Shown: positions 1-64,000 of the stretch, piece by piece | Layout: each line of letters begins with the position of its first letter | Position numbering within the stretch: position 1 is the first letter of the stretch | Assembly (NCBI RefSeq): GCF_002224645.1 | Contig: NZ_CP022121.1 | Span: forward strand, 3,693,501 to 3,757,500 | Length of the DNA stretch: 64,000 nucleotides | Source of the DNA: Dehalobacterium formicoaceticum | GTDB taxonomy: Bacteria; Bacillota; Dehalobacteriia; Dehalobacteriales; Dehalobacteriaceae | Reading direction: 5' to 3' | The notes under the pieces: model-generated | The model's input: the letters and a program-made list of their open reading frames with translations, nothing else | Told to the model about the DNA's origin: nothing | Database searches by the model: none | Program-made: the position numbers and the translations under genes

Positions 1-936
1 TCTTTTTTGTTCAATACCCAGCTCCGATACTTTACTGAAGGCCGTGGGATAAATTTTTCGTACCTTGCCTTTCAGGTCATTGATCCCCATGTCTTCATTG
101 GTGATCAGTACCTCTGCCCCTTCTGTCACATGCCCGATTTTATCCAATAAAATGTCGCTTTCCAGAAAAGTGTCCTCGGCACTGCCGATCTCAAAAAGCA
201 AGGTACCCGGCTGAACAAAGCTGCCTGCTTTTATTTCCCTGGTCAAAACCAAACCATCAGCAGGGGCTTTAATAACCAAATCTGTGCTTTGCTTTTTCAG
301 TAAATCAATCTCAGCCTGAATCTGGTTAATTTGCCCCTGCATCTCCTTTTGGACATTAACAGAGGTGCTTTTTTGGGCTTGGGCCAAATCGCTCTTGGCA
401 GCTTCTGCATTAGCCTTAGCCTGTGCCAATAGCGTCAGGGAATTTCGATAACTATCCAAACTGAGGGCACCGCTGTCATATAGAATCTTGTTGTTTTCCG
501 CCTGTCTTTGCGTCTCTTGATAAGAAGCCTCAGCTGAACGCAACAGGGCGGCCAGTTTATTGATCATATTTTGGTCCGCCGATTTAGTTGTTTCCTGGTA
601 CCGTGCTTGTGCCGATTGCTGCTGAGCCTCCAGAGCCTGGATCTGCAAAAGAACTTCCCGATTGTCCATTTTGGCCAGAAGATCCCCGGTATTTACCGGA
701 TCCCCGACTTCTTTAAAAACCTCCGTGAGAGCTCCTCCCGCCAGTGCATAAACTGCAGCCAACTCACGGGCTTGAACTACCCCGGTTTCTTCCACGTATT
801 GATAAATATCACCCCGCGTTACCCGGCTAGTTTCTACACTGATACCCTGATCCTGGAAAAAGAACAGATATCCTGCCAGCAGCAGTCCCAAAACTGCCAA
901 TCCCGCCCCCACAAACTTCTTCTTCATTACGCTCAT
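1..936 (-). CDS. HlyD/MacA-type membrane fusion (periplasmic adaptor-like) protein, 3' end cut by window edge
   Basis: The reading frame is open from an ATG at 936 to base 1, so the C-terminus lies outside the window. A GGAG sits 8 bases before this ATG; a second in-frame ATG at 927 is possible. The N-terminus (KKKFVGAGLAVLGLLLAGYLF) is a single membrane anchor. It is followed by a lipoyl-like half (VGDPVNTGDLLAKMDNREV), a long Gln/Ala-rich coiled-coil hairpin (about residues 90-170) and the second lipoyl half (VIKAPADGLVLTREIKAGSF). This order is that of HlyD/MacA adaptor subunits of tripartite exporters. It is the last gene of a three-gene unit with an ABC ATPase and an FtsX-type permease upstream, so it most likely links that exporter to the envelope. 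The substrate is unknown. Confidence 0.88.
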   Translation of the reverse strand, partial: MSVMKKKFVGAGLAVLGLLLAGYLFFFQDQGISVETSRVTRGDIYQYVEETGVVQARELAAVYALAGGALTEVFKEVGDPVNTGDLLAKMDNREVLLQIQALEAQQQSAQARYQETTKSADQNMINKLAALLRSAEASYQETQRQAENNKILYDSGALSLDSYRNSLTLLAQAKANAEAAKSDLAQAQKSTSVNVQKEMQGQINQIQAEIDLLKKQSTDLVIKAPADGLVLTREIKAGSFVQPGTLLFEIGSAEDTFLESDILLDKIGHVTEGAEVLITNEDMGINDLKGKVRKIYPTAFSKVSELGIEQKR

Positions 937-954
937 TCCTTTCTCTCCGATTTT

Positions 955-3303
955 TTAGGAAATACGGCTTTTTAAGGCATCAATAAAGTCCAGCCGGTAA
1001 ATCTTGTTCCTGGCAGCCAATTGAGCAATGATGACAAAAACAACCGTCGCAAAGATAGTCTCAATAAATATTCTCGGCGTTAAAATCAAAGGAAGGGTCA
1101 CCATATCGGAACTAAATGAATGCACAACCCCCTGAATCATTCCTATCCCCAAAGGAATTCCCAGCAAGATCGCAAGCACCGACATGAGCAAGTTTTCCAT
1201 GCTCAGCAGTTTAAAAATATCCTTTTTATCAAAACCCATGACCCGCAAAGAGGCAAATTCTTTGCTGCGCTCTGCAATACTGATGGTAGTTCCGTTATAG
1301 ATTACCGCAAAGCCCAAAATACCACCAAACAATAAATAGAGATAGGTAGCAAGGTTCATGGTATCCAGATATTCTAAAAACAGATTTTTCATATCAGCTA
1401 CGGAACTTACAGCAGCAATATTCTTTACATCCTTTAATTTCTCTTTCGGATCATGTGAGGAAAGAATATTGACACCGGTAATCATGTTCTGATCCAATAA
1501 GGTCTCTCCCATATAATCTAACTCCATATATGCATTAGTGCCTAAATACTGTCGGATAATACCACCGACTTCTAAGTTAACATCATCTCTCCCCGGCACA
1601 AAGTTTTTTACTGTAATTTCATCTCCCACCTGCACCTGAAGTTTTTGGGCTAAGGTTTCCGTAAGGACAATCCCTTGATCAGGCAAGATCAGCGGCTGCT
1701 GATTCTGATCAAAAAAATGATAAACCTGCGAATCTCCGGGGATGCCAATGATCGTTACCGTTTCTTTAAGCCAGCCATTGGTTAATTCAAAAGGATATTC
1801 CAATTTTCCTTCAATTGCATCAGCCTGAATCAGCTGATCCAACTCACGAACAGCCCGATGATGCAGAGGATGAGTAAATTCAACGGCATAATCCATTTTT
1901 TGAAACACCTGATATTGCAGGTGGAAAATCTCCGGCATGATCTGCGCCAGATACATAGGCACAGTATTAATGGCATAGGACAAGGCAAGTCCCAGCATTA
2001 AAAAAGCAAACCTTTTTTTGGTTCTGACAATATTGCGAATCACCATTTTCCAGCTGAATGATAGCTTGTTCCAAATAAAAGGGATCTTTTCCAGCAGGAT
2101 ATGTTTCCCCGATTTCGGCGTCTCAGGCCGCAAAGAATCCGCCGGCAATATTTTTAACACCGGTCTGGCACCTAAAAAACCGGCGGTCACACAGAAAACA
2201 GCCGTTAAGAGAAATGCATTTAAGATATAGGAATATTGGATTTGATTCCTAATCAACGGCAGATTAAAATAAAAGGCATAGACCTGACTTAAAGGATCGG
2301 TCAAAAGCAAACCGCTGCCGATTCCAATGAGAGATCCCAATAAGCTAATAAGCAAGGCATATTTGGTGTAATGAGCCAAGACACTGAGATTGCCATAACC
2401 CAGAGCTTTTAAGATGCCAATGGCCATGCGGTCATTTTGTACTATACGGGAGAGCATGATAAAGATAATCAAAGCCGCTACCACCAGGAACAACAGAGGG
2501 ATGGATTGGGCCATTTTCTCAAGCCCGTCCACTTCCTGCATCAAGACACTATGACTCAGTTGATCTTCTCTTTTAATAATGCGTTTTACCCCATAGGAAT
2601 CCAGCTCTTCTTCCAGTCTGTCTACCTGATCATCAATTTGATCCTGATCTTGAAGGAGCACTAAAAGTTCATTGAAGCTATCCCGGTAACCTGTTACCGA
2701 CCGGGCAAACTCTTCATTCACGTAAGCCACTCCGAATTGCTCCGGGGCCGGTAAAATAGACTGCTCATCCTCCATTAAATAGACAAATTCTCCGCTGGCC
2801 ACAATACCGGAAACGGTTAAGGGATATTCCCGGCCGTTAATCATCGGGTAAATCATATCTCCTACCTGAATATTGCGCGCCTCGGCAAACTGCTCCAGGA
2901 GCAGGACATTGTCTGTCCCTAAGTTCCCTGCATTTCCCTCAATGGGATAGAGGATATTAATCTTCTCTTCCTCAGGGAGAGATATTAATCGGATCGTGAC
3001 CCTTTCATCCTCATCTTCCACCTCCAAGGGTACATCCACGCTGATTCTGCCCTGAACCTCTTTAATTCCGGGAAGAGTCCTTACCTCTTCCAAGGCGCCT
3101 TGAGGGAGTTTTACCAACTGGACATAGATATCGTTGAATTTGGTAATCTCATAATAGTAATTGATGGCATTTCTTAAATTGACCCCTGTTACATTGAGCA
3201 GGATATAGATAGACAAAGCAACAGCCACGACTACCGTCACCGAAATAAATTGTCCCTTGGAATAGCATATCATGCGTATTAAGCGGAGATCCAGTTTTTG
3301 CAT
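955..3303 (-). CDS. MacB/FtsX-type ABC transporter permease, two FtsX domains
   Basis: A protein of about 782 residues. An N-terminal membrane segment (about 15-35) precedes a large extracytoplasmic domain, then a three-helix FtsX block (about 265-390), a second extracytoplasmic region and a second FtsX block (about 655-775). This duplicated arrangement is usual for long FtsX permeases of lipoprotein or macrolide exporters. The ATG at 3303 overlaps the stop of the upstream ATPase by one base (TAATG), implying translational coupling. A GTG six bases further upstream is an alternative start but lies very close to the AAAGGG ribosome site. The partner ATPase and HlyD-type adaptor flank it on the same strand. 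Substrate not predictable. Confidence 0.9.
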   Translation of the reverse strand: MQKLDLRLIRMICYSKGQFISVTVVVAVALSIYILLNVTGVNLRNAINYYYEITKFNDIYVQLVKLPQGALEEVRTLPGIKEVQGRISVDVPLEVEDEDERVTIRLISLPEEEKINILYPIEGNAGNLGTDNVLLLEQFAEARNIQVGDMIYPMINGREYPLTVSGIVASGEFVYLMEDEQSILPAPEQFGVAYVNEEFARSVTGYRDSFNELLVLLQDQDQIDDQVDRLEEELDSYGVKRIIKREDQLSHSVLMQEVDGLEKMAQSIPLLFLVVAALIIFIMLSRIVQNDRMAIGILKALGYGNLSVLAHYTKYALLISLLGSLIGIGSGLLLTDPLSQVYAFYFNLPLIRNQIQYSYILNAFLLTAVFCVTAGFLGARPVLKILPADSLRPETPKSGKHILLEKIPFIWNKLSFSWKMVIRNIVRTKKRFAFLMLGLALSYAINTVPMYLAQIMPEIFHLQYQVFQKMDYAVEFTHPLHHRAVRELDQLIQADAIEGKLEYPFELTNGWLKETVTIIGIPGDSQVYHFFDQNQQPLILPDQGIVLTETLAQKLQVQVGDEITVKNFVPGRDDVNLEVGGIIRQYLGTNAYMELDYMGETLLDQNMITGVNILSSHDPKEKLKDVKNIAAVSSVADMKNLFLEYLDTMNLATYLYLLFGGILGFAVIYNGTTISIAERSKEFASLRVMGFDKKDIFKLLSMENLLMSVLAILLGIPLGIGMIQGVVHSFSSDMVTLPLILTPRIFIETIFATVVFVIIAQLAARNKIYRLDFIDALKSRIS

Positions 3304-4013
3304 TACCACTCAACCCTTTCCGGAGGAATGGGATGCTGATTTTCCCCTATTTCCACAATGCGGCCGCTGTTCATTTTGATAACGCGGTCAGCCATCCCAC
3401 CGATGGCCACATTATGGGTAATAATTACTACTGTTTTATTAAAATCCAGATTGATTTTTTTCAGCAAAGTAAGAATCAGGATACCGGTTTGGTAATCCAA
3501 GGCACCAGTGGGCTCGTCGCAAAGGAGCAGAGTGGGGTTTTTGGCCACCGCCCGGGCGATGGCCACCCGTTGCTGTTCCCCGCCACTTAATTGAGACGGA
3601 AAAAAATTCTTTCTCTCCCCCAATCCCACTTCCTCCATCACCATATCAATATCCAAGGCGTCACGACAGAGTTCCGTGGCCAATTCCACATTCTCCCGGG
3701 CCGTTAAATTAGCCATTAAATTGTAGAATTGAAAAACAAATCCCACCTGCTCCCGGCGATAAGATGTTAACTTCCGGTCGTTATACTGGGCAATATTCTC
3801 CCCGTGCACCAAAAGACGCCCGGACGTAGGTAAATCCATGCCCCCCATGATATTTAACAAGGTGCTTTTCCCGGACCCGCTGGGACCAAGAATCACCATA
3901 AATTCCCCTTCAAATAATTGAAAATTGGCCTCAATTAAAGCTTTAACCGTAACCTCTCCCATTTGATAAGTCTTGCTTAAGTTCTCAAGTTCCATCACCG
4001 TTTCCCGGGTCAT
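3303..4013 (-). CDS. ABC transporter ATP-binding protein (LolD/MacB-type)
   Basis: About 236 residues, typical for this family. Visible motifs: Walker [11 protein letters not shown]-loop FVFQFYNL, signature LSGGEQQR, Walker [12 protein letters not shown] and H-loop ITHN. The 'PTGALD' and 'QFYNL' forms are those of MacB/LolD-type exporters. The ATG at 4013 is chosen because AAGGGGGG lies just before it; an upstream in-frame TTG at 4037 has no comparable site. First gene of the ATPase-permease-adaptor unit running to the left window edge. It powers the FtsX permease from the cytoplasmic face. Confidence 0.93.
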
Positions 4014-4119
4014 GATCCACCCCCCTTTCTTTATCAAAGTTTCACATTATTCTTCTGTCATTATTGTAACAGGCCTGACCGATTTTTCCAGCCTCTTTAT
4101 TTTGGAATTAAAGGATTAT

Positions 4120-4153
4120 AAAAAAAGAAAACCGGGCTCCCATGGAGTCCGGT
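4120..4153 (-). terminator. Rho-independent terminator after the SLH gene
   Basis: A 10-base stem (ACCGGGCTCC against GGAGTCCGGT, one G-U pair in the RNA) with a 3-base loop. On the minus strand it is followed by a T-rich run. It sits just past the stop of the SLH gene at 4167 and separates it from the exporter genes. Confidence 0.85.
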
Positions 4154-4166
4154 ACCACTAATGATC

Positions 4167-5588
4167 CTAATCTCTGTCAACCTCGATTTTCAGAGCAAGA
4201 TTACCCTTGGCTCCGATTTCTGCTTCATCACCGATCCTAAGATCAGATAATTCGGCATCATCTTTATCGTCATCTTCATCGATGGTGATCTCAGTTTTTT
4301 TATCGACAAAAAATGTATATGTTTTGCCATTTTCATCTTTAATCACGATACGTTTGTTTTTGCTATCAATTTTGGTAATGATACCCTCATACTCTGTTTC
4401 TTCATCATCGTCATCATTATCATTATCACTAGATTCAATGATGATGGATCTAGCCATTTTACCTTCTGCCATTATTTCTACATTCCAACCTAATTTCAGC
4501 TCATCCAGTTCCAGTGTTTCTCCATCATCGTCCATTTCAACATCAGTATCTTCATCCACTTGGAAACGGTAGTTTTTATTTCCTGATTTTATAGTAATAA
4601 AACCTTCATCATCATCAATTAAATTAATCGCAACGATTTTTCCTTCGAATTCTTTTTCATCATCTTCATTAATATCATCTTGGTCAGGAGAGGTGGCTTT
4701 TACAGCTATCACGTCACCCTTCTTGTTCAGGGTCAATTTCACATAGTCATCCACGTCCAAATCATCGACATCAGATTTTTTGCCATTGAGATAAACGGTG
4801 ACCTCATCATCAAAATCGAAAGTCTTACTGACACTCCATCCCTTAACGGTAATTTCATCATCATCCACATCGGTAATAATTCCGCTAAATTCACTGATAT
4901 AAATATTGGCATCGGTTCCTGCGCCGTTAATTCTTTCTAAAAGAATTGCCATTTCGGCCCGGGTAATGGCTTTGTTGGGCAGAAAATAGTTTTTATTATT
5001 CCCTTTCATAATCCCAGACTCAGAAATCAGAACCACTGCATTGTAAAGATCTTCCGGGATATCCTTTTTATCCAGGTAGGGCAGGTCGTCATCGCTATCC
5101 AGATAATCATCCAAATCTAAAGCCCGGGTGATCCACAACGCAACCTGAATCCTTTTAGCTCCCTGATTAGGACGAAAAGAGAGCATTTCCCCCTCATCCA
5201 GAATGTTTTCTTTCAAGGCAACCGCCATATAACCTTCTGCCCAAGCGGGAATCTGAGCCGTTTTTTTCAATAAATCATTCAATTTCTGATCCTGCGCTTC
5301 ATCTTCCAGTCCCTGGGCACGTACAATCATGACGATGGCTTCCAGCTGGGTTACCGGTTTATTGGGTTTAAAAGTTGCATCTTCATAACCTTTGATAAAA
5401 CCTTTGGTGTTCATCATCAAAATTGCATCTTCCGCCCAATGTCCTTTAACATCTTTTAACTTTTGATGCTTTTCCCAGCCTTTTTGCGGACTGTTTTTCT
5501 CCTTGTAATTCTGGTCTGCTTGAACAGCCAGCGCTCCTGCCCCAAATAAAAACAGCAGTGCAAGAACCAGTGTCAAGAATTTTTTCAT
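4167..5588 (-). CDS. SLH-domain surface protein with three acidic beta repeats
   Basis: About 473 residues from the ATG at 5588, which has AAAGGAG eight bases upstream; a TATAAT-like box lies at 5613-5618. A Sec signal peptide (residues 1-24, MKKFLTLVLALLFLFGAG) is followed by three SLH-like modules (about 45-95, 100-158, 165-222), which normally bind secondary cell-wall polymer. The C-terminal half is three similar units (about 233-300, 313-385, 399-470), each beginning E[FY]xGxI and carrying Asp/Glu-rich turns. The acidic runs suggest cation or Ca2+ binding, but that is inference. Single gene, terminator downstream. Function beyond wall anchoring unknown. Confidence 0.9.
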   Translation of the reverse strand: MKKFLTLVLALLFLFGAGALAVQADQNYKEKNSPQKGWEKHQKLKDVKGHWAEDAILMMNTKGFIKGYEDATFKPNKPVTQLEAIVMIVRAQGLEDEAQDQKLNDLLKKTAQIPAWAEGYMAVALKENILDEGEMLSFRPNQGAKRIQVALWITRALDLDDYLDSDDDLPYLDKKDIPEDLYNAVVLISESGIMKGNNKNYFLPNKAITRAEMAILLERINGAGTDANIYISEFSGIITDVDDDEITVKGWSVSKTFDFDDEVTVYLNGKKSDVDDLDVDDYVKLTLNKKGDVIAVKATSPDQDDINEDDEKEFEGKIVAINLIDDDEGFITIKSGNKNYRFQVDEDTDVEMDDDGETLELDELKLGWNVEIMAEGKMARSIIIESSDNDNDDDDEETEYEGIITKIDSKNKRIVIKDENGKTYTFFVDKKTEITIDEDDDKDDAELSDLRIGDEAEIGAKGNLALKIEVDRD

Positions 5589-5723
5589 GAACTCAACTCC
5601 TTTAAATTTTGTATTATATATTTCGGACCATGAAATTAATTTGTGAGGGTTTCTGCCTCCCAAGTTATGCAGAGTTAATACTTAATGATCATTTAGAGAT
5701 GTGAAGAAAATCATGGAAAGTGG

Positions 5724-5762
5724 CCAAAACAAAGAGGATGAAGCCATAAACTGCCTCATCCT
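5724..5762 (-). terminator. Terminator after the sulfur operon (cysK end)
   Basis: Stem AGGATGAAGC against GCCTCATCCT (10 bases, one wobble) at 5735-5762, followed on the minus strand by a T-rich stretch. It lies about 75 bases past the cysK stop. A separate perfect 12-base palindrome (GGGTCATGACCC) lies at 5776-5787 between the two; its role is unknown. Confidence 0.7.
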
Positions 5763-5837
5763 CACATTTTTCTATCAGGGTCATGACCCCAATTTTTAAA
5801 GTCCTCAGCAAGAACTACCTTCCTGTTAGCTTTTACC

Positions 5838-6767
5838 TTAAAAAAGATCTGTTGACAAATATCTTTCTCCCGTATCGGGAAAGATCACAACAATGGTCTT
5901 TCCGGTATTTTCAGGTCTTTTCGCCACCTGCATTGCTGCATAAGCGGCAGCTCCGGAAGAGATCCCCACCAACAGACCTTCTGCTTGCGCCAGACTGCGG
6001 GTTGTTTCATAAGCATCTTCATTTTTAACAGGAATTACTTCATCAATAATCGACGTGTTGAGCACCTTGGGAATAAATCCGGCACCAATTCCCTGAATCT
6101 TATTGCCAGGTCCCGGCTTACCCCCGGAAATAACCGGTGAGACCTGGGGCTCCACCGCAATGATTTTCACATTTGGATTTTTTGCCTTAAGAATCTCCCC
6201 CACTCCGGTAAGAGTCCCTCCGGTACCAACAGCGGCCACAAAAATATCAACCTGGCCTTCCGTATCCTGCCAGATCTCCAGAGCAGTGGTTTTGCGGTGG
6301 ATTTCCGGATTAGCCGGATTTTCAAATTGTTGGGGAATAAAGGCATGAGGAATTTCGGCGGCCAATTCCTCTGCTTTTTTAATGGCTCCTTGCATCCCTT
6401 CCGTGCCTGGGGTCAGGACCAATTCTGCCCCCAAAGCTTTTAAGAGACTTTTTCTTTCCTGGCTCATGGTCTCCGGCATGGTAAGAATTAAACGGTAGCC
6501 CCGAGCGGAAGAAACAAAAGCCAGGGCAACGCCGGTGTTGCCGCTGGTAGGTTCAATAATCACCGAATCACTTTGCAGCAAACCTTTTTCTTCCGCATCC
6601 ACAATCATCCCATAACCAACCCGGTCTTTGACACTGCCGGCGGGATTAAAATACTCCAGTTTCGCTATCAGTTTTCCCGAAAGATTATTTTTTTGATTAA
6701 AATTCGTTAGTTCCAACAAAGGAGTATGCCCAATTAAATCTGTGAGACTCTGCGCAATTTTAGCCAT
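5838..6767 (-). CDS. cysK: Cysteine synthase (O-acetylserine sulfhydrylase)
   Basis: 309 residues, the usual CysK length. It makes cysteine from O-acetylserine and sulfide with PLP. Visible: N-terminal [12 protein letters not shown]-lysine motif NPAGSVKDR (about residue 46), the substrate loop EPTSGNTG, the phosphate-binding loop GTGGTLTG and GISSGAA near the C-terminus. A GGAGGTGGAG ribosome site precedes the ATG. Last gene of the Rrf2-metA-iscS-iscU-metY-cysK unit; 24 bases separate it from metY. Expression is probably tied to the cysteine or Fe-S status read by the Rrf2 regulator. Confidence 0.97.
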
Positions 6768-6791
6768 TTCTCCACCTCCAGAATCTTTACC

Positions 6792-8084
6792 TTATTTCTC
6801 AGTTGCTTTTTGTAAAGCCTGATCCAAATCCCAAATCAAATCATCCACATCTTCGATTCCAATAGAGAGCCTGATCATATCCGGACTAAGACCGGCAGAT
6901 ATTTGTTCCTGCTCGGAGAGCTGGCCATGGGTGGTACTTCCGGGATGAATGACCAGGGATTTGGCATCTGCCACATTGGCCAAAAGGGAGAAGATTTCCA
7001 CATTATTAATAAATTTTTTACCCGCTTCTACGCCGCCTTTAATGCCAAAGGTGAAAATGGATCCTGAGCCTTTGGGCACATATTTTTGAGCCAATGCATG
7101 ATATTTACTGGTGGGCAGGCTGGGATAGTTAACCCAGTTGACCAGGGGATGTTCATCAAGATGCTTGGCAATTTTCATGGCATTGGAGACATGTTTCTCC
7201 ACCCGCAAGGAGAGGGTTTCCAGACCTTGGAGCAAAAGAAAGGAGTTAAAGGGGCTGATGCATGCACCCATATCTCTTAAAAGCTGCACTCTCATTTTTG
7301 TGATATAAGCCAAAGGACCTAAATCCACCGCATACCTCAAGCCATGATAACTGGTATCCGGCTCCGTCAGTCCGGGAAACCGGCCGCTTTTGATCCAATC
7401 AAATTTGCCGGCATCAATCACCACACCACCCATGGTCGTACCGTGACCGCCAATAAATTTTGTCGCTGAATGGATAACAATATCCGCGCCGAATTCAATC
7501 GGCCTGATCAGATACGGGGTCCCGAAAGTATTATCAACGATTAAGGGCAGACCATTTTCATGGGCAATCACTGCTACCCTTTCAATATCCGTAATATTAA
7601 TCCCGGGATTGCCTAATGTTTCGATATAGATGGCTTTGGTCTTATCGTTAATTGCCTGGCGGAAATTTTCCGGCTCATCGGGATCAACAAAGATGGTTTT
7701 AATGCCTAATTTAGGCAAAGTTGTAGAAAATAAATTATAAGTTCCTCCGTAAAGAGTACTGGCTGAAATAATTTCATCCCCGGTGCCGGCAATATTAAAA
7801 ATGGCATATGTAATGGCTGCTGAACCTGATGCTAAGGCTAAAGCACCTACCCCGCCTTCCAAAGCTGCCATTCTTTTTTCGAAAACATCTGAAGTGGGAT
7901 TCATCATTCTGGTATAAATATTTCCCGGTTCCTGCAAGCTGAATAGATTCGCAGCGTGTTCCGCATCCCGGAAGACATAGGATGTGGTTTGATAAATAGG
8001 AACCGCCCTTGAACCGGTGGCAGGATCGACTGTTTGCCCGGCGTGAACCTGCAGGGTATCAAATTTTAACTCTCTTTCACTCAT
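6792..8084 (-). CDS. metY: O-acetylhomoserine sulfhydrylase (homocysteine synthase)
   Basis: About 430 residues. PLP enzyme of the Cys/Met metabolism family. Visible: N-terminal [18 protein letters not shown], the aldimine lysine in [11 protein letters not shown] (about residue 209) and the C-terminal [12 protein letters not shown] typical of MetY rather than MetB/MetC. It forms homocysteine from O-acetylhomoserine and sulfide, which fits the acetyl-type MetA encoded in the same unit. ATG at 8084 chosen (AGGGAGTG six bases upstream); an in-frame GTG at 8093 overlaps the ribosome site. No S-box riboswitch is recognisable in the 141-base gap before it. Confidence 0.95.
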
Positions 8085-8174
8085 GAAAATCACTCCCTAT
8101 CTTATGCTCCCATGTTAAAAGGGATTCTATTTATTTTTTCAGAAACAGCATGAAATAACATTTGGATAGTAACA

Positions 8175-8208
8175 AGGGCCAAATTCTTATTAAAAGAATT
8201 TCAGCCCT
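8175..8208. other. Intergenic hairpin between iscU and metY
   Basis: AGGGC...AAATTCTT pairs with AGAATTT...GCCCT around a short loop. No clear T-tract follows on either strand, so it may be an mRNA-stabilising or processing hairpin or a partial terminator separating iscU from metY rather than a full stop signal. Confidence 0.4.
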
Positions 8209-8225
8209 CGTAATATTTCAATAAC

Positions 8226-8591
8226 CTATTTCTTGGTCTGCCAGTCCTCCAAAGCTTTATGCAAGGCATCTGCTGCTAAGTTGGAACAATGTTTTTTCTT
8301 GGGGGGTAATCCGCCTAAAGCATCCGCCACTGTATTATTGGTAATCGCCAGGGCTTCCTCCACAGTTTTGCCTTTGGCCAGCTCTGTTAACATGCTGCCG
8401 CTGGCAATGGCTGCACCACAACCAAAGGTTTTGTACTTAACATCTTCCAGAATATTATCTTTTACCTTAATATAAACGCGCAGAATGTCACCACATGATA
8501 AATTGCCTACTTCACCCATACCATCCGCGTCGGCAATTTCCCCCACATTGCGGGGATTTTCAAAATGGTCCATTACTGTTGGATTATACAC
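8226..8591 (-). CDS. iscU: IscU/NifU-type Fe-S cluster scaffold
   Basis: About 121 residues. The three cluster-ligand cysteines of the IscU fold are visible (NLSCGD, FGCGAAIASGSM, KKKHCSNLA). The GTG at 8591 is chosen because GAGGAG lies eight bases upstream; the more upstream in-frame GTG at 8600 overlaps that site. The protein accepts sulfur from the cysteine desulfurase encoded directly upstream (47-base gap) and builds transient Fe-S clusters. With the Rrf2 regulator this forms a compact Fe-S unit inserted in a methionine/cysteine operon. Confidence 0.95.
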   Translation of the reverse strand: MYNPTVMDHFENPRNVGEIADADGMGEVGNLSCGDILRVYIKVKDNILEDVKYKTFGCGAAIASGSMLTELAKGKTVEEALAITNNTVADALGGLPPKKKHCSNLAADALHKALEDWQTKK

Positions 8592-8638
8592 ACTTACCAC
8601 TCCTCTCGGACCTTTTAGATTTATTTAAAAGTTTCACT

Positions 8639-9808
8639 TTATAGTGCGTTCTCACCGCCCAGAGGTGAAAAACTCCGGAAACGTTCCACCACGCCGGGAA
8701 GTACACTTAATACATAGTCAACATCTTCTTCTGTGTTATCTCTCCCCAAGGTAAATCTGATTGAGCCATGTACCAGTTCCTGGGATTGTCCGCAAGCAAT
8801 TAAGACATGAGAAGCCTGTAAGGAAGTAGAACTGCAGGCAGAACCGGTAGAAACAGCAATACCTTTCATGTCCAGACTTAATAACAGGGATTCTCCCTCC
8901 ACATAGGCAAAACTAAAATGAGCATTATGGGGCAGTCGTTTTTCCTTATGTCCGTTTAAATAGGACTGGGGAATTTTCTCCAGAACCCCTTTAATGAGTT
9001 TATCCCGTAAAACCTTAACCCGTCGGTTTTCTGTCTCCAGATCACGGGCAGCAATTTCGGCTGCTTTACCAAAACCTATGATGCCCAGGGTATTTTCCGT
9101 TCCGGAACGAATCCTTCTTTCTTGTCCGCCGCCATAGATAAGAGGCTGCACCCGGACACCCTTTCTTTTATAAAGCAGCCCCACTCCCTTCGGCCCATAA
9201 ATTTTATGAGAGGAAATGGTTAAGAGATCTGCTCCTAAATCATCCACATGGACTGGAATTTTACCAACAGTTTGCACACAATCGGTATGAAAGAAAATAC
9301 CCTGTTTCTTGGCAATTTTGCTGATTTCTTGAACAGGTTGGATCGTTCCGTTTTCATTATTACCATGCATTACTGATATTAACACGGTATTTTTTTTAAT
9401 CGCTTTATTTACTTCCTCCGGATCCACCATCCCATATTGATCCACAGGTAAAATCGTCAGTTCATAACCTTTTTTCTCTAAATTTCGGCAGCAATCTAAA
9501 ACAGCCGGATGTTCCACGGCTGAGGTAATGATGTGGTTGCCTTTTTTCTCATTACCATAGACAGCTCCCTGGATGGCAAGATTATCTGACTCCGTTCCCC
9601 CTCCGGTAAAATAAATCTCATCAAAACCAGCCCCGATTAAATCAGCCACTTTTTGCCTGGCCTCGTCCACATATTTTTTCGCTTCCTGTCCAAGAGAATA
9701 CAGGCTCGATGGATTTCCATAAACATGCTCCATAGCGAATTTCATCAAATCGATAACTTCCGGATGAAGGGGTGTGGTGGCACTGTGATCCATGTACACT
9801 TTTTTCAT
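8639..9808 (-). CDS. iscS: Cysteine desulfurase (NifS/IscS family)
   Basis: 389 residues. PLP enzyme that removes sulfur from cysteine as an enzyme persulfide. Visible: N-terminal YMDHSATTPLHPEV, the PLP-lysine motif SSHKIYGPKG (about residue 204) and the persulfide cysteine in STGSACSSTSLQ (about residue 327) in the short loop typical of NifS-like class I enzymes. GGAGGG six bases before the ATG. Its scaffold IscU follows immediately; MetA precedes it. Supplies sulfur for Fe-S clusters needed by the many Fe-S proteins in this window. Confidence 0.96.
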   Translation of the reverse strand: MKKVYMDHSATTPLHPEVIDLMKFAMEHVYGNPSSLYSLGQEAKKYVDEARQKVADLIGAGFDEIYFTGGGTESDNLAIQGAVYGNEKKGNHIITSAVEHPAVLDCCRNLEKKGYELTILPVDQYGMVDPEEVNKAIKKNTVLISVMHGNNENGTIQPVQEISKIAKKQGIFFHTDCVQTVGKIPVHVDDLGADLLTISSHKIYGPKGVGLLYKRKGVRVQPLIYGGGQERRIRSGTENTLGIIGFGKAAEIAARDLETENRRVKVLRDKLIKGVLEKIPQSYLNGHKEKRLPHNAHFSFAYVEGESLLLSLDMKGIAVSTGSACSSTSLQASHVLIACGQSQELVHGSIRFTLGRDNTEEDVDYVLSVLPGVVERFRSFSPLGGENAL

Positions 9809-9859
9809 GCATTTCCCTCCTTAATGTCTTTTCCCACCTTTATCAATTGACGACAGGTT

Positions 9860-10798
9860 TCACCAAGCCTCTTCCTGCCATCCTGTAATCTCATTCAAAT
9901 TATACGGTGTCGCTTGATATACTGAATAATTGAGCCAATTATAATAAAGGAGGTTAGCGTGTCCACGCCAAGTTACGATAGGTTCTTGTGCGGGATCATC
10001 TCCGCAATAATAATTTTGGGGTATGCAGATCGGTAATCCCTGGTCTAGATCTCGATTATATTCTGTACTCAAAGTCAGCGGATCATACTCCCCATGACCG
10101 GTTAGAAAAATCTGGCGGCCATTACGGGAGGCTGCAATGCAAACCCCCGATTGATCCGAATCAGCTAGTACAACCAATTCCGGAATTTGATCAATATCTT
10201 TCCGCCGCACTTCCGTATAACGGGAATGAGGTACATAAAAGACATCATCAAATCCTTTTAACAAATTATTGCCCTTAACAAGAACCCGTTGGGGAAAAAC
10301 ACCGAAAATTTTCTCTCTTAATAAATACTTAGGCACTCCATAATGATGATAAAGTCCGGCTTGGGCGCCCCAACAAATATGCAAGGTGGAGGTAACATGG
10401 GTTCTGGAATAATCCATAATTTGAACTAATTCTTCCCAATAATCCACCTCCGAAAACTCTAATTTTTCCACCGGTGCACCTGTAATAATCATGCCGTCAA
10501 ACTTCAAATCTTTAATATCACTGAACCCGCTATAAAAACTGAGCAGGTGCTCCTCGGGTGTATTCTTCGACTTGTATGTTTCCGTCGTTAACAGCTTTAT
10601 TCTTACCTGCAAAGGCGTGTTCCCTAACAAGCGAATTAATTGAGTTTCTGTTGCAATTTTTGTCGGCATCAAATTAACGATGGCGATTTCCAAAGGACGA
10701 ATATCCTGACGAAAGGCTTGACTTTCATCCATAAAGAATATATTTTCTCTGGCTAGAGTGTCTCTGGCCGGTAAATCATTAGGAATAATTACAGGCAT
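9860..10798 (-). CDS. metA: Homoserine O-acyltransferase, probably acetyl-CoA-specific
   Basis: 312 residues, MetA family (glutamine-amidotransferase-like fold). Visible: the catalytic Cys in [15 protein letters not shown] (about residue 142) and the His/Glu pair in GHGEYD (about 235-237). In the family, the residue after GAPV/GAPL at about position 111 sets the acyl donor: Gly for succinyl-CoA (E. coli), Glu for acetyl-CoA. Here it is GAPVE, so acetyl-CoA is predicted, matching the O-acetylhomoserine-using MetY downstream. Lies 41 bases after the Rrf2 regulator gene on the same strand. Confidence 0.94.
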
Positions 10799-10839
10799 AT
10801 GAATTTCTCCTTAATATAAAATAACTATGAATCACGAAC

Positions 10840-11274
10840 TTAGCTCTTCTGATTACTTTGATCCATTTCTTTAATCAAGTCTTCCAAGGTGAAAGAATCC
10901 AATACTTCCGCTACCGAATCTCTGACTTTTTCCCAAAGGATCTTGGTAGCACAATATTCCCCCCGATCACAATACTCCGGGTCCTGCTCATTAACACAAG
11001 CAGTAGGCGCAATAGGACCTTCCAGGGCTCGAATCACCTCTCCTACATAGATATCCCCAGGAGGCTTTACTAAAAGATAACCTCCCTGAGCACCGCGCAC
11101 ACTCCTGACTATACCCGCTCTTTTCAAGGGGATCATTAGTTGTTCTAAATAACCTTCGGAAATATTCTGCCGAGTTGCGATATTGCTTAAAGGGACAGGA
11201 TCCCCGTCTTGATGAACCGCCAGATCCAATACAGCACGTAAACCATATCTTCCCTTCGTTGAAATATTAAGCAT
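10840..11274 (-). CDS. Rrf2-family regulator with three cysteines (IscR/CymR-like)
   Basis: About 144 residues from the ATG at 11274 (GAGGTG just upstream). The N-terminal winged helix (STKGRYGLRAVLDLAVH, LSNIATRQNISEGYLEQLM, RSVRGAQGGYLL) is typical of Rrf2 proteins. Cysteines in ACVNEQDPEYCDRGEYC form C-x8-C-x5-C, the place where IscR-type members bind a [2Fe-2S] cluster. It heads an operon that makes homocysteine, cysteine and Fe-S clusters. Feedback control by Fe-S or cysteine status is therefore likely; whether it behaves as IscR (cluster) or CymR (cysteine synthase partner) cannot be told from sequence, and cysK in the same operon leaves both open. Confidence 0.92.
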   Translation of the reverse strand: MLNISTKGRYGLRAVLDLAVHQDGDPVPLSNIATRQNISEGYLEQLMIPLKRAGIVRSVRGAQGGYLLVKPPGDIYVGEVIRALEGPIAPTACVNEQDPEYCDRGEYCATKILWEKVRDSVAEVLDSFTLEDLIKEMDQSNQKS

Positions 11275-11353
11275 TTTCACCTCACAATTCAGATCCAAAA
11301 CAATGCTCATAACAGCTATTTAATTCCTAGTAAATTAATAGTATTTATTTAGA

Positions 11354-11382
11354 TTTATATCTTTTTTCCCGGCAGTTGTCAA
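11354..11382 (-). promoter_or_regulatory. SigmaA-type promoter of the Rrf2/sulfur operon
   Basis: On the minus strand TTGACA (11377-11382), a 17-base spacer and TATAAA (11354-11359), a near-consensus promoter. AT-rich sequence at about 11323-11345 (containing ATTCCTAG and AATAGTATT) lies just downstream of the start site and is a plausible Rrf2 operator for autoregulation; the operator is inference. Confidence 0.8.
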
Positions 11383-11543
11383 TAGTAATTTTAAATTTTC
11401 TTTAAAAAATGTAAAAAATTACGGCTAAGACCATTTTAAACTTACACTTCAACTTGCTTCGCTTCCTAATATATTACCCCATTTACATTTTTCTATAGGT
11501 ACAGAGAATAATTCAATGAATTATTCAAAAATCCTCTAATAAT

Positions 11544-11577
11544 TAAAAAAGCAGTCTTTTTCGAGACTGCTTTTTTT
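11544..11577. terminator. Bidirectional-looking rho-independent terminator
   Basis: Stem GCAGTCT/AGACTGC flanked by A6 on the left and T7 on the right. It is 30 bases past the stop of the LicA-type kinase gene (minus strand). The rest of the 11383-11610 gap shows no gene. Confidence 0.88.
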
Positions 11578-11610
11578 ACTATTTTACTATTTTACTGTTT
11601 TCAAATAATC

Positions 11611-12570
11611 TTATTTAAACTCCGCCAGAGCTTTGTCTAAGGAACCGTTTTCCACTAATTTCATTGCTCTATTAAATCTATTCTGCCCATATGGCCAATA
11701 TTCATCATGAGACTTACCTGTAGCAATTTGCAGAATCGCCCAATATGACCAAAGATAATCGCACAGGAAGCGATTAATAATTAAAAGACCATATTCTTTA
11801 TCAGTAATATCCCTGCCATAATACTCTTTGAGGAAGAATCTTTCTTGTTCCGGGCTTAATTCTGCTTCAATAGCTAAAGCACCCAGGTCGAACATAGGTT
11901 GATTATTTCCACCATATTCCCAGTCAATTAAATAGAAGTTCTTTTTATCATCAAGCCAATTTTCACATAAAGGGTCATTATGACAGGGAGCAAGTTCCTG
12001 GGGATGCCGCGCAAAAGACTCTTTGATTTTTTCCACGTATTCCAACATCTGTTCAGAGCCTTCGTACAATTCGGCATTCTTCTCTTTTAAAATTTTTAAA
12101 TAAGCATAAGTTTCTTTGAGAGGATCAAAATCAGCTTTAAATGGCTGGCCGCAAGTATGATACTTTCTAAATACCTTTGCTGCTTTTGACAAATAATCCT
12201 CACTATTCTTAAAATCAGGAATATGCAACGTGATGCAATCATCTATATATTTACAAACCTGGTGGCCATAATATTCGTCATAGTAGATAATTGGCGCATT
12301 AATATCGATATCAGACATGATTTGGGCATTATATTTTTCTGCCGGTCGATCAAGGTATTCATGGGTATCGGGACCGGCAACACGAACGGCGTAGGTTACA
12401 TCATCAACAGTGACTTTAAAATTAAAGTTCGTAAGACCACCGGGCAGAATTTCTATCCCACTCACCTGAGATTTTTTTTCAACAAATTCGGGAACCTTAC
12501 TGAGTATTTCAAATATTTTCCCAATATGTTCAAGACTGATAGCTGCATCATATACGAGTTGGCTCTTCAC
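11611..12570 (-). CDS. Choline/ethanolamine kinase-like phosphotransferase (LicA/APH fold)
   Basis: About 319 residues from a GTG at 12570, which has GGGGAGAG seven bases upstream. The frame is open to an ATG at 12645, but no ribosome site precedes that one. Visible kinase motifs: GGLTNFNFKV (nucleotide loop), catalytic CHNDPLCENWL (HxD...N) and the metal-binding LIDWEYGG. These match the LicA/choline kinase branch of the aminoglycoside-phosphotransferase fold. Likely phosphorylates choline or a similar small alcohol. A choline-related role would be interesting next to the methylamine/betaine-type methyltransferases, but no choline pathway partner is adjacent. Monocistronic, terminator downstream. 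Confidence 0.85.
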   Translation of the reverse strand: MKSQLVYDAAISLEHIGKIFEILSKVPEFVEKKSQVSGIEILPGGLTNFNFKVTVDDVTYAVRVAGPDTHEYLDRPAEKYNAQIMSDIDINAPIIYYDEYYGHQVCKYIDDCITLHIPDFKNSEDYLSKAAKVFRKYHTCGQPFKADFDPLKETYAYLKILKEKNAELYEGSEQMLEYVEKIKESFARHPQELAPCHNDPLCENWLDDKKNFYLIDWEYGGNNQPMFDLGALAIEAELSPEQERFFLKEYYGRDITDKEYGLLIINRFLCDYLWSYWAILQIATGKSHDEYWPYGQNRFNRAMKLVENGSLDKALAEFK

Positions 12571-12784
12571 AATTAATCTCTCCCCTTCGATTGTGATGTT
12601 AATTTTGTTATCTTTAATATTTTGATCATATTCTTTCTTAAACATTTATTCATATTCTGTCTTCTGAGTCTTTTTCTTGATATTAGCCTCCTCTGTCATG
12701 TGATTTTTTCCAGAAGATCTAAATATATAAAATATGGAAATTATATTGTCCAAGAAACCGATTGACCCGCTAGTATTTTTAACA

Positions 12785-12813
12785 ATATAACTCTGCAATA
12801 ATATCACTTGCAA
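12785..12813 (-). promoter_or_regulatory. Putative promoter of the LicA-type kinase gene
   Basis: Minus strand TTGCAA (12808-12813), 17-base spacer, TTATAT (12785-12790). It leaves a leader of about 210 bases before the GTG at 12570, in which no further gene is convincing. The 12907-13175 stretch upstream holds no recognisable gene. Confidence 0.45.
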
Positions 12814-13175
12814 ATTCCATGCCGAACCCCTGGTATAATTCAGAATATATTTTTTTGTTCTTTTCCTCTTAGCAATAAGGCTTTCTTGTTTGGATAAATA
12901 AGCCAATTAGGAAATCTCCACCCTACCAAGTCCAACCGGACTTATTATCAGTCATTATTAACTCATATTCCAAGACTTCCGCTATTACAAATAATACCAT
13001 GCATCAGAACGATATTTTGCAGCCATAATGATATTTAACCGCGGAAAACCTTTTACCCTTATCGAATTTTAACGGTTCTGTTCATCGCAACTTATTTCAG
13101 GTAAACAAAATAGTCAAAATATTAGACTTATTTTATGTTTTTGGCAAATAATTTGATAAATTTACTTCTGATTCT

Positions 13176-13206
13176 AATTGGTAAAACCAATTTTAAATGG
13201 TATAAT
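13176..13206 (+). promoter_or_regulatory. Promoter with palindromic operator ahead of the corrinoid protein gene
   Basis: A perfect inverted repeat AATTGGTaaaACCAATT (13176-13192) contains the -35 hexamer TTGGTA (13178-13183). A consensus -10 TATAAT follows at 13201-13206 with a 17-base spacer. A dyad covering the -35 box is the classic geometry of a repressor site, or of an activator replacing a weak -35. The regulator is not identifiable in the window. Confidence 0.8.
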
Positions 13207-13272
13207 ATCAAATATAGAAGACACATTAATTTATTTAGTGTCAAAATAAATTAACAAAGGAGACGAAAAGTT

Positions 13273-13899
13273 ATGGCAAATTTTGAATCGTTATCCCAGA
13301 GTGTTATCGCAGGTAAAGAAGCGCAGGTTAAAGAACAAACTCAAGCATTAATTGATGCAGGTACTGATCCTCTTGAAATTATCAACCAAGGTTTAATCGC
13401 TGGTATGAACGTGGTCGGAGCTCGTTTCAAAAACGGAGAAATGTTTGTTCCTGAAGTTCTTATGTCCGCTAAATCCATGTCCTCCGGTATTGAACTTGTT
13501 AAACCTTTAATCGCTGACTCGGATATGCCTAATAAAGGTACCGTTATTATCGGAACCGTCAAAGGTGACCTGCATGATATCGGGAAAAACTTGGTCGCTA
13601 TGATGCTGGAAAGCGGCGGATTCAAAGTAATCAATTTGGGTACTGACATTTCCCCGGAAAAATTCGTGGAAGGTGCCAAAGAATATAACACTGATATTAT
13701 TGCTATGTCCGCTCTTCTCACCACCACCATGCTACATATGAAGGATACTATTGAATTGGTGAAAGAAGAAGGCCTCAAAGTAAAATGCATCATTGGCGGC
13801 GCACCTATTTCCCAAGACTTTGCTGATGAAATCGGTGCAGACGGATTCGCTCCTGATGCCGCATCGGCAACAGATCTTTGCGGCAAATTGATGGCTTAA
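13273..13899 (+). CDS. Corrinoid (cobalamin-binding) methyltransferase protein, MtbC/MttC/MtgC-like
   Basis: 208 residues, the usual length for methylamine/betaine corrinoid proteins. A helical cap (residues 1-85) with LIAGMNVVGARFKNGEMFVPEVLMSA precedes a Rossmann B12 domain carrying the base-off signature GDLHDIGKN (His is the lower cobalt ligand), MSALLTTTM and IIGGAPIS. It would carry a methyl group from an MttB-type substrate methyltransferase to a methyl-THF methyltransferase. AAAGGAG precedes the ATG, behind the operator-promoter at 13176-13206. MtgA-like gene follows after 28 bases; the MttB homologue is convergent. No RamA-type activase is seen nearby. Confidence 0.95.
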   Translation: MANFESLSQSVIAGKEAQVKEQTQALIDAGTDPLEIINQGLIAGMNVVGARFKNGEMFVPEVLMSAKSMSSGIELVKPLIADSDMPNKGTVIIGTVKGDLHDIGKNLVAMMLESGGFKVINLGTDISPEKFVEGAKEYNTDIIAMSALLTTTMLHMKDTIELVKEEGLKVKCIIGGAPISQDFADEIGADGFAPDAASATDLCGKLMA

Positions 13900-13927
13900 T
13901 ACTTTCAAAGAAGGAGTGATTGAATAG

Positions 13928-14725
13928 ATGTTAATCGTAGGTGAATTGATTAATACCAGCCGTAAAGCAATTAAACCGGCTGTGGAAAGCAGAGATGCTG
14001 AGTTTATCAAAGACCTGGCAAAAAAACAGGTTGAAGCCGGTGCTGACTATGTAGATGTTAACTGTGGCACCATGGTCTTTAACGAAGAAGAAACCATGGC
14101 TTGGCTTGTAGAAACGGTACAATCCGCAGTTTCTGCTCCTCTTTGCCTGGATAGCCCCAATCCCAAAGCCTTGGAAGCGGGTTTAGCTTTAGTGAAAAAT
14201 GGCCAGCCGATGATCAATTCCATCACCGGAGAAAAAGAACGTTTTGAAATAATTTTACCCATGGTTTTGAAATACAAAGCAAAAATCGTTGGTCTTTGCA
14301 TGGATGATTCCGGGATGCCGGAAACCGCAGCCGATCGATTAAAAATAGCCGATAAATTAATCGGCGACATGGTGGCAGCGGGAGTTCCAGAGGGTGATAT
14401 TTATATTGATCCTTTGGTAAAACCTGTAAGCACAGGTGACATGGCCGGGGTTGAAGTATTAGATACCATCTACGCTGTAAAACAAAAATATCCCAAGGTA
14501 CACGGCATCTGCGGATTGAGCAACATCTCCTATGGCTTGCCTAACCGAAAGATTTTGAATCACGTCTTCATGATTCAAACCATGGTTAAAGGCATGGATG
14601 GCTACATCCTTGATCCTTTGGACAAAACCATGATGGGCTTTGTTTATGCCTCCCAAGCACTTTTGGGTCAGGATCAATTCTGCATGAATTACTTAACCGC
14701 TCATAGAAACGGTTTATACGAATAA
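13928..14725 (+). CDS. Methylcorrinoid:tetrahydrofolate methyltransferase, MtgA-like
   Basis: 265 residues, pterin-binding TIM-barrel of the MeTr/DHPS superfamily. Visible: N-terminal VGELINTSRKAI, ADYVDVNCGTM, PLCLDSPNPKALEAGL (pterin-binding Asp/Asn), IYIDPLVKPVSTGD and GLSNISYGLPNR. In Desulfitobacterium, MtgA transfers methyl groups from a corrinoid protein to THF during glycine-betaine demethylation; this protein has the same size and gene neighbours, so it probably feeds methyl-THF into the Wood-Ljungdahl methyl branch. Co-transcribed with the corrinoid protein. Confidence 0.92.
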   Translation: MLIVGELINTSRKAIKPAVESRDAEFIKDLAKKQVEAGADYVDVNCGTMVFNEEETMAWLVETVQSAVSAPLCLDSPNPKALEAGLALVKNGQPMINSITGEKERFEIILPMVLKYKAKIVGLCMDDSGMPETAADRLKIADKLIGDMVAAGVPEGDIYIDPLVKPVSTGDMAGVEVLDTIYAVKQKYPKVHGICGLSNISYGLPNRKILNHVFMIQTMVKGMDGYILDPLDKTMMGFVYASQALLGQDQFCMNYLTAHRNGLYE

Positions 14726-14743
14726 AATTCTTGCTTTAATACT

Positions 14744-14787
14744 AAAAAAGATTAAAAGAAACAAATTGTTTCTTTTAATCTTTTTTT
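14744..14787. terminator. Bidirectional terminator between convergent mtgA-like and mttB-like genes
   Basis: An almost perfect A/T-rich inverted repeat: AAAAAAGATTAAAAGAAAC pairs with GTTTCTTTTAATCTTTTTT. It has oligo-A on one side and oligo-T on the other and can stop transcription from both directions. Confidence 0.9.
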
Positions 14788-14792
14788 ATTTC

Positions 14793-16253
14793 TTAGAGAA
14801 ATAAATCTTCCTTTTCCACACGGGCAATGATTCTTGCCATTTCTTCCGTTGCCTCCTGGGAAAGAGGCTGGGTTTGATGTGTTTTCAGAATATTTGACGT
14901 CAATTCCCGTGCCCGCTCCAGCATGTTCTTCGAACCCTTCTCTTCCCATATTTCCCAAAACATCCGGGTAAATAGACGAGGATTCCAAATCTCATCTCGG
15001 AAATGTGTATAGGTATGGGGGCTGGCCAGGAAATTGTTTCCAGGTCCCACTTCATCAATGGTATCAACGCCACAGGTATCCTCATTAATCGTAGTCCCTT
15101 TCCCCATATAGTGCACCATATCTATAAAGTCATTGCACATGGTGAGAAAAGGTAATGAGGCTGTCTTACCTCCCTCTAAATATCCTACGTCATGGACCAG
15201 GTTGGCACCGCTTAATCGCGCCATTAAAAGATTCATCCCTGCTTCAAAGCCGGCCTGAATATCGGGTATGGGTGCATTGACACATCCGGCTTCTGTGAAA
15301 ATAGGAATCTGATAGTATTGAGAAAGCTGGGTTAATATCGCGTAATTCATGGCATGTTCCGGGGAACCATAAAGAGTGGTTTGATGTTTCATATCCAAAG
15401 GTGTCCCGTTGCCGCCAACAATAATCGCAGCTCCCTTTTGTTTAAGCTGAGCCATCACCAGTCCTGCCAAAGTCTCTGCATTCATCTGCACAATACAACC
15501 GGCTTTGGTCACAGGAGTCGTTCCTCCTGCTACAACCCCCGAAACATAGGTAACAGGGATGCCATGCTCTATGCAAGCAAACATTTTACCAATGCCGTCT
15601 TTGGTATGTACGAGAGGAGATATAGGTTCTGAATAAAGGACTAAAAAGGGATTCTTGCGTAATTCCTCATAACCGCCCACCACAGCAGCTGCCATTTCAA
15701 TGAGCGCCCGGGTGTTTTTTTCATTGTGGGTGGTAAAGACAATGGGCTTTACCGTATTGCGCGTCATGGCTTCAAACTGATGAAGGTCACTGGCCTGACT
15801 TGGTGAATCAGAAGCGATGGCGTAACTCATGACAAAATCGAAATTTGGCAAGTAATCCATGACCTGACATGCTTGCTCTACATCTTTTTTGACAGATCGG
15901 CGTCTGATTCCGGTTTCAAAATCAATGGTAAAGGGCAAATCTGATCCTGATCCAAAATAAACCCGATTCTTTTCCAGGTGCATGACTCTTTCTCCCAACC
16001 GATTGGAAATTGTAATTTTTCTGGGAGCCAGTCGGATTGCTTCTTCAACCAACCAACCGGGAATACGCACCCGGTTTTTTTCCACGATGCAGCCGGCATC
16101 CTTCAAGAGTTTTAATGCTTCCGGATGATCTATCTGCATCCCCGTTCGTTCTAAAACCTCCAAAGAAGCCAGATGCAATTCTTCCACTTGATCTTCTGTG
16201 ACCCATTTTAATACCGGTCCTTGTTCTGAATAATTCGCTCGATGCCTGAACAT
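14793..16253 (-). CDS. MttB-family methyltransferase lacking pyrrolysine (MtgB-like)
   Basis: 486 residues, full length for the trimethylamine-methyltransferase superfamily, read through without an in-frame UAG, so it is a non-pyrrolysine member. Visible: GSDLPFTIDFETGIRRR, VVAGGTTPVTKAGCIVQMNAETLAG, GYLEGGKTASLPFLTMCNDFIDM and ANLVHDVGYLEGG, typical of MtgB-type proteins. Characterised relatives demethylate quaternary amines such as glycine betaine, proline betaine or carnitine; the substrate here cannot be read from sequence. AGGAGG precedes the ATG. It converges on the corrinoid/MtgA pair but has its own upstream region, so it may be regulated separately. Confidence 0.93.
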   Translation of the reverse strand: MFRHRANYSEQGPVLKWVTEDQVEELHLASLEVLERTGMQIDHPEALKLLKDAGCIVEKNRVRIPGWLVEEAIRLAPRKITISNRLGERVMHLEKNRVYFGSGSDLPFTIDFETGIRRRSVKKDVEQACQVMDYLPNFDFVMSYAIASDSPSQASDLHQFEAMTRNTVKPIVFTTHNEKNTRALIEMAAAVVGGYEELRKNPFLVLYSEPISPLVHTKDGIGKMFACIEHGIPVTYVSGVVAGGTTPVTKAGCIVQMNAETLAGLVMAQLKQKGAAIIVGGNGTPLDMKHQTTLYGSPEHAMNYAILTQLSQYYQIPIFTEAGCVNAPIPDIQAGFEAGMNLLMARLSGANLVHDVGYLEGGKTASLPFLTMCNDFIDMVHYMGKGTTINEDTCGVDTIDEVGPGNNFLASPHTYTHFRDEIWNPRLFTRMFWEIWEEKGSKNMLERARELTSNILKTHQTQPLSQEATEEMARIIARVEKEDLFL

Positions 16254-16321
16254 TTGTGCCTCCTAAAATAGTTTCTCGTCATTTTAATTTTTAAACCTTA
16301 ATCCTCAAAAGATTTATCTCT

Positions 16322-17125
16322 TTATGAAAGGACTTCCTCCTGAGAAAGTTCCCCAATAGAAGCATTTTGGGCTATGATGTGAGATATTTTTATCGGGCCA
16401 TCTTCTTTGGCCAGAATAATTTCCTCATCCCCTAATTCCGGCTGCAATGCCACAGCCTGACGATAAGCACTGATCCCTTTTGCCAGATTTCCTTTCTCTA
16501 AATGATATCGCCCCACTTGAAACCAAACTGGCCCGGTGGGATCCAGATGCTGAAAAGCTTGTTTCAATAATTTAAAAGCCTCAGACTCCCGACCTAATTT
16601 CAGAAAATTCATTCCCTGATCGATCATGCACTCATAAAAATCCGGTTTTAACCTCAATGCCTCTGCAAAACAATTTTGCGCCGCCAGATCATCATCAAAA
16701 AAGGCACAACAACATCCACAGGTATAATAATCCTGGGCATCTGCTTTATCCCGATGGTCTGTAATGATGGTCTTGGCATACTGTAATCCACCGACAGCAT
16801 CTTCATCATTTAATAAGCTGTCTCTGATCTCCCGTAACTCTTTAACTTTGATTTTCCTAAAAGCATCACCAAAGAGGGTCGGCATGTTCGCAAAACGCAC
16901 CTTAGGCTTCCAAAAAGGCTGGTCCCGCACCCAAATTTCAGCGTCCTGTATATCATTAAATCCCGGTGACTCCAGTAGGATCTTCATTCCATCTCGATTC
17001 TTTCTTTCAATACCAAATAACTTGCATAAGTTTTCTACGTCATCGTTCATCATAGACTCAGCATCTAAAAATAGTTCGAGCTCATCCGTAATAAACAGCT
17101 TCACATTCTGTTCTTTCTGCTCCAT
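16322..17125 (-). CDS. Tetratricopeptide-repeat protein, function unknown
   Basis: About 267 residues from the ATG at 17125 (AAAGGAG nine bases upstream). The N-terminal half (LFITDELELFLDAESMMNDD) is acidic and not recognised. The C-terminal half has at least three TPR-like helix pairs (about 125-245: AAQNCFAEALRLKPDFYE, ESEAFKLLKQAFQHLDP, NLAKGISAYRQAVALQPEL). A Cys cluster (YYTCGCCCAFFDDD) lies at about 133-145 and might bind metal. Cytoplasmic. Lies between the mttB-like gene and a thioesterase; 62 bases separate it from the latter. No function is proposed. Confidence 0.8.
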   Translation of the reverse strand: MEQKEQNVKLFITDELELFLDAESMMNDDVENLCKLFGIERKNRDGMKILLESPGFNDIQDAEIWVRDQPFWKPKVRFANMPTLFGDAFRKIKVKELREIRDSLLNDEDAVGGLQYAKTIITDHRDKADAQDYYTCGCCCAFFDDDLAAQNCFAEALRLKPDFYECMIDQGMNFLKLGRESEAFKLLKQAFQHLDPTGPVWFQVGRYHLEKGNLAKGISAYRQAVALQPELGDEEIILAKEDGPIKISHIIAQNASIGELSQEEVLS

Positions 17126-17187
17126 GTATTTTTTCTCCTTTTCTATTACATTTACTTGTCCTAATAATTTTACCATAAAACCATCAA

Positions 17188-17673
17188 TCATACCTTGAAA
17201 TTCTTTAACTTTATTCTGGCCTTGCGATGTTCCTCATGACGTTTTTTCCCTTCTTCATAAAGAGTTCTTTCCTCTTCAGTATTAATCTTAAGGTCAGGAA
17301 GTTTACTTGGGATACCATTTTCATCCAACGATACCATCGTAAAATAAGCTGACAATGCTCTTTGGGGAGGATTGTCCGACCTTAAATCTTCCGTATCCAC
17401 AGTAACAATCACCTCCATAGATGAGCTGCCAACATAGGCCACGGTCGCCGTACATGTCACTAATGCACCTATATAGATGGGTAAATGAAACTGTAATTCA
17501 TCCACTCTGGCTGTAACGACATTGGTTCGGGCATATTTATAAGCCACAGCACCGGCAGCGGAATCCATCAGTTTCATAATTTCTCCTCCATGGATATTGC
17601 CGGCATAATTTGCCTGACTTCGCTCTGTGACGATGGACATGGTTATTTGGGTCCTGTTTTTAAAATTATCCAT
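17188..17673 (-). CDS. Acyl-CoA thioesterase, hotdog fold (YciA/BACH type)
   Basis: About 161 residues from the ATG at 17673, preceded by GGGAGG. The hotdog signature NYAGNIHGGEIMKLMDSAAG contains the catalytic Asp and the GNxHGG motif of the acyl-CoA hydrolase family. The charged, helical C-terminus (EERTLYEEGKKRHEEHRKAR) is common in this family. Hydrolyses acyl-CoA to CoA and free acid; chain-length preference unknown. Cytoplasmic. Confidence 0.92.
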   Translation of the reverse strand: MDNFKNRTQITMSIVTERSQANYAGNIHGGEIMKLMDSAAGAVAYKYARTNVVTARVDELQFHLPIYIGALVTCTATVAYVGSSSMEVIVTVDTEDLRSDNPPQRALSAYFTMVSLDENGIPSKLPDLKINTEEERTLYEEGKKRHEEHRKARIKLKNFKV

Positions 17674-17826
17674 TGGTTCCTCCCAGCATAATTTTAAGGT
17701 TCGTTCCGTTCTCCTTATCATATGATTCTAGTCAGCATTCTCCAATTTTAACAAAAATATTTACCTTTTATTGTACCACAATATCTCTGAATTTTTTTCA
17801 ATTTTAAATAAAATGCATGGGAAGAT

Positions 17827-17857
17827 AAAAAAGTATGTTGTTATAACAACATACTTT
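17827..17857 (-). terminator. Perfect 28-base palindrome, probable terminator of the VOC gene
   Basis: Bases 17830-17857 form a perfect dyad centred on TTATAA (arms AAAGTATGTTGTTA). On the minus strand TTTTTATCTT follows. It lies about 85 bases beyond the VOC gene stop. No gene is seen in the remainder of 17722-17941. Confidence 0.6.
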
Positions 17858-17941
17858 GATATTTGTTATTTAATTTGCAATATTTACCTCTCGGATACTT
17901 GCCCTTTGTAAATGAAGCACAAATAAGCTGCTTTTGTTTTC

Positions 17942-18304
17942 TTATTCTATATTTTCTACAAACTGCACTTTTAGCCCATTGGGATCCAAAACAAAGAAAA
18001 ACCTTACATGGGGATTTGGCTGGATTGGGCCGCTATGTATTGCTATCCCTTTTTCTTTAAGAAATGCCATCATTTTATCTACCGATTCAACCTCAAACCC
18101 CAGGGAAATATCCTGGCCCATATCTACCTGATTTGCCGTTTCGTCATGTAACAATTCAAGTTTAGTTTCATCGTTTCCCATAAAGGCAATTTCCACCGGA
18201 CCGGATTTAAACCTGTGATCCAAGTTAAGGCCTACTATATCCTGATAGAATTTTAAAGATTCTTCCAAATTATTAACCTTTATGGTGCACCAACAAAATT
18301 TCAT
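17942..18304 (-). CDS. Glyoxalase/VOC-superfamily protein
   Basis: 120 residues, single VOC unit pair. N-terminal VNNLEESLKFYQDIVGL and C-terminal VRFFFVLDPNGLKVQFVENIE are the hallmarks of the beta-alpha-beta-beta-beta fold; metal ligand candidates are H/E residues in ELLHD and QFVE. Could be a lactoylglutathione-lyase-like, methylmalonyl-CoA-epimerase-like or resistance-type protein; its short length and neighbours do not decide. AGGCGAG precedes the ATG. Confidence 0.85.
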   Translation of the reverse strand: MKFCWCTIKVNNLEESLKFYQDIVGLNLDHRFKSGPVEIAFMGNDETKLELLHDETANQVDMGQDISLGFEVESVDKMMAFLKEKGIAIHSGPIQPNPHVRFFFVLDPNGLKVQFVENIE

Positions 18305-18434
18305 ATTTTCTCGCCTGCCTTATTTTTCTATTTTCTTACTCTTTTCAGGAAAAGATTAAAACTACATCTTTCATCATATATTATATTATACTTATAATAA
18401 AAATATTTTCAATATCAGCGCAGGTCTTCCTGCT

Positions 18435-18460
18435 TCGCCACAAGCGGCGACGATTTTTTT
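18435..18460 (+). terminator. Hairpin with T-tract on the plus strand, no obvious gene served
   Basis: TCGCC-acaagc-GGCGA followed by a run of seven T on the plus strand. Lies between the methyltransferase stop (minus strand) and the VOC gene, so it does not end a recognised gene; it could block antisense transcription. Confidence 0.35.
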
Positions 18461-18475
18461 AGGTAACAAAATGAT

Positions 18476-19285
18476 TTAAACATGCCAGTACAATGTGGTT
18501 ATTGTGGTGTCAATATCTTCACAGATCAGTCCGTTCATTTTAATGGACTGCAAATAGTCTTTTATTTCCTGTTCCTCGTCTGATGTTATGTCACGATAGG
18601 TTTTTACACGGTTAATATATAAGTCATATGCTTCTTCCGGTGTATTTTCCAGATGCCAGTGCTGCTCCTCGTATTCAAAACGTGGCTGCAAGCCTTGGTA
18701 CCAAAGCAGCTCAAAGGCATAGACAATATCCAGATCGCTTTCCCGTCTTTCCTCGATCCCCACCAGCTTTTTTACCGCATCAGAAACAGGATCGACACGG
18801 CGAGTTGCTTTTGACAGCACACACCAGCCTTTGCTGGCCAAGGAAAGTTTTTGAAAAGTGACCGCACTCTGTACAGCCGGCGTCATTCGCGCTATGACAA
18901 GATCGAACCTTTTTTCCAGACCGGCCTCAGATAAATCAATTTCGTGCCAGTCTGCACTGCGAAATTCAACATTATTAATACGCTCATCTGCAGCCTTTCT
19001 CTTGGCAATCTCAATCATCTCAGGAGAAAAGTCCAGCCCAATAGCATCTTTGCATTTTCTGGCGATGGCGGTTGTGTAGCTTCCCGTACCGCATCCCACA
19101 TCAAGTACGGATGCATCCGGGTTGAGCATTTTGTAGGTTTCAAGTAGCTGCAAAAAGCTGCTCTCTTCTAAGGATGAGGACTTGTTTTTTTCAAAGCCCG
19201 GGGCCCTCGAATTCCACATATCAATGCTTGCCTGTTTATTTTTTACCTTTAACTGCCACTTAGAAATTATATCTTCCATACTCAT
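18476..19285 (-). CDS. Class I SAM-dependent methyltransferase
   Basis: 269 residues. Motif I VLDVGCGTGSYT (about residue 62), the acidic motif II (AIGLDFSPEMIEIAK) and the post-I region (VEFRSADWHEIDLS) define the SAM-binding Rossmann fold of the UbiE/BioC-like group. C-terminal region not family-specific. Substrate unknown. AAAGGA seven bases before the ATG. Monocistronic. Confidence 0.9.
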   Translation of the reverse strand: MSMEDIISKWQLKVKNKQASIDMWNSRAPGFEKNKSSSLEESSFLQLLETYKMLNPDASVLDVGCGTGSYTTAIARKCKDAIGLDFSPEMIEIAKRKAADERINNVEFRSADWHEIDLSEAGLEKRFDLVIARMTPAVQSAVTFQKLSLASKGWCVLSKATRRVDPVSDAVKKLVGIEERRESDLDIVYAFELLWYQGLQPRFEYEEQHWHLENTPEEAYDLYINRVKTYRDITSDEEQEIKDYLQSIKMNGLICEDIDTTITTLYWHV

Positions 19286-19563
19286 TTCATCATCCTTTCA
19301 AAAAAGAGCATTAAAAGCTACCACACTTTCCAAAGATCCAAGCACATATCAGTCACCCCCTGGTTCGCGACGAAAGATACCATCCCGGCAATATATCCAC
19401 CTTTCTGACTTAGGCCGCTCCATTGAAAAGAGAATTGCTTTAGAAATTTTTTTGATATGATATTACCGCTTTAATGTTAAATTCATTTATCATTAATAAT
19501 GATAAATTACCAAAGCTTCCCTGTAAAGATGTATTCCTTGTCCGGTGTCGGATATTTTATAAT
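19286..19563. other. Intergenic stretch without a convincing gene
   Basis: 278 bases between a methyltransferase start and an ECF S-component stop. On the minus strand a 24-codon frame beginning MERPKSERWIYC (about 19350-19425) and an overlapping shifted frame are visible, but neither has a clear ribosome site or a recognised family. AT-rich flank at 19440-19510. No riboswitch recognised. Confidence 0.4.
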
Positions 19564-20262
19564 TTATCGGTTGAAAGAAATCACCATCTTCTTTTTAAAC
19601 CTGCTTAAAATATGATAGAATGATTTACCAAAGACAAGGGAAAAAGCGACATTTCCTACGGCGTGAATGGTATCAAAAGGAAAGCTGATGGCGTAGGTGG
19701 CTAAGAAAGTTTCCCAGGTCAAGGGATAAATAAAGCCCAGCCAATGCCAAAGGTTCATCACCCAGCCAAACAAATAGCCGTTCACAAACCCTAAAAGGGC
19801 AAAAGATACCGGTTTATAGCCTTTGCTTTTCATGCCTAACAGTGCCCCGCTTACCCCGCACATTCCCCAACTAAACATCTGCCAGGGAGTCCACGGTCCC
19901 TGGCCTAAGAAGAAATTGGATGTCAGGGCTCCTAAGGCGCCCACCATAAAGCCGGTTTGCGGCCCAAAAACATAACCGCTAATCATAACCAGAAAGGTGG
20001 TGGGCTGTAGACTCATAATCACGGCAAAGGGCACCCGGGCAATGGCGGCCAGGGAAGCCATTGCTGCCGTCAGCGCCACTACCTTGGAAGAGACCCCCTG
20101 CTGCTCAAAGCGCAGGAAAAAAGTAAGCAATGCCATCCCCACGATGATCAGGGAAAAAAGAGCCCAATTAATACCGTAAAAAGGAGTTTCCGGCACTGTA
20201 CTTAAAAGGAGCAGCAGAGCCATTAAAATGATGCTCACCAGGGGCAGAAGGTTCTTTTTCAT
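19564..20262 (-). CDS. ECF transporter substrate-binding (S) component
   Basis: About 232 residues with six membrane segments, the S-component layout. Visible: SLAAIARVPFAVIMSLQPTTFLVMISGYVFGPQTGF and GQGPWTPWQMFSWG; the alanine-rich first helices fit EcfT docking. ATG at 20262 chosen (GGAG nine bases upstream); an ATG at 20277 has no ribosome site. It is the last gene of a same-strand cluster with its own EcfT and a fused double EcfA ATPase, plus three extracellular proteins with toroid and DUF4430 domains. The vitamin is not assignable from this sequence alone; the partners suggest cobalamin or another corrinoid. Confidence 0.88.
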   Translation of the reverse strand: MKKNLLPLVSIILMALLLLLSTVPETPFYGINWALFSLIIVGMALLTFFLRFEQQGVSSKVVALTAAMASLAAIARVPFAVIMSLQPTTFLVMISGYVFGPQTGFMVGALGALTSNFFLGQGPWTPWQMFSWGMCGVSGALLGMKSKGYKPVSFALLGFVNGYLFGWVMNLWHWLGFIYPLTWETFLATYAISFPFDTIHAVGNVAFSLVFGKSFYHILSRFKKKMVISFNR

Positions 20263-20315
20263 CTCTTTGATCTCCATTTAATTCACTATAATTCCCTTTA
20301 TAATTAATTGCAGTG

Positions 20316-21851
20316 CTAATTTTTAGACAAAAGTTTTATCAATTGATTAATGCTAAAGGAACACTGGGCTCTGGTAGCCACGACATTTTCCTCAAATTGG
20401 GGGTAGAGCAGCCCTTCTTTTCGCGCTGTCTCAACATAACTGGAATACCACTTAGGTCCTTCCGTCAATTGATCTTTCTTATCTTGCGGCAGGGCCCGGA
20501 CCAACATTGCCGACAATTCCGCTCCGATGATTTTTCCGTTTCCGTCAAAAGTACCGTCCGGTCGGCCGTTAATATATCCCTGATCTACTGCCGCAGATAT
20601 AAAAGACCGCGCCCAATGATTCTCAGGAATATCACTAAACCGGGCGGCAGAATCATTATTCCCTTTCGGCAAATCCAGCCCTGAAATCAAAAACTTGGTG
20701 AATTCAGCCCGAGTTACCGGTCTTTCCGGACCAAAAGTACCGTCCGGATATCCGCTCAAAACTCCTTCTTTCACTAAGGCCTCAATGCTTTCATAAGCCC
20801 AATAGTCAGATGATAAGTCGGAAAATAAGCCCGAGGTACCCGCGGTGCTGTTTTGAAACCCATAAGTCATATTGACGGGATGTGGTTTCCCGGCCAAAGC
20901 CAGCACAGCAAATACCGTGGTATTGACAGGGGAGGAACTGACTCCTTCCTTCCAGTTAAAGGAACCATCCTGATTCGCCAGACTGAGTAGATGGGTAACA
21001 GGGTTATGCTGCCCCACAGTCCAATCAGCCCCCTGAGGATTTTCCCCAGCCGCCAGGATCCCTTGAATCGCCCAGGCATTAGATGATGCATTCGCATCCC
21101 CTCCCATCCAATCCCCGGCGCTAAAGCCGCCGTTTTCCTGTTGCAGCCCTTTGATAAAGGCCAAGGCTTTCCGAACGGATGGGGAATCAGGGGTCTCTCC
21201 TAACATAATCAATGTCTGTATTGCAATTGCGGTATCATCCACATCACTATCCATGCCTTCCAGCCAGCCAAAACCCCCATCCTGATTCTGTTGACGGAGC
21301 AGCCAGCTTTTTACCTTATCCTTTTGAGGAATCTCCTTCCCCACAGCAGACAATGATAGGACCGACCACATATGGGCATTGATCATCCCTTGTTCCCCTT
21401 TATCAGGCTGCCAGAACTGTCCGTCCTCCTGTTGAAAAGAAAGAATTTTTGATGTCAGCTCCTGAGCCTCCGTAGAAGCACCCTGGCCCGCAGCGGCATA
21501 CGCCAGCAACTGAAGCGCGTAGTCACTGGTTTCTTCCAGGGGTTGAGGGCTGTTCTTCAGAAAATCAAGGGGACTCTTTCCGGAAGGAGCCCAGGATCCA
21601 TCAGCTGCATCTTCTCCTGCTGCTTCCAAAGCAATGATTACCCAGCCGGTCAATTTCTTACTGCTGGTTCCACCTTTTTGCGCAGTAAATCCTCCGTCTG
21701 CATTCTGCACCCCCTGAAAATATATCAGCGCCTTTTCAATGCCCTGTTCTCCCTGCTTACCACCGAAAGGCTCTCCCGCAAAAGCCGCGCCCGGGTTCAG
21801 CATTCCCCATAAAAAAAGCACACCAATTAAAGCAGTTATCAATTTTTTCAT
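20316..21851 (-). CDS. Secreted terpenoid-cyclase-type toroid (transcobalamin alpha-domain-like) with SLH anchor
   Basis: 511 residues. Signal peptide (1-25, ending AAFAG). Residues about 35-325 hold at least five QW-like repeats (FQGVQNADGGF, FQQEDGQF, RQQNQDGGFGW, LQQENGGFSAG, NQDGSFNW), the alpha/alpha toroid shared by squalene/prenyltransferase enzymes and by the N-terminal domain of transcobalamin and intrinsic factor. The catalytic DxDD motif of cyclases is not seen and the protein is exported, so a binding role is more likely than catalysis. Residues about 340-505 are SLH-type modules (LSGYPDGTFGPERPVTRAEF, INGRPDGTFDGNGKI). GGGAGG precedes the ATG. Lies between the ECF ATPase and the S component. 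Confidence 0.88.
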   Translation of the reverse strand: MKKLITALIGVLFLWGMLNPGAAFAGEPFGGKQGEQGIEKALIYFQGVQNADGGFTAQKGGTSSKKLTGWVIIALEAAGEDAADGSWAPSGKSPLDFLKNSPQPLEETSDYALQLLAYAAAGQGASTEAQELTSKILSFQQEDGQFWQPDKGEQGMINAHMWSVLSLSAVGKEIPQKDKVKSWLLRQQNQDGGFGWLEGMDSDVDDTAIAIQTLIMLGETPDSPSVRKALAFIKGLQQENGGFSAGDWMGGDANASSNAWAIQGILAAGENPQGADWTVGQHNPVTHLLSLANQDGSFNWKEGVSSSPVNTTVFAVLALAGKPHPVNMTYGFQNSTAGTSGLFSDLSSDYWAYESIEALVKEGVLSGYPDGTFGPERPVTRAEFTKFLISGLDLPKGNNDSAARFSDIPENHWARSFISAAVDQGYINGRPDGTFDGNGKIIGAELSAMLVRALPQDKKDQLTEGPKWYSSYVETARKEGLLYPQFEENVVATRAQCSFSINQLIKLLSKN

Positions 21852-21877
21852 AAATTATCCCTCCCATAAAATTAAAG

Positions 21878-23575
21878 TTAAAGAGCTGCCGCCCGCTGAT
21901 CAGTCAGATGAAGAGCTTCCAAAATCCTCTGTGCCTGGGATAAAGTTACCACCCTGTCTGCGATATTTCTGAAAAGCTTGCTCACCTGGGAAGCATAGAA
22001 GGTGGAATCCGCCAGCATTTCATATTTATCCCCCTGTCCTACGATCCTGCCGCCGGCCATGAGCAAAATATCCTCAGCATATTCAGCCGCAAATTCCACA
22101 TCATGGGTAATCATCAAGATGCTTATCCCCTCTTTTTGCAGATCCAAAAGCATCTTGCCCAATTTTTCTTTTAGGGAGTAATCCAGTCCCCGTGTCGGTT
22201 CATCCAGCAACAACAGTTTAGGGCGACATACCAGCACAGAAGCAAGGGCGACCCGTTGCCTTTCTCCGGAGCTTAAGTCCCGGGGGTTTCTGTCCAGATG
22301 TGCCGTTAACCCTAATTTTTCCGTGATCTCTCCGGAAATCCCTCCGTCCTCCAAATGAAAATTTTTCAATGCAAAAGTAATTTCCTCCCGGACAGTAGGC
22401 AAAAACAAATAGTCATTAGGGTTCTGGGACAGATAACCTACCAAAGGAGCAATTTCTTCCACGGACATTTTTGCCGTATTGCGGCCTAAAATTTCTATCC
22501 ACCCCCGATCCGGTTTTAAAAGACCGTTAATCAATTTAGACAAGGTGGTTTTTCCCGACCCGTTTTCCCCCATGAGCACAGTGAATGACCCTTGGGGTAT
22601 CTCCAGATTAATATCTTTTAAAATCTCCTTCCCGCCCGGATAAGAAAACCACAGTTTTTCCATCCGCACCATCATCTTTTCCGTATCGCGGGGAGCTTCT
22701 CCGGTTATTTCCTGACTCGAAGAACCTTTCGGCATCTTAATACCCTCCGCAGGCCAATAGGTTCTGAGAATTTTTCTCCCGTCTTTCACCGTCACGGGAA
22801 TTTCCGGGAAGCCGGCTCCGGCAAACAATTTGACCAAGGGAGGAATAAAGGGCATCTGATGCTCAGCAGCCCACCGGGCCAGGGTATCAGGAGCATGGTG
22901 ATCGGAAAGGATTTTGCCCTGCTCCATCACCAACACCCGATCCGCCAGATGAAAACAGCGTTCCAGCCTTTGTTCAATCAACACAACGGTAATCCCGTTA
23001 TCTTCATTTAAACGGCGGATAACAGTCAATATTTCCTCACCGGCAACAGGATCCAACTGGGAAGTAGGTTCATCCAAGAGCAGGATTTCCGGCTGCATCG
23101 CCAAAACTGCGGCCAGCGCAACTTTTTGCTTCTGACCCCCGGATAATTCCGGGGCAAAACCACCCATAATCCCGCCCAAATCCAATGCGCCGGATACTTC
23201 CATTAAACGACGCTTCATCAAACTGTCGGGCATCCCCAGATTTTCCATTCCAAAGACTAATTCCTGTTCCACCGATGTCATCACCAACTGCCCTTCAGGA
23301 TCCTGAAAAACCATGCCCACTTTTCCGGTGCGCTTTCTGCGGTTCATTTGAGATACATCCTCTCTATCCAGCAGCACTTGACCTGATATCGTACCCCCAT
23401 AGAATTCCGGGATCAGTCCACATATGGCTCTGATCAGAGAGGATTTTCCACAGCCGGATCCTCCGACAATCAGCACAAACTGCCCTTCCGGAATCTCCAG
23501 GTTAATCCGGTCTAAAGCTGCTTCTTCACGATCCGGATAAGTATAGGTCAAATTTTTGATCTGAATAAAGGCCAC
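21878..23575 (-). CDS. ECF transporter ATPase, two ATPase domains fused (EcfA1-EcfA2)
   Basis: About 565 residues with two complete ABC ATPase modules. First: GGSGCGKSS, LSGGQKQK, ILLLDEPTSQLD. Second: GENGSGKTT, LSSGERQR, LLLLDEPTRGLD, ITHD. A spacer (about 240-305) joins them. Separate EcfA and EcfA' genes are usual; fusion gives a 1:1 heterodimer. The GTG at 23575 directly after a G-rich ribosome site is preferred, other GTG/TTG codons lie up to 15 bases upstream. Its start overlaps the ecfT end by about 28 bases, implying coupled translation. Energises the S component encoded two genes downstream. Confidence 0.9.
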   Translation of the reverse strand: MAFIQIKNLTYTYPDREEAALDRINLEIPEGQFVLIVGGSGCGKSSLIRAICGLIPEFYGGTISGQVLLDREDVSQMNRRKRTGKVGMVFQDPEGQLVMTSVEQELVFGMENLGMPDSLMKRRLMEVSGALDLGGIMGGFAPELSGGQKQKVALAAVLAMQPEILLLDEPTSQLDPVAGEEILTVIRRLNEDNGITVVLIEQRLERCFHLADRVLVMEQGKILSDHHAPDTLARWAAEHQMPFIPPLVKLFAGAGFPEIPVTVKDGRKILRTYWPAEGIKMPKGSSSQEITGEAPRDTEKMMVRMEKLWFSYPGGKEILKDINLEIPQGSFTVLMGENGSGKTTLSKLINGLLKPDRGWIEILGRNTAKMSVEEIAPLVGYLSQNPNDYLFLPTVREEITFALKNFHLEDGGISGEITEKLGLTAHLDRNPRDLSSGERQRVALASVLVCRPKLLLLDEPTRGLDYSLKEKLGKMLLDLQKEGISILMITHDVEFAAEYAEDILLMAGGRIVGQGDKYEMLADSTFYASQVSKLFRNIADRVVTLSQAQRILEALHLTDQRAAAL

Positions 23576-24462
23576 TTTCCCCACCCCCAACTCAACAACG
23601 CCGGCGTACTCAAAAGTACGATTAACACTCCTGCGTTTTTGACTGAATCTACTTGAATTCTTTCCATTCTGGGATAATATGCATAAGCAGATGTTCCGCT
23701 AAAAACTGCCCAAAGGCCAATACCAAGGCCGATACATAGTGCCACAATAATTATCCGATCTCTGGGACGCCACAGATCATGGCGAATAGCGGTCCGGGGA
23801 CCGCTGCCATAGCCCCGGGCATGCATGGATTCCGCCAGTTGCAGGGCACGTTCCAAACTGGACAGAAGCAGGACGCTCATCACGGGAATGGATTTTTTGA
23901 TTCTTTCCCACCAGCCTCCCTTATCAAATTTTACCCCGCGGCAACGCTGAATTTCCGTGATGCGTTGATAATCCTGGGTAATCAAAGGAAAAAGCCGGGT
24001 GGATAGGGTGATGGCTAAGACAGATTTGTTGCCTCGTCTGCTAAGAAGCTTCAGCACCTTATCAGGATGCACCCCATAGGAATAAAGGCAAAATACGCTG
24101 ATAATCACCAAGAGACGTATCCCCATCCCGACACTGTAGGCTAAGGCCTCCATAGTGATTTCAACTTCTCCCAATAAGGGAATCCTGGGTCCGGTGAGCA
24201 ATATCGTAGTGCCAGCATTAGAAAAAATGGCATTGATCACCATCATAAATAGCACCATAATCACGGTAAATTTTAAGTATCCCTTCCACTGTGGAACAAT
24301 GCCGGCGGCAATGATCACCAGGCTTACCCCACCAAAAAGCGCCAAAAGATATACCGGATGAGAAAAGAGCAAGGCCAACAGAAAGACCACCCCGATAAAA
24401 GATACAGCTGTCAATGGATGGAGCTGGTGAATTAAGTTGTTTTTTTCTTTGTACGCCAGCAT
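23548..24462 (-). CDS. ecfT: ECF transporter transmembrane (T) component
   Basis: 304 residues, five or more membrane helices. The coupling-helix motifs are visible as IQRCRG (first) and SMHARGYGSGPR (second Ala-Arg-Gly box), which insert into the ATPase grooves. A C-terminal extra hydrophobic region (about 235-295) makes it a little longer than average. GGGAG precedes the ATG. Sits between the DUF4430 lipoprotein gene and the fused ATPase gene, all on the minus strand with short gaps or overlap. It is dedicated to this cluster, being distinct from cbiQ at 39.3-40.1 kb. Confidence 0.93.
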   Translation of the reverse strand: MLAYKEKNNLIHQLHPLTAVSFIGVVFLLALLFSHPVYLLALFGGVSLVIIAAGIVPQWKGYLKFTVIMVLFMMVINAIFSNAGTTILLTGPRIPLLGEVEITMEALAYSVGMGIRLLVIISVFCLYSYGVHPDKVLKLLSRRGNKSVLAITLSTRLFPLITQDYQRITEIQRCRGVKFDKGGWWERIKKSIPVMSVLLLSSLERALQLAESMHARGYGSGPRTAIRHDLWRPRDRIIIVALCIGLGIGLWAVFSGTSAYAYYPRMERIQVDSVKNAGVLIVLLSTPALLSWGWGKWPLFRSKI

Positions 24463-24516
24463 AATTCTCCCGCTTTCTTTTTTTATTAAAGCAATATTTT
24501 GAAATCTTTGCTAAAA

Positions 24517-25794
24517 TCAGTCCGATAACAGGGGCAACCGGACAACTTTCCCGGCCTTAATGGCTGCGCTATACATCCCGCTGATTTTATTCGGCTCACT
24601 CGCCAGCAGATTTACCGCTTCTTCCAAACCTTTTTCGTCTGTACCGGACATGATCCAAAGAGGCGCTTTATCCCCCAAGCCGGAACCGGTAGCCAGAAGC
24701 ACGCCGGTACTGCCGGAGACCCTCCGACCCGCTTCCCCGTTATATAGAAGCAGATCCAGCCCCTGGTCCGTAAAATGAACCGAACTCCCGGTTTTCCGAT
24801 AGGCGTTATTGAAATCCTGGAGCCACTTTATCTGATTCAATTCCTGCCACTCTCCAAGAACCAATACCGGCCCTTTTCTTTTTTTTAGCACATTCTCGTC
24901 AATCTCTTTAATGCTTACTGTTTTTACTCCTTGCGTTGTCAAAGCTTTTTTCATCTTTTCGCCCAGCGCCTTTTTATCCGGTGTATACATCACCGTAGTG
25001 GCGCCTGCCTGTCCCCCGTAGCCGTGTATAAAAGGTTGGGGATAACTGCCGATCACCGCTGGATTGGCAGAACCCATACCATGCCAAAGATGATAATCCC
25101 ACCAAACGACTTCTCCCCCCTGAAGATGATATGCGTCCGCTCCCATATCGGCACAAACCCCATTAACATAAAAAAACCAGTCTGTTCTTTTGCCGGAAAG
25201 TCCTCCTTTATCCGTCTTCAAACCATTAATCCCCTTAATAAAGCCACCGTCATAATCGGTTTCTATCTTCATATTAGCTTCCAAAAGATCTAAAACGGTC
25301 CCGTCTTTTTCTATTTCCACTTTTTTTGCAGTGATTACCTGAGCGCCAAAATCCTTGGTTACCAGCAAAGTAACGGCATTTTTCTTGACCGGTTTAACTG
25401 AATTTTCCGGTGTTTTCTGCTGATCAAGTTTTTTTAACGGGCCGGTGCTTTTTTCTTTTGCCTGATCTGCTTGCAGAGTAGATGTTTTCTTATTTGAAGC
25501 AGTCTCCCCTTGCACAGGCAGCTTTTTATCTGCCGATTTTTCTGAATCCTTTGACGCTTTTTCCGTCTTGATATCAGACCCGGTTTCCACTGTTTCTTTA
25601 GTTTCTTCGGCTTCTACCTTATTTTCTTCTTTGGTTTCTCCCCTTTCCTTTCCTGTATCGGTATCCATTTCCGTAACCGCTTGGGTGGTATTGTTCGACG
25701 GTGGATTTTCCGCTTCTTGCCCCCCGCATCCCCAAGTCATAAGTAGAATCAGAAAGAGCAAAAGCAACAAAGAAAAAACGTATTTCTTTTTCAC
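24517..25794 (-). CDS. DUF4430 (transcobalamin beta-domain-like) probable lipoprotein
   Basis: 425 residues from a GTG (GGAGGTG eight bases upstream). The N-terminal hydrophobic stretch ends MTWGCGG, a relaxed lipobox, so it is probably lipid-anchored. Residues 25-135 are a low-complexity Lys/Glu/Thr linker. Residues about 145-245 are a DUF4430 beta-grasp domain (VLDLLEANMKIETDYDGGFIKGINGL, DWFFYVNGVCADMG, GGEVVWWDYHLWHG). This domain is homologous to the C-terminal cobalamin-contacting domain of transcobalamin. The C-terminal domain (about 255-425, VLVLGEWQEL) is not recognised. Encoded between the SLH toroid/DUF4430 protein and ecfT, it may hand substrate to the membrane transporter. Confidence 0.85.
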   Translation of the reverse strand: MKKKYVFSLLLLLFLILLMTWGCGGQEAENPPSNNTTQAVTEMDTDTGKERGETKEENKVEAEETKETVETGSDIKTEKASKDSEKSADKKLPVQGETASNKKTSTLQADQAKEKSTGPLKKLDQQKTPENSVKPVKKNAVTLLVTKDFGAQVITAKKVEIEKDGTVLDLLEANMKIETDYDGGFIKGINGLKTDKGGLSGKRTDWFFYVNGVCADMGADAYHLQGGEVVWWDYHLWHGMGSANPAVIGSYPQPFIHGYGGQAGATTVMYTPDKKALGEKMKKALTTQGVKTVSIKEIDENVLKKRKGPVLVLGEWQELNQIKWLQDFNNAYRKTGSSVHFTDQGLDLLLYNGEAGRRVSGSTGVLLATGSGLGDKAPLWIMSGTDEKGLEEAVNLLASEPNKISGMYSAAIKAGKVVRLPLLSD

Positions 25795-25815
25795 TTCATT
25801 TTCACCTCCCGGGTG

Positions 25816-28800
25816 TTAATTTCCTTCGGCTCCTAAGTACCGGTACACTGTTACTGCCGCTTCTACCCGGGTCAGGAAATTACCGCCCCTAAAAGTATTG
25901 TCTTCATATCCGGTCATCAATCCCTGCTCATGCACAAAGTGAATTCCAGGCACCGCCCATGTCGGGATCCCCTTTGCATCTTTAAAGTTTAAGGACAGGT
26001 TTTGATCGGCGATCGGCGCCTTTTCCTGCATCCGGTAGAAAATAGCTGCGGCCTCATTTCTGGTGATATTGTCCTTGGGACGGAAGTTACCGCCCTCACC
26101 GGTAATAATATTCATATCATAAGCTTGTTGCACATAACCGGCAAACCAATCATCTGCTTTTACATCTTTAAACAATCCATTCCCATATACTTGAGGCTCC
26201 AACCCGGCACTTGCAACCATGATCTTAACAAACTCCCCTCGGTTGATCGACCGCTTGGGTTCAAAACCGCCGCCGGTACCGCTGATATAACCTTGTCCGG
26301 CCAGAATCTCGATGGCATCTTTTGCCCAAGCCATACTTTCATCCACATCGGAGAAGCTCTTTCCTTCCGGCAGTTGGAGCACGGCGATTTTAGTAAAATG
26401 GTCAACCCGGAAAACAACTAAACCAGTCTCCATGTCAATTATTCCCGGAACAGGCACCCACATTTCAGATTCTTCGTTATACCAAGCAGGGAATATTTGT
26501 TTCATCTCCAGTCCATCCGTAAAAGGTGTCCTGATCGCAATAATTGCTGACTGATTAAATTTCGCGCTCTCGGAAGCTAATTCATAAATAGAAGAGACTA
26601 ATTTTACAGCAAACTGTTTGGGCCGGTCAGCGGAACCTACCTCGTTCAGCCTAATTTTTCCCCCTTGGCTCAGGGCTTGCGCCGAAATCAGTAAAGCTAC
26701 TTCACCATCAGATAAAAATGACTCCTCTGTGCCTGCATCCAAGGATAAAGACACATTATGCTTTTCCAATTCTTCTTTTAAAGCAACCGCCTCTTGAGCC
26801 GTCATTTTTTTATCAGCATTCAGCAGTTTATTTTCCTTTAATCCTACCAGATTGTCTATGTATGCTGTGACCATCGATTTTGTAATTTTCTCCTCAGTCC
26901 CAACAGAAACACTTCCTGCCCCTGCTGAAGCACCACTGGGCCAATCAGGCCCATGGGTATCCATGGCATCCATGCTGTACCACCAGAGAATTTTGTCCCC
27001 CGCTTTTACCTTGGTCACTCCGGCCGCAACCTCAGGCACGGTATTGTTGACCTTAAACATCCAACCGTTTTGACCCTGATTTTTTTGGCCTTCAATTTCC
27101 ACCACCAGATCTTCACTGTCTTTGGAAGCTGCCCAGTCCAAACCAGCGGCATCCAAAGCCCCCAACGCAGTCCAACCATAGGTGTCCTTTTTGGATATGG
27201 TTACATTGTCGGGTCCAAAGAGGACATCCTTCGCACCGCCTTTTCCCACAATATATACTTTTACCGTTATATCATCGGAACTGCCGCTGCCACCGCCTCC
27301 CCCGGAATTTCCCTTATCTTGCACGATAAAACTTCCATTATAGGTAACTACATCGGGATACCCTTGATCACTGCTGTTTGATACCGTAAAATTTATCGTT
27401 CCCTTTGTCACATAGGCGATGTTTACCTGACCATTTTCACTGGTATAGCTTGTCTCTCCAACCTTAACAGCATAATTACCAATAACCCCTTTCTCCTCTT
27501 CAGTCAAATCACTCAGCCCGTCCGGCCAATTATATTTTTTCGCGCCGATGGTGATGGTAACCGTCTCTCCTTCCTTAATATTTGCCGGACTGACACTTAC
27601 CTGGGGTAAATAGGTTTTTCCCACCCAAGTGGTATTATCGGCGGCTCCGATATAGAAGACGATTTCATCTCCATCCTTCACCTTATAACCGCCTGATCCC
27701 AGATCAAAGGCACCGGGTTCAATCTCCCCATCCCGGATTACGTAATACAACCAATTTGTATTTATCCCTTCGACAATCCCCGTCTGACCGGCTTCTCCTT
27801 TGATCCGGCTGATCCAACCGTCAAAATCCTCAACCTCTTCTTCTCCCACCGCTTTTTTTAAGGCATCCAGAGCGGTGCCGGTCACTGTTACTTTCTCATC
27901 CGCCAGGTTGGTTTCATGTCCCTCCACCCGTACCCGAACAGTTTTTTCCTCAGATGGATCACCACCCGGTTCACCGGAGCCTCCGGAACCTCCATTACCA
28001 CTTTCCACAACCTGGGCCAAGGCCATCAATGCAAATCTGGTCGCTATCAAGTCTGAAGAAGCATTGGCCACATGACTAAATGAACCGTCGGACAATTGAA
28101 AACGGAGCAAAGCATCAATCATGTTATCATTATTCTTCTGCCATCCAACTGCAGTAACATCCTTTTCAATAGCCAATAAACCCAATATTACACTGGCGGT
28201 AGACTCACAGTTTTCTGTTAAAGCATTTGCATCCGTACCGAATCCACCCGTCTCCTTCTGAACACAGTGCAAATAATCCATAGCTTCTGCATAAGCTGCT
28301 TCCACTCCATCTGCATCTTGATGGTTGGCTAGTGCCACCAAAGCAAATCCAGTAGAATCCGTATCAGGAGTCTGATCTTTATTAGTCCAGGAAAAACCGC
28401 CGCTCTCGTTTTGCTGACCTAACAGATAAGCAACAGCAGCTTCCGTGTTATAGTTCCCGTTAGTCCGATCCAAGGCAATCATCGCCCAATAAGTCAGCAT
28501 CGTTTCGGCGCCAAAACCTCCGTTGTCTTCCTGCAATGCGGCTAATTCCGCAACCAGGTTTCTGCCTTCGATATTCGCCGGATCCTCTCCTGACGCGTCT
28601 ATGCTAAGGATCAAAGACAAATAATCCAAAACACCGGCCTCTTCATTTAAAGTATCTAAATTCCATTCCGGCAGCTGCCATGGATCATCCTGTAAATTCT
28701 CCCCAGCCTCCGTCAATCCCACTATTTCCTGCCAATGGGTTAAGTTATTCTTGTTGTCCGCGTAAAAGATGACTGTCTTTTGCTGGGCTTCCTTATAAAA

Positions 28801-28890
28801 ATTAACACTTTCACTAGCGCTAACGATACCGGAAAAAACAAGTAAAAGAGTTATTAGAAGACAGCAAAGCATACTTTTCTTAATTTTCAT
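25816..28890 (-). CDS. Large surface protein: toroid, two DUF4430 domains, SLH anchor (bacterial transcobalamin-like)
   Basis: About 1024 residues from the ATG at 28890 (AGAGGGGG upstream). Order: signal peptide (1-27); alpha/alpha toroid with four QW-like repeats (about 110-300: LQEDNGGFG, QQNESGGFSW, QKETGGFGTD, FQLSDGSFSH); Gly/Ser/Pro linker; DUF4430 domain 1 (about 317-425); Ig-like region (430-525); DUF4430 domain 2 (about 540-650, ending DTHGPDWPSG); a beta-rich spacer; three SLH modules (about 845-1024). Toroid followed by DUF4430 is the same order as the alpha and beta domains of transcobalamin and intrinsic factor, which clamp B12 between them. Presumed first gene of the ECF unit. 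Ligand binding is inference. Confidence 0.9.
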   Translation of the reverse strand: MKIKKSMLCCLLITLLLVFSGIVSASESVNFYKEAQQKTVIFYADNKNNLTHWQEIVGLTEAGENLQDDPWQLPEWNLDTLNEEAGVLDYLSLILSIDASGEDPANIEGRNLVAELAALQEDNGGFGAETMLTYWAMIALDRTNGNYNTEAAVAYLLGQQNESGGFSWTNKDQTPDTDSTGFALVALANHQDADGVEAAYAEAMDYLHCVQKETGGFGTDANALTENCESTASVILGLLAIEKDVTAVGWQKNNDNMIDALLRFQLSDGSFSHVANASSDLIATRFALMALAQVVESGNGGSGGSGEPGGDPSEEKTVRVRVEGHETNLADEKVTVTGTALDALKKAVGEEEVEDFDGWISRIKGEAGQTGIVEGINTNWLYYVIRDGEIEPGAFDLGSGGYKVKDGDEIVFYIGAADNTTWVGKTYLPQVSVSPANIKEGETVTITIGAKKYNWPDGLSDLTEEEKGVIGNYAVKVGETSYTSENGQVNIAYVTKGTINFTVSNSSDQGYPDVVTYNGSFIVQDKGNSGGGGGSGSSDDITVKVYIVGKGGAKDVLFGPDNVTISKKDTYGWTALGALDAAGLDWAASKDSEDLVVEIEGQKNQGQNGWMFKVNNTVPEVAAGVTKVKAGDKILWWYSMDAMDTHGPDWPSGASAGAGSVSVGTEEKITKSMVTAYIDNLVGLKENKLLNADKKMTAQEAVALKEELEKHNVSLSLDAGTEESFLSDGEVALLISAQALSQGGKIRLNEVGSADRPKQFAVKLVSSIYELASESAKFNQSAIIAIRTPFTDGLEMKQIFPAWYNEESEMWVPVPGIIDMETGLVVFRVDHFTKIAVLQLPEGKSFSDVDESMAWAKDAIEILAGQGYISGTGGGFEPKRSINRGEFVKIMVASAGLEPQVYGNGLFKDVKADDWFAGYVQQAYDMNIITGEGGNFRPKDNITRNEAAAIFYRMQEKAPIADQNLSLNFKDAKGIPTWAVPGIHFVHEQGLMTGYEDNTFRGGNFLTRVEAAVTVYRYLGAEGN

Positions 28891-28997
28891 GTTTATCCCC
28901 CTCTTTTTCATTTTTTCTTTAAACTGAAAATACACGTTCAGACAAGGTCAATCTAAAATTTCTCTTAGCTTCAGCAAGGTTGATCCTTTTTGATAAA

Positions 28998-29028
28998 CAA
29001 AAAAAGACATCATCCAAAAAGATGATGC
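28998..29028 (-). terminator. Terminator downstream of the DUF2292 gene
   Basis: GACATCATC-loop-GATGATGCC hairpin, followed on the minus strand by TTTTTTT. It lies between the DUF2292 gene and the large SLH protein, separating their transcription or acting as a leader attenuator of the latter. Confidence 0.75.
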
Positions 29029-29156
29029 CTCCGTTGTTCGGTCAGCGTCACTAGCTCATTTTCTATAACCAGGTACATTATTTCGTCAACATATTCGGAT
29101 CTGCTTCCCATATGTTTTTCATGCAAAGCTCGGTATTTTCATTAAATAAGAACGCC

Positions 29157-29309
29157 TTATAATTTTATAGATTTAGTGATTTCTTCAATTCTCACCGGTT
29201 CCCAATCCTGGATAATAACCTTCAATTCGCCAAATCCCGTACTGCGAATCAACTCAATTAGTTTTTTCTCCTTTTCCGTCACCATCATTTTTAAATTAGC
29301 TTCTTTCAC
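29157..29309 (-). CDS. DUF2292 (YezD-like) small protein
   Basis: 50 residues from a GTG at 29309, with GGGAGGGGG just upstream; stop at 29157. The sequence contains KKLIELIRSTGFGELKVI and QDWEPVRIEEITKSIKL, matching the DUF2292 pattern of helix, GxG, two beta strands and a basic end. In other bacteria such proteins often sit beside sulfur or cofactor genes, but the function is not known. It has its own terminator downstream (28998-29028) and lies between cbiN and the ECF cluster. 129 bases separate it from the cbiN stop. The 29029-29156 stretch downstream shows no gene. Confidence 0.75.
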   Translation of the reverse strand: MKEANLKMMVTEKEKKLIELIRSTGFGELKVIIQDWEPVRIEEITKSIKL

Positions 29310-29438
29310 TCGATCCCCCTCCCATTTGATTTTATTTTGTCCGAATAATTATTGATGCCTAAAACAGAGTTTTTGGCATAAGATGGAGTTTTGCTCCATC
29401 TTATGCTTAACAATCGTTATCCAGGAACTTAGTGCTAG

Positions 29439-29762
29439 TTAGTTATTTGATAAAACTCCTGATTTCTCGCCATCTAGCTTACTTAATTTAGCTGCAGCCT
29501 TGGCCTGTCCTTTTTTCAATCCAAAATAGTATCCCAAAAATCCTGCCCCCAAAGCAGCCTGGAGCGCAAAAAGCAGACTTTCCGTTTCTCCTCCCGGTGG
29601 TTCCCAGAAAGGAGTAAACCATGGCTCATAAGAAGGATCAACTTCCGTAATGGCTTCTTCCGCAAGACCATCCGCGCCGCCAAATTCAGAATCTTGCACC
29701 AAGAATAAAGGAGTTACGGCTAAAATAATCACGATTAGAATCAAAATCCAGGAATACTTCAT
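29439..29762 (-). CDS. cbiN: Cobalt transport protein CbiN
   Basis: 107 residues with two membrane helices (about 3-23 and 62-82) and an acidic extracytoplasmic loop between them, the CbiN topology. CbiN assists CbiM in cobalt uptake. Starts 3 bases after the cbiM stop with the ribosome site GGAGGCG inside the end of cbiM, so the two are translationally coupled. cbiQ and cbiO are not adjacent but lie 9 kb away. Confidence 0.93.
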   Translation of the reverse strand: MKYSWILILIVIILAVTPLFLVQDSEFGGADGLAEEAITEVDPSYEPWFTPFWEPPGGETESLLFALQAALGAGFLGYYFGLKKGQAKAAAKLSKLDGEKSGVLSNN

Positions 29763-29765
29763 TTT

Positions 29766-30527
29766 TTATTTCGCCTCCTTCTTGTTCGGGGAAATCAGAT
29801 TAAGTAATCCCATTTCGTTCTTGCTGTAAGTTGTCAAGAAATTAAAAACGACAACGGTTAGCAAGCCTTCACTGATCGCCAAAGGAACCTGTGTTACGGC
29901 AAAAATACCTAAAAATTTAACCGCCGATGCAGCAATTCCGCCCACTTCTGCTGGAAAAGCCAATGCTAGCTGGAGGGAGGTGACAACATAAGTCATCAAA
30001 TTCCCCAAAGCGGCGGCCAGAAATACGGCAATTCCGTTGGATAAACCGACCTTCCTCGAAAATACAAATACACCGTATGCAACAAAAGGACCTGCCACAC
30101 CCATAGAAAAAGTATTGGCTCCCAAGGTGGTCAGACCCCCATGGGCCAGAAGAATTGCCTGGAACAACAAAACAATGCAACCAATCACACCCATAGCAAG
30201 AGGCCCGAATAGCACAGTGCCCAAGCCAACCCCTGTAGGATGGGAGCTGCTGCCTGTAACTGAGGGAATCTTCAGCGCAGACAAAACAAAGGCAAAGGCA
30301 CCGGATACTCCTAACAGCAACTTCAGCTCTGGGTTTTTGGAAACTTTTTTAGAAATGGATATAATACCCAGGATAATAAACGGCAAGGTCAGCACAGACC
30401 AGAAAATTGCCCATTTGGCAGGTAAAAATCCTTCCATAATGTGCATAGCACGAGCTTCTTGGGGAAAGAAACTAAAAATTCCTAACATAAGTATAAAAGC
30501 TGCAAACAATTGCAAATACTTTTTCAT
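29766..30527 (-). CDS. cbiM: Cobalt ECF substrate-binding protein CbiM
   Basis: 253 residues. A cleavable signal peptide ([18 protein letters not shown]...QEARA) is followed by MHIMEGFLP, the conserved mature N-terminus whose His and backbone bind Co2+/Ni2+. Seven membrane segments and [25 protein letters not shown] (second metal-site His region) are family-typical. AAAGGAGG before the ATG. Controlled by the cobalamin riboswitch and terminator at 30621-30871, which argues for cobalt rather than nickel. Confidence 0.97.
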
Positions 30528-30620
30528 GAATTTTTCCTCCTTTTTTTGTTTTTATTTCTTGAAGGTAACAATTTCAAACTACCTTAACCGCCTCCCTCCC
30601 GTAATATAATCTTTTATAAA

Positions 30621-30653
30621 ATAAAAATCCCCCCTAATTTTAATACAGGGGGG
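30621..30653 (-). terminator. Expression-platform terminator between riboswitch and cbiM
   Basis: CCCCCC (30629-30634) pairs with GGGGGG (30648-30653); on the minus strand the stem is followed by ATTTTTATTTT. Placed between the B12 aptamer and cbiM, so B12 binding probably favours termination. Confidence 0.85.
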
Positions 30654-30716
30654 AATCTACATACAGTAAACCTTAGCAAGCCAAGCCGTTCTCTCCTCGG
30701 GCTACAGCTTTCTAAA

Positions 30717-30871
30717 AGGCAGGTCTTCTGGCTCTCGTGTCATCCTCCTCCCACGCCTTCCCATCCACATAAAAACCGGATAGTGACATCTTGGGGATTC
30801 GTCTTCGATTACAGCGGCGGATCCGCACCGGAATAAAACCGGTTTCCCTATTCTCCCATACAGGCACCTAA
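30717..30871 (-). promoter_or_regulatory. Cobalamin riboswitch 1 (upstream of cbiMN)
   Basis: On the minus strand the aptamer runs from GGTGCC through GGGAA, the core GCCGCTGTAATCG and ends with the B12 box AGCCAGAAGACCTGCC. These conserved blocks and their spacing identify a cobalamin riboswitch. It represses the cbiMN unit when B12 is plentiful. Long blocks are identical to riboswitch 2 at 40188-40340. Confidence 0.96.
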
Positions 30872-31210
30872 TAGATCAATATTAAATTTTATTTCTATGC
30901 AAACAAAATATCTCTTTGAGATCAAAACACACGCCTTTTTAATATCTTTATGCTAAAAGCTTATAACATGCAGGTTTCTACTAGTTTATCTTCCAGAAAA
31001 TCCTTGCATACACTATTATTTGTATCTTACTACAATATTTATAACATAGGTGGTTTAAAAAAGCAATATATGATTCCACAGCAAAAAGTTCAATTTACGA
31101 TTTTCTACCCTATATGTAGTGGACAATGATAGCTCGTGATACTCTATATAGACTGAATTAGGCAAAAATAGGGGTTTCTGCAGCGGTATTAGTGGCAGTT
31201 AGTTATCGGA

Positions 31211-31243
31211 TAAAAAATTACCCGGCTCAATCCTGGCCGGGTA
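31211..31243 (-). terminator. Terminator-type hairpin with T-tract
   Basis: TACCCGGC (31219-31226) pairs perfectly with GCCGGGTA (31236-31243); on the minus strand ATTTTTTATC follows. There is no protein gene upstream on that strand, so it ends an unannotated transcript. Confidence 0.75.
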
Positions 31244-31440
31244 TCATAACAAGAAAGGATTGTGTTGAGTTGTATCTGGCGAATTTAAAAAATAAAAATA
31301 ATCATCAAAGATAATACTTACTACAAGAAAAATGTACCTAGACCGGCATAAAGCCGGCCGAACTACCAAATAAGGAATAACAAATGGCAAATTCTAAAGC
31401 GTTACCTAAACCTCACTAGAACCGTAATACAGTATAAGTG
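31211..31440 (-). ncRNA. Candidate structured non-coding transcript
   Basis: Within the 30872-31669 gap. On the minus strand a possible promoter (TTGTTA, 16 bases, TATGAA, near 31445-31472) is followed by about 230 bases without a gene, a GC-rich hairpin (GGCCGGC-tttat-GCCGGTC, 31340-31359) inside a longer imperfect stem, and a strong terminator (31211-31243). This could be a small RNA. It matches no family that I recognise. 30872-31210 is AT-rich and holds no gene. Confidence 0.3.
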
Positions 31441-31669
31441 AGAGTTTATTCATAGACAAAGTGTACCCCATAACAATTTTTGTTAAATTTGATTTTTATT
31501 AAATTCATGATTAAATTTATAATTTATTCCTATTATCAATAAATCAGTGCTATAATATGCTAGTATATAATTTTTGCTTTAAATACAGGATCATATTATT
31601 GGCCATAATAGCCATATTAATTTAGCCGGGATATACCGCCCGGAAATATACTACAAGGAGAACTGGAGT

Positions 31670-32077
31670 ATGATTACAAAGACCACCAACAATCGTATTA
31701 TATTGTATCTGCTCTTATGCTCCTTATTTTTATCAAGTTTCATAATTATTTTAAATACCGGTGGCGTTACCTCTTCTGATATGTTTGATATTTCACCTCT
31801 ATGCGGCAGAAGTGAACATTCATCAGTGAACGGCGGAGCAAATACCGGTCTTTTTGATTATTTAGCCGCTGCAAACACCTCTATGGAATCCTTTATTTTT
31901 TCGGTAAAGCAATTACGGTGGCTGGCTGCACAAAACAGTCTAAGTACGCTTATTGCTATCGTCATCATCCAAATAGCCTGTTTTATCCATTATTCAAGGC
32001 TCTCGGATCAAGCCTATACACAGTCTTATTTCAGCGTTGTGCTATCATTTCTCCATAAAACAGATGGTATGAAATGA
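31670..32077 (+). CDS. Small membrane protein upstream of secDF; candidate regulatory arrest peptide
   Basis: 135 residues with an AAGGAGAACTGGAGT ribosome region. N-terminal hydrophobic helix (about 9-28), extracytoplasmic middle with Ser/Asn/Gly, second helix (about 93-108) and a 28-residue tail ending SYFSVVLSFLHKTDGMK. No family recognised. It is directly upstream of secD (148 bases) with no terminator between. The mRNA of its last 10 codons can pair both with the secD ribosome binding site and with the intergenic region (see the 32048-32219 element). Known monitors such as VemP (SecDF2), MifM (YidC2) and SecM (SecA) have the same gene order and a membrane or signal helix. An arrest function is inference; it may be an ordinary small membrane protein. 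Confidence 0.75.
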   Translation: MITKTTNNRIILYLLLCSLFLSSFIIILNTGGVTSSDMFDISPLCGRSEHSSVNGGANTGLFDYLAAANTSMESFIFSVKQLRWLAAQNSLSTLIAIVIIQIACFIHYSRLSDQAYTQSYFSVVLSFLHKTDGMK

Positions 32078-32219
32078 CATGGTTAAATTCATGATGGGAT
32101 AATAATATGTCCCTTCCGGATAAGTCTTTTTTTAATATACTTATCCGTGACATTTCATCCGTCTGGATCCCGCACTATTGAAGAAATGCAGGGTACATGA
32201 CGGATCACAATTGGAGGAA
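32048..32219 (+). promoter_or_regulatory. Nested RNA structure that can sequester the secD ribosome binding site
   Basis: Three nested pairings can be drawn. (C) TTTCTCCA at 32048-32055, inside the last codons of the 135-aa gene, against TGGAGGAA at 32212-32219, the secD Shine-Dalgarno (8 pairs, one G-U). (A) ATGAAATG at 32069-32076, covering the stop codon, against CATTTCAT at 32151-32158 (8 perfect pairs). (B) hairpin CGGATAAGT/ACTTATCCG at 32117-32147. No T-tract follows B, so it is not an intrinsic terminator. A ribosome paused near the end of the upstream gene would open C and A and expose the secD site. Confidence 0.5.
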
Positions 32220-32225
32220 TTATTT

Positions 32226-33485
32226 ATGAAGTCAAAGCCTGTATTTTTTATAATCGTTTTATTAACTGCTGCTTTGTTTTTGCTTGCTGTATTTGGATTA
32301 AAAATTGGCAATTTTGAGCTTAAAGGTGCCGACAAAATGCGTTACGGCATCGACATCAGGGGTGGAGTAGAAGCCACCTATGAGCCGAAAGACCTGGACC
32401 GGGCACCAACTGAGAGTGAACTCCAGGCAGCAAGAGCCATTCTTGAGACACGTATGGATGCCAGTAATATTACTGACCGGGATGTTACCGTTGACAAAAG
32501 TAACGGCAAGGTTATTGTTAGATTCCCTTGGAAATCCGATGAAGCAGATTTTGACCCGCAAAAAGCCGTATCCGAGCTTGGCGAAACTGCTAAGCTGACC
32601 TTTCGGGATCCGGATGGCAATATTGTCTTAGAAGGCGCAGATGTTAAAAAAAGCTCCGCCCAAATACAACAGAATAATATGCAACCTGTTGTCACACTGG
32701 AATTATCCAATGATGGCGCGGTTAAATTTGCCCAAGCTACCGCAAGACTGATTGGACAAAGTATTTCCATTTATATGGATGAAACCCTAATTTCCGCACC
32801 AGTCGTTAGATCACAAATTACCGGCGGCAATGCGGAAATAACAAACCTGGAAAGTTTGGAAGAAGCTTCGGCACTTTCAAATAAAATTAACTCCGGTGCC
32901 CTGCCTTTTTCACTAGTCGTAAAAAATTTAAATATTATAAGTCCGACGCTGGGCAGCAATGCCTTGTCCGTGATGGTTATGGCAGGAAAGGTGGCATTTG
33001 CCCTGGTTTGTTTATTCATGCTTCTCTATTATCGCATACCCGGACTGGTTGCATGCATCGCTTTACTATTACAGGTAACCGGCCAGCTATTAGCCTTATC
33101 TATACCCCAGTTCACACTGACCCTGCCGGGTATTGCCGGTGTGATTTTATCCATCGGTATGGGTGTGGATGCAAATGTTATCGTATCTGAACGGATTAAG
33201 GAAGAGCTTAATACGGGAAAAACTTTGCGAAGTGCAATTAACAGCGGCTTTGAAAGGGCCTTTTCCTCAGTTTTTGACGGTAATATTACGGTGATGATAG
33301 TAGCCATAATCTTGATTATTTTCGGCTCCGGTTCCATGCTATCTTTCGGTTATACGCTTTTATGCGGCGTGATCATGAACTTTGTTGCCGGGGTTACGGC
33401 ATCACGTCTTATGATACGCTCACTCAGCAATTTTAAGGCATTACAAAGACCGCAGTATTATGGTGCAAAGGAGGCTGTAAAATGA
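32226..33485 (+). CDS. secD: Protein translocase subunit SecD
   Basis: About 419 residues from the ATG at 32226 (GGAGGA upstream). Visible: first membrane helix (about 5-24), RYGIDIRGGVEATYEP (the D1 motif GxDLxGG), P1 extracytoplasmic domain, and the C-terminal five-helix block with ILSIGMGVDANVIVSERIKEEL (D4 motif) and GNITVMIVAIILIIFGSG. SecD uses the proton/sodium gradient to pull exported proteins on the trans side. Overlaps secF by four bases (ATGA). Confidence 0.97.
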   Translation: MKSKPVFFIIVLLTAALFLLAVFGLKIGNFELKGADKMRYGIDIRGGVEATYEPKDLDRAPTESELQAARAILETRMDASNITDRDVTVDKSNGKVIVRFPWKSDEADFDPQKAVSELGETAKLTFRDPDGNIVLEGADVKKSSAQIQQNNMQPVVTLELSNDGAVKFAQATARLIGQSISIYMDETLISAPVVRSQITGGNAEITNLESLEEASALSNKINSGALPFSLVVKNLNIISPTLGSNALSVMVMAGKVAFALVCLFMLLYYRIPGLVACIALLLQVTGQLLALSIPQFTLTLPGIAGVILSIGMGVDANVIVSERIKEELNTGKTLRSAINSGFERAFSSVFDGNITVMIVAIILIIFGSGSMLSFGYTLLCGVIMNFVAGVTASRLMIRSLSNFKALQRPQYYGAKEAVK

Positions 33486-34408
33486 TCAGATTCTATCAGC
33501 ACAGAAAGATATTTTTCGCAATTTCTATTCTCCTTATCTTAAGCAGTATTGTTGCCGCTTTTATCAACGGCATTCAGCTTGATATTCAGTTTAAGGGGGG
33601 CACGATCGTCAAGTATACCTATTCCGGCCAAATTAACGCGGAGCAGGCGGAGAAAATTGTGGAACAGGCCGTAGGAAGAACAACCAACTGCCAACTCCAA
33701 TCCAATATGGCTAAAGATGAACAAATGCTCATTGTCAGCCTGGCAAGCAATGAAGCTCTTACCTCACAGGAGCAAGAAACCATTACATCGGTGCTTACTA
33801 AGGCATTTCCCGACGCAAAGCTGGCATTGTCCGAATCCTTAACCGTTGAGCCATTTATCGGCAGACACTTTTTTATAAACGGCATGATTGCGATCGGACT
33901 ATCATTTCTCCTTATTCTGGTGTATGTGGGACTGCGGTTTAAGAACATCGGCGGGCTTTCCGCAGGCGCTATGGCAATTGTAGCACTGCTTCATGACGCT
34001 TTAATCGTAACCGGTGCTTTTATCATCTTCAAAATACCGTTAAACGACTCTTTTATCGCAGCCATACTGACTATTATCGGCTTCTCTATTAATGACACCA
34101 TTGTGATTTACGACCGCATCAGGGAAAATGAAAGGCTGTTGGGCAAAAAGGTCTCAACAGAAGAGTTGGTTGACACCAGTATCACCCAATCAATGACGCG
34201 TTCAATCAATACAAATGTTGCCGTATTTATGAGCATTACTGTTGTATACATCTTTGCCCAAATCTATGATATTGGATCTATCAGAGCATTTGCTCTGCCT
34301 ATGATGTTCGGCATAATTTCCGGCTGCTACTCTACAATTTGCATTGCCGGACCGCTATGGACCATGTGGCAAAATCACAAGCAAAAAGTTAAATCCGCTC
34401 ATGCCTAA
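33482..34408 (+). CDS. secF: Protein translocase subunit SecF
   Basis: 308 residues. Visible: N-terminal helix, IQLDIQFKGGTIVKYTY (the GG motif), TVEPFIGRHFFINGMIAI, ALLHDALIVTGAFIIF, IIGFSINDTIVIYDRIREN and SITQSMTRSINTNVAVF, all typical of SecF. Partner of SecD in the same transcript, with overlapping start; a terminator follows at 34448-34496. Confidence 0.98.
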   Translation: MIRFYQHRKIFFAISILLILSSIVAAFINGIQLDIQFKGGTIVKYTYSGQINAEQAEKIVEQAVGRTTNCQLQSNMAKDEQMLIVSLASNEALTSQEQETITSVLTKAFPDAKLALSESLTVEPFIGRHFFINGMIAIGLSFLLILVYVGLRFKNIGGLSAGAMAIVALLHDALIVTGAFIIFKIPLNDSFIAAILTIIGFSINDTIVIYDRIRENERLLGKKVSTEELVDTSITQSMTRSINTNVAVFMSITVVYIFAQIYDIGSIRAFALPMMFGIISGCYSTICIAGPLWTMWQNHKQKVKSAHA

Positions 34409-34447
34409 ATAATTCGAAAACCTAACAAAAGCTAATGAAATTCAAAA

Positions 34448-34496
34448 GGAAATGTTCCGGAGGCAAAAATAGCTTCCGGAACATTTCCTTTTTTTA
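34448..34496 (+). terminator. Terminator after secF
   Basis: Long stem GGAAATGTTCCGGAG paired with TTCCGGAACATTTCC around CAAAAATAGC, then T7 on the plus strand. Confidence 0.92.
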
Positions 34497-34575
34497 TTCT
34501 TTTCATGACACAAGGGGATAGGTACCTCGTTTTATAATGCAAAGATTCAGTTATACTAACCATACACCTAAAAAT

Positions 34576-35049
34576 CTAAACTTGATTAGCCAGGACAGCT
34601 TGTACTGCTTCTTTGATTTCTTCATAACCGGTGCAGCGGCAGATATTTGACTGCAGCCATTCTTCCATCACCAGGTCATCCGCATTAGGATGAATAGTTG
34701 CCAAAGCATGGCAAACCATTAAGAAACCTGAGGTGCAATACCCGCATTGAAAACCCCACTTTTCCACAAATGCTTTTTGAATAGGGGCGTTTTCCAGACC
34801 TTCCACAGTAGTAATTTTATGGCCCACGGCTTCTATGGCCAGCATCAGACAGGACTTAATAGGCCAACCGTCAATAAGCACGGTACAGGCACCGCAATCC
34901 CCGTTCTCACAGCCCGGCTTGGCACCGGTTAATCCGCAGTGTTCCCTTAATACATATAATAAGGTATCAGATGGTCTAATGGACACCGACCTGATTTGAT
35001 TGTTAATATTCAAATCAATATTATTTTGACCCGCATGGTAAATCTGCAT
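34576..35049 (-). CDS. Molybdenum hydroxylase, [2Fe-2S] subunit
   Basis: 157 residues. Two [2Fe-2S] motifs: plant-ferredoxin type CENGDCGACTVLIDG...C (about 46-69) and the helical-bundle pair CGYC...CRC (about 106-143), as in XdhC/CoxS small subunits. Carries electrons between the Mo site and FAD. Last gene of a three-gene unit; its ATG overlaps the stop of the FAD subunit (TAATG). Substrate of the complex not known. Confidence 0.95.
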   Translation of the reverse strand: MQIYHAGQNNIDLNINNQIRSVSIRPSDTLLYVLREHCGLTGAKPGCENGDCGACTVLIDGWPIKSCLMLAIEAVGHKITTVEGLENAPIQKAFVEKWGFQCGYCTSGFLMVCHALATIHPNADDLVMEEWLQSNICRCTGYEEIKEAVQAVLANQV

Positions 35050-35885
35050 TACTCTGCCTCCTCCAGGGTGGTCAACGAATTGAGCAGGGTATTTTTTAAA
35101 ACATATTCTCGGAATTTTGCCGAGCCGACACCATTATCCAGAATGGGTGCCGGTAAATGCATCAGAGCATCACTGACCCGCTCCTGCGGCGATTTACTTC
35201 TGTTATTGAGAGCATCTTCCAGTTCCACTGACCTAAAGGGGAAGGAACAAACCCCGCTTAAACCTATCCTGATCTTGCCATCCTTTTTGATGGCTGCAAG
35301 GGAAACCAGTGGATAGTCTATTTTTTCATTTTTCGTTTTTTTTACGTGGATATAAGGAAGCTCAAGATAATCCTGACTGATGATCAACTGTACCAGGAAT
35401 TCCCCACTTCCCAGATTAATTCTTTCCCGAAAAATCTCTCGGAAAGGTACTCGTCTCGTCCCGTTTATTCCGGCGACAACAGCCTCACTGTCAGTAAGTA
35501 GCAAGGGAAGTGATGTCTCTCGGTATATAATAGTGCCGCAAATATTACCTCCGATGGTAATCTTCCCTTGCACGGTGTGATCGGCTATGCGACCGCAGGC
35601 CTTCACCAAAAGAGCGTATATTCTTGACTCGGTAATCTGGGTGAGTGTTACCCCAGCGCCAATGATAAGTTTATCGTCCCTAATCTCTAGTACCCGACAT
35701 TCGGGAATGTTTTTTAAATCAATCACTGCCTGGGTATGGATATTATCCGTCCGGGCCATGGTGATGATTTCCGTACCCCCTCCGTAATAAATAGGGGATC
35801 TATTTTGCCTGTTTAATTCATCGAAAGCATGTGCCGCCTCAACCAGGGTATCCGGTCGATAATAATCAAAATCAAAGGGAATCAT
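35049..35885 (-). CDS. Molybdenum hydroxylase, FAD-binding subunit
   Basis: About 278 residues from the ATG at 35885 (AGGAGGG upstream). Visible: FDYYRPDTLVEAAHAF, IYYGGGTEIITMAR, the FAD pyrophosphate region TVQGKITIGGNICG and a C-terminal CO-dehydrogenase-flavoprotein-type domain. Start overlaps the stop of the Mo subunit by four bases (ATGA). Part of the xanthine dehydrogenase/nicotinate hydroxylase/CO dehydrogenase superfamily. Confidence 0.95.
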   Translation of the reverse strand: MIPFDFDYYRPDTLVEAAHAFDELNRQNRSPIYYGGGTEIITMARTDNIHTQAVIDLKNIPECRVLEIRDDKLIIGAGVTLTQITESRIYALLVKACGRIADHTVQGKITIGGNICGTIIYRETSLPLLLTDSEAVVAGINGTRRVPFREIFRERINLGSGEFLVQLIISQDYLELPYIHVKKTKNEKIDYPLVSLAAIKKDGKIRIGLSGVCSFPFRSVELEDALNNRSKSPQERVSDALMHLPAPILDNGVGSAKFREYVLKNTLLNSLTTLEEAE

Positions 35886-38203
35886 GTCATCCCTCCTGTT
35901 TTCGTTTTCCAAATAAATTCCGGAGTAATGGGAAAATGGTTTAAGTCCACCTGGGCCGCCGCGGAAAGAGCATTAGCCAAGGCACCGGGCATGCCGATGA
36001 CACCATGCTCTGCCAATCCCCGGGCACCGTAGGGTGCATCTACCTGGGGGGTCTCTACGAATTCCACCAGATATTCCGGATTTTCTCCAAAATGCATTAC
36101 CTTGTAGGTACGAAGACTGGTGTCCAGCACTATCCCGTCCGCCCCATATGTATATCCTTCCCGACTGCCCATGCCCAGTCCCATGCTCATCCCCCCGGTA
36201 ATAAGACCCCGGGCAGACTTGGGATTAATCACTTTTCCCACATCCATCACTGTGGCCGCCTTAACCAATCGATAGGTAAATTCCTCAGTATCATATTCCA
36301 CCTCCACTGCCTGGACACCCACGGTCCAACCCGGGCCAGGTTTACCCTTTCCCGTTTCCGGATCAAGGGGAGTAAGATGATTCATGATATAGCTTCCCCG
36401 ACCTAAAATTTGTCCGGCAATACCATTGCCGTTGGGGTACTTGTAACCATGGATCACATCGGCAAATGCCACATAAATCTCAGGATCTTCCTTCAAAAGG
36501 ACTTTTTCGTCGGCAATATCCAATTGATCCGGCGAGCATCTCATCACGGTGGCCGCTAAACTTTTCAGCTGACGGATCACGTCTTCTGCTGCCTCCAGAA
36601 CAGCCTGTCCCATCATAAAGGTGGTCATGCTGGCCACTGTCTTCCAGTGTTCCGGTGAGGTTTGGGTGTCCACATCCAGATAAACATGGATGCGATTGAC
36701 ATCCATCTTCATTTTTTCCGCCAATATCTGAGCGGCGGTAGTTTTCATCGCCGGACCTATTTCAGTTGCTCCGCAATTTAGGTTGATACTGCCGTCTGTA
36801 TTAAAACTGATAAACACTCCTGAGATAGCATCGGAGGGAGAATTAGAGGTTTTCCAAAGGCAGCTGATCCCTTTAGCCCGTACTTTGTTTCCTCCGATTT
36901 CCAAACGCATGCCTTCCTGCCAGTTTATTAATGCTTTCATTTTCTCCAGACACTGAGTTAAATCCCCCAGATTACTGGAAGTTAACTTCACCTGAGTAGG
37001 AGAGAAATTACCAGGTTTGAGGGCATTTTTCAGACGTAATTCTAAAGGATCCATTTTTAGAAGAAATGCTAATTTGTCTACCGCCCGTTCCATACAGAAG
37101 GTATATTCCCCATGGCCGAAACCTCTCAAAGAAGTGATATAGGGATGGTTGGTATAGACACAGTAAGCGTCACACCAAAGGTTTTCAATATTATAGGGGC
37201 CAGTGCAGTCAATAGCAATGGATTTAGCCATACGGGGGCCAATATCGGCATAGCCTCCGCAGTCTACCAGATAGGTAAATTCCGCTGCCTTAATGATGCC
37301 ATCTCTGGTGGCGCCTAATTTAATTTTTCCTTCCAGCCCCATACCACAGGGTGATACGGTAAAATCTTCCTCCCTAGTGTTGACGATTTTCACCGGCCTG
37401 CCTCCCACCGATTTGGAGGCCATATAGGCCAGGATCTCCAATTGGCCAGTTACCTTACCTCCAAATGCTCCGCCCACCAACGTCGTACGCACAATAACTT
37501 TTCCTTCATCAAGCTGAAAGATCTGGCTCAAATGCTTCTTGACAGAAAAAGGGGCTTGAGATGAGGTGTGAATTATGATTCTCCCGTCGGGCAAAATTTC
37601 CGCCCGGCAGTTTCTCGTCTCCATAGCCACGTGATTTACCTGGGGATGGGAGAAACTTAGTTCTACCACAGTATTACTTTCTGCCCAGCCCTTTTGCAGA
37701 TCACCTTTACGTATTTTTATATGATTATTAATGTTGGTGCCCGGTATCGACGCAATTTCCTGATTATCAGCATACTGCCCCAAGTTTTCATGAATAATAA
37801 TGGCTTCAGGCTTCATGGCATCTGACGGGGAATTCAACGCAGGAAGAGGTTCATAGTCAACTTTGATCCTTTTTACCCCTTCCATAGCCTGCCATTCATT
37901 CTCCCCAACCACCAGTGCCACCGGCTCACCAAAATAGCGTACCTTGTCCTTAGCGATAGGGGGTTGGTCAAATAAAGCTGTGCCGATCAAGACCGGGAAA
38001 TCGTTACCGGTGACTACCGCCCGAACTCCGGGGGCAGACAAAGCTTCATTAATGTCCAGGGACTTGATCTTTCCATGAGCAATGGTGCTGGTTAACATTT
38101 TTACATATAAAATACCCCGTTCATGGAAATCATTATTGTATTTCGCCCTGCCGGTGACCTTTGACCAGGATTCCTTTCTGGGTACACTGACGCCAACAGC
38201 CAT
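35882..38203 (-). CDS. Molybdenum hydroxylase, molybdopterin-binding subunit
   Basis: 773 residues, full length. Visible: N-terminal KVTGRAKYNNDF, VGGAFGGKVTGQLE (substrate-site FGGK loop), RGFGHGEYTFCMERAVDKLA and the catalytic Glu in GARGLAEHGVIGMPGAL near the C-terminus. The aerobic CO dehydrogenase AYRCSFR loop is absent, so it is a xanthine-dehydrogenase-like hydroxylase. Purine, N-heterocycle or aldehyde substrates are all possible. AGGGGGG before the ATG. No molybdenum-cofactor or purine genes are adjacent. Confidence 0.94.
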   Translation of the reverse strand: MAVGVSVPRKESWSKVTGRAKYNNDFHERGILYVKMLTSTIAHGKIKSLDINEALSAPGVRAVVTGNDFPVLIGTALFDQPPIAKDKVRYFGEPVALVVGENEWQAMEGVKRIKVDYEPLPALNSPSDAMKPEAIIIHENLGQYADNQEIASIPGTNINNHIKIRKGDLQKGWAESNTVVELSFSHPQVNHVAMETRNCRAEILPDGRIIIHTSSQAPFSVKKHLSQIFQLDEGKVIVRTTLVGGAFGGKVTGQLEILAYMASKSVGGRPVKIVNTREEDFTVSPCGMGLEGKIKLGATRDGIIKAAEFTYLVDCGGYADIGPRMAKSIAIDCTGPYNIENLWCDAYCVYTNHPYITSLRGFGHGEYTFCMERAVDKLAFLLKMDPLELRLKNALKPGNFSPTQVKLTSSNLGDLTQCLEKMKALINWQEGMRLEIGGNKVRAKGISCLWKTSNSPSDAISGVFISFNTDGSINLNCGATEIGPAMKTTAAQILAEKMKMDVNRIHVYLDVDTQTSPEHWKTVASMTTFMMGQAVLEAAEDVIRQLKSLAATVMRCSPDQLDIADEKVLLKEDPEIYVAFADVIHGYKYPNGNGIAGQILGRGSYIMNHLTPLDPETGKGKPGPGWTVGVQAVEVEYDTEEFTYRLVKAATVMDVGKVINPKSARGLITGGMSMGLGMGSREGYTYGADGIVLDTSLRTYKVMHFGENPEYLVEFVETPQVDAPYGARGLAEHGVIGMPGALANALSAAAQVDLNHFPITPEFIWKTKTGGMT

Positions 38204-38300
38204 AATTTTTCCCCCCTAACCATGTCTTATCTATCTTATTATTGCACCAATCGTGTTTTATTATGATAATCATAGCAAGAACAAGCACAGCAGTGAACTC

Positions 38301-38390
38301 GTTCAGCTAAAGCTGAACATCGGGGCCTTCAGATGGGGAATCTACCCCACCTGAAGTGAAAATAGGAGCTCCCACTTATAGAAGTGGGAG
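38301..38390. repeat. Cluster of three perfect or near-perfect hairpins; possible IS200/IS605-type end or MITE remnant
   Basis: GTTCAGCTAAAGCTGAAC (38301-38318), CTTCAGATGGGG/CCCCACCTGAAG (38328-38356) and CTCCCACTT-atag-AAGTGGGAG (38369-38390) in tandem between the Mo hydroxylase and cbiO. The last hairpin resembles the right-end hairpins of IS200/IS605 elements, but no transposase is present and no terminal repeats can be tested here. Confidence 0.4.
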
Positions 38391-38441
38391 TCTTGGAATT
38401 TGATAAAAAAAACAGCACTCAAATATGGTGCTGTTCTTACA

Positions 38442-39299
38442 TTAATTTAAACGATCCAAAACCTGCAATTGGGAAAATAAGCTCATTAATTGTTCTTTTT
38501 TTCTGGGGATGGGTGTTTCTTCTTTAATCGCCTTGTTTTTTACCAGTTCGTCAAAGACATCCAGCACCCAGGGTTTCCTCAAATTAGCCTTTCTTAACAC
38601 CTGAGCATTACGAAATATTTCCTCCGGCAATCCTTCGGCAATGATTTCTCCCTTGTTCATAACAAAAATATAGTCCGCCCAAGCATATATCTCATTTAAA
38701 TCATGACTGGATAAAATCAATGTCGCCCCCGTTTGATTAAAATCATCCAATAACTGCATCATTTCCGCACAATAATAAGGGTCCAAACCGGCGGTAGGTT
38801 CATCCAAAAAGATGACCTCCGGCTCCATAGCCAAAATACCGGCAATAGCTACTCTCTTTTTCTGTCCATGACTGAGAAAATGAGTGGGTTTATCTTTAAA
38901 ATCCCAGGTACCCGTTCTTTTTAAAGCTTGTTCTACCTTGGTACGAATTTTTTCTTCCGGCCATCCCATGTTCACCGGGCCAAAGGAAACATCCTGATAT
39001 ACGCTGGCTGAAAAAAGCTGGCTATCAGGATCCTGAAAAACAATCCCTACATTTTTGCGCAGTTCTTTCAAACTTTTGGAGTTATAATTAACTGAAGCCC
39101 CTTTATAAATGATCTTTCCTTTTTCCGGCCGATGCACGCCATTAAAATGTAAAAAGAGGGTAGATTTCCCGGCACCGTTATTCCCCACTACTCCAAACTT
39201 TTTCCCTTTCTCAAATTTCAAGGATAGATTTTTCAAGGTAACCGTGCCATCCATATAAGAAAAATTCAGGTTTTCTGCCTCTAAAATATATTCAGACAT
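38442..39299 (-). CDS. cbiO: Cobalt ECF transporter ATPase CbiO
   Basis: 285 residues. Walker A GNNGAGKST, Q-loop FQDPDSQLF (typical of CbiO/EcfA), signature LSHGQKKR, Walker B VIFLDEPTAGLD and H-loop SSHD. A C-terminal extension (about 235-285) is common in CbiO. Ten bases after cbiQ. With CbiQ it completes the cobalt uptake system whose CbiMN are encoded at 29.4-30.5 kb. Confidence 0.95.
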   Translation of the reverse strand: MSEYILEAENLNFSYMDGTVTLKNLSLKFEKGKKFGVVGNNGAGKSTLFLHFNGVHRPEKGKIIYKGASVNYNSKSLKELRKNVGIVFQDPDSQLFSASVYQDVSFGPVNMGWPEEKIRTKVEQALKRTGTWDFKDKPTHFLSHGQKKRVAIAGILAMEPEVIFLDEPTAGLDPYYCAEMMQLLDDFNQTGATLILSSHDLNEIYAWADYIFVMNKGEIIAEGLPEEIFRNAQVLRKANLRKPWVLDVFDELVKNKAIKEETPIPRKKEQLMSLFSQLQVLDRLN

Positions 39300-39309
39300 T
39301 ATTGACCTC

Positions 39310-40074
39310 CTAAATGAAAGCTAAAATAATCAGTCCAAGGTCTATCAGACTAAAAACAGCAATATTCGCCAGAGAAAAGTGATATTTGGGGTTAATCACC
39401 TTAAGTTCGCTTTCATAACCTCTGGATAATAAACAATCATATAAAGCTTTTGTTTTAAAAAATACTTTCTGGCACAGATTTCCAAAAAGGATGCCAAAAG
39501 AGTAGATCGACCGCTTAAAATTGCAATATCCCCAGCGGGAAGACTGGGCAGTGTAAATATTAAAGGCCGTTTCCACAAAAACAAAAATAAAGCGGTACAT
39601 CAACATCATCAATTCCGCAAATATCGCGGGCACCTTCATTTTTTGCAGCAGATAAATCAACTCAATCATCGGTATGGTTAAGGCAATAAAATACAGGCAA
39701 GTCACCGCGCTCAGCGCCCGCATCATAATGGAAAAGGATTGAGCCAGACTGGTTTCCGTGACACCCAGATAAAAGCGTCCCAGTTTTAGACTGGCCAACA
39801 TTCCGGCAGGATCATCAACAATGAGCACACCAATGGTCACTACGCCAATCAGCAAAAAACTCAATGGTACGAGCATCAGTTTGGCAACTACCCTCCAGGG
39901 AACACGGGCTTTAAAAACCAAAAGACCCAACATAATACCGATAATAAGCAAATGAATCAGCGGTTTATGAGCCGTGAAACAAATAACCAGAGTAGCCATG
40001 GCAAAAGCAAACTTCTCCCCAGGATGAATCCCACGCATTTTATTGGTATAAACAAATTGGTCCACATAAAACAT
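39310..40074 (-). CDS. cbiQ: Cobalt ECF transporter T component CbiQ
   Basis: 254 residues with about six membrane helices. EcfT-type coupling motifs are visible in the C-terminal half (SSRWGYCNFKRS and LSRGYESELK, an ARG-like box with Ser-Arg-Gly). First gene after cobalamin riboswitch 2 and its terminator, so it is B12-repressed. cbiM and cbiN are missing from this unit and lie 9 kb away on the same strand behind a similar riboswitch. Confidence 0.92.
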   Translation of the reverse strand: MFYVDQFVYTNKMRGIHPGEKFAFAMATLVICFTAHKPLIHLLIIGIMLGLLVFKARVPWRVVAKLMLVPLSFLLIGVVTIGVLIVDDPAGMLASLKLGRFYLGVTETSLAQSFSIMMRALSAVTCLYFIALTIPMIELIYLLQKMKVPAIFAELMMLMYRFIFVFVETAFNIYTAQSSRWGYCNFKRSIYSFGILFGNLCQKVFFKTKALYDCLLSRGYESELKVINPKYHFSLANIAVFSLIDLGLIILAFI

Positions 40075-40100
40075 GATTAACCCTCACTTATCTGCAAATG

Positions 40101-40127
40101 AAAAATCCCTCAGCCTCCAGCCAAGGG
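40101..40127 (-). terminator. Expression-platform terminator between riboswitch 2 and cbiQ
   Basis: In the minus-strand RNA CCCUUGGC pairs with GCUGAGGG (two G-U pairs) around a short loop, followed by ATTTTTC. Consistent with transcription attenuation by the upstream aptamer. Confidence 0.7.
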
Positions 40128-40187
40128 AATCCATAATGATCCTTATATAATAGTCTTCCCAGTTTCCTCTGGCGAAAACTTTTATTT

Positions 40188-40340
40188 AAGGCAGGTCTTC
40201 TGGCTCTCGTGTCATCCTCCTCCCGCACCTTCCCACCCTGAACCTACCAGGCAGTGGCATTACGGGGATTCGTCTTCGATTACAGCGGCGGATCCGCACC
40301 GGAATATACACCGGTTTCCCTATTCTCCTTAACGGCACCT
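40188..40340 (-). promoter_or_regulatory. Cobalamin riboswitch 2 (upstream of cbiQO)
   Basis: Minus strand: GGTGCC start, GGGAAACCGGTG, core GCCGCTGTAATCG and B12 box AGCCAGAAGACCTGCC. Nearly the whole 5' and 3' thirds are identical to riboswitch 1; only the peripheral arm (about 40225-40265) differs. Strong evidence for a cobalamin aptamer controlling cbiQO. Confidence 0.96.
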
Positions 40341-40364
40341 AAAATACAATATTCATTTAAATGT

Positions 40365-40393
40365 ATTTTACATCAGTAATCTCCAAAATACAA
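40365..40393 (-). promoter_or_regulatory. Putative promoter of the riboswitch 2-cbiQO transcript
   Basis: Minus strand TTGTAT (40388-40393), 17-base spacer, TAAAAT (40365-40370), about 25 bases upstream of the aptamer. Confidence 0.5.
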
Positions 40394-40495
40394 CTACTTA
40401 ATCAAATGATCTTTAATTCCTTTCACACACTTACACAAAGAAACCTGTACATATCTCCCTGTCTACAATATAAAGACCTAAAACCAATATTAATA

Positions 40496-40528
40496 ATTAA
40501 AAACTCCTTCCGAAATACAGAAGGAGTT
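40496..40528 (-). terminator. Terminator after cbiZ
   Basis: AACTCCTTC (40502-40510) pairs with GAAGGAGTT (40520-40528); on the minus strand TTTTTAATTATTAA follows. 57 bases past the cbiZ stop. Confidence 0.85.
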
Positions 40529-40584
40529 CGTGATTTCGGTAATTTCCCGAAGACAGATCTTCTACCCAAGATAAGTGAGTTTTT

Positions 40585-41277
40585 TTAACCATGAATCTCC
40601 TTATATCGGAAATACCGATGGATGGCTTCTGTCACTGATTTCCTTACAGTACGTCCGATCATACCACCTACTACAGTTGCCGTACCGGCATAGGGGAGGC
40701 TTTCCCCTTTCCCGGTCGCGGCAATGACTACCGCATCGGTAGATGTACCGGAAGCGGGTTCACCGGTAAATATATCCTTAATTTTCAGATCTTGCAGAGC
40801 CATGGTTTTAGCTTCTGTGGCCGTGATCACAGCATTGACCATGCCTCCCTCGGTCAAATTGCCATCCACAAGCAGAATGATGTTGATAGTACCCATACCC
40901 TGAAAATCCATGGGTGGAGGGGTGCCTCCCGCTGCCATGGCATTACTGGTTCCTGCAGTGACAATGGCAGTAACTGATATATCCTGATTACCTTCAGACT
41001 CCACCGCTGCATCTTTCACATGGGCAGCCGTCATCATGCCCACACATTGATCCGGTGATATTTCAATTTCTTTAATCCCCTTGGCAAGATCCTCCATAGG
41101 GTCATCCCCGGAATAACCGGATATGACCTGTTGGTTTACGACAAAATTGGGCGTATTGAATCCTCCGCCTAAGACGGAAGAATTTAATGTGATCAGTTTT
41201 TTTTCTGAACAAAGCACTAATATATTATTTTTTTCATATAACCTGATCCCCGGTACTTGAATTTCATATTCAAACAT
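40585..41277 (-). CDS. cbiZ: Adenosylcobinamide amidohydrolase CbiZ
   Basis: 230 residues. Visible: SSVLGGGFNTPNFVVN, VGMMTAAHVKDAAV, AIVTAGTSNAMAAGG, DGNLTEGGMVNAVITATEAKTMAL and GTSTDAVVIAATGKG, the conserved blocks of CbiZ. CbiZ removes the aminopropanol side chain from (pseudo)cobamides or cobinamide, producing cobyric acid for remodelling with the cell's own lower ligand. Its presence implies that this organism salvages foreign corrinoids. Controlled by cobalamin riboswitch 3 and two leader hairpins. Confidence 0.95.
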   Translation of the reverse strand: MFEYEIQVPGIRLYEKNNILVLCSEKKLITLNSSVLGGGFNTPNFVVNQQVISGYSGDDPMEDLAKGIKEIEISPDQCVGMMTAAHVKDAAVESEGNQDISVTAIVTAGTSNAMAAGGTPPPMDFQGMGTINIILLVDGNLTEGGMVNAVITATEAKTMALQDLKIKDIFTGEPASGTSTDAVVIAATGKGESLPYAGTATVVGGMIGRTVRKSVTEAIHRYFRYKEIHG

Positions 41278-41387
41278 TTTACCTCTGCACCTGCCTCAAA
41301 CCTACTGAAATCCCCTCTCAAACCTGGATTTTTTTAATATGCTTTTATATTATGTCATCGCTCCTTAAGATCTAAAAAAATTTTTCA

Positions 41388-41475
41388 GCCCGGCCCAGAT
41401 TACAAGCCGGGCAAAAAATTAAGGAGTTGTTATGGCTAAAATAATAAAACCTCATCTTCTTAAGAAAATGAGGTT
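41388..41475 (-). terminator. Two hairpins in the cbiZ leader (expression platform)
   Basis: First (41448-41475): AACCTCAT/ATGAGGTT with a T-rich tail on the minus strand. Second (41388-41412): GCCCGGC/GCCGGGC, also with a T-rich tail. Together they lie between aptamer 3 and cbiZ and are the likely attenuator. Confidence 0.7.
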
Positions 41476-41530
41476 ATAAACAATGCATACTGCGCACCCC
41501 TTTTTCCGCGAAAGGAAATTACACCTTTCG

Positions 41531-41695
41531 AACTAGGCAGGTTTCCTGACTCACATATCATCATTTTGCTTTCCTATCATGAAAATCCTTAATGGATTTC
41601 AAAGCAAAACTCCTCGTTTACAGTGGCGCGACCGTCCAGGATTTTAACCTGGTTCCCTATTACCCCTTGATGATTCTTATTCAAGGGCACCTAAT
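41531..41695 (-). promoter_or_regulatory. Cobalamin riboswitch 3 (upstream of cbiZ)
   Basis: Minus strand: GGTGCC, GGGAACCAGG, the canonical core GCCACTGTAAACG and a B12 box GTCAGGAAACCTGCC. Its sequence is clearly different from riboswitches 1 and 2 in the arms and core, so it is not part of their recent duplication. Confidence 0.96.
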
Positions 41696-41722
41696 TCCAA
41701 GTACTATTCATTTGTTTGTAAC

Positions 41723-41751
41723 ATTCTAACACCTAACCTTAAAGAAAGCAA
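41723..41751 (-). promoter_or_regulatory. Putative promoter of the riboswitch 3-cbiZ transcript
   Basis: Minus strand TTGCTT (41746-41751), 17-base spacer, TAGAAT (41723-41728), about 30 bases upstream of the aptamer and 42 bases past the nrdJ stop. Confidence 0.55.
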
Positions 41752-41792
41752 GAAATATTTCACAATATTATTCACAATCTTTTGGGCTGATC

Positions 41793-44063
41793 TTAACCAC
41801 ACTTACTATATCCGCAAGATCGGCAGAGGACGCAGCCTCCTTCATGTTCCAGATCACCTCCGCATTCCGGGCAGGTAATATCTTTCTTCTTTTCTTGTTG
41901 CTTATAAAGATTCTCAACTTCATTGGCCATATCATTCAAGTCATGACCATTGCTTTCCATCACAGCAACGTCCAAAACCTTTTCTAAAGAACGGGCGATG
42001 GCATCGGGACAAGACAAAACTCGGATATTTGTCCCTTTGGATTTACGGCTTAGGGTCGATGGGCAGCGGATTCCTTTCATTTGCTCAATCACAGCATCGG
42101 GGCTGATTCCCGATCTTAAAGCCAGTGACACCAGACGACTGGTGGCTTCCGTCTGGGAAGGGCATCCTCCCCCTTTGCCCAAATTGGTAAATACTTCACA
42201 AATTCCATTGGTGTCATAGTTCACCGTGATATATAAATTCCCACAACCGGCAATTGCCTTTTCCGTGATTCCCTGGGTGATTTCCGGACGAGGCCGAGGA
42301 GCAATCTTGCCATCACCCGAGGTACTGGACACATTTATCTGATCCGGATCGGTCACTTCACCTACATTAAGTACCTGACCCTCCCGCGACCCATCCCGGT
42401 ACACAGTCAGTCCTTTACACCCCAATTCATAAGCCAGGAAATATGCTTCTTCAATTTCTTTTACATGAGCATTTCGGGGAAAATTAATGGTTTTACTTAC
42501 GGCATTATCCGTATACTTTTGGAATGCGGCTTGCAAGCGGACATGCCAATAAGGAGAAATATCCTGAGTTGTCACAAAAATACGTTTCACCTCATCAGGA
42601 ATACCTTTAATCATGCTCACAGAACCAAGTTTTTTGACCTTTTCCATTAATTCAGGTGTATAAAAGCCTTTTTCCAAGGCAAGGCGCTTAAATACAGGAT
42701 GAACCTCCATCAGTTTGTCTTCATCCATGCAGACCTTGGTGTAGGCCACAGCAAAAAGAGGCTCAATCCCGCTGCTGCATCCGGCAATCATACTGATGGT
42801 GCCGGTGGGGGCAATGGTGGTGGTGGTGGCATTTCTCAGGGGCATGTTTTCTTTTTCCCAGCGGCTTCCATGATACTGTGGAAAAGTACCTCGATCTTGC
42901 GCCAAATTCATGGAAGCCTTCTTAGCCTCACTATTGATAAATTTCATGATCTGTTCCGCCACAGTGACAGCTTCTTCCGAATCATAAGAAATTCCCAATA
43001 AAGTTAAAAGATCGGCAAAACCCATCACCCCCAGACCGATTTTCCGGGTTTCTTTGGATCGGGCCCCGATTTCCGGTAAAGGATAGGTGTTGGCATCAAT
43101 GACGTTATCCAAAAAATGAACGGCCAGATGAACCGTTTCCTTCAGCTTTTCGTAGTCAATGCCCCGACCATCATCTTTTCCCATCCGGGCCAGGTTAATA
43201 GAACCCAGGTTACAGGACTCATTTGGCAGCAAAGGTTGCTCTCCGCATGGATTGGTGCTTTCAATTTCCCCCATATGCTGCAAAGGGTTGTCCCCGTTGA
43301 TGCGATCCAGAAAGACAATCCCCGGCTCCCCGCTTTCCCAGGCTTTTTCCACTATCAGCTTAAATACTTGGGCTGCATCCAGAACACCCATCACTTTTTT
43401 CCCAATAGGATCTCTCAGCGGATAGGTTTCTTTTTTTCTCACCGCAGCCATAAATTCCTCGGTAATACCCACACTGAGATTAAAATTTGTCAACTCCGAT
43501 TTATCTTCTTTGCATTTAATAAATTCTAAAATGTCAGGGTGGTCAACCCGAAGAATACCCATATTGGCACCCCGGCGCTTGCCTCCTTGTTTGACTGCTT
43601 CTGTAGCCGTATTAAAAACTTTCATAAAACTAATGGGACCGGAAGCTACCCCACCGGTGGAACGCACAACGGAGCCTTTTGACCGGAGCCGGCTGAAACT
43701 AAACCCGGTTCCCCCGCCGCTCTTATGGATCAATGCCGTATTCTTAACTGCCTCAAAAATCCCCTCCATCGTGTCGGGCACCGGCAAAACAAAACAAGCC
43801 GATAGCTGCCCCAATGGCAGCCCCGCATTCATCAATGTAGGGGAGTTGGGCAGAAAATCAAGGCTCGTCATCAGATGATAAAAACGATCGTGAAGTGCAG
43901 CCACCTCTTCTTCCTTAGCTCCATAAACCAGATCTATCTCCGCGATCGACTTGGCGACCCGATCAAACAACTCTTCCGTACTTTCAATTATTTCTCCTTT
44001 TTCATCTCGGTTTAAATACCGGCGCTCCAATATTGCTAAAGCATTTTCTGTTAAATCTAACAT
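41793..44063 (-). CDS. nrdJ: Class II (adenosylcobalamin-dependent) ribonucleoside-diphosphate reductase
   Basis: About 756 residues. Visible: LPNSPTLMNAG, LSACFVLPVPD, the finger-loop region STNPCGEQPLLPNESCNLGSIN with the radical and substrate cysteines, and APTGTISMIAGCSSGIEP. The C-terminal part has the TSCPD-type region (CPSQTEATSRLVSLALRSG) and a zinc ribbon (CPECGGDLEHEGGCVLCRSCGYSKCG). Converts NDPs to dNDPs using coenzyme B12, working without oxygen. The ATG at 44063 (GGGG eight bases upstream) is preferred over 44084. A B12-requiring essential enzyme next to corrinoid salvage genes fits the window's theme. Confidence 0.96.
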   Translation of the reverse strand: MLDLTENALAILERRYLNRDEKGEIIESTEELFDRVAKSIAEIDLVYGAKEEEVAALHDRFYHLMTSLDFLPNSPTLMNAGLPLGQLSACFVLPVPDTMEGIFEAVKNTALIHKSGGGTGFSFSRLRSKGSVVRSTGGVASGPISFMKVFNTATEAVKQGGKRRGANMGILRVDHPDILEFIKCKEDKSELTNFNLSVGITEEFMAAVRKKETYPLRDPIGKKVMGVLDAAQVFKLIVEKAWESGEPGIVFLDRINGDNPLQHMGEIESTNPCGEQPLLPNESCNLGSINLARMGKDDGRGIDYEKLKETVHLAVHFLDNVIDANTYPLPEIGARSKETRKIGLGVMGFADLLTLLGISYDSEEAVTVAEQIMKFINSEAKKASMNLAQDRGTFPQYHGSRWEKENMPLRNATTTTIAPTGTISMIAGCSSGIEPLFAVAYTKVCMDEDKLMEVHPVFKRLALEKGFYTPELMEKVKKLGSVSMIKGIPDEVKRIFVTTQDISPYWHVRLQAAFQKYTDNAVSKTINFPRNAHVKEIEEAYFLAYELGCKGLTVYRDGSREGQVLNVGEVTDPDQINVSSTSGDGKIAPRPRPEITQGITEKAIAGCGNLYITVNYDTNGICEVFTNLGKGGGCPSQTEATSRLVSLALRSGISPDAVIEQMKGIRCPSTLSRKSKGTNIRVLSCPDAIARSLEKVLDVAVMESNGHDLNDMANEVENLYKQQEKKKDITCPECGGDLEHEGGCVLCRSCGYSKCG

Positions 44064-44091
44064 TTTCTGTACCCCGCCAATCATCTATTTA

Positions 44092-44463
44092 TTAATTCAT
44101 GAAAGTAATATATACAACACCTGCTTCTTTTTTCCCTTTTAATAGCTCACAATGCCTTAAAACAGTAAATTGTTTTTCGATTTCTGCCAAAGGCAGCGCA
44201 AAACGCTCCACTAGTTGATCCCGGGTAACCTGTCCCTGCTCCCGGACAAATTCATAAATATTTTTCTGTAAATCAGTTAATCCTTCTGTTCCCGTTTGAC
44301 CGGTCATTTGGCGATGCATTTTAGCGCTGTGCACCGCTGCAACATCACAAGTCTTGGGAGGCTGAACTCCAGCTACGAAACAATCCTCACAAACGATTTT
44401 CCCATGCAGCTTCATTTCATCTCCTGCCGGGATTTCCACCCGGCATTTTTCACATAAAGTCAC
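44092..44463 (-). CDS. Zinc-finger (LIM-like) plus winged-helix small protein
   Basis: About 123 residues from a GTG at 44463 (AAAGGAGG seven bases upstream). N-terminal CEKCRVEIPAG...KIVCEDCF is a four-cysteine zinc motif. The C-terminal half (LTDLQKNIYEFVREQGQVTRDQLVERFALPLAEIEKQFTVLRHCELL) reads as a winged helix. Lies 28 bases upstream of nrdJ on the same strand, so probably co-transcribed. A regulatory role for nrdJ is inference; it is not NrdR (no ATP-cone). Confidence 0.8.
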   Translation of the reverse strand: MTLCEKCRVEIPAGDEMKLHGKIVCEDCFVAGVQPPKTCDVAAVHSAKMHRQMTGQTGTEGLTDLQKNIYEFVREQGQVTRDQLVERFALPLAEIEKQFTVLRHCELLKGKKEAGVVYITFMN

Positions 44464-44511
44464 CTTATTTCCTCCTTTTCTCAATAAAACTAGCCTTATT
44501 TTCTTCTATTA

Positions 44512-45492
44512 TTATATCTCATATGTTTTATCTTTTTGGGAGAAGACCTTTTTCTCTTTCTCCTCTTTCATTGTAGTGATTAAGTATTGCAGATACTTAA
44601 AAAACACATATAAGGTAATCAACACAGCCAACCACAGCTGCAGCCACGCTAGCTCATGAAGGAGAGGTATCGTTTGCTGCCCCTTGGTAAAAAAATCATC
44701 TGCCAGCTTCATAGCGGTAGCGCTAATCACAAGGGGAAAGGTAAAGGCAGAATAACTAGTATAGAATTTTAAGCTCAATAATCTTGGCAGAAGAATTAAT
44801 ATCGCTGCATAGAATAAAATTGACATGGTGAGCAGCAGTTTAATAAGCATTATGTTATGCTCCGTAAAGGAATTTAAATACCCTGCCAGAAACATACTAT
44901 TCGGTGCCGCTAAAATCACTAATGTGGGCAAGGCAGCCTCCGGCATATCCTTCACCCTTAGGACCCGGTATAAAACAAGCACCAAAAGGAAAATGTAGAC
45001 TACCAACCCCACCCAAAAAGCCATTTGCCCAACCATCTTTATCCCCATGAAAGATGCTGTTACACTCATCACCGCAATACCTGCATACATAACGAACCAG
45101 GTTGGGAAAACATATTTAATGTTAAATTGCATGGTAAATTTTAAGCTAAACCAGATCATGAATATAAGGTGAAAAATTCCTCCGCTTACCCATATAATAG
45201 CAGAAAACACTGGAAAATATGGTTTTATATAAGAAGCTAACACAGTCATAGCCATAAAAAATGTTGGAAATACACTGGCTACGAGAGGGTTATTTAATTC
45301 CGCTTTTACCTTTTTAGAATAAAATATGAGTTTACCCATAAATAATAAGAATAGAATACCGGATACCCCCCCCAGAACATTCCTAACTGTCCCACCATAG
45401 GGACCATAGGATTGGAGAAGGTTACCCAAAGAAGCAAACCCTAAGATAAATCCCCCCAAAGGTAAAGGATATTCATAAAGAATCGTCTTCAT
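44512..45492 (-). CDS. TDT-family (TehA/SLAC1-like) transporter
   Basis: About 326 residues, ten predicted membrane helices, as in the tellurite-resistance/dicarboxylate transporter family. Visible: PLPLGGFILGFASLGNLL, FPTFFMAMTVLASYI, YSAFTFPLVISATAMKLAD. Members carry C4-dicarboxylates, sulfite, malate or anions; the substrate here is unknown. The ATG at 45492 is preferred over an in-frame TTG at 45498. 30 bases downstream of a DUF1847 gene. Confidence 0.88.
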   Translation of the reverse strand: MKTILYEYPLPLGGFILGFASLGNLLQSYGPYGGTVRNVLGGVSGILFLLFMGKLIFYSKKVKAELNNPLVASVFPTFFMAMTVLASYIKPYFPVFSAIIWVSGGIFHLIFMIWFSLKFTMQFNIKYVFPTWFVMYAGIAVMSVTASFMGIKMVGQMAFWVGLVVYIFLLVLVLYRVLRVKDMPEAALPTLVILAAPNSMFLAGYLNSFTEHNIMLIKLLLTMSILFYAAILILLPRLLSLKFYTSYSAFTFPLVISATAMKLADDFFTKGQQTIPLLHELAWLQLWLAVLITLYVFFKYLQYLITTMKEEKEKKVFSQKDKTYEI

Positions 45493-45522
45493 GATCAAAC
45501 TTCCTTTTTCATAATCTACATC

Positions 45523-46167
45523 TTATTTTTCATCCGGTAAAAGCTTTTTTCGATAATATCCATCCGCCATATATAGAGCAGCAACAGGATTATGTCCCAA
45601 GACCCGATCTTTTACTGCGAGTACCGTGACTGGAGCTTCGGAATGCTTGATAAAAAGAGTATCATGACCGACACATAATCCCAGCAGGATATTTAACTCT
45701 GTCATAGCTTTATTTAAAAACACCGCCTGACCGATGGGGTTACACATCGCTTCAAAGGTATCAGGACGTACTAGCTCTTGATCCTTCAGATGCAAAAACT
45801 CTTTTTTGGCGACACTGCCGTTTTTGCAGATCACGGAAGTCACCGTGAACCCATGGGCCGTTAAAATTTTATGGAAAATGGCCATTTCTTTTTTTAAACC
45901 GGTACAAAAAGCCACACCCAGATTGGTAAAGCCGCATTTACGCGCAAAATCCATGATTTCCTCCACCCTGGTTTTTTGGCAATACCCTTCACTTTCTACA
46001 AGGGCTGCCTTCTGTGCCCATAAAAGCTCTTCTCCGGTATACATTTTTAGAATTTCATCCAAAGATTCATCATCCAAGGTAGGGCAATTTTTCGGCAATC
46101 CTTCCTTTTCCCCTTTGGAACACCCATGGATTTTGCAAACGCCGCAAGAATATTCTCCGATACCCAT
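45523..46167 (-). CDS. DUF1847 cysteine-rich protein
   Basis: About 214 residues from the ATG at 46167 (GAGAGGG upstream). N-terminal Cys motifs (YSCGVCKIHGCSKG, LPKNCPT) and internal conserved cysteines (FARKCGFTNLGVAFCTGL, MCNPIGQA, LGLCVGHDTLFIKHS) are those of DUF1847 proteins, thought to bind metal. Function unknown. Encoded directly upstream of the TDT transporter, probably one transcript. Confidence 0.88.
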   Translation of the reverse strand: MGIGEYSCGVCKIHGCSKGEKEGLPKNCPTLDDESLDEILKMYTGEELLWAQKAALVESEGYCQKTRVEEIMDFARKCGFTNLGVAFCTGLKKEMAIFHKILTAHGFTVTSVICKNGSVAKKEFLHLKDQELVRPDTFEAMCNPIGQAVFLNKAMTELNILLGLCVGHDTLFIKHSEAPVTVLAVKDRVLGHNPVAALYMADGYYRKKLLPDEK

Positions 46168-46299
46168 CTTATCATCCCTCTCTGTCATTGATCTTTCATC
46201 TTATAATTCTAACGCATTTATGCCCGAAAAAGAAGTTAAAAATATTTTCATCCATAGTTCATCAATGGGAACAGTCTTCTGGTTCCAACTGGCTTCGAG

Positions 46300-46326
46300 A
46301 AACAGAAAACCAGCCGTTAAGCTGGT
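46300..46326 (-). terminator. Terminator after paaK
   Basis: ACCAGC (46309-46314) pairs with GCTGGT (46321-46326); TTTTCTGTTTC follows on the minus strand. A second stem GCCGCAGTAACTGCGGC lies at 46335-46351. No gene is seen in 46168-46441. Confidence 0.75.
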
Positions 46327-46441
46327 CATTTGCCGCCGCAGTAACTGCGGCATTTGCTATTTCAATTTTCTTAATCTTTAAAGCAAGATGTCATTGGGTA
46401 TAAGAAAACACCCTTGAGGCTGAGAAAAATATCCCTTTGGT

Positions 46442-47713
46442 TTACATATGCCGAGTATCAAAAATACGTTTACTCTTTTTTTCACTTCTTCCCAATGCAC
46501 CGCAGGGCAAAACCTCAACGTCCACCATGATACCAATTTTAACCTTAATGTTTTTTTGCAAGCGTTCTCCTACCGATCTGTGGTCATGACCTTCCTCCCC
46601 TTCTACCTTTACCGTCATCATATCCCTTCTCTCTTCGCGGGAAAGATGAATCTGATACTCACTGCTGCAGCCGGGGGTAATGTGTAAAACGTGGTCAATT
46701 TGTCCGGGATAAATATTAACCCCTTTAATTTTGATCATATCGTCTGTGCGTCCCTGAATCCGGTCAATCATAGGATAAGGACTGCCGCAAGGGCATGTGT
46801 CAGGAAGCATGCGGGTAATATCATGAGTTCGATATCTTAATAAGGGCATTCCTTCCTTAGTCAAAGTCGTAATAACCAATTCCCCTTCTTCTCCCATGGG
46901 TAATTGTTTTTCTGTTATAGGATCAATGATTTCAAAAAGCAAATGATCAGACCAGTAATGCATCCCCTGATGTGCCGGGCAATCAATGCCAATCCCCGGT
47001 CCATAGACCTCGGTCAAACCGTAAATATCAAAACTGTCAATACCTAAGTATTCTTCGATTTTGGCCCGGGTTTTGTCCCCCCACCGTTCAGAGCCAAAGA
47101 TGCCCATTTTCAAGTGGATTTGGTCTCTTAAACCTCTCCGAGCAATCTCTTCGGCCAGTAAGAGGCCATAGGAAGATGTTCCGCAAAGAACGGTTGTTTT
47201 TAGATCAACCATCATTTCCAATTGTTTTTCCGTATTACCGGGACCTGTAGGGATGGCCATGGCTCCTAATCTTTCCACCCCGGCTTGAAAGCCGATCCCA
47301 GCTGTCCAAAGCCCATATCCCGGGGTTACCTGCACCCGGTCTCTTTTGCCCACGCCCACGGTTTCATAGCACCGGGCAAACATTTCCGTCCATGTTTCCA
47401 CGTCTTGTCGGGTATAAGGAATGATCACCGGTTTACCGGTAGTTCCTGATGAGGAATGGATGCGGATCACTTCTTCCTCGTCCACAGCCATCATACCCAA
47501 AGGATAGGTCTCCCGAAGGCTGTTTTTGTCAGTAAAAGGAACCCGCTCCAGGTCTTCGATGGTGCGAATATCTCCCGGTTGAATACCGGCTTCCTGAAGT
47601 TTTTTTCGATAATAAGGGGATTTTACGAAAAGTCGTTCCATTAAAGCCCCCAATTTCTGTTCCTGTTCAAAAACCATTTTCTCCATACTATATCTTTCCA
47701 ATTGAATTGCCAT
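46442..47713 (-). CDS. paaK: Phenylacetate-CoA ligase
   Basis: About 423 residues from the ATG at 47713 (GGAGG eight bases upstream). Visible: adenylation P-loop SSGTTGKPV (about residue 90), IYGLTEVYGPG, YRTHDITRML and the hinge GRTDDMIKIKGVNIYPGQID, all typical of PaaK. Activates phenylacetate (or another aryl acid) to its CoA thioester with ATP. In anaerobes it often works with indolepyruvate ferredoxin oxidoreductase in aromatic amino-acid use, but that partner is not in the window. Preceded by a structured leader with a terminator. Confidence 0.94.
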   Translation of the reverse strand: MAIQLERYSMEKMVFEQEQKLGALMERLFVKSPYYRKKLQEAGIQPGDIRTIEDLERVPFTDKNSLRETYPLGMMAVDEEEVIRIHSSSGTTGKPVIIPYTRQDVETWTEMFARCYETVGVGKRDRVQVTPGYGLWTAGIGFQAGVERLGAMAIPTGPGNTEKQLEMMVDLKTTVLCGTSSYGLLLAEEIARRGLRDQIHLKMGIFGSERWGDKTRAKIEEYLGIDSFDIYGLTEVYGPGIGIDCPAHQGMHYWSDHLLFEIIDPITEKQLPMGEEGELVITTLTKEGMPLLRYRTHDITRMLPDTCPCGSPYPMIDRIQGRTDDMIKIKGVNIYPGQIDHVLHITPGCSSEYQIHLSREERRDMMTVKVEGEEGHDHRSVGERLQKNIKVKIGIMVDVEVLPCGALGRSEKKSKRIFDTRHM

Positions 47714-47735
47714 CCAATTTTCCTCCATTCTCAAA

Positions 47736-47990
47736 ATGAATAAATAAAACCAGGGCTATGCCTGGTTAACGTAACAAACCTCACCTGTACTCAGCTAGCT
47801 CTTCTCATCTAATCTCTGCTCATCTCTTATATTCATTTTTACCTAACTAATTTGCCGTAAGTCTCTCGCCTTTCAGGCGTGAGCCAAACGCCAACAAAGT
47901 CATGCATTAGCAGTTCTAAAACTTAGCAAGAAAACCACTTGCCAAGTTAAGAACTTGCGCCAAAAGAAGAATCATCTGTCTCAACTAAAT
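47736..47990 (-). promoter_or_regulatory. Structured leader with attenuator upstream of paaK
   Basis: On the minus strand stems AACTTGGCAAG/CTTGCTAAGTT (about 47920-47965) and GGCG...CGCC...GGCG (about 47865-47895, mutually exclusive pairings) are followed by an intrinsic terminator AACCAGG-catagc-CCTGGTT with a T-rich tail (47736-47767). The paaK ATG is 23 bases beyond. No known riboswitch or T-box consensus was recognised. Bases 47991-48142 are the AT-rich promoter region of pyruvate carboxylase. Confidence 0.5.
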
Positions 47991-48142
47991 GAATTATACC
48001 ATAAGGATTTCACTTCTGCCATAACTTTTTTATTTTCCTGAAAAAGTGTTATACTGTATACACAGAGAAAACAGCTTGCGCAAATGCAGAAAAAGAAATA
48101 AAATGTATACTAATTAGGTATTTTTCACAAGGAGGGTTTCTA

Positions 48143-51100
48143 TTGATTAAAAAGTTTAAAAGAGTGCTCGTAGCCAACCGAGGGGAAATTGCCATACGAG
48201 TTTTCCGGGCTTGCACAGAGCTTGGTATTCGTTCGGTTGCTATCTATTCCAATGAAGATAAATATTCTCTTTTTCGTACCAAAGCCGATGAATCCTATCT
48301 CATTGGAGAACATAAAGGACCAATCCAGGCTTATTTGGATATTGACGAAATCATCAGTCTCGCCATAAAAAAAGGAGTGGATGCTATCCATCCCGGCTAC
48401 GGTTTTCTTTCTGAGAACCCGGAATTTTCACAAAAATGCGAAGAAAATGGCATCGTTTTTGTTGGTCCGACCCATGTAATGATGGATCGGTTGGGAGACA
48501 AAATCAAATCGAAATTATTAGCTAAGGAAGTAGGTGTCCCCACCATTCCCGGGGTAGAAAAACCCATTAGAACAGATGCAGAAGCCAAGGTATTCGCAGA
48601 ACATTGCGGTTATCCCGTGATGCTCAAAGCAGCAGCCGGCGGCGGCGGCAGGGGCATGCGTATCGTGAATGATCAGGAAGAATTGCTGCCTTCCTTCCAC
48701 AGTGCCAGAAATGAGGCCAAATCTGCTTTTGGCATTGATGATATTTTCATTGAAAAATATCTGAAACAACCTAAGCATATTGAAGTACAGATTTTAGGGG
48801 ATAACTACGGAAACATCGTTCATCTCCACGAACGGGATTGCTCCATTCAAAGAAGACACCAAAAGTTGATTGAATATGCTCCCGCTCTTTGCTTATCCCA
48901 GGAAAAGAGAGAAGCTATTTGTCAGGATGCTCTGAAAATTGCTCAGTCGGTGAATTATCGCAGTGCCGGCACCGTGGAATTTTTGGTTGATGCCGATGAT
49001 AATCATTATTTTATTGAAATGAATCCCCGGATTCAGGTAGAGCATACGGTGACGGAAATGGTTACCGGCTATGACTTGGTGCAAAGTCAATTGCTCATCG
49101 CCCAGGGTTATCCCTTGGATTCTTCCCAGGTTGGCATACCTTCTCAAAGTGCGATTGTGCCTAGAGGTTACGCTATCCAATGCCGGGTAACAACAGAGGA
49201 TCCCAGTAATAATTTCGCCCCCTCTGTGGGGACCATTGATGCCTATCGCACCGGGTCGGGATTTGGGATTCGTTTAGATGGAGCCGAAGGCTTTACTACA
49301 GCAAAAATTAACCCTTATTATGACAGTCTGCTGGTCAAAGTTACGGCCAGCTCTCGCACCTTTGAGGACACCATTCGCAAAGCCACCCGTTCCTTGAAGG
49401 AATTAACGGTGCGGGGCGTGAAAACCAACGTCGGATTTCTCATTAATGTATTAAACCATGAAAAATTCCACCAAGGGGCCTGTGATACCGGCTTTATCAA
49501 CAATCATCCCGAGATTTTTGATATTAAACCTAAAGCTGATAAAGAATTAAGATTGTTAAAATTCGTCGGTGAAATCGTGGTCAACGAAACGAAAGGAATT
49601 AAGGGAGAATTCGACATTCCCTTGGTGCCTCACATTGAAATCCCTCAGGATTTAAGAGGAACGAAACAAATTTTAGATGAACAGGGACCGGAAGGTCTAG
49701 TAAAGTGGATCCAGGCCCAGAAAAAGCTCCTCCTGACGGATACCACCATGCGCGACGCCCATCAGTCCTTAATGGCCACCAGGGTCAGAACCAAGGACAT
49801 GGTCAAAATTGCCCCTGCTACCTCCCTTTTGGCGAAAGACCTCTTCTCCCTGGAAATGTGGGGCGGCGCGACCTTTGATGTAGCCTATCGTTTCCTGAAA
49901 GAATCTCCTTGGGATCGTTTGGAGCAATTAAGAATAGACATTCCCAATATCCTTTTTCAAATGCTTTTGAGGGGAGCAAACGGCGTTGGTTATAAAAACT
50001 ACCCGGATAATGTCATCCGTGCCTTTATTAGAGAATCAGCACAAAGCGGCATTGACGTCTTCCGGATTTTTGACTCCCTGAACTGGCTGAAAGGGATTGA
50101 AGTTGCCATCGATGAGGTTTTGAAAAGCGGTAAGGTGGCCGAAGCTTGTATCTGCTATACTGGAGACATTCTGGACACTTCCAGGGATAAGTACTCCCTC
50201 CAATATTATGTGAAAAAAGCCAAGGAGATTGAGAAAATGGGCGCTCATATCCTGGCCATTAAGGATATGTCGGCTCTGCTTAAGCCTTATGCGGCAGAGA
50301 AGTTAATTAAAGCTTTAAAAGAAGAGATTTCTATACCCATTCACTTCCATTCCCATGATACCAGCGGTAACGGCGTGGCCTCCATCTTACTGGCCGCAGA
50401 AGCAGGGGTGGATATTGTGGACACAGCCTTAAACAGCATGTCAGGGCTCACCAGCCAGCCGGCTTTAAACTCTGTTGTTTCTGCCCTTGTCAATACGGAA
50501 CGAGACACCGGCCTTGATCCCCACGGTATCCAACAACTGTCGGATTATTGGGAAGCGGTACGCCCTGTCTATAATATGTTTGAGTCGGAATTGAAATCCA
50601 GTACGGCAGAAATTTATGTTCATGAGATGCCCGGAGGCCAATACTCCAACTTTAAATCACAGGTAGACAGCTTTGGTCTGGCCCATCATTTTGCCGCTGT
50701 CAAAGAAATGTATAAAACGGTGAACGATATGGTGGGTGACATTGTCAAAGTAACGCCATCCTCCAAGATGGTGGGGGATATGGCCATCTTTATGGTGAAA
50801 AACCAGCTCACACCGGAAAATATCTATGAAAAAGGCCGTGACCTTAATTTCCCAGATTCCGTGGTAGATTATTTCCGAGGTATGATGGGCCAGCCGGAGG
50901 GAGGCTTCCCCGAGGAATTACAAAAGCTGATTTTGAAAGGGGAAGAACCGATTACCGGACGTCCGGGGGAAATACTGCCGCCGGAAGATTTTGCAACCAT
51001 TGCAGCGCATTTGGAAGAAAAATATGATCATCAATTCAGCAATCAGGAAATCTTATCCTATGCCCTCTATCCGAAGGTTTATGAAGACTATCTTCATAGC

Positions 51101-51577
51101 TTGGAGGAAAACGGTGACTTAACCAGGATGGGCAGCGATATCTTTTTTCATGGTCTGAGAGAAGGAGAAACCTGCGATATTGAAATTGAGGAAGGTAAGA
51201 AGCTGATTACCCGCCTTTTAGAAATTGGAAAGCCGGACAATGAAGGATTTGTCACCTTGCAGTTTGATATCAACGGCAACAGACGAGAAATCAAAATCCG
51301 GGACAAGGGATATAAAATTATAAACACGGACTCTGAATTCAGCAAAATGGCCGACCCTGACAACCAGATGGAAATCGGTGCCAGTATCCCCGGTTCCATC
51401 TTAAAGGTCCTCGTCAAAGAAGGAGATGAGGTAAAGGAGCATCAAAGTCTGGTCGTCATAGAAGCTATGAAAATGGAGACCAACATTACTGCCCCGGTGA
51501 GCGGCAAAATTGATGCCCTGCTGGTGAAAGAAGGTCAGCAGGTAGATACCGGCGAGTTATTAATTAAAATGAAGTAA
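48143..51577 (+). CDS. pyc: Pyruvate carboxylase
   Basis: 1144 residues, normal for the single-chain enzyme. Starts with TTG at 48143, six bases after AAGGAGGG. Domains: biotin carboxylase (about 1-455: VLVANRGEIAIRVFRAC, KAAAGGGGRGMRIV, EMNPRIQVEHTVTE), carboxyltransferase (about 525-830: LLTDTTMRDAHQSLMATR, GGATFDVAYRFLKE), central allosteric/PC domain, and biotinyl domain with VIEAMKMET (lysine about 1110). Makes oxaloacetate from pyruvate, bicarbonate and ATP for anaplerosis. Monocistronic with its own terminator. A PYC gene suits a strict anaerobe growing on C1/C2 substrates. Confidence 0.98.
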   Translation: MIKKFKRVLVANRGEIAIRVFRACTELGIRSVAIYSNEDKYSLFRTKADESYLIGEHKGPIQAYLDIDEIISLAIKKGVDAIHPGYGFLSENPEFSQKCEENGIVFVGPTHVMMDRLGDKIKSKLLAKEVGVPTIPGVEKPIRTDAEAKVFAEHCGYPVMLKAAAGGGGRGMRIVNDQEELLPSFHSARNEAKSAFGIDDIFIEKYLKQPKHIEVQILGDNYGNIVHLHERDCSIQRRHQKLIEYAPALCLSQEKREAICQDALKIAQSVNYRSAGTVEFLVDADDNHYFIEMNPRIQVEHTVTEMVTGYDLVQSQLLIAQGYPLDSSQVGIPSQSAIVPRGYAIQCRVTTEDPSNNFAPSVGTIDAYRTGSGFGIRLDGAEGFTTAKINPYYDSLLVKVTASSRTFEDTIRKATRSLKELTVRGVKTNVGFLINVLNHEKFHQGACDTGFINNHPEIFDIKPKADKELRLLKFVGEIVVNETKGIKGEFDIPLVPHIEIPQDLRGTKQILDEQGPEGLVKWIQAQKKLLLTDTTMRDAHQSLMATRVRTKDMVKIAPATSLLAKDLFSLEMWGGATFDVAYRFLKESPWDRLEQLRIDIPNILFQMLLRGANGVGYKNYPDNVIRAFIRESAQSGIDVFRIFDSLNWLKGIEVAIDEVLKSGKVAEACICYTGDILDTSRDKYSLQYYVKKAKEIEKMGAHILAIKDMSALLKPYAAEKLIKALKEEISIPIHFHSHDTSGNGVASILLAAEAGVDIVDTALNSMSGLTSQPALNSVVSALVNTERDTGLDPHGIQQLSDYWEAVRPVYNMFESELKSSTAEIYVHEMPGGQYSNFKSQVDSFGLAHHFAAVKEMYKTVNDMVGDIVKVTPSSKMVGDMAIFMVKNQLTPENIYEKGRDLNFPDSVVDYFRGMMGQPEGGFPEELQKLILKGEEPITGRPGEILPPEDFATIAAHLEEKYDHQFSNQEILSYALYPKVYEDYLHSLEENGDLTRMGSDIFFHGLREGETCDIEIEEGKKLITRLLEIGKPDNEGFVTLQFDINGNRREIKIRDKGYKIINTDSEFSKMADPDNQMEIGASIPGSILKVLVKEGDEVKEHQSLVVIEAMKMETNITAPVSGKIDALLVKEGQQVDTGELLIKMK

Positions 51578-51592
51578 GTGAATAAAAGGCTG

Positions 51593-51637
51593 CTGCATAC
51601 GAACAATTTAAGTTCGAACTGCAGCAGCCTTTTTCTT
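51593..51637 (+). terminator. Terminator after pyruvate carboxylase
   Basis: AAAGGCTGCTGCA pairs with TGCAGCAGCCTTT, with a second inner stem (GTTCGAAC-type), then TTTTTC on the plus strand. Confidence 0.92.
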
Positions 51638-51731
51638 TCATTATTCTAATTACTTCATGAGGTAAAGAATTCTTTACTTCAACGGACTGACTTCGTGAAT
51701 ATAGCAAAAACCCCTCATGGGATTGACTGGT

Positions 51732-51766
51732 AAAAAAAACGCTCAAACCTTTTGATTTAAGCGTTC
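51732..51766 (-). terminator. Terminator after tatA (end of the Dsr-type cluster)
   Basis: AACGCT(c)AAA pairs with TTT(a)AGCGTT around a short loop; eight T follow on the minus strand. 24 bases past the tatA stop. Confidence 0.88.
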
Positions 51767-51789
51767 TAAAACAATTTCTTAACCTGTTT

Positions 51790-51999
51790 CTAGGCTTTCT
51801 TAATATCAGTTATTTCTGCAATCTTTTCTTCTGTACCTTTCTGGGCATTGCGGAATTCAGCCAGACTCTTGCCCACCGCTTTTCCCACTTCCGGCAATTT
51901 TCCCGGCCCAAAAATCACCAAAGCGATACCGGCAATTAACACCAGTTCCGGCACACCAATGCTGGGAATAAAGCCAAAATTCATAAAACTATTAATCAT
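51790..51999 (-). CDS. tatA: Twin-arginine translocase subunit TatA/E
   Basis: 69 residues. Short N-terminal helix, hinge FGPGKLPEVGKAVGKSLAEFRNAQKG and charged tail: the TatA/E signature. AGGAGGG before the ATG. It is the last gene of the dsr-type cluster, 11 bases after dsrM. The cluster's own DsrO has a twin-arginine signal (RRNFIR), so this TatA is probably dedicated to exporting it. No tatC is seen in the window. Confidence 0.95.
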   Translation of the reverse strand: MINSFMNFGFIPSIGVPELVLIAGIALVIFGPGKLPEVGKAVGKSLAEFRNAQKGTEEKIAEITDIKKA

Positions 52000-52010
52000 G
52001 ATCTTCCCTC

Positions 52011-53015
52011 CTATTTGGTTGCGTTCGCTTCATCATCCAGGGGTAACCCTGCCGCCTTCATCACCTTACCGAATTCTTCTTCATATTCTTGATAGGTATG
52101 AACCTTAACCGGATAGTTCCAAGGATTAATGTGTCTCTTGATTCTGCTGTTATTCGCCAGATTTCGCGTCGGGCTCAAGAAAAGCCCGGGACCATGCATC
52201 AGTTTGCTAAAAGGGAAATATGCCAAAAGAACACAGACCAAGAACAAATGAATATAAAACATACTTCCGATTCCAACAGGCACTACCGGTTGAAAAGAAA
52301 TCAGACCCATAGCCAGCTCCTTAACTCCAGCGACATCCGCCCGGAAAAAATACTTCATTAAGACACCGGACCCGGCAATGCTTAGAATCAGGAAAAGAGG
52401 AAAATAATCAGCAGCCAGGGATACGTAACGCACCATGGGAAGAGCAAATCTTCGGATTAAAAGATAAGTAAGAGCTGCCAGGATCAAAAGATCTGTCAGA
52501 TAAAAGGTATACATACCAAAATCAAAGAATCCGTCTAACCCTTCCAGGAAGCCTACCAGCCAAGGGGTTTCCGGGGTAAATAATCGTAGGTGCCGTGTAA
52601 TAATGATGAAAAACGAATAATGAAAAAGCAAGGCAGCTAACCATAGCCATTTTTCCCATATATAGGTGATATGGCCTTTTTCCGTGATTTTTGCCGTTGT
52701 ATTACGGAACAAAGAGCGAAAGAGGAAAACCTCTTTTGCCATTCTGAGCCAAACACCCAAAGTAGTTGTGGGATTTTCAACCTGATCGGATTTAATCCAA
52801 TCATGAGTTTTTTGCTGACCACAGGTGGTAGGAATGCGGTAAGGCACCGGAGATTTAGCCCAACTTACAATCCGATAAACAAGTCCTGCAATCAAAACAG
52901 CAAATGCCAAATAAGGTATAAATACACCCAGAATATATTCTCCCCCGGCCATTACGCCTATATAAGGGATTAATATTAAGAGCACGATCATTAATAATGC
53001 AAAACCAACGCCCAT
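52011..53015 (-). CDS. dsrM: DsrM-like cytochrome b membrane subunit
   Basis: 334 residues, about six membrane helices with paired histidines for two b hemes (LFHYSFFIIITRHLRLF, MFYIHLFLVCVLLAYFPFSKLMHGPG). N-terminal extension and C-terminal FLSPTRNLANNSRIKRHINPWN are typical of full-length DsrM. It oxidises menaquinol or exchanges electrons with DsrK across the membrane. Unusually, it lies after dsrP rather than before dsrK. Confidence 0.9.
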   Translation of the reverse strand: MGVGFALLMIVLLILIPYIGVMAGGEYILGVFIPYLAFAVLIAGLVYRIVSWAKSPVPYRIPTTCGQQKTHDWIKSDQVENPTTTLGVWLRMAKEVFLFRSLFRNTTAKITEKGHITYIWEKWLWLAALLFHYSFFIIITRHLRLFTPETPWLVGFLEGLDGFFDFGMYTFYLTDLLILAALTYLLIRRFALPMVRYVSLAADYFPLFLILSIAGSGVLMKYFFRADVAGVKELAMGLISFQPVVPVGIGSMFYIHLFLVCVLLAYFPFSKLMHGPGLFLSPTRNLANNSRIKRHINPWNYPVKVHTYQEYEEEFGKVMKAAGLPLDDEANATK

Positions 53016-53071
53016 TTTTAACCCTCACTTTTCCTATGGTTTTTGTCTTATTATCCACCTGGAAGAACAGC

Positions 53072-54238
53072 TTAATGTTCTGTTTCTCCTGCTCTTTCTT
53101 TCACGGCGACGGCCATCTTATATAAAATCGTCAGAACTAAGGCTCCGATCGCCCAAACACCGACAGTAACCATCAGCTCGATCAGGGAAGGCAAATACTC
53201 TGTAATTCTTTCAAAGGTATTGGGAATAAAACCACCAATAATCAAAGCTAATCCTTTTTCAATCATCATGGCCACAAAAACAAATGCACAGGCCATACCA
53301 AGATATTTTTGATTCTTCCGTGTTTTGGGATTTAATAACAATACCCATGCCACGAGAGCCAATACCGTAAATACTGCCATGAAAGGAACCAAAGCCGTAT
53401 GCCCCTCCAAGCCAACAAATAAATACTGCAAGGTATGCATATGTGTTGGAACTTGGCTATAAAAAGCTGTGAAAAATTCTAACCCAATAAAGAAAAGACT
53501 GATTGTCAAAGCATAGGTGATAATCACAGAAAGTTTATTCAACACCTTGTCCTCCACCTTAAAGCTGGTGAATTTCTTCAAAAACAGCATTAAGAGGATT
53601 AATAAGGAGGGCCCGCTGGCAAAGGCCGAGGCTAAAAATCGTGCCGCCATAATAGCCGTAAGCCAGTAATGCCTTCCCGGTAAGCCGGATATTAAGAAGG
53701 CGGTTACGGTGTGAATGCTCACAGCCCAGGGAATTGATAAGTAAGCTAGACGTTTGACCCAAGTGGCCGGAGAAACAGAGTTATATTCCGCCTCTAATAC
53801 GTTCCAACCTACCAAAAGATTAATCAGCAAATATCCGCTTAAAACTACCATATCCCAAAACATCATGGAATGAGGAGTTGCCATAATAATAACATTGAAT
53901 AACCGATCCGGTCTCCCTAAATCTACGATGATAAACAAAAGACACATAATGACAGCAGAAATGGCCAGAAATTCACCAAAGATGGTTACTTTGCCAAACT
54001 CCTTGGCGTTATGAAGATAATATGGTAAAACTACCATCACCGCCGAAGCGGCAACCCCTACAAAGAAGGTAAATTGACCAATATACAGGCCCCAGGATAC
54101 ATCTCTTCCCATATTTGTAACTGTCAAACCATTTTGGAATTGATAAATATAGGCGGCAAATCCGGCCGCTATCACAGCCGCAAGAAATCCCAGCCACAAC
54201 CAATATCGTTTGCTTCCGCGAAAAATATGCTCAACCAT
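53072..54238 (-). CDS. dsrP: DsrP-like NrfD-family membrane quinone protein
   Basis: 388 residues with about ten membrane helices; NrfD/PsrC family. Visible: MGRDVSWGLYIGQFTFFVGVAASAVMV, LGRPDRLFNVIIMATPHSMMFWDM and WAVSIHTVTAFLISGLPGR, the NrfD-type quinone pocket residues. Works with DsrO (iron-sulfur) and DsrJ (heme c) at the outer side of the membrane. AAGGAGGG before the ATG. Confidence 0.92.
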   Translation of the reverse strand: MVEHIFRGSKRYWLWLGFLAAVIAAGFAAYIYQFQNGLTVTNMGRDVSWGLYIGQFTFFVGVAASAVMVVLPYYLHNAKEFGKVTIFGEFLAISAVIMCLLFIIVDLGRPDRLFNVIIMATPHSMMFWDMVVLSGYLLINLLVGWNVLEAEYNSVSPATWVKRLAYLSIPWAVSIHTVTAFLISGLPGRHYWLTAIMAARFLASAFASGPSLLILLMLFLKKFTSFKVEDKVLNKLSVIITYALTISLFFIGLEFFTAFYSQVPTHMHTLQYLFVGLEGHTALVPFMAVFTVLALVAWVLLLNPKTRKNQKYLGMACAFVFVAMMIEKGLALIIGGFIPNTFERITEYLPSLIELMVTVGVWAIGALVLTILYKMAVAVKERAGETEH

Positions 54239-54249
54239 AGCGGCCCTCC

Positions 54250-55011
54250 TTATATAATGTAGTAAACATTGGGGAATGTCCCCATACTGGCACTGCGTTG
54301 AATGGTAGGCTGACTCTCCATCAGCTTACGTACTTCCGAATTAGGATCATTCAAATCCCCAAAATGGAGAGCTCCATTTCTGCAAGCTTCGACGCAAAGA
54401 GGTAACTCCCCTTTAACCAAACGCTCCGCACAGAAATTGCATTTTTCTACCACACCTTTGGTGCGAGTCGGATACAACATATTGGCATCTGTAATTGAGG
54501 GTCGAGGATCTTGGAAATTGAAGCTGCGGGCTCCATAAGGACATCCGGCCATACAAAAACGGCAGCCAATACAACGGTGATAGTCCATCATCACTACACC
54601 GTCTCCTCTTTTAAAGGTGGCTTTGGTCGGACAAACCCGAACACAAGCCGGATTTTCACAATGATTACAAAGGAGCAGAAAAGGTCGTTTCATTAATTCC
54701 TGGCTCATGCGCTCATGTCCCAAACCCGGAAAAGAGTGTTCAAAATCTTCCTTCCAGATCCATTTTATTTCTTCTTCTTTCGGTTTGATCTCGGGGACGT
54801 TATGACCTTTGTGACAAGCGGCGATACAATCATCACAGTTTTCACATTTCTTGGTATCAATTACCATTGCCCATCTTTTACCGTCACTGGTAACGGTACT
54901 CTGATACTTGCCTGATCCCACCTGAGCAAAAATTTTATCGGCTTTGGCGGCTCCCAATCCCAAAATACCCACGCCGCACATGCGAATAAAATTTCTTCTG
55001 TCAAGTTTCAT
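54250..55011 (-). CDS. dsrO: DsrO-like exported 4Fe-4S protein with Tat signal
   Basis: 253 residues. Tat signal peptide (RRNFIRMCGVGILGLGAA). Ferredoxin-type clusters: CENCDDCIAACHKGH, CNHCENPACVRVCPT, CIGCRFCMAGCPYG and CNFCAERLVKGELPLCVEACRNGA, giving four [4Fe-4S] sites as in DsrO/HybA/PhsB subunits. Overlaps dsrJ by one base (TAATG). Passes electrons between DsrJ and DsrP. Confidence 0.95.
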   Translation of the reverse strand: MKLDRRNFIRMCGVGILGLGAAKADKIFAQVGSGKYQSTVTSDGKRWAMVIDTKKCENCDDCIAACHKGHNVPEIKPKEEEIKWIWKEDFEHSFPGLGHERMSQELMKRPFLLLCNHCENPACVRVCPTKATFKRGDGVVMMDYHRCIGCRFCMAGCPYGARSFNFQDPRPSITDANMLYPTRTKGVVEKCNFCAERLVKGELPLCVEACRNGALHFGDLNDPNSEVRKLMESQPTIQRSASMGTFPNVYYII

Positions 55012-55400
55012 TATAGCTCACCCCCGATATGACATGTCCAGCAATTAGGATTAACATCAGAATAGGTATGACAAGAGTCACAGAATTTTTCTTTATCTGA
55101 ATGGCAGCTTAAGCAGGTGTTTTGTAAGCTCATTTCATATTCCTTACCATCGGTGGCAACATAAGTGTCAAGACCATTACGTACTGATTCAATACGCCAT
55201 TCATTCAATAATTGCATATGGTTGCTTCTCATAAATTCAGTATCTTCAATACATTTTTTTTCATCTAAGGCTTGAATCTCCGGCGTATTCAGATCCAATT
55301 CCGGTGCTGCAGAGCTTTGACCAAACATGTTAAAAATCGGATAAGTTAAAGCCAACACTACCACAACCAATAGGGGTATGATGATTTTTTTATCATACAT
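55011..55400 (-). CDS. dsrJ: DsrJ-like triheme cytochrome c
   Basis: About 129 residues. N-terminal membrane anchor (KIIIPLLVVVVLALTYPIF), then three CxxCH heme-c sites close together (CLSCH, CDSCH, CWTCH) in the last 40 residues. DsrJ is a small membrane-anchored triheme protein in DsrMKJOP. The ATG at 55400 overlaps the dsrK end by eight bases. Confidence 0.93.
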   Translation of the reverse strand: MYDKKIIIPLLVVVVLALTYPIFNMFGQSSAAPELDLNTPEIQALDEKKCIEDTEFMRSNHMQLLNEWRIESVRNGLDTYVATDGKEYEMSLQNTCLSCHSDKEKFCDSCHTYSDVNPNCWTCHIGGEL

Positions 55401-57015
55401 CTTGCTCACCACCAGTCGTTTCAATGGGTTCCCCTCTTAAATTCGTTTCACGTACCCGGTCCCCTTCATCTTTCATGACCAGTGCGTTTCCTAACAGCTC
55501 ATGAACACCGCATACCTCCACCCCAGGGTTCCAATATTGCATGAGATGAGGCATGGCTGCTCTGTCTAAGGCACAAATACATGAAAGCATATTCACGTCA
55601 TGCTGCTCCTGAACATGTTGCACCGCATTGGCCCGTGGGAAACCGCCCCGCATTCTCATTTCCAGAAACTCATCATTGTTTAATCCGGATCCGCTGCCAC
55701 AGCAATAGGTTTTTTCCCGAATGGTATCATCAGGCATTTCATAGAAGTTGTTGACTACATTTTTTAAAATATAGCGGGGTTCTTCAAACAGTCCCATCGC
55801 TCGGGCAGGATTGCAGGAATCGTGATAAGTCACACGATAACCATCATTCCGGCTGGGATCAAGCTTCAGCTTTTGATGACGAATCAGATCTGAGGTAAAT
55901 TCAGTAATATGAACCATTTTGGTGGAAAGAGTGTTTTCAAACTTCGTTCCTGTAATAGGTGAAACAGGCGTTTCCAGAAAATCAGCCGGACCATTCATGG
56001 TATCCATATACTGATTAACTACCCGCCACATATGGCCGCATTCTCCGCCCAGGATCCATTTAACACCCAGACGCTTCGCCTCCGCATACATTTTGATGTT
56101 TAGTCTTTTCATCATTTCATGGGAAACGAATAGACCAAAGTTCCCGCCTTCTGAAGCATAAGTGCTCAGGGTGTAATCCAATCCTATTTCATGAAAAAGC
56201 ATTAAATAACCCATAAAGGTGTAGATCCCGGGGTCGGCAAAATAATCACCGGACGGGGTGATAAAGAGCACCTCGGCGCCCTTGCGATTATAGGTGGGCT
56301 CAATGCGTATTCCGGTAATGTCTTCAATATCGTCACAAAGCATATCAATGGTATCCACTACGGCATGAGGTTGGATCCCCACGTGGTTTCCTACACGGAA
56401 ACAATTGGATACAGAGGCCAAAATCCAATCCGTGTTAACCCCCAGCAAACCTAAAAGTTCCCGGGCGATGATGGTAATCTCCGCCGTATCAATCCCAAAA
56501 GGACAATAAACAGAACAGCGGCGGCATTCGCTGCATTGGAAAAAGTAATAGAACCATTCTTTGACCACATGTTCCGTTAAGTCACGGGCACCGACCATTC
56601 TTCCCATAATCTTACCGGCTTTGGTGAATTCTCGCCGATAAACAGAACGGAGCAGCTCTGCCCGTAAGAAAGGCATATTCTTCGGATCTCCCGATCCGAG
56701 AAAAAAGTGACATTTATCCGCGCAAGCTCCGCAGCGCACACAAACATCCATAAACAGCTTGAGAGAACGATATTTATCTAATCTCTCTCGTAATCCCTCT
56801 AATAGAATCTCCTTCCAATTTTCCGGCAGCTGCCAGTCATCATCTTCCGGGCTCCATTTTCGAGGGTTTGGCAGTCCCAAGACTTCATGATGTTTGGGAT
56901 TTGAACCATAGTTGTAAGTGCCTTTTCTGAATTCAAAGGGAGCGTTAAACCAATTATCTTTTGGCATGATAATTTTGTTGCTCACCAAAGAATCAGCTTT
57001 GGGTAGTGAACTCAT
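55393..57015 (-). CDS. dsrK: DsrK-like iron-sulfur (HdrD-type) catalytic subunit
   Basis: 540 residues. Two [4Fe-4S] motifs (CVRCGACADKCHFF, CSECRRCSVYCPFG, residues about 92-185) and HdrD-type CCG regions (GGECGHMWR, YHDSCNPARAMG, YCCGSGSGLNND). In sulfate reducers DsrK reduces the DsrC trisulfide. Overlaps the RsbRD-type gene by 23 bases and dsrJ by eight bases, so translation is coupled. No dsrC or dsrAB is present in the window. Confidence 0.93.
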   Translation of the reverse strand: MSSLPKADSLVSNKIIMPKDNWFNAPFEFRKGTYNYGSNPKHHEVLGLPNPRKWSPEDDDWQLPENWKEILLEGLRERLDKYRSLKLFMDVCVRCGACADKCHFFLGSGDPKNMPFLRAELLRSVYRREFTKAGKIMGRMVGARDLTEHVVKEWFYYFFQCSECRRCSVYCPFGIDTAEITIIARELLGLLGVNTDWILASVSNCFRVGNHVGIQPHAVVDTIDMLCDDIEDITGIRIEPTYNRKGAEVLFITPSGDYFADPGIYTFMGYLMLFHEIGLDYTLSTYASEGGNFGLFVSHEMMKRLNIKMYAEAKRLGVKWILGGECGHMWRVVNQYMDTMNGPADFLETPVSPITGTKFENTLSTKMVHITEFTSDLIRHQKLKLDPSRNDGYRVTYHDSCNPARAMGLFEEPRYILKNVVNNFYEMPDDTIREKTYCCGSGSGLNNDEFLEMRMRGGFPRANAVQHVQEQHDVNMLSCICALDRAAMPHLMQYWNPGVEVCGVHELLGNALVMKDEGDRVRETNLRGEPIETTGGEQDV

Positions 57016-57604
57016 TTTTGCACCCCTTCACAGCTTTTTTCTTTATTGCACAGGAAGCACCATCATCATAATCTTCCTCGGAGTTTAACCCCTCAGCCAG
57101 AGCATTGGATCTCCGGAGCAAAGCATACACTCTGCGATTTGCCTGATCCACTTTAATTTGATAAAGATTCTCCCTGCATTCCGTGTAGATATCCATGGAC
57201 ATGAGCAAAAGGAAATCAATCTGACCGGCAAATTCTTGCCAATTAATCCATAATTCCTCTTGATGGGTGTAATAATCTTTCATTTGCTTTTCTACGATAT
57301 GCTTAAAATTCTTTAGAAAGGACAAGGTTTGAGAAGGAGAAAAATCCTGTACAGCCCAAATCCTGATAATTTTATCCAGAGAAACCGCTACATCTTCTTT
57401 TTTCTCTTTCTGGGTAAACCAGTCGACAATCCCTTCCACACCCTGACGCAGGTTATACCCCACCGGATTGCCAAAGGGGTTTTTCTTATTTCTAAAAATA
57501 CGCACTGTCTCCTGGGGATACTGATTTAAGATGGCTTCAAACCAAGATTCAATCAGAGAAGCTTTATGCTCCTGGAAAAACTCTGCTAAGTTTTGCCTTT
57601 TCAT
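56993..57604 (-). CDS. RsbRD N-terminal-domain protein
   Basis: 203 residues, all-helical. LAEFFQEHKASLIESWFEAILNQYP and FVKEKKEDVAVSLDKIIRIWAVQDFSPSQ-type regions match the RsbRD N-terminal domain (globin-like sensor). C-terminal part ends in a Cys-containing basic tail. Such proteins accompany dsr-type membrane complexes in several anaerobes (family knowledge, moderate certainty). Possibly a regulatory or assembly partner. GGGGG precedes the ATG; start is coupled to the dsrK unit. Confidence 0.75.
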   Translation of the reverse strand: MKRQNLAEFFQEHKASLIESWFEAILNQYPQETVRIFRNKKNPFGNPVGYNLRQGVEGIVDWFTQKEKKEDVAVSLDKIIRIWAVQDFSPSQTLSFLKNFKHIVEKQMKDYYTHQEELWINWQEFAGQIDFLLLMSMDIYTECRENLYQIKVDQANRRVYALLRRSNALAEGLNSEEDYDDGASCAIKKKAVKGCKNEFTTQS

Positions 57605-57628
57605 GTAGTTCTAACCCCCTTCTCTGTT

Positions 57629-58486
57629 TCAAGGTTTCCCTTCATTGTGCATCGGATGCTGATTGATCAGTTCGTGATAAAGCTCCGGTCTTCTAAAATC
57701 TAAAAAGAAACTGGCACTCATCACTTTTCTTTCTTGCCGGCGCATCTTGTTAATCGGGGCTCCTGGCAAATCAACCACCAACAGGTTTTCCCCTTCATCG
57801 AAAGATTCCGCCACCACATTGCCCTTGGGATCCAGCACCATGGCACCGCCGCAAAATTCTTTTTCGCCACCGTCAGAGCCCACTAAATTACAGGCAGCAA
57901 TGTAAACTCCATTATCATAAGCTCGCGCCGGCATATATTTTAACCAGGAATTCCGGCGGTTCCCCATAATCTGGGGTGATGCATGAGGGGCAAAGATAAT
58001 TTCTGCGCCTTTTAAAGCTAACACGGTGCTTAGTTCCGGAAAATGCATATCCCAGCAGATTCCGATGCCAAATTGGGCCTTTTCCCCTGAAAAAATCGGC
58101 AGATCATCACCTGGCGTAAAACCATCAATTTCGCTTTTTCCCAAGTGAGTTTTGCGATAAGTCAAAAGCCTCCCGTCAGGGAAGGCAACCAACTGGGCAA
58201 TATAAGGTTTATCGTAAGGGGAGACTTCCGGCAAGCCGGCCATAATCACCATCCCGTAACGCCGGGCCAGGTTCTGAAGGGCTTCAGAGCTTGGTCCCGG
58301 CACAATTTCTGGAATTAATAACCCCTTAGTCTTATTGTAGCCGGTAATACACAATTCGGGGAAACAAATCATATCTGCCTTTTGTTCCGCTGCTGCTTCT
58401 GCAAATTCTGCGATTTTTTTTAAATTTCCCTCAACATTGCCTGTTTCCGCCTGCATTTGCGCCAAGGCAATTCGTGTATCTTTCAT
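57629..58486 (-). CDS. Carbon-nitrogen hydrolase (nitrilase superfamily)
   Basis: 285 residues. Catalytic Glu-Lys-Cys triad visible: FPELCITGYN (E), TYRKTHLGKSE (K), GIGICWDMHFPEL (C). Likely an amidase or carbamoylase rather than a true nitrilase. In the middle of the dsr-type cluster, between two modules and in the same direction (AAGGAG before ATG). Its role there is not known; deamination of an omega-amide, or of an amidated cofactor, is possible. Confidence 0.9.
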   Translation of the reverse strand: MKDTRIALAQMQAETGNVEGNLKKIAEFAEAAAEQKADMICFPELCITGYNKTKGLLIPEIVPGPSSEALQNLARRYGMVIMAGLPEVSPYDKPYIAQLVAFPDGRLLTYRKTHLGKSEIDGFTPGDDLPIFSGEKAQFGIGICWDMHFPELSTVLALKGAEIIFAPHASPQIMGNRRNSWLKYMPARAYDNGVYIAACNLVGSDGGEKEFCGGAMVLDPKGNVVAESFDEGENLLVVDLPGAPINKMRRQERKVMSASFFLDFRRPELYHELINQHPMHNEGKP

Positions 58487-58512
58487 GGCTGACTCCTTAA
58501 CAATGGTCCAGA

Positions 58513-60150
58513 TTAATCTTCTTCATCAAGCAAAAATTCCAGGTATGGCCGATCTAAGCTGGCCAGACCATTGACCATTAATTCCACCAAACCATCATAC
58601 TGTAAGTTGTACTTTGCCGTGGCCCCATAATATTCTAAAATATCCCGGATCGCTCCTTTACAATTGGAGCATGGTGCACAAATATACTTAGGAATCTCAG
58701 TATTTTCAATGGTATCGGCAAAAGCATCTAAGATTTGCTTAAACTTCATCCTGGTACTCAAGGTATTTCTAAACTCAGCAAAATTCAAATTATTCATAAT
58801 AGCAAAGCCGCCACCGCCGCCGCAGCAATAGTTATCCACACCATGGGGCGTCATTTCCCGGAACTGAGGAGCAATCACCTTTAAAATTTCTCTCTGGGGT
58901 TTGACAATCCCCATTGAACGCACATAATTACAGGGATCATGCAAGGTGACCGGGAAATTGTTTTTGGAAGGATCGAATTTTAATTTTCCGGTTCTGACCA
59001 AATCCCATAAAAGAGGCAAGAAGCTTTCTCGAGGCACATAATATGATCCGGTAGCACCTCTGTCCATTGAAACCATGGATGCACGGTGGGCGTGTCCGCA
59101 TTCTCCAATGATAATTCGATTAACCCCTAATTCCTTAGCCACTTTAAACTGACCGGTGCCAATCTGCTTTGCTTGATAATCATCATACCACAGGCCATAA
59201 TTTACACTGTCATAACCTAGAATATCGCTGCTTAGAGTCCAATCAAGTCCTGCTTCTTCAAAAAGAATGGCAAAAGCTGCCGGATTTTGGGGCCAGGCCA
59301 TAAATTCCCCCGCGTTATGGATCAGCAAAATGTCTGCACCTTTTTTATCAATGGGCATTTTGATTTTGCGGCCCGTTTTCTCCTCAATATCTTCCTCAAT
59401 AAACTCAATCACATCTAAAAAAGCAGGCTTCGACATCCCCGTGGAAGAACCGGTTTTCAATTGGTTCATGGTACCCTTCTCATGCAAAGGTTTAGGCGCA
59501 ATACCCATTTCCTGGCTGAAAATCTTTCTGATTTCCTTGGCCAAAAGAGCATTGTCCAATCCCAAGGGACATTGTTGGGCACAACGACGGCACAGATTAC
59601 ACCGATAAGCCAATTCTGCCAATCGAGCAAGGGTTTCCCAATTTAAATCGGGATCATTTTCATCCCATTTCTTGATTAATTTCCCGTCCTTATCTAAATA
59701 TTTCTTGGCAATGCGACGGAAAACTTCGGAACGATAGATCGGACGATAAAGCTCGTTATAACCACTGGCCGGATAGACATGACACCCTTCCGAACAGGTA
59801 TGGCATTTAGCACAGTATTCAAAGGAAAGAAGCAAGGGCATAATCATGCCTCGGTTGGTATCATCGGAGAAGCTCTTTTCCATACCGGATAAAAACTTCT
59901 CGACAAACTCCCTTTCTTCCTCCTTGGTCTTTGGTCGTACCAAATTTTCAATACCGGCATAGCCGTCTAAGAAGGTAATATTCGATTCTGTCCATGAGCC
60001 TTTGGGCTCTTTTAAAGCCGGCTGAGACTCAATAGTATTATAGGGTGCCGGTAATTCCATATAATCCGCTAAATTAGGGGTGGAAAGCTGCACATCCTGA
60101 GGTTTGCTCATATCTGTTAAAGGTATGATTTTTTTCTTTGCGTTAGCCAC
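58513..60150 (-). CDS. Second DsrK-like iron-sulfur protein
   Basis: 545 residues from a GTG at 60150 (AAGGAGG nine bases upstream). Same layout as the dsrK at 55.4-57.0 kb: CAKCHTCSEGCHVYPASG, CNLCRRCAQQCPLGLD, GECGHAHRASM, LHDPCNYVRSMG, CCGGGGGFAIMN, CAPCSNCKG. With the adjacent DsrM-like protein it forms a second MK module, paralogous to the first. Could act as a heterodisulfide-reductase-type or TmcB/HmeF-like module. Confidence 0.9.
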   Translation of the reverse strand: MANAKKKIIPLTDMSKPQDVQLSTPNLADYMELPAPYNTIESQPALKEPKGSWTESNITFLDGYAGIENLVRPKTKEEEREFVEKFLSGMEKSFSDDTNRGMIMPLLLSFEYCAKCHTCSEGCHVYPASGYNELYRPIYRSEVFRRIAKKYLDKDGKLIKKWDENDPDLNWETLARLAELAYRCNLCRRCAQQCPLGLDNALLAKEIRKIFSQEMGIAPKPLHEKGTMNQLKTGSSTGMSKPAFLDVIEFIEEDIEEKTGRKIKMPIDKKGADILLIHNAGEFMAWPQNPAAFAILFEEAGLDWTLSSDILGYDSVNYGLWYDDYQAKQIGTGQFKVAKELGVNRIIIGECGHAHRASMVSMDRGATGSYYVPRESFLPLLWDLVRTGKLKFDPSKNNFPVTLHDPCNYVRSMGIVKPQREILKVIAPQFREMTPHGVDNYCCGGGGGFAIMNNLNFAEFRNTLSTRMKFKQILDAFADTIENTEIPKYICAPCSNCKGAIRDILEYYGATAKYNLQYDGLVELMVNGLASLDRPYLEFLLDEED

Positions 60151-60170
60151 CTATACTTTCCTCCTTTATC

Positions 60171-61022
60171 TTAATTTTCTATTTTCTGATTTCCGGGATA
60201 ATGAGGAGCAGACCATTGTCCCTTCTGTTTATAACTCTTTCCGGCCGCCACCTTTTCAGCAATTTCATTGCCGGGGAGATAAGGGTCATTATCCCATAAT
60301 ACCTTGTGAAAGGAAAAAAACTTACCCACATAATGACTCATTTTGGTTAGCGGAATATAAATAATTACGGCTCCGGCCAAAACCAAATGAAGGGTTACTA
60401 AAGCACTCGGCGCGAATGGAAAAAATGTAAGCATACTGCCCATCATATCATGTCCGTATTGAAACATAGGGTCAGTAATAAAACATAGAAAACCGGTAAA
60501 GGCTACAGCAAAAAGGAAAAATAAATTGAAATATTCCAGTCCTGTGGTATACATTTTAAATTCCGGATTCACCATTCTTTTGATTAATAAACCGATGGAA
60601 CCAATCATCACCATAATAATTCCGGCCCCACCGGCAAGGGCAATCAGGCCGTTTAACAGTGATGAATCAATAAATACCGCCAGAAAGAGCAAAACCAGCC
60701 AAGCAATCATAGCGTAAATCCCTAAATGCATGGAATAAGACAACCACCAAAAAGGTCTTTGATTGTCAAATAATTTCTTAATAAATATAATTTCCTTAGC
60801 CATATCTATGATTTCTGCAACCAATGAGGTTTCTCTCGGTTTTTCATACCATTTCGTTTCTTCCAGATAAGAACCGCCATATTCGCCGCGGCCTTTTTCC
60901 TTGGGCACGGGATAAAGTTCCCATCTGCCGTGCATGGGCATTTTTGCAAAATCATAAGCTTTCTTTAAAGAAAAACCAATGAATGCCAAAAATGCAATAT
61001 ACAAAAAAATCACCAAAAACAT
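60171..61022 (-). CDS. Second DsrM-like cytochrome b membrane subunit
   Basis: About 283 residues from the ATG at 61022 (GGGAGGTG upstream). About six membrane helices; His pairs in WLSYSMHLGIYAMIAW and LVTLHLVLAGAVIIYIPLTKMSHYVG for two b hemes. Shorter than the dsrM at 52.0-53.0 kb, lacking its N-terminal hydrophobic extension. Encoded 20 bases upstream of the second dsrK, presumably its membrane partner. Confidence 0.88.
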   Translation of the reverse strand: MFLVIFLYIAFLAFIGFSLKKAYDFAKMPMHGRWELYPVPKEKGRGEYGGSYLEETKWYEKPRETSLVAEIIDMAKEIIFIKKLFDNQRPFWWLSYSMHLGIYAMIAWLVLLFLAVFIDSSLLNGLIALAGGAGIIMVMIGSIGLLIKRMVNPEFKMYTTGLEYFNLFFLFAVAFTGFLCFITDPMFQYGHDMMGSMLTFFPFAPSALVTLHLVLAGAVIIYIPLTKMSHYVGKFFSFHKVLWDNDPYLPGNEIAEKVAAGKSYKQKGQWSAPHYPGNQKIEN

Positions 61023-61061
61023 CTTTACACCTCCCAAAATATTTACCTTGCTTATTTCCCT

Positions 61062-62471
61062 CTATATATCATCCCTTTCCTTGCGGAAAGAGCTCGCCGC
61101 GGAAACTAAATTTTCCGCCCATCCTTTTGTTCCTAAAGCATGAATATGGTTATAACAAGCTAAAACATTTTTATAAAGAAGGCCGTCTTTTTTACCGTCA
61201 ACTCCGTGCCCCCGTATCACCTGGAACGCAAAATCAATGCCTGATGTTTCCAGATTAACCACACATGAATTATGGAATTCATGTCCTTTAACGGTGGTAT
61301 GCAAAGCAAAGAACGGGTTTTCTTTTTCTACTTCCATGATGGTGTAACCATGACCCTGGGGTTTGTTTTTTAATAAAACGTCAAAGGGCAACACCCCCAC
61401 CATGGGATGGTGTTTTTCCCCGCTGATAATGCTTCTGCCCAGATACATCAGCCCCCCGCATTCTGCATAAACGGGCAGTCCTGCTTCAATTTGCTGGGCA
61501 ATGGCCGCCCTAATCTTCTGATTTCGCCCCAATTCCTCTGCAAAAATTTCCGGGAAGCCTCCTCCGATAAAAAGGGCGTCCACTTGGGGAAGTGTCGAAT
61601 CTTCCAAGGCATTAATATAGACCAATTCCGCTCCTGCCCGTTCCAGACTTTCCAAATTTTCCGGATAATAAAAGGTAAAGGAACGATCCTTAATAATACC
61701 TACTTTTACCTGATCTTTCGTCCCAGAGGATATTGCTCCATCAAAGTCATTTTTTATGGGCAATGCCGGTGCCTCGGCAGCAATTTCATAAATCTTTTTT
61801 AAATCCAGGGTTTGCTGCGCGATGGCAACAATATCATCAATGGCTTGCTGTAATCGTTCATTTTCCTCGGCTGGTACCAAGCCTAAATGGCGATTGGGGA
61901 TGGAGAATTTTGCGTTTTTGGGGATCACACCCAGAACAGGAAGACCGCAATACTTTTCGATCGCTCCGATTAAAATATCCTGATGCCGGGGACGAGCCAC
62001 ATTGTTCAGAATTACCCCAGCCACATGAACCTGGGGATCAAAATCCTTGAAACCCTTCACCAAGGGGGCGACACTCCTTGTCATGCGGTTACAATTGACC
62101 ACCAGAATAACCGGCGCTTCGATTATTTTGGCAATCTGAGCCGTACTGCCGCTGCCTTCAAGATCCAGGCCGTCAAACATTCCCATGGCGCCCTCAACTA
62201 CTGCGATCTGGGCACCCGCTGACCCTGCTTGGGCTACAGATGCTCTAATACTTTCTTCATCCATAAGATAGCAATCCAGGTTCCGGCACAAACGGCCGGA
62301 AACCTGGGAGAGCCAGCTGGGATCAATAAAATCCGGTCCCTTTTTAAAAGGCTGAACCGCAAGTCCGCTTTTTACCAAAGCACCAATGAGACCGATGCTC
62401 ACCGTAGTTTTGCCTGACTGCCCATGAGGAGCACTGATCACGATGCGGGGAATATTCTGTTCTCTCTTCAT
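61062..62471 (-). CDS. Cobyrinate a,c-diamide synthase family amidotransferase (CbiA or DsrN)
   Basis: 469 residues. N-terminal P-loop SAPHGQSGKTT, IEAPVILVVNC, and a C-terminal class I glutaminase-like domain: LFIGGGFPEIFAEEL, YAECGGLMYLG (nucleophile Cys). Two functions fit: CbiA amidates cobyrinic acid (B12 synthesis); DsrN is a CbiA homologue of sulfate reducers that amidates siroheme for DsrAB. It lies 40 bases upstream of a dsrMK pair, which favours DsrN; the window's many B12 genes favour CbiA. AAGGAGG before ATG. No other corrin-ring synthesis gene is adjacent. Confidence 0.88.
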   Translation of the reverse strand: MKREQNIPRIVISAPHGQSGKTTVSIGLIGALVKSGLAVQPFKKGPDFIDPSWLSQVSGRLCRNLDCYLMDEESIRASVAQAGSAGAQIAVVEGAMGMFDGLDLEGSGSTAQIAKIIEAPVILVVNCNRMTRSVAPLVKGFKDFDPQVHVAGVILNNVARPRHQDILIGAIEKYCGLPVLGVIPKNAKFSIPNRHLGLVPAEENERLQQAIDDIVAIAQQTLDLKKIYEIAAEAPALPIKNDFDGAISSGTKDQVKVGIIKDRSFTFYYPENLESLERAGAELVYINALEDSTLPQVDALFIGGGFPEIFAEELGRNQKIRAAIAQQIEAGLPVYAECGGLMYLGRSIISGEKHHPMVGVLPFDVLLKNKPQGHGYTIMEVEKENPFFALHTTVKGHEFHNSCVVNLETSGIDFAFQVIRGHGVDGKKDGLLYKNVLACYNHIHALGTKGWAENLVSAASSFRKERDDI

Positions 62472-62511
62472 GGCGGTTCCTCCTTGTTATTCATCTCGTT
62501 CTTGATAAATC

Positions 62512-64000
62512 TTAATCAGCATCAGTTAATTCCGGTAAAGCGGAAGTGCCGCCTTTCATGAAAGAGACATTTTGATAGCCCTTTCCCTGGAGTAAAGTGG
62601 CAGCTTCATAGGATCGAATCCCTAAGGGGCAAAAAGCGATAATTTTTCTATGGGGGGGTATCTCACCGTATCTTGCCCTTAATTCCGTGATGGGAATGTT
62701 GACCACGACTCCTCCTTTAAGAGGACGTAGTTTTGCTTCTTTGGCTGATCGTACATCCAGCATAATAAAGTCAGCTTTATCTGCCAGCATCTGTTTTACT
62801 TCGGGAACAGAAACACCTTTAACCAGACCTTCTTTTAAATTAAGCAAGGCATTTGCTCCATGAATACCAATGTCAATGGGTGTGGAAAAAGGCGGAGCAT
62901 ATCCCGTATCAAAGTGAGAAATCTGTTCCAAATCCGCCCCCATATAAATGGCTGCGGAGTAAACATCCAACCTTTTGATAACCTCACCCATACCCGCCAC
63001 CTGGGCGCCAAGCAATTTACCTGTTTCTTGATGGGCAATCAACTTTAAAATTGCTTTCCCATGCATCGGATGGTAATGAGCGGTATCATGCCCGGAGACA
63101 ATGGTGCTGATCACAGGATATCCTAATTTTAGCGCTTCTTTTTCGGTAAGGCCGGTTTTACCTGCATTATACTCACCAGCTTGAATGGCTGATGTGCCCA
63201 GGATCCCGGGAAAAGTCTCTTTCTTCCCTGCTAAATTGCTGCCGATAACACGACCGTGTTTATTCGAGGTTGATGCTAGGGGAACATAAACCTTCTGACC
63301 TGATACTAAATGAACATTCTCAACACAATCTCCGCCGGCAAAAATATCAGGATCGCTGGTTTGCATGTATTCATTTACCTTAATGGCGCCTGTTTCTCCG
63401 ATTTCCAACCCGCAATCCCGGGCCAGCTCCACATTAGGCCTGACACCGGTAGCAATAATCACCATATCTGTATCATATATTCCATTTGCGGTAGTAAATT
63501 TCTTAACCTGATTCTGTGTGTCCCCTTTTAATGATTTCAAACCCTCGCCTAAGAGCACGTTGACTCCATTGTCTTCTAACTCGCGCTTGATTAAATCAGC
63601 CATTTCAGGATCAAAAATACCCGGCATTAATTGATCACTTCGCTCAACTAAAACAACTTCACGGCCCTTTCCGATAAGGGATATGGCAATCTCCAAACCG
63701 ATGGCACCGCCGCCGATGATGGCGATCTGCTTAATTCCTTCTTCTTTGATTGCGGTGCGAATCGACTCAGCCTGCTGGGGATCATGGAGCACGGTAACTC
63801 CATTTAACTGAATTCCCGGTACGTCAGGAACAATGGGATCTGCCCCTACAGCCAATACTAATTGATCATAGGAGATCCGGCTTTCCGTCCCCTTTTCCTT
63901 TTGATAAATGACTACCTCTTTCTTTTCCCGATCAATGGCCGTAGCCCGCGTCTTGTTCATGACGTGAACTGCCTTTTCCTGGTCAAAATACTCGATACTT
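62512..64000 (-). CDS. CoA-disulfide reductase-like flavoprotein with C-terminal rhodanese domain, 5' end cut by window edge
   Basis: Frame is open to the right edge; about 496 residues are present and the N-terminus (FAD site and redox Cys) is missing. Visible: NAD-binding GGGAIGLEIAISLIGKGREV, FAGGDCVENV (FAD), PLASTSNKHGRVIG, DIGIHGANAL dimer region, and a rhodanese domain (about 385-480) with active loop FCPLGIRS. This fusion is known in CoADR/NADH-oxidase-type polysulfide reductases. The persulfide-handling domain suits the neighbouring Dsr-type cluster. 40 bases upstream of the CbiA/DsrN-type gene. Confidence 0.92.
   Translation of the reverse strand, partial: SIEYFDQEKAVHVMNKTRATAIDREKKEVVIYQKEKGTESRISYDQLVLAVGADPIVPDVPGIQLNGVTVLHDPQQAESIRTAIKEEGIKQIAIIGGGAIGLEIAISLIGKGREVVLVERSDQLMPGIFDPEMADLIKRELEDNGVNVLLGEGLKSLKGDTQNQVKKFTTANGIYDTDMVIIATGVRPNVELARDCGLEIGETGAIKVNEYMQTSDPDIFAGGDCVENVHLVSGQKVYVPLASTSNKHGRVIGSNLAGKKETFPGILGTSAIQAGEYNAGKTGLTEKEALKLGYPVISTIVSGHDTAHYHPMHGKAILKLIAHQETGKLLGAQVAGMGEVIKRLDVYSAAIYMGADLEQISHFDTGYAPPFSTPIDIGIHGANALLNLKEGLVKGVSVPEVKQMLADKADFIMLDVRSAKEAKLRPLKGGVVVNIPITELRARYGEIPPHRKIIAFCPLGIRSYEAATLLQGKGYQNVSFMKGGTSALPELTDAD

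Follow-up and report, generated by a model that had tools for sequence, protein, structure and literature searches.

Bacterial surface proteins that join an exported α/α toroid to a transcobalamin-type β-grasp domain (SLBB, transcobalamin C-terminal clade) were described from sequence in 2007 and proposed to be B12 scavengers, their CbiO/CbiQ operons encoding an ECF ATPase, a CbiQ-like protein and, in many cases, another SLBB protein (Burroughs et al. 2007, PMC1796856). The passages of that paper on these systems make no mention of an S component or of control by riboswitches. The same order of toroid and β-grasp domain is found in the animal carriers transcobalamin, haptocorrin and intrinsic factor. 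Of known importers, ECF-CbrT of Lactobacillus delbrueckii (6FNP) takes up cobalamin and cobinamide and uses a shared general ECF module (PMC5997447), and in gut Bacteroides the BtuG surface lipoproteins capture B12 at the cell surface and feed it to an importer, an analogous role in the outer-membrane system of a Gram-negative (PMC6143338). In the literature we found neither a bench test of the 2007 proposal nor an experimental account of how Gram-positives gather B12 on the outer side of their membrane, yet the supply of this vitamin shapes microbial communities.

We analysed a 64,000-nucleotide stretch of the Dehalobacterium formicoaceticum genome (the window) that contains a minus-strand cluster of six genes at 19564–28890. 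This operon very probably serves the scavenging of corrinoids (vitamin B12, cobinamide and related cobamides), from surface capture to a dedicated importer. The idea of B12 scavenging is thus not new, and the evidence presented here makes it much stronger: the operon is a strongly supported addition to the kind predicted in 2007, with the identity of the S component and riboswitch control as the new elements. Linkage to riboswitches is now given in numbers, and the surface proteins are anchored by SLH repeats. Its features are as follows.

25816..28890, minus strand: SLH-anchored capture protein with signal peptide, α/α toroid, DUF4430, Ig-like stretch, DUF4430, uncharacterised stretch and three SLH repeats (Pfam, profile bounds, structure model)
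27955..28842, minus strand: toroid domain of the capture protein (profile bounds; toroid/transcobalamin fold match)
27634..27939, minus strand: first DUF4430 (transcobalamin C-terminal-type β-grasp), immediately following the toroid, the arrangement of transcobalamin (profile match)
26941..27267, minus strand: second DUF4430 of the capture protein (Pfam, profile bounds)
25837..26355, minus strand: three SLH cell-wall anchoring repeats of the capture protein (Pfam, profile bounds)
24517..25794, minus strand: DUF4430 lipoprotein, proposed membrane-side relay, with an additional C-terminal domain (Pfam)
23548..24462, minus strand: EcfT, transmembrane coupling subunit, CbiQ family (Pfam, NCBIfam)
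21878..23590, minus strand: fused ATPase EcfA–EcfA′ with two ABC_tran domains, overlapping the end of ecfT (Pfam, NCBIfam)
20316..21851, minus strand: second toroid protein of the operon, likewise exported, carrying SLH repeats but no DUF4430 (Pfam, profile bounds)
19564..20277, minus strand: CbrT-type ECF S component, predicted corrinoid-binding membrane subunit (PF12822 and PF07155 above cut-off)

The original prediction had read the cluster as an S component, EcfT, a fused double EcfA, a lipoprotein with DUF4430 and a pair of exported toroid proteins anchored by SLH, of which one also has two DUF4430 domains, and Pfam and NCBIfam confirmed this content, including a complete ECF module of EcfT and two EcfA ATPases. 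The capture protein starts at an ATG at 28890 with a good Shine–Dalgarno sequence. Against a PF14478 (DUF4430) cut-off of 23.8 bits, the lipoprotein scored 58.8 bits and the capture protein 63.8 bits, with the first DUF4430 of the latter weaker at 25.1 bits (with neighbours). The assignment of a DUF4430 lipoprotein stands for the domain and for a lipoprotein-like signal, but the lipobox of this copy, TWGC, is atypical; many relatives have a canonical one. No match to the lipoprotein was found among PDB sequences.

Searched against solved structures as a single sequence, the S component had ECF-CbrT as its sole strong match (6fnp, E = 2e-14), and its family profile matched 6fnp at E = 2e-34, followed by RibU at 0.002 and 4hzu at 0.035. 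It therefore does not fall into the family of another vitamin, an outcome that would have spoken against the original prediction. Relative to L. delbrueckii, whose S component is homologous, the present operon encodes its own motor alongside, a dedicated, group I-like EcfT with fused EcfA–EcfA′, and encodes surface proteins as well.

The operon is kept in about 55 Bacillota loci, and because it recurs in dozens of genomes its arrangement is not due to chance. Of the 52 operons examined, 46 have a cobalamin riboswitch no more than 1 kb upstream (chance expectation about 0.04), and in most relatives the toroid–DUF4430 gene is the first gene after it. In several relatives cbiZ adjoins the operon, and some operons have no cbiMN alongside. 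The S component and DUF4430, for which the original prediction had proposed a co-occurrence analysis, are found together in 112 of 398 genomes (Fisher p = 3e-82). One genome (L113) has a riboswitch followed by a minimal pair of DUF4430 lipoprotein and S component, and in another (L095) a single open reading frame fuses S component, toroid and SLH. Riboswitch linkage in relatives, together with the co-occurrence of S component and DUF4430, points to a corrinoid as the ligand. No cobalamin riboswitch was found with the operon of Intestinibacter (L065) or in genomes resembling Veillonellales (f60, placed by their gene content) that keep the pair of DUF4430 and S component, and both cases count against a corrinoid. 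Some genomes have this pair without toroids.

Upstream of the D. formicoaceticum copy lie four further features.

29003..29032, minus strand: terminator-like hairpin separating the operon from the cbiMN unit, kept in Ca. Formimonas warabiya
29157..29309, minus strand: DUF2292-like open reading frame of 50 amino acids between cbiN and the operon, just under the Pfam cut-off
29439..30527, minus strand: cbiM–cbiN, cobalt S components upstream of the operon, a B12 context (Pfam, NCBIfam)
30701..30886, minus strand: cobalamin riboswitch before cbiM, 1.8 kb upstream of the operon and closer to it than the other two

The three B12 riboswitches, CbiZ and B12 enzymes that had been cited in support of the prediction are all present in the window, the riboswitches before cbiMN, cbiQO and cbiZ, and the genes encoding a B12-dependent ribonucleotide reductase, corrinoid methyltransferase proteins, CobB/CbiA and a CbiZ-type enzyme, but none of the riboswitches fronts this operon. 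A search of its leader (28800–29500) for RF00174 found none, and permissive Rfam settings gave noise only. Regulation of this particular copy may be corrinoid-linked, as in its relatives. The absence of a riboswitch directly before this copy and the conserved terminator-like hairpin between the cbiM riboswitch unit and the operon count against the scavenging reading. So does the report that D. formicoaceticum has genes for almost the whole de novo pathway to B12 (PMC10344839), where the bacteria treated in the relevant passages of the 2007 paper usually have no B12 synthesis (PMC1796856).

Structure prediction and PDB searching of the 25816–28890 product, as the original prediction had suggested, placed transcobalamin, haptocorrin and intrinsic factor first: they make up the top 11 matches of the capture-protein model. 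For the toroid–DUF4430 model of a relative (L055, pLDDT 88), the same family filled the first 15 places among the Foldseek matches to the PDB, with E from 1.6e-10 to 3e-9 and the next match at 1.8e-4, and its β domain alone superposed on transcobalamin (5no0) with a TM of 0.72. In the models the toroid precedes the β domain, the order seen in transcobalamin, and the matches span about 420–460 columns. Judged from DSSP strings only, the L055 β domain comprises two strands, a helix (315–325), strands 330–333 and 340–344, then 356–364 and 385–392, and the second DUF4430 of the window's protein has a similar secondary structure. The proposed transcobalamin architecture thus holds for predicted fold and domain order. 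The models (pTM 0.52 and 0.72) did not reproduce the closed clasp, the rmsd over both domains being 16–20 Å. Compared with the animal carriers, the bacterial proteins are anchored to the cell wall, multi-domain and only 12–16% identical in aligned regions, and their closed clasp is a proposal. BtuG is not known to be related in fold to the toroid–DUF4430 proteins.

By sequence the toroid is closer to terpene cyclases than to transcobalamin, which, like the unreproduced clasp, speaks against the scavenging reading. Weak matches to Pfam Cobalamin_bind (PF01122) came from just 2 of the 18 members, the better of them at E 0.011, and a profile search of solved structures with the toroid–DUF4430 alignment matched terpene cyclases and not transcobalamin; kinship with transcobalamin therefore rests on the fold comparison and the published SLBB analysis.

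In the mechanism we propose, SLH-fixed toroid–DUF4430 wall proteins would capture corrinoids outside the membrane, perhaps sandwiching B12 between toroid and β-grasp domains by analogy with transcobalamin. The membrane-side DUF4430 lipoprotein would receive or concentrate the ligand, the CbrT-type S component would take it up, and the dedicated EcfT/EcfA–EcfA′ motor would power ATP-dependent import, after which the CbiZ-type enzyme may remodel the corrinoids and the many corrinoid enzymes may draw on them. Such a Gram-positive receptor chain, the core of the original prediction, is supported by the gene content, the CbrT match, the fold matches, riboswitch linkage in relatives, co-occurrence and the natural fusion of S component, toroid and SLH; ligand binding by the surface proteins and the order of hand-over from wall protein to lipoprotein to S component are our inferences.

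The ECF transporter might instead import corrinoids without any binding of them by the surface toroid and DUF4430 proteins. These would then form part of the S-layer scaffold or bind polysaccharide of the wall, and the ligand would be handled by the S component alone or together with the lipoprotein. SLH repeats are ordinary S-layer anchors, and the terpene cyclase-like toroid sequence, the unreproduced two-domain clasp and the genomes without toroids would all fit. We nevertheless consider this division of labour unlikely, given that the toroid–DUF4430 gene directly follows a cobalamin riboswitch in most relatives, that a toroid is fused to the S component in one genome and that both domains match transcobalamin in the same order.

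Two other readings change the ligand, and both appear very improbable. Import of another tetrapyrrole or vitamin such as heme, or of a non-B12 ligand in some lineages, has a precedent in the ECF heme import reported for Staphylococcus lugdunensis (PMC7299338) and would suit the DUF4430 and S component genomes that have no cobalamin riboswitch, but it is opposed by the cobalamin riboswitches linked to 46 of the 52 operons, the CbrT match, the adjacency of cbiZ and the finding that hemin does not compete for ECF-CbrT (PMC5997447). A cobalt transporter is suggested by EcfT and EcfA, which belong to the CbiQ and CbiO families as in CbiMNQO (EcfT matches PF02361, CbiQ), and by cbiM and cbiN just upstream. 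However, separate cbiQ and cbiO genes lie at 38442–40074 with their own riboswitch, this cbiQ scoring 171 bits against an equivalog cut-off of 111.8 where the operon's EcfT reaches only 40.8 bits, and in relatives the operon occurs with no cbiMN next to it. Because a separate CbiQO is encoded and the operon's S component is of CbrT type rather than CbiM, we rejected cobalt transport.

If corrinoid scavenging is the function, the system is widespread in Bacillota, and one role would explain DUF4430, of ‘unknown function’, together with the exported toroid proteins. It would also allow a test of the idea, dating from 2007, that the animal carriers of B12 came from bacteria of this kind. In mammals the carriers must be proteolysed before they give up B12 (PMC5997447), a mode of release that cannot suit a reusable receptor. 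A fuller reading, for and against which we see the balance as even, is that bacterial transcobalamins fixed to the wall hold B12 in a clasp formed by toroid and DUF4430 and release it without proteolysis to the DUF4430 lipoprotein and on to the CbrT-type S component. The mammalian carriers would then descend from this reusable receptor by lateral transfer and have become one-way devices.

Motifs also bear on the identity of the toroids. Thioester (TED) proteins were considered and rejected because GCGEQ is absent from all toroid open reading frames. In a pattern scan in which many toroids gave no pattern match, DXDD, the catalytic motif of class II terpene cyclases, was absent from all motifs found in toroids adjoining DUF4430. 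The solo second toroid often retains DxDD, and the copy in the window is among those that do.

All six genes of the proposed corrinoid capture and import operon, with the Pfam and NCBIfam domains originally predicted for them, are present on the minus strand between 19564 and 28890, transcribed in the following order:

25816-28890, minus strand: capture protein (toroid, DUF4430, DUF4430, three SLH repeats)
24517-25794, minus strand: DUF4430 protein, a probable lipoprotein by sequence
23548-24462, minus strand: EcfT
21878-23590, minus strand: EcfA-EcfA'
20316-21851, minus strand: toroid/SLH protein
19564-20277, minus strand: S component

The capture protein likely starts at the ATG at 28890, which is preceded by a good ribosome-binding site. 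The lipobox of the lipoprotein, TWGC, is atypical; many relatives have a canonical one. Its C-terminal domain (24517-25300), for which Pfam and PDB searches returned no match, is kept in about 25 relatives. No DUF4430 scored above threshold in the rest of the genome (one contig, 3.77 Mb).

As sole query against all PDB sequences, the S component had a single match, 6fnp_A (E=2e-14), and a 22-member profile retrieved 6fnp at 2e-34, followed by RibU at 0.002 and 4hzu at 0.035. 6FNP is ECF-CbrT, for which import of cobalamin and cobinamide has been demonstrated and hemin was no competitor (PMC5997447). The nearest family is that of a cobalamin/cobinamide importer, not of another vitamin, and we assign the S component by homology as CbrT-type.

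The expected co-occurrence also held: among 398 genomes drawn evenly across the phylum, with the S component called at E<=1e-14, 112 had both S and DUF4430, 4 had S without DUF4430, 9 had DUF4430 without S and 273 had neither. The smallest form of the system is two genes, DUF4430 and S. A cobalamin riboswitch precedes one such pair (L113), and none was found anywhere in the genomes of five others (L108, L109, L110, L111 and L112); the neighbours of the L109 pair look like methylmalonyl-CoA decarboxylase-type genes. At locus L095 (7616-9832), one ORF encodes an S component, a hydrophobic helix, a toroid and SLH repeats, possibly with an internal cleavable signal; this natural fusion argues that toroid and S component belong to one machine.

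The operon occurs in about 55 Bacillota loci with gene order nearly unchanged. Upstream DNA could be searched in 52 operons, a set that includes the window's, and in 46 of these a cobalamin riboswitch (RF00174) lies no more than 1 kb from the operon's first gene (median distance 142 nt), against a random-placement expectation of about 0.0008 per operon; the first gene after it usually encodes the toroid-DUF4430 surface protein. cbiZ adjoins the operon at L047, L068, L070, L089, L093, L094 and L098. At L119, a second toroid-DUF4430-SLH gene (2817-6980), downstream of S, has its own cobalamin riboswitch (7048-7230).

The three cobalamin riboswitches predicted in the window were confirmed, ahead of cbiMN, cbiQO and cbiZ. 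No known riboswitch was found in the intergenic region between cbiN and the operon, which contains:

between cbiN and the operon: DUF2292-like ORF
29003-29032: terminator-like hairpin

Ca. Formimonas warabiya (NZ_CP017634), of the same family, has the order tandem riboswitches, cbiM, cbiN, cbiZ, DUF2292, hairpin, operon, which indicates conserved synteny with a B12-controlled unit; this conservation concerns synteny only, not direct control of the window copy. The hairpin and its flanks (about 55 nt) are 95% identical between the two genomes, the surrounding intergenic DNA having diverged, and the hairpin is possibly a regulatory element. The cobalt transporter itself is split into two units about 8 kb apart, cbiMN (29439-30527) and cbiQO (38442-40074), each preceded by a cobalamin riboswitch.

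By sequence alone, the nearest relatives of the toroid are terpene cyclases, and Pfam Cobalamin_bind, an animal family, gives a weak signal on toroids; where the motif could be located, DUF4430-linked toroids carry DxD[ITML]T-like sequences, not DXDD. Structure prediction pointed to the B12 carriers, as the original prediction proposed: the best 11 PDB matches of the AlphaFold2 model of the capture protein (mature residues 1-640; mean pLDDT 77, pTM 0.52) were haptocorrin, transcobalamin and intrinsic factor. For a compact Paenibacillus toroid-DUF4430 relative (L055; model with pLDDT 88, pTM 0.72), the best 15 matches came from the same families (E 1.6e-10 to 3e-9), the next being farnesyltransferase at 1.8e-4. 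Its DUF4430 superposes on the isolated transcobalamin beta domain with a TM of 0.72 (rmsd 3.2 Å), and the strand pattern places a beta-hairpin insert behind the helix, the feature by which PMC1796856 defines the transcobalamin-like clade. The mutual placement of toroid and DUF4430 is unlike that in the carriers (rmsd 16-20 Å over both domains), so a closed clasp is a possibility that these models do not reproduce.

These computations show that a dedicated ECF motor, a CbrT-type S component and exported SLH-anchored toroid-DUF4430 proteins are encoded together. Surface proteins would capture corrinoids in the wall, the DUF4430 lipoprotein would relay them, and the S component, once loaded, would support ATP-driven import, after which CbiZ may remodel the cobamides. 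Elsewhere in the genome (L013), a riboswitch precedes a gene for a binding protein similar to those of the siderophore/heme/BtuF type, so the operon is probably not its only corrinoid route. D. formicoaceticum reportedly encodes nearly complete B12 synthesis (PMC10344839), so salvage would supplement high corrinoid demand.

A full-text literature search found no experimental studies on bacterial DUF4430 or toroid proteins. For exported bacterial toroid+SLBB proteins, Burroughs et al. 2007 (PMC1796856) describe operons with CbiO- and CbiQ-like genes and propose both B12 scavenging and transfer of these proteins to animals, which places the operon in an already predicted kind of system. To this our analysis adds the assignment of the S component to the CbrT type, figures for riboswitch linkage and for co-occurrence, matches at the level of structure, and evidence from a natural fusion.

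Five loci encode EcfA-EcfA' and a CbrT-type S component in one ORF, 867-1059 aa long, in which both Walker A motifs are present:

L105, 7040-10036: EcfA-EcfA'-S fusion
L122, 7585-10323: EcfA-EcfA'-S fusion
L123, 7989-11165: EcfA-EcfA'-S fusion
L124, 5927-9022: EcfA-EcfA'-S fusion
L125, 6833-9433: EcfA-EcfA'-S fusion

An S component tethered to EcfA-EcfA' would be hard to square with models in which S leaves the ECF module in every cycle.
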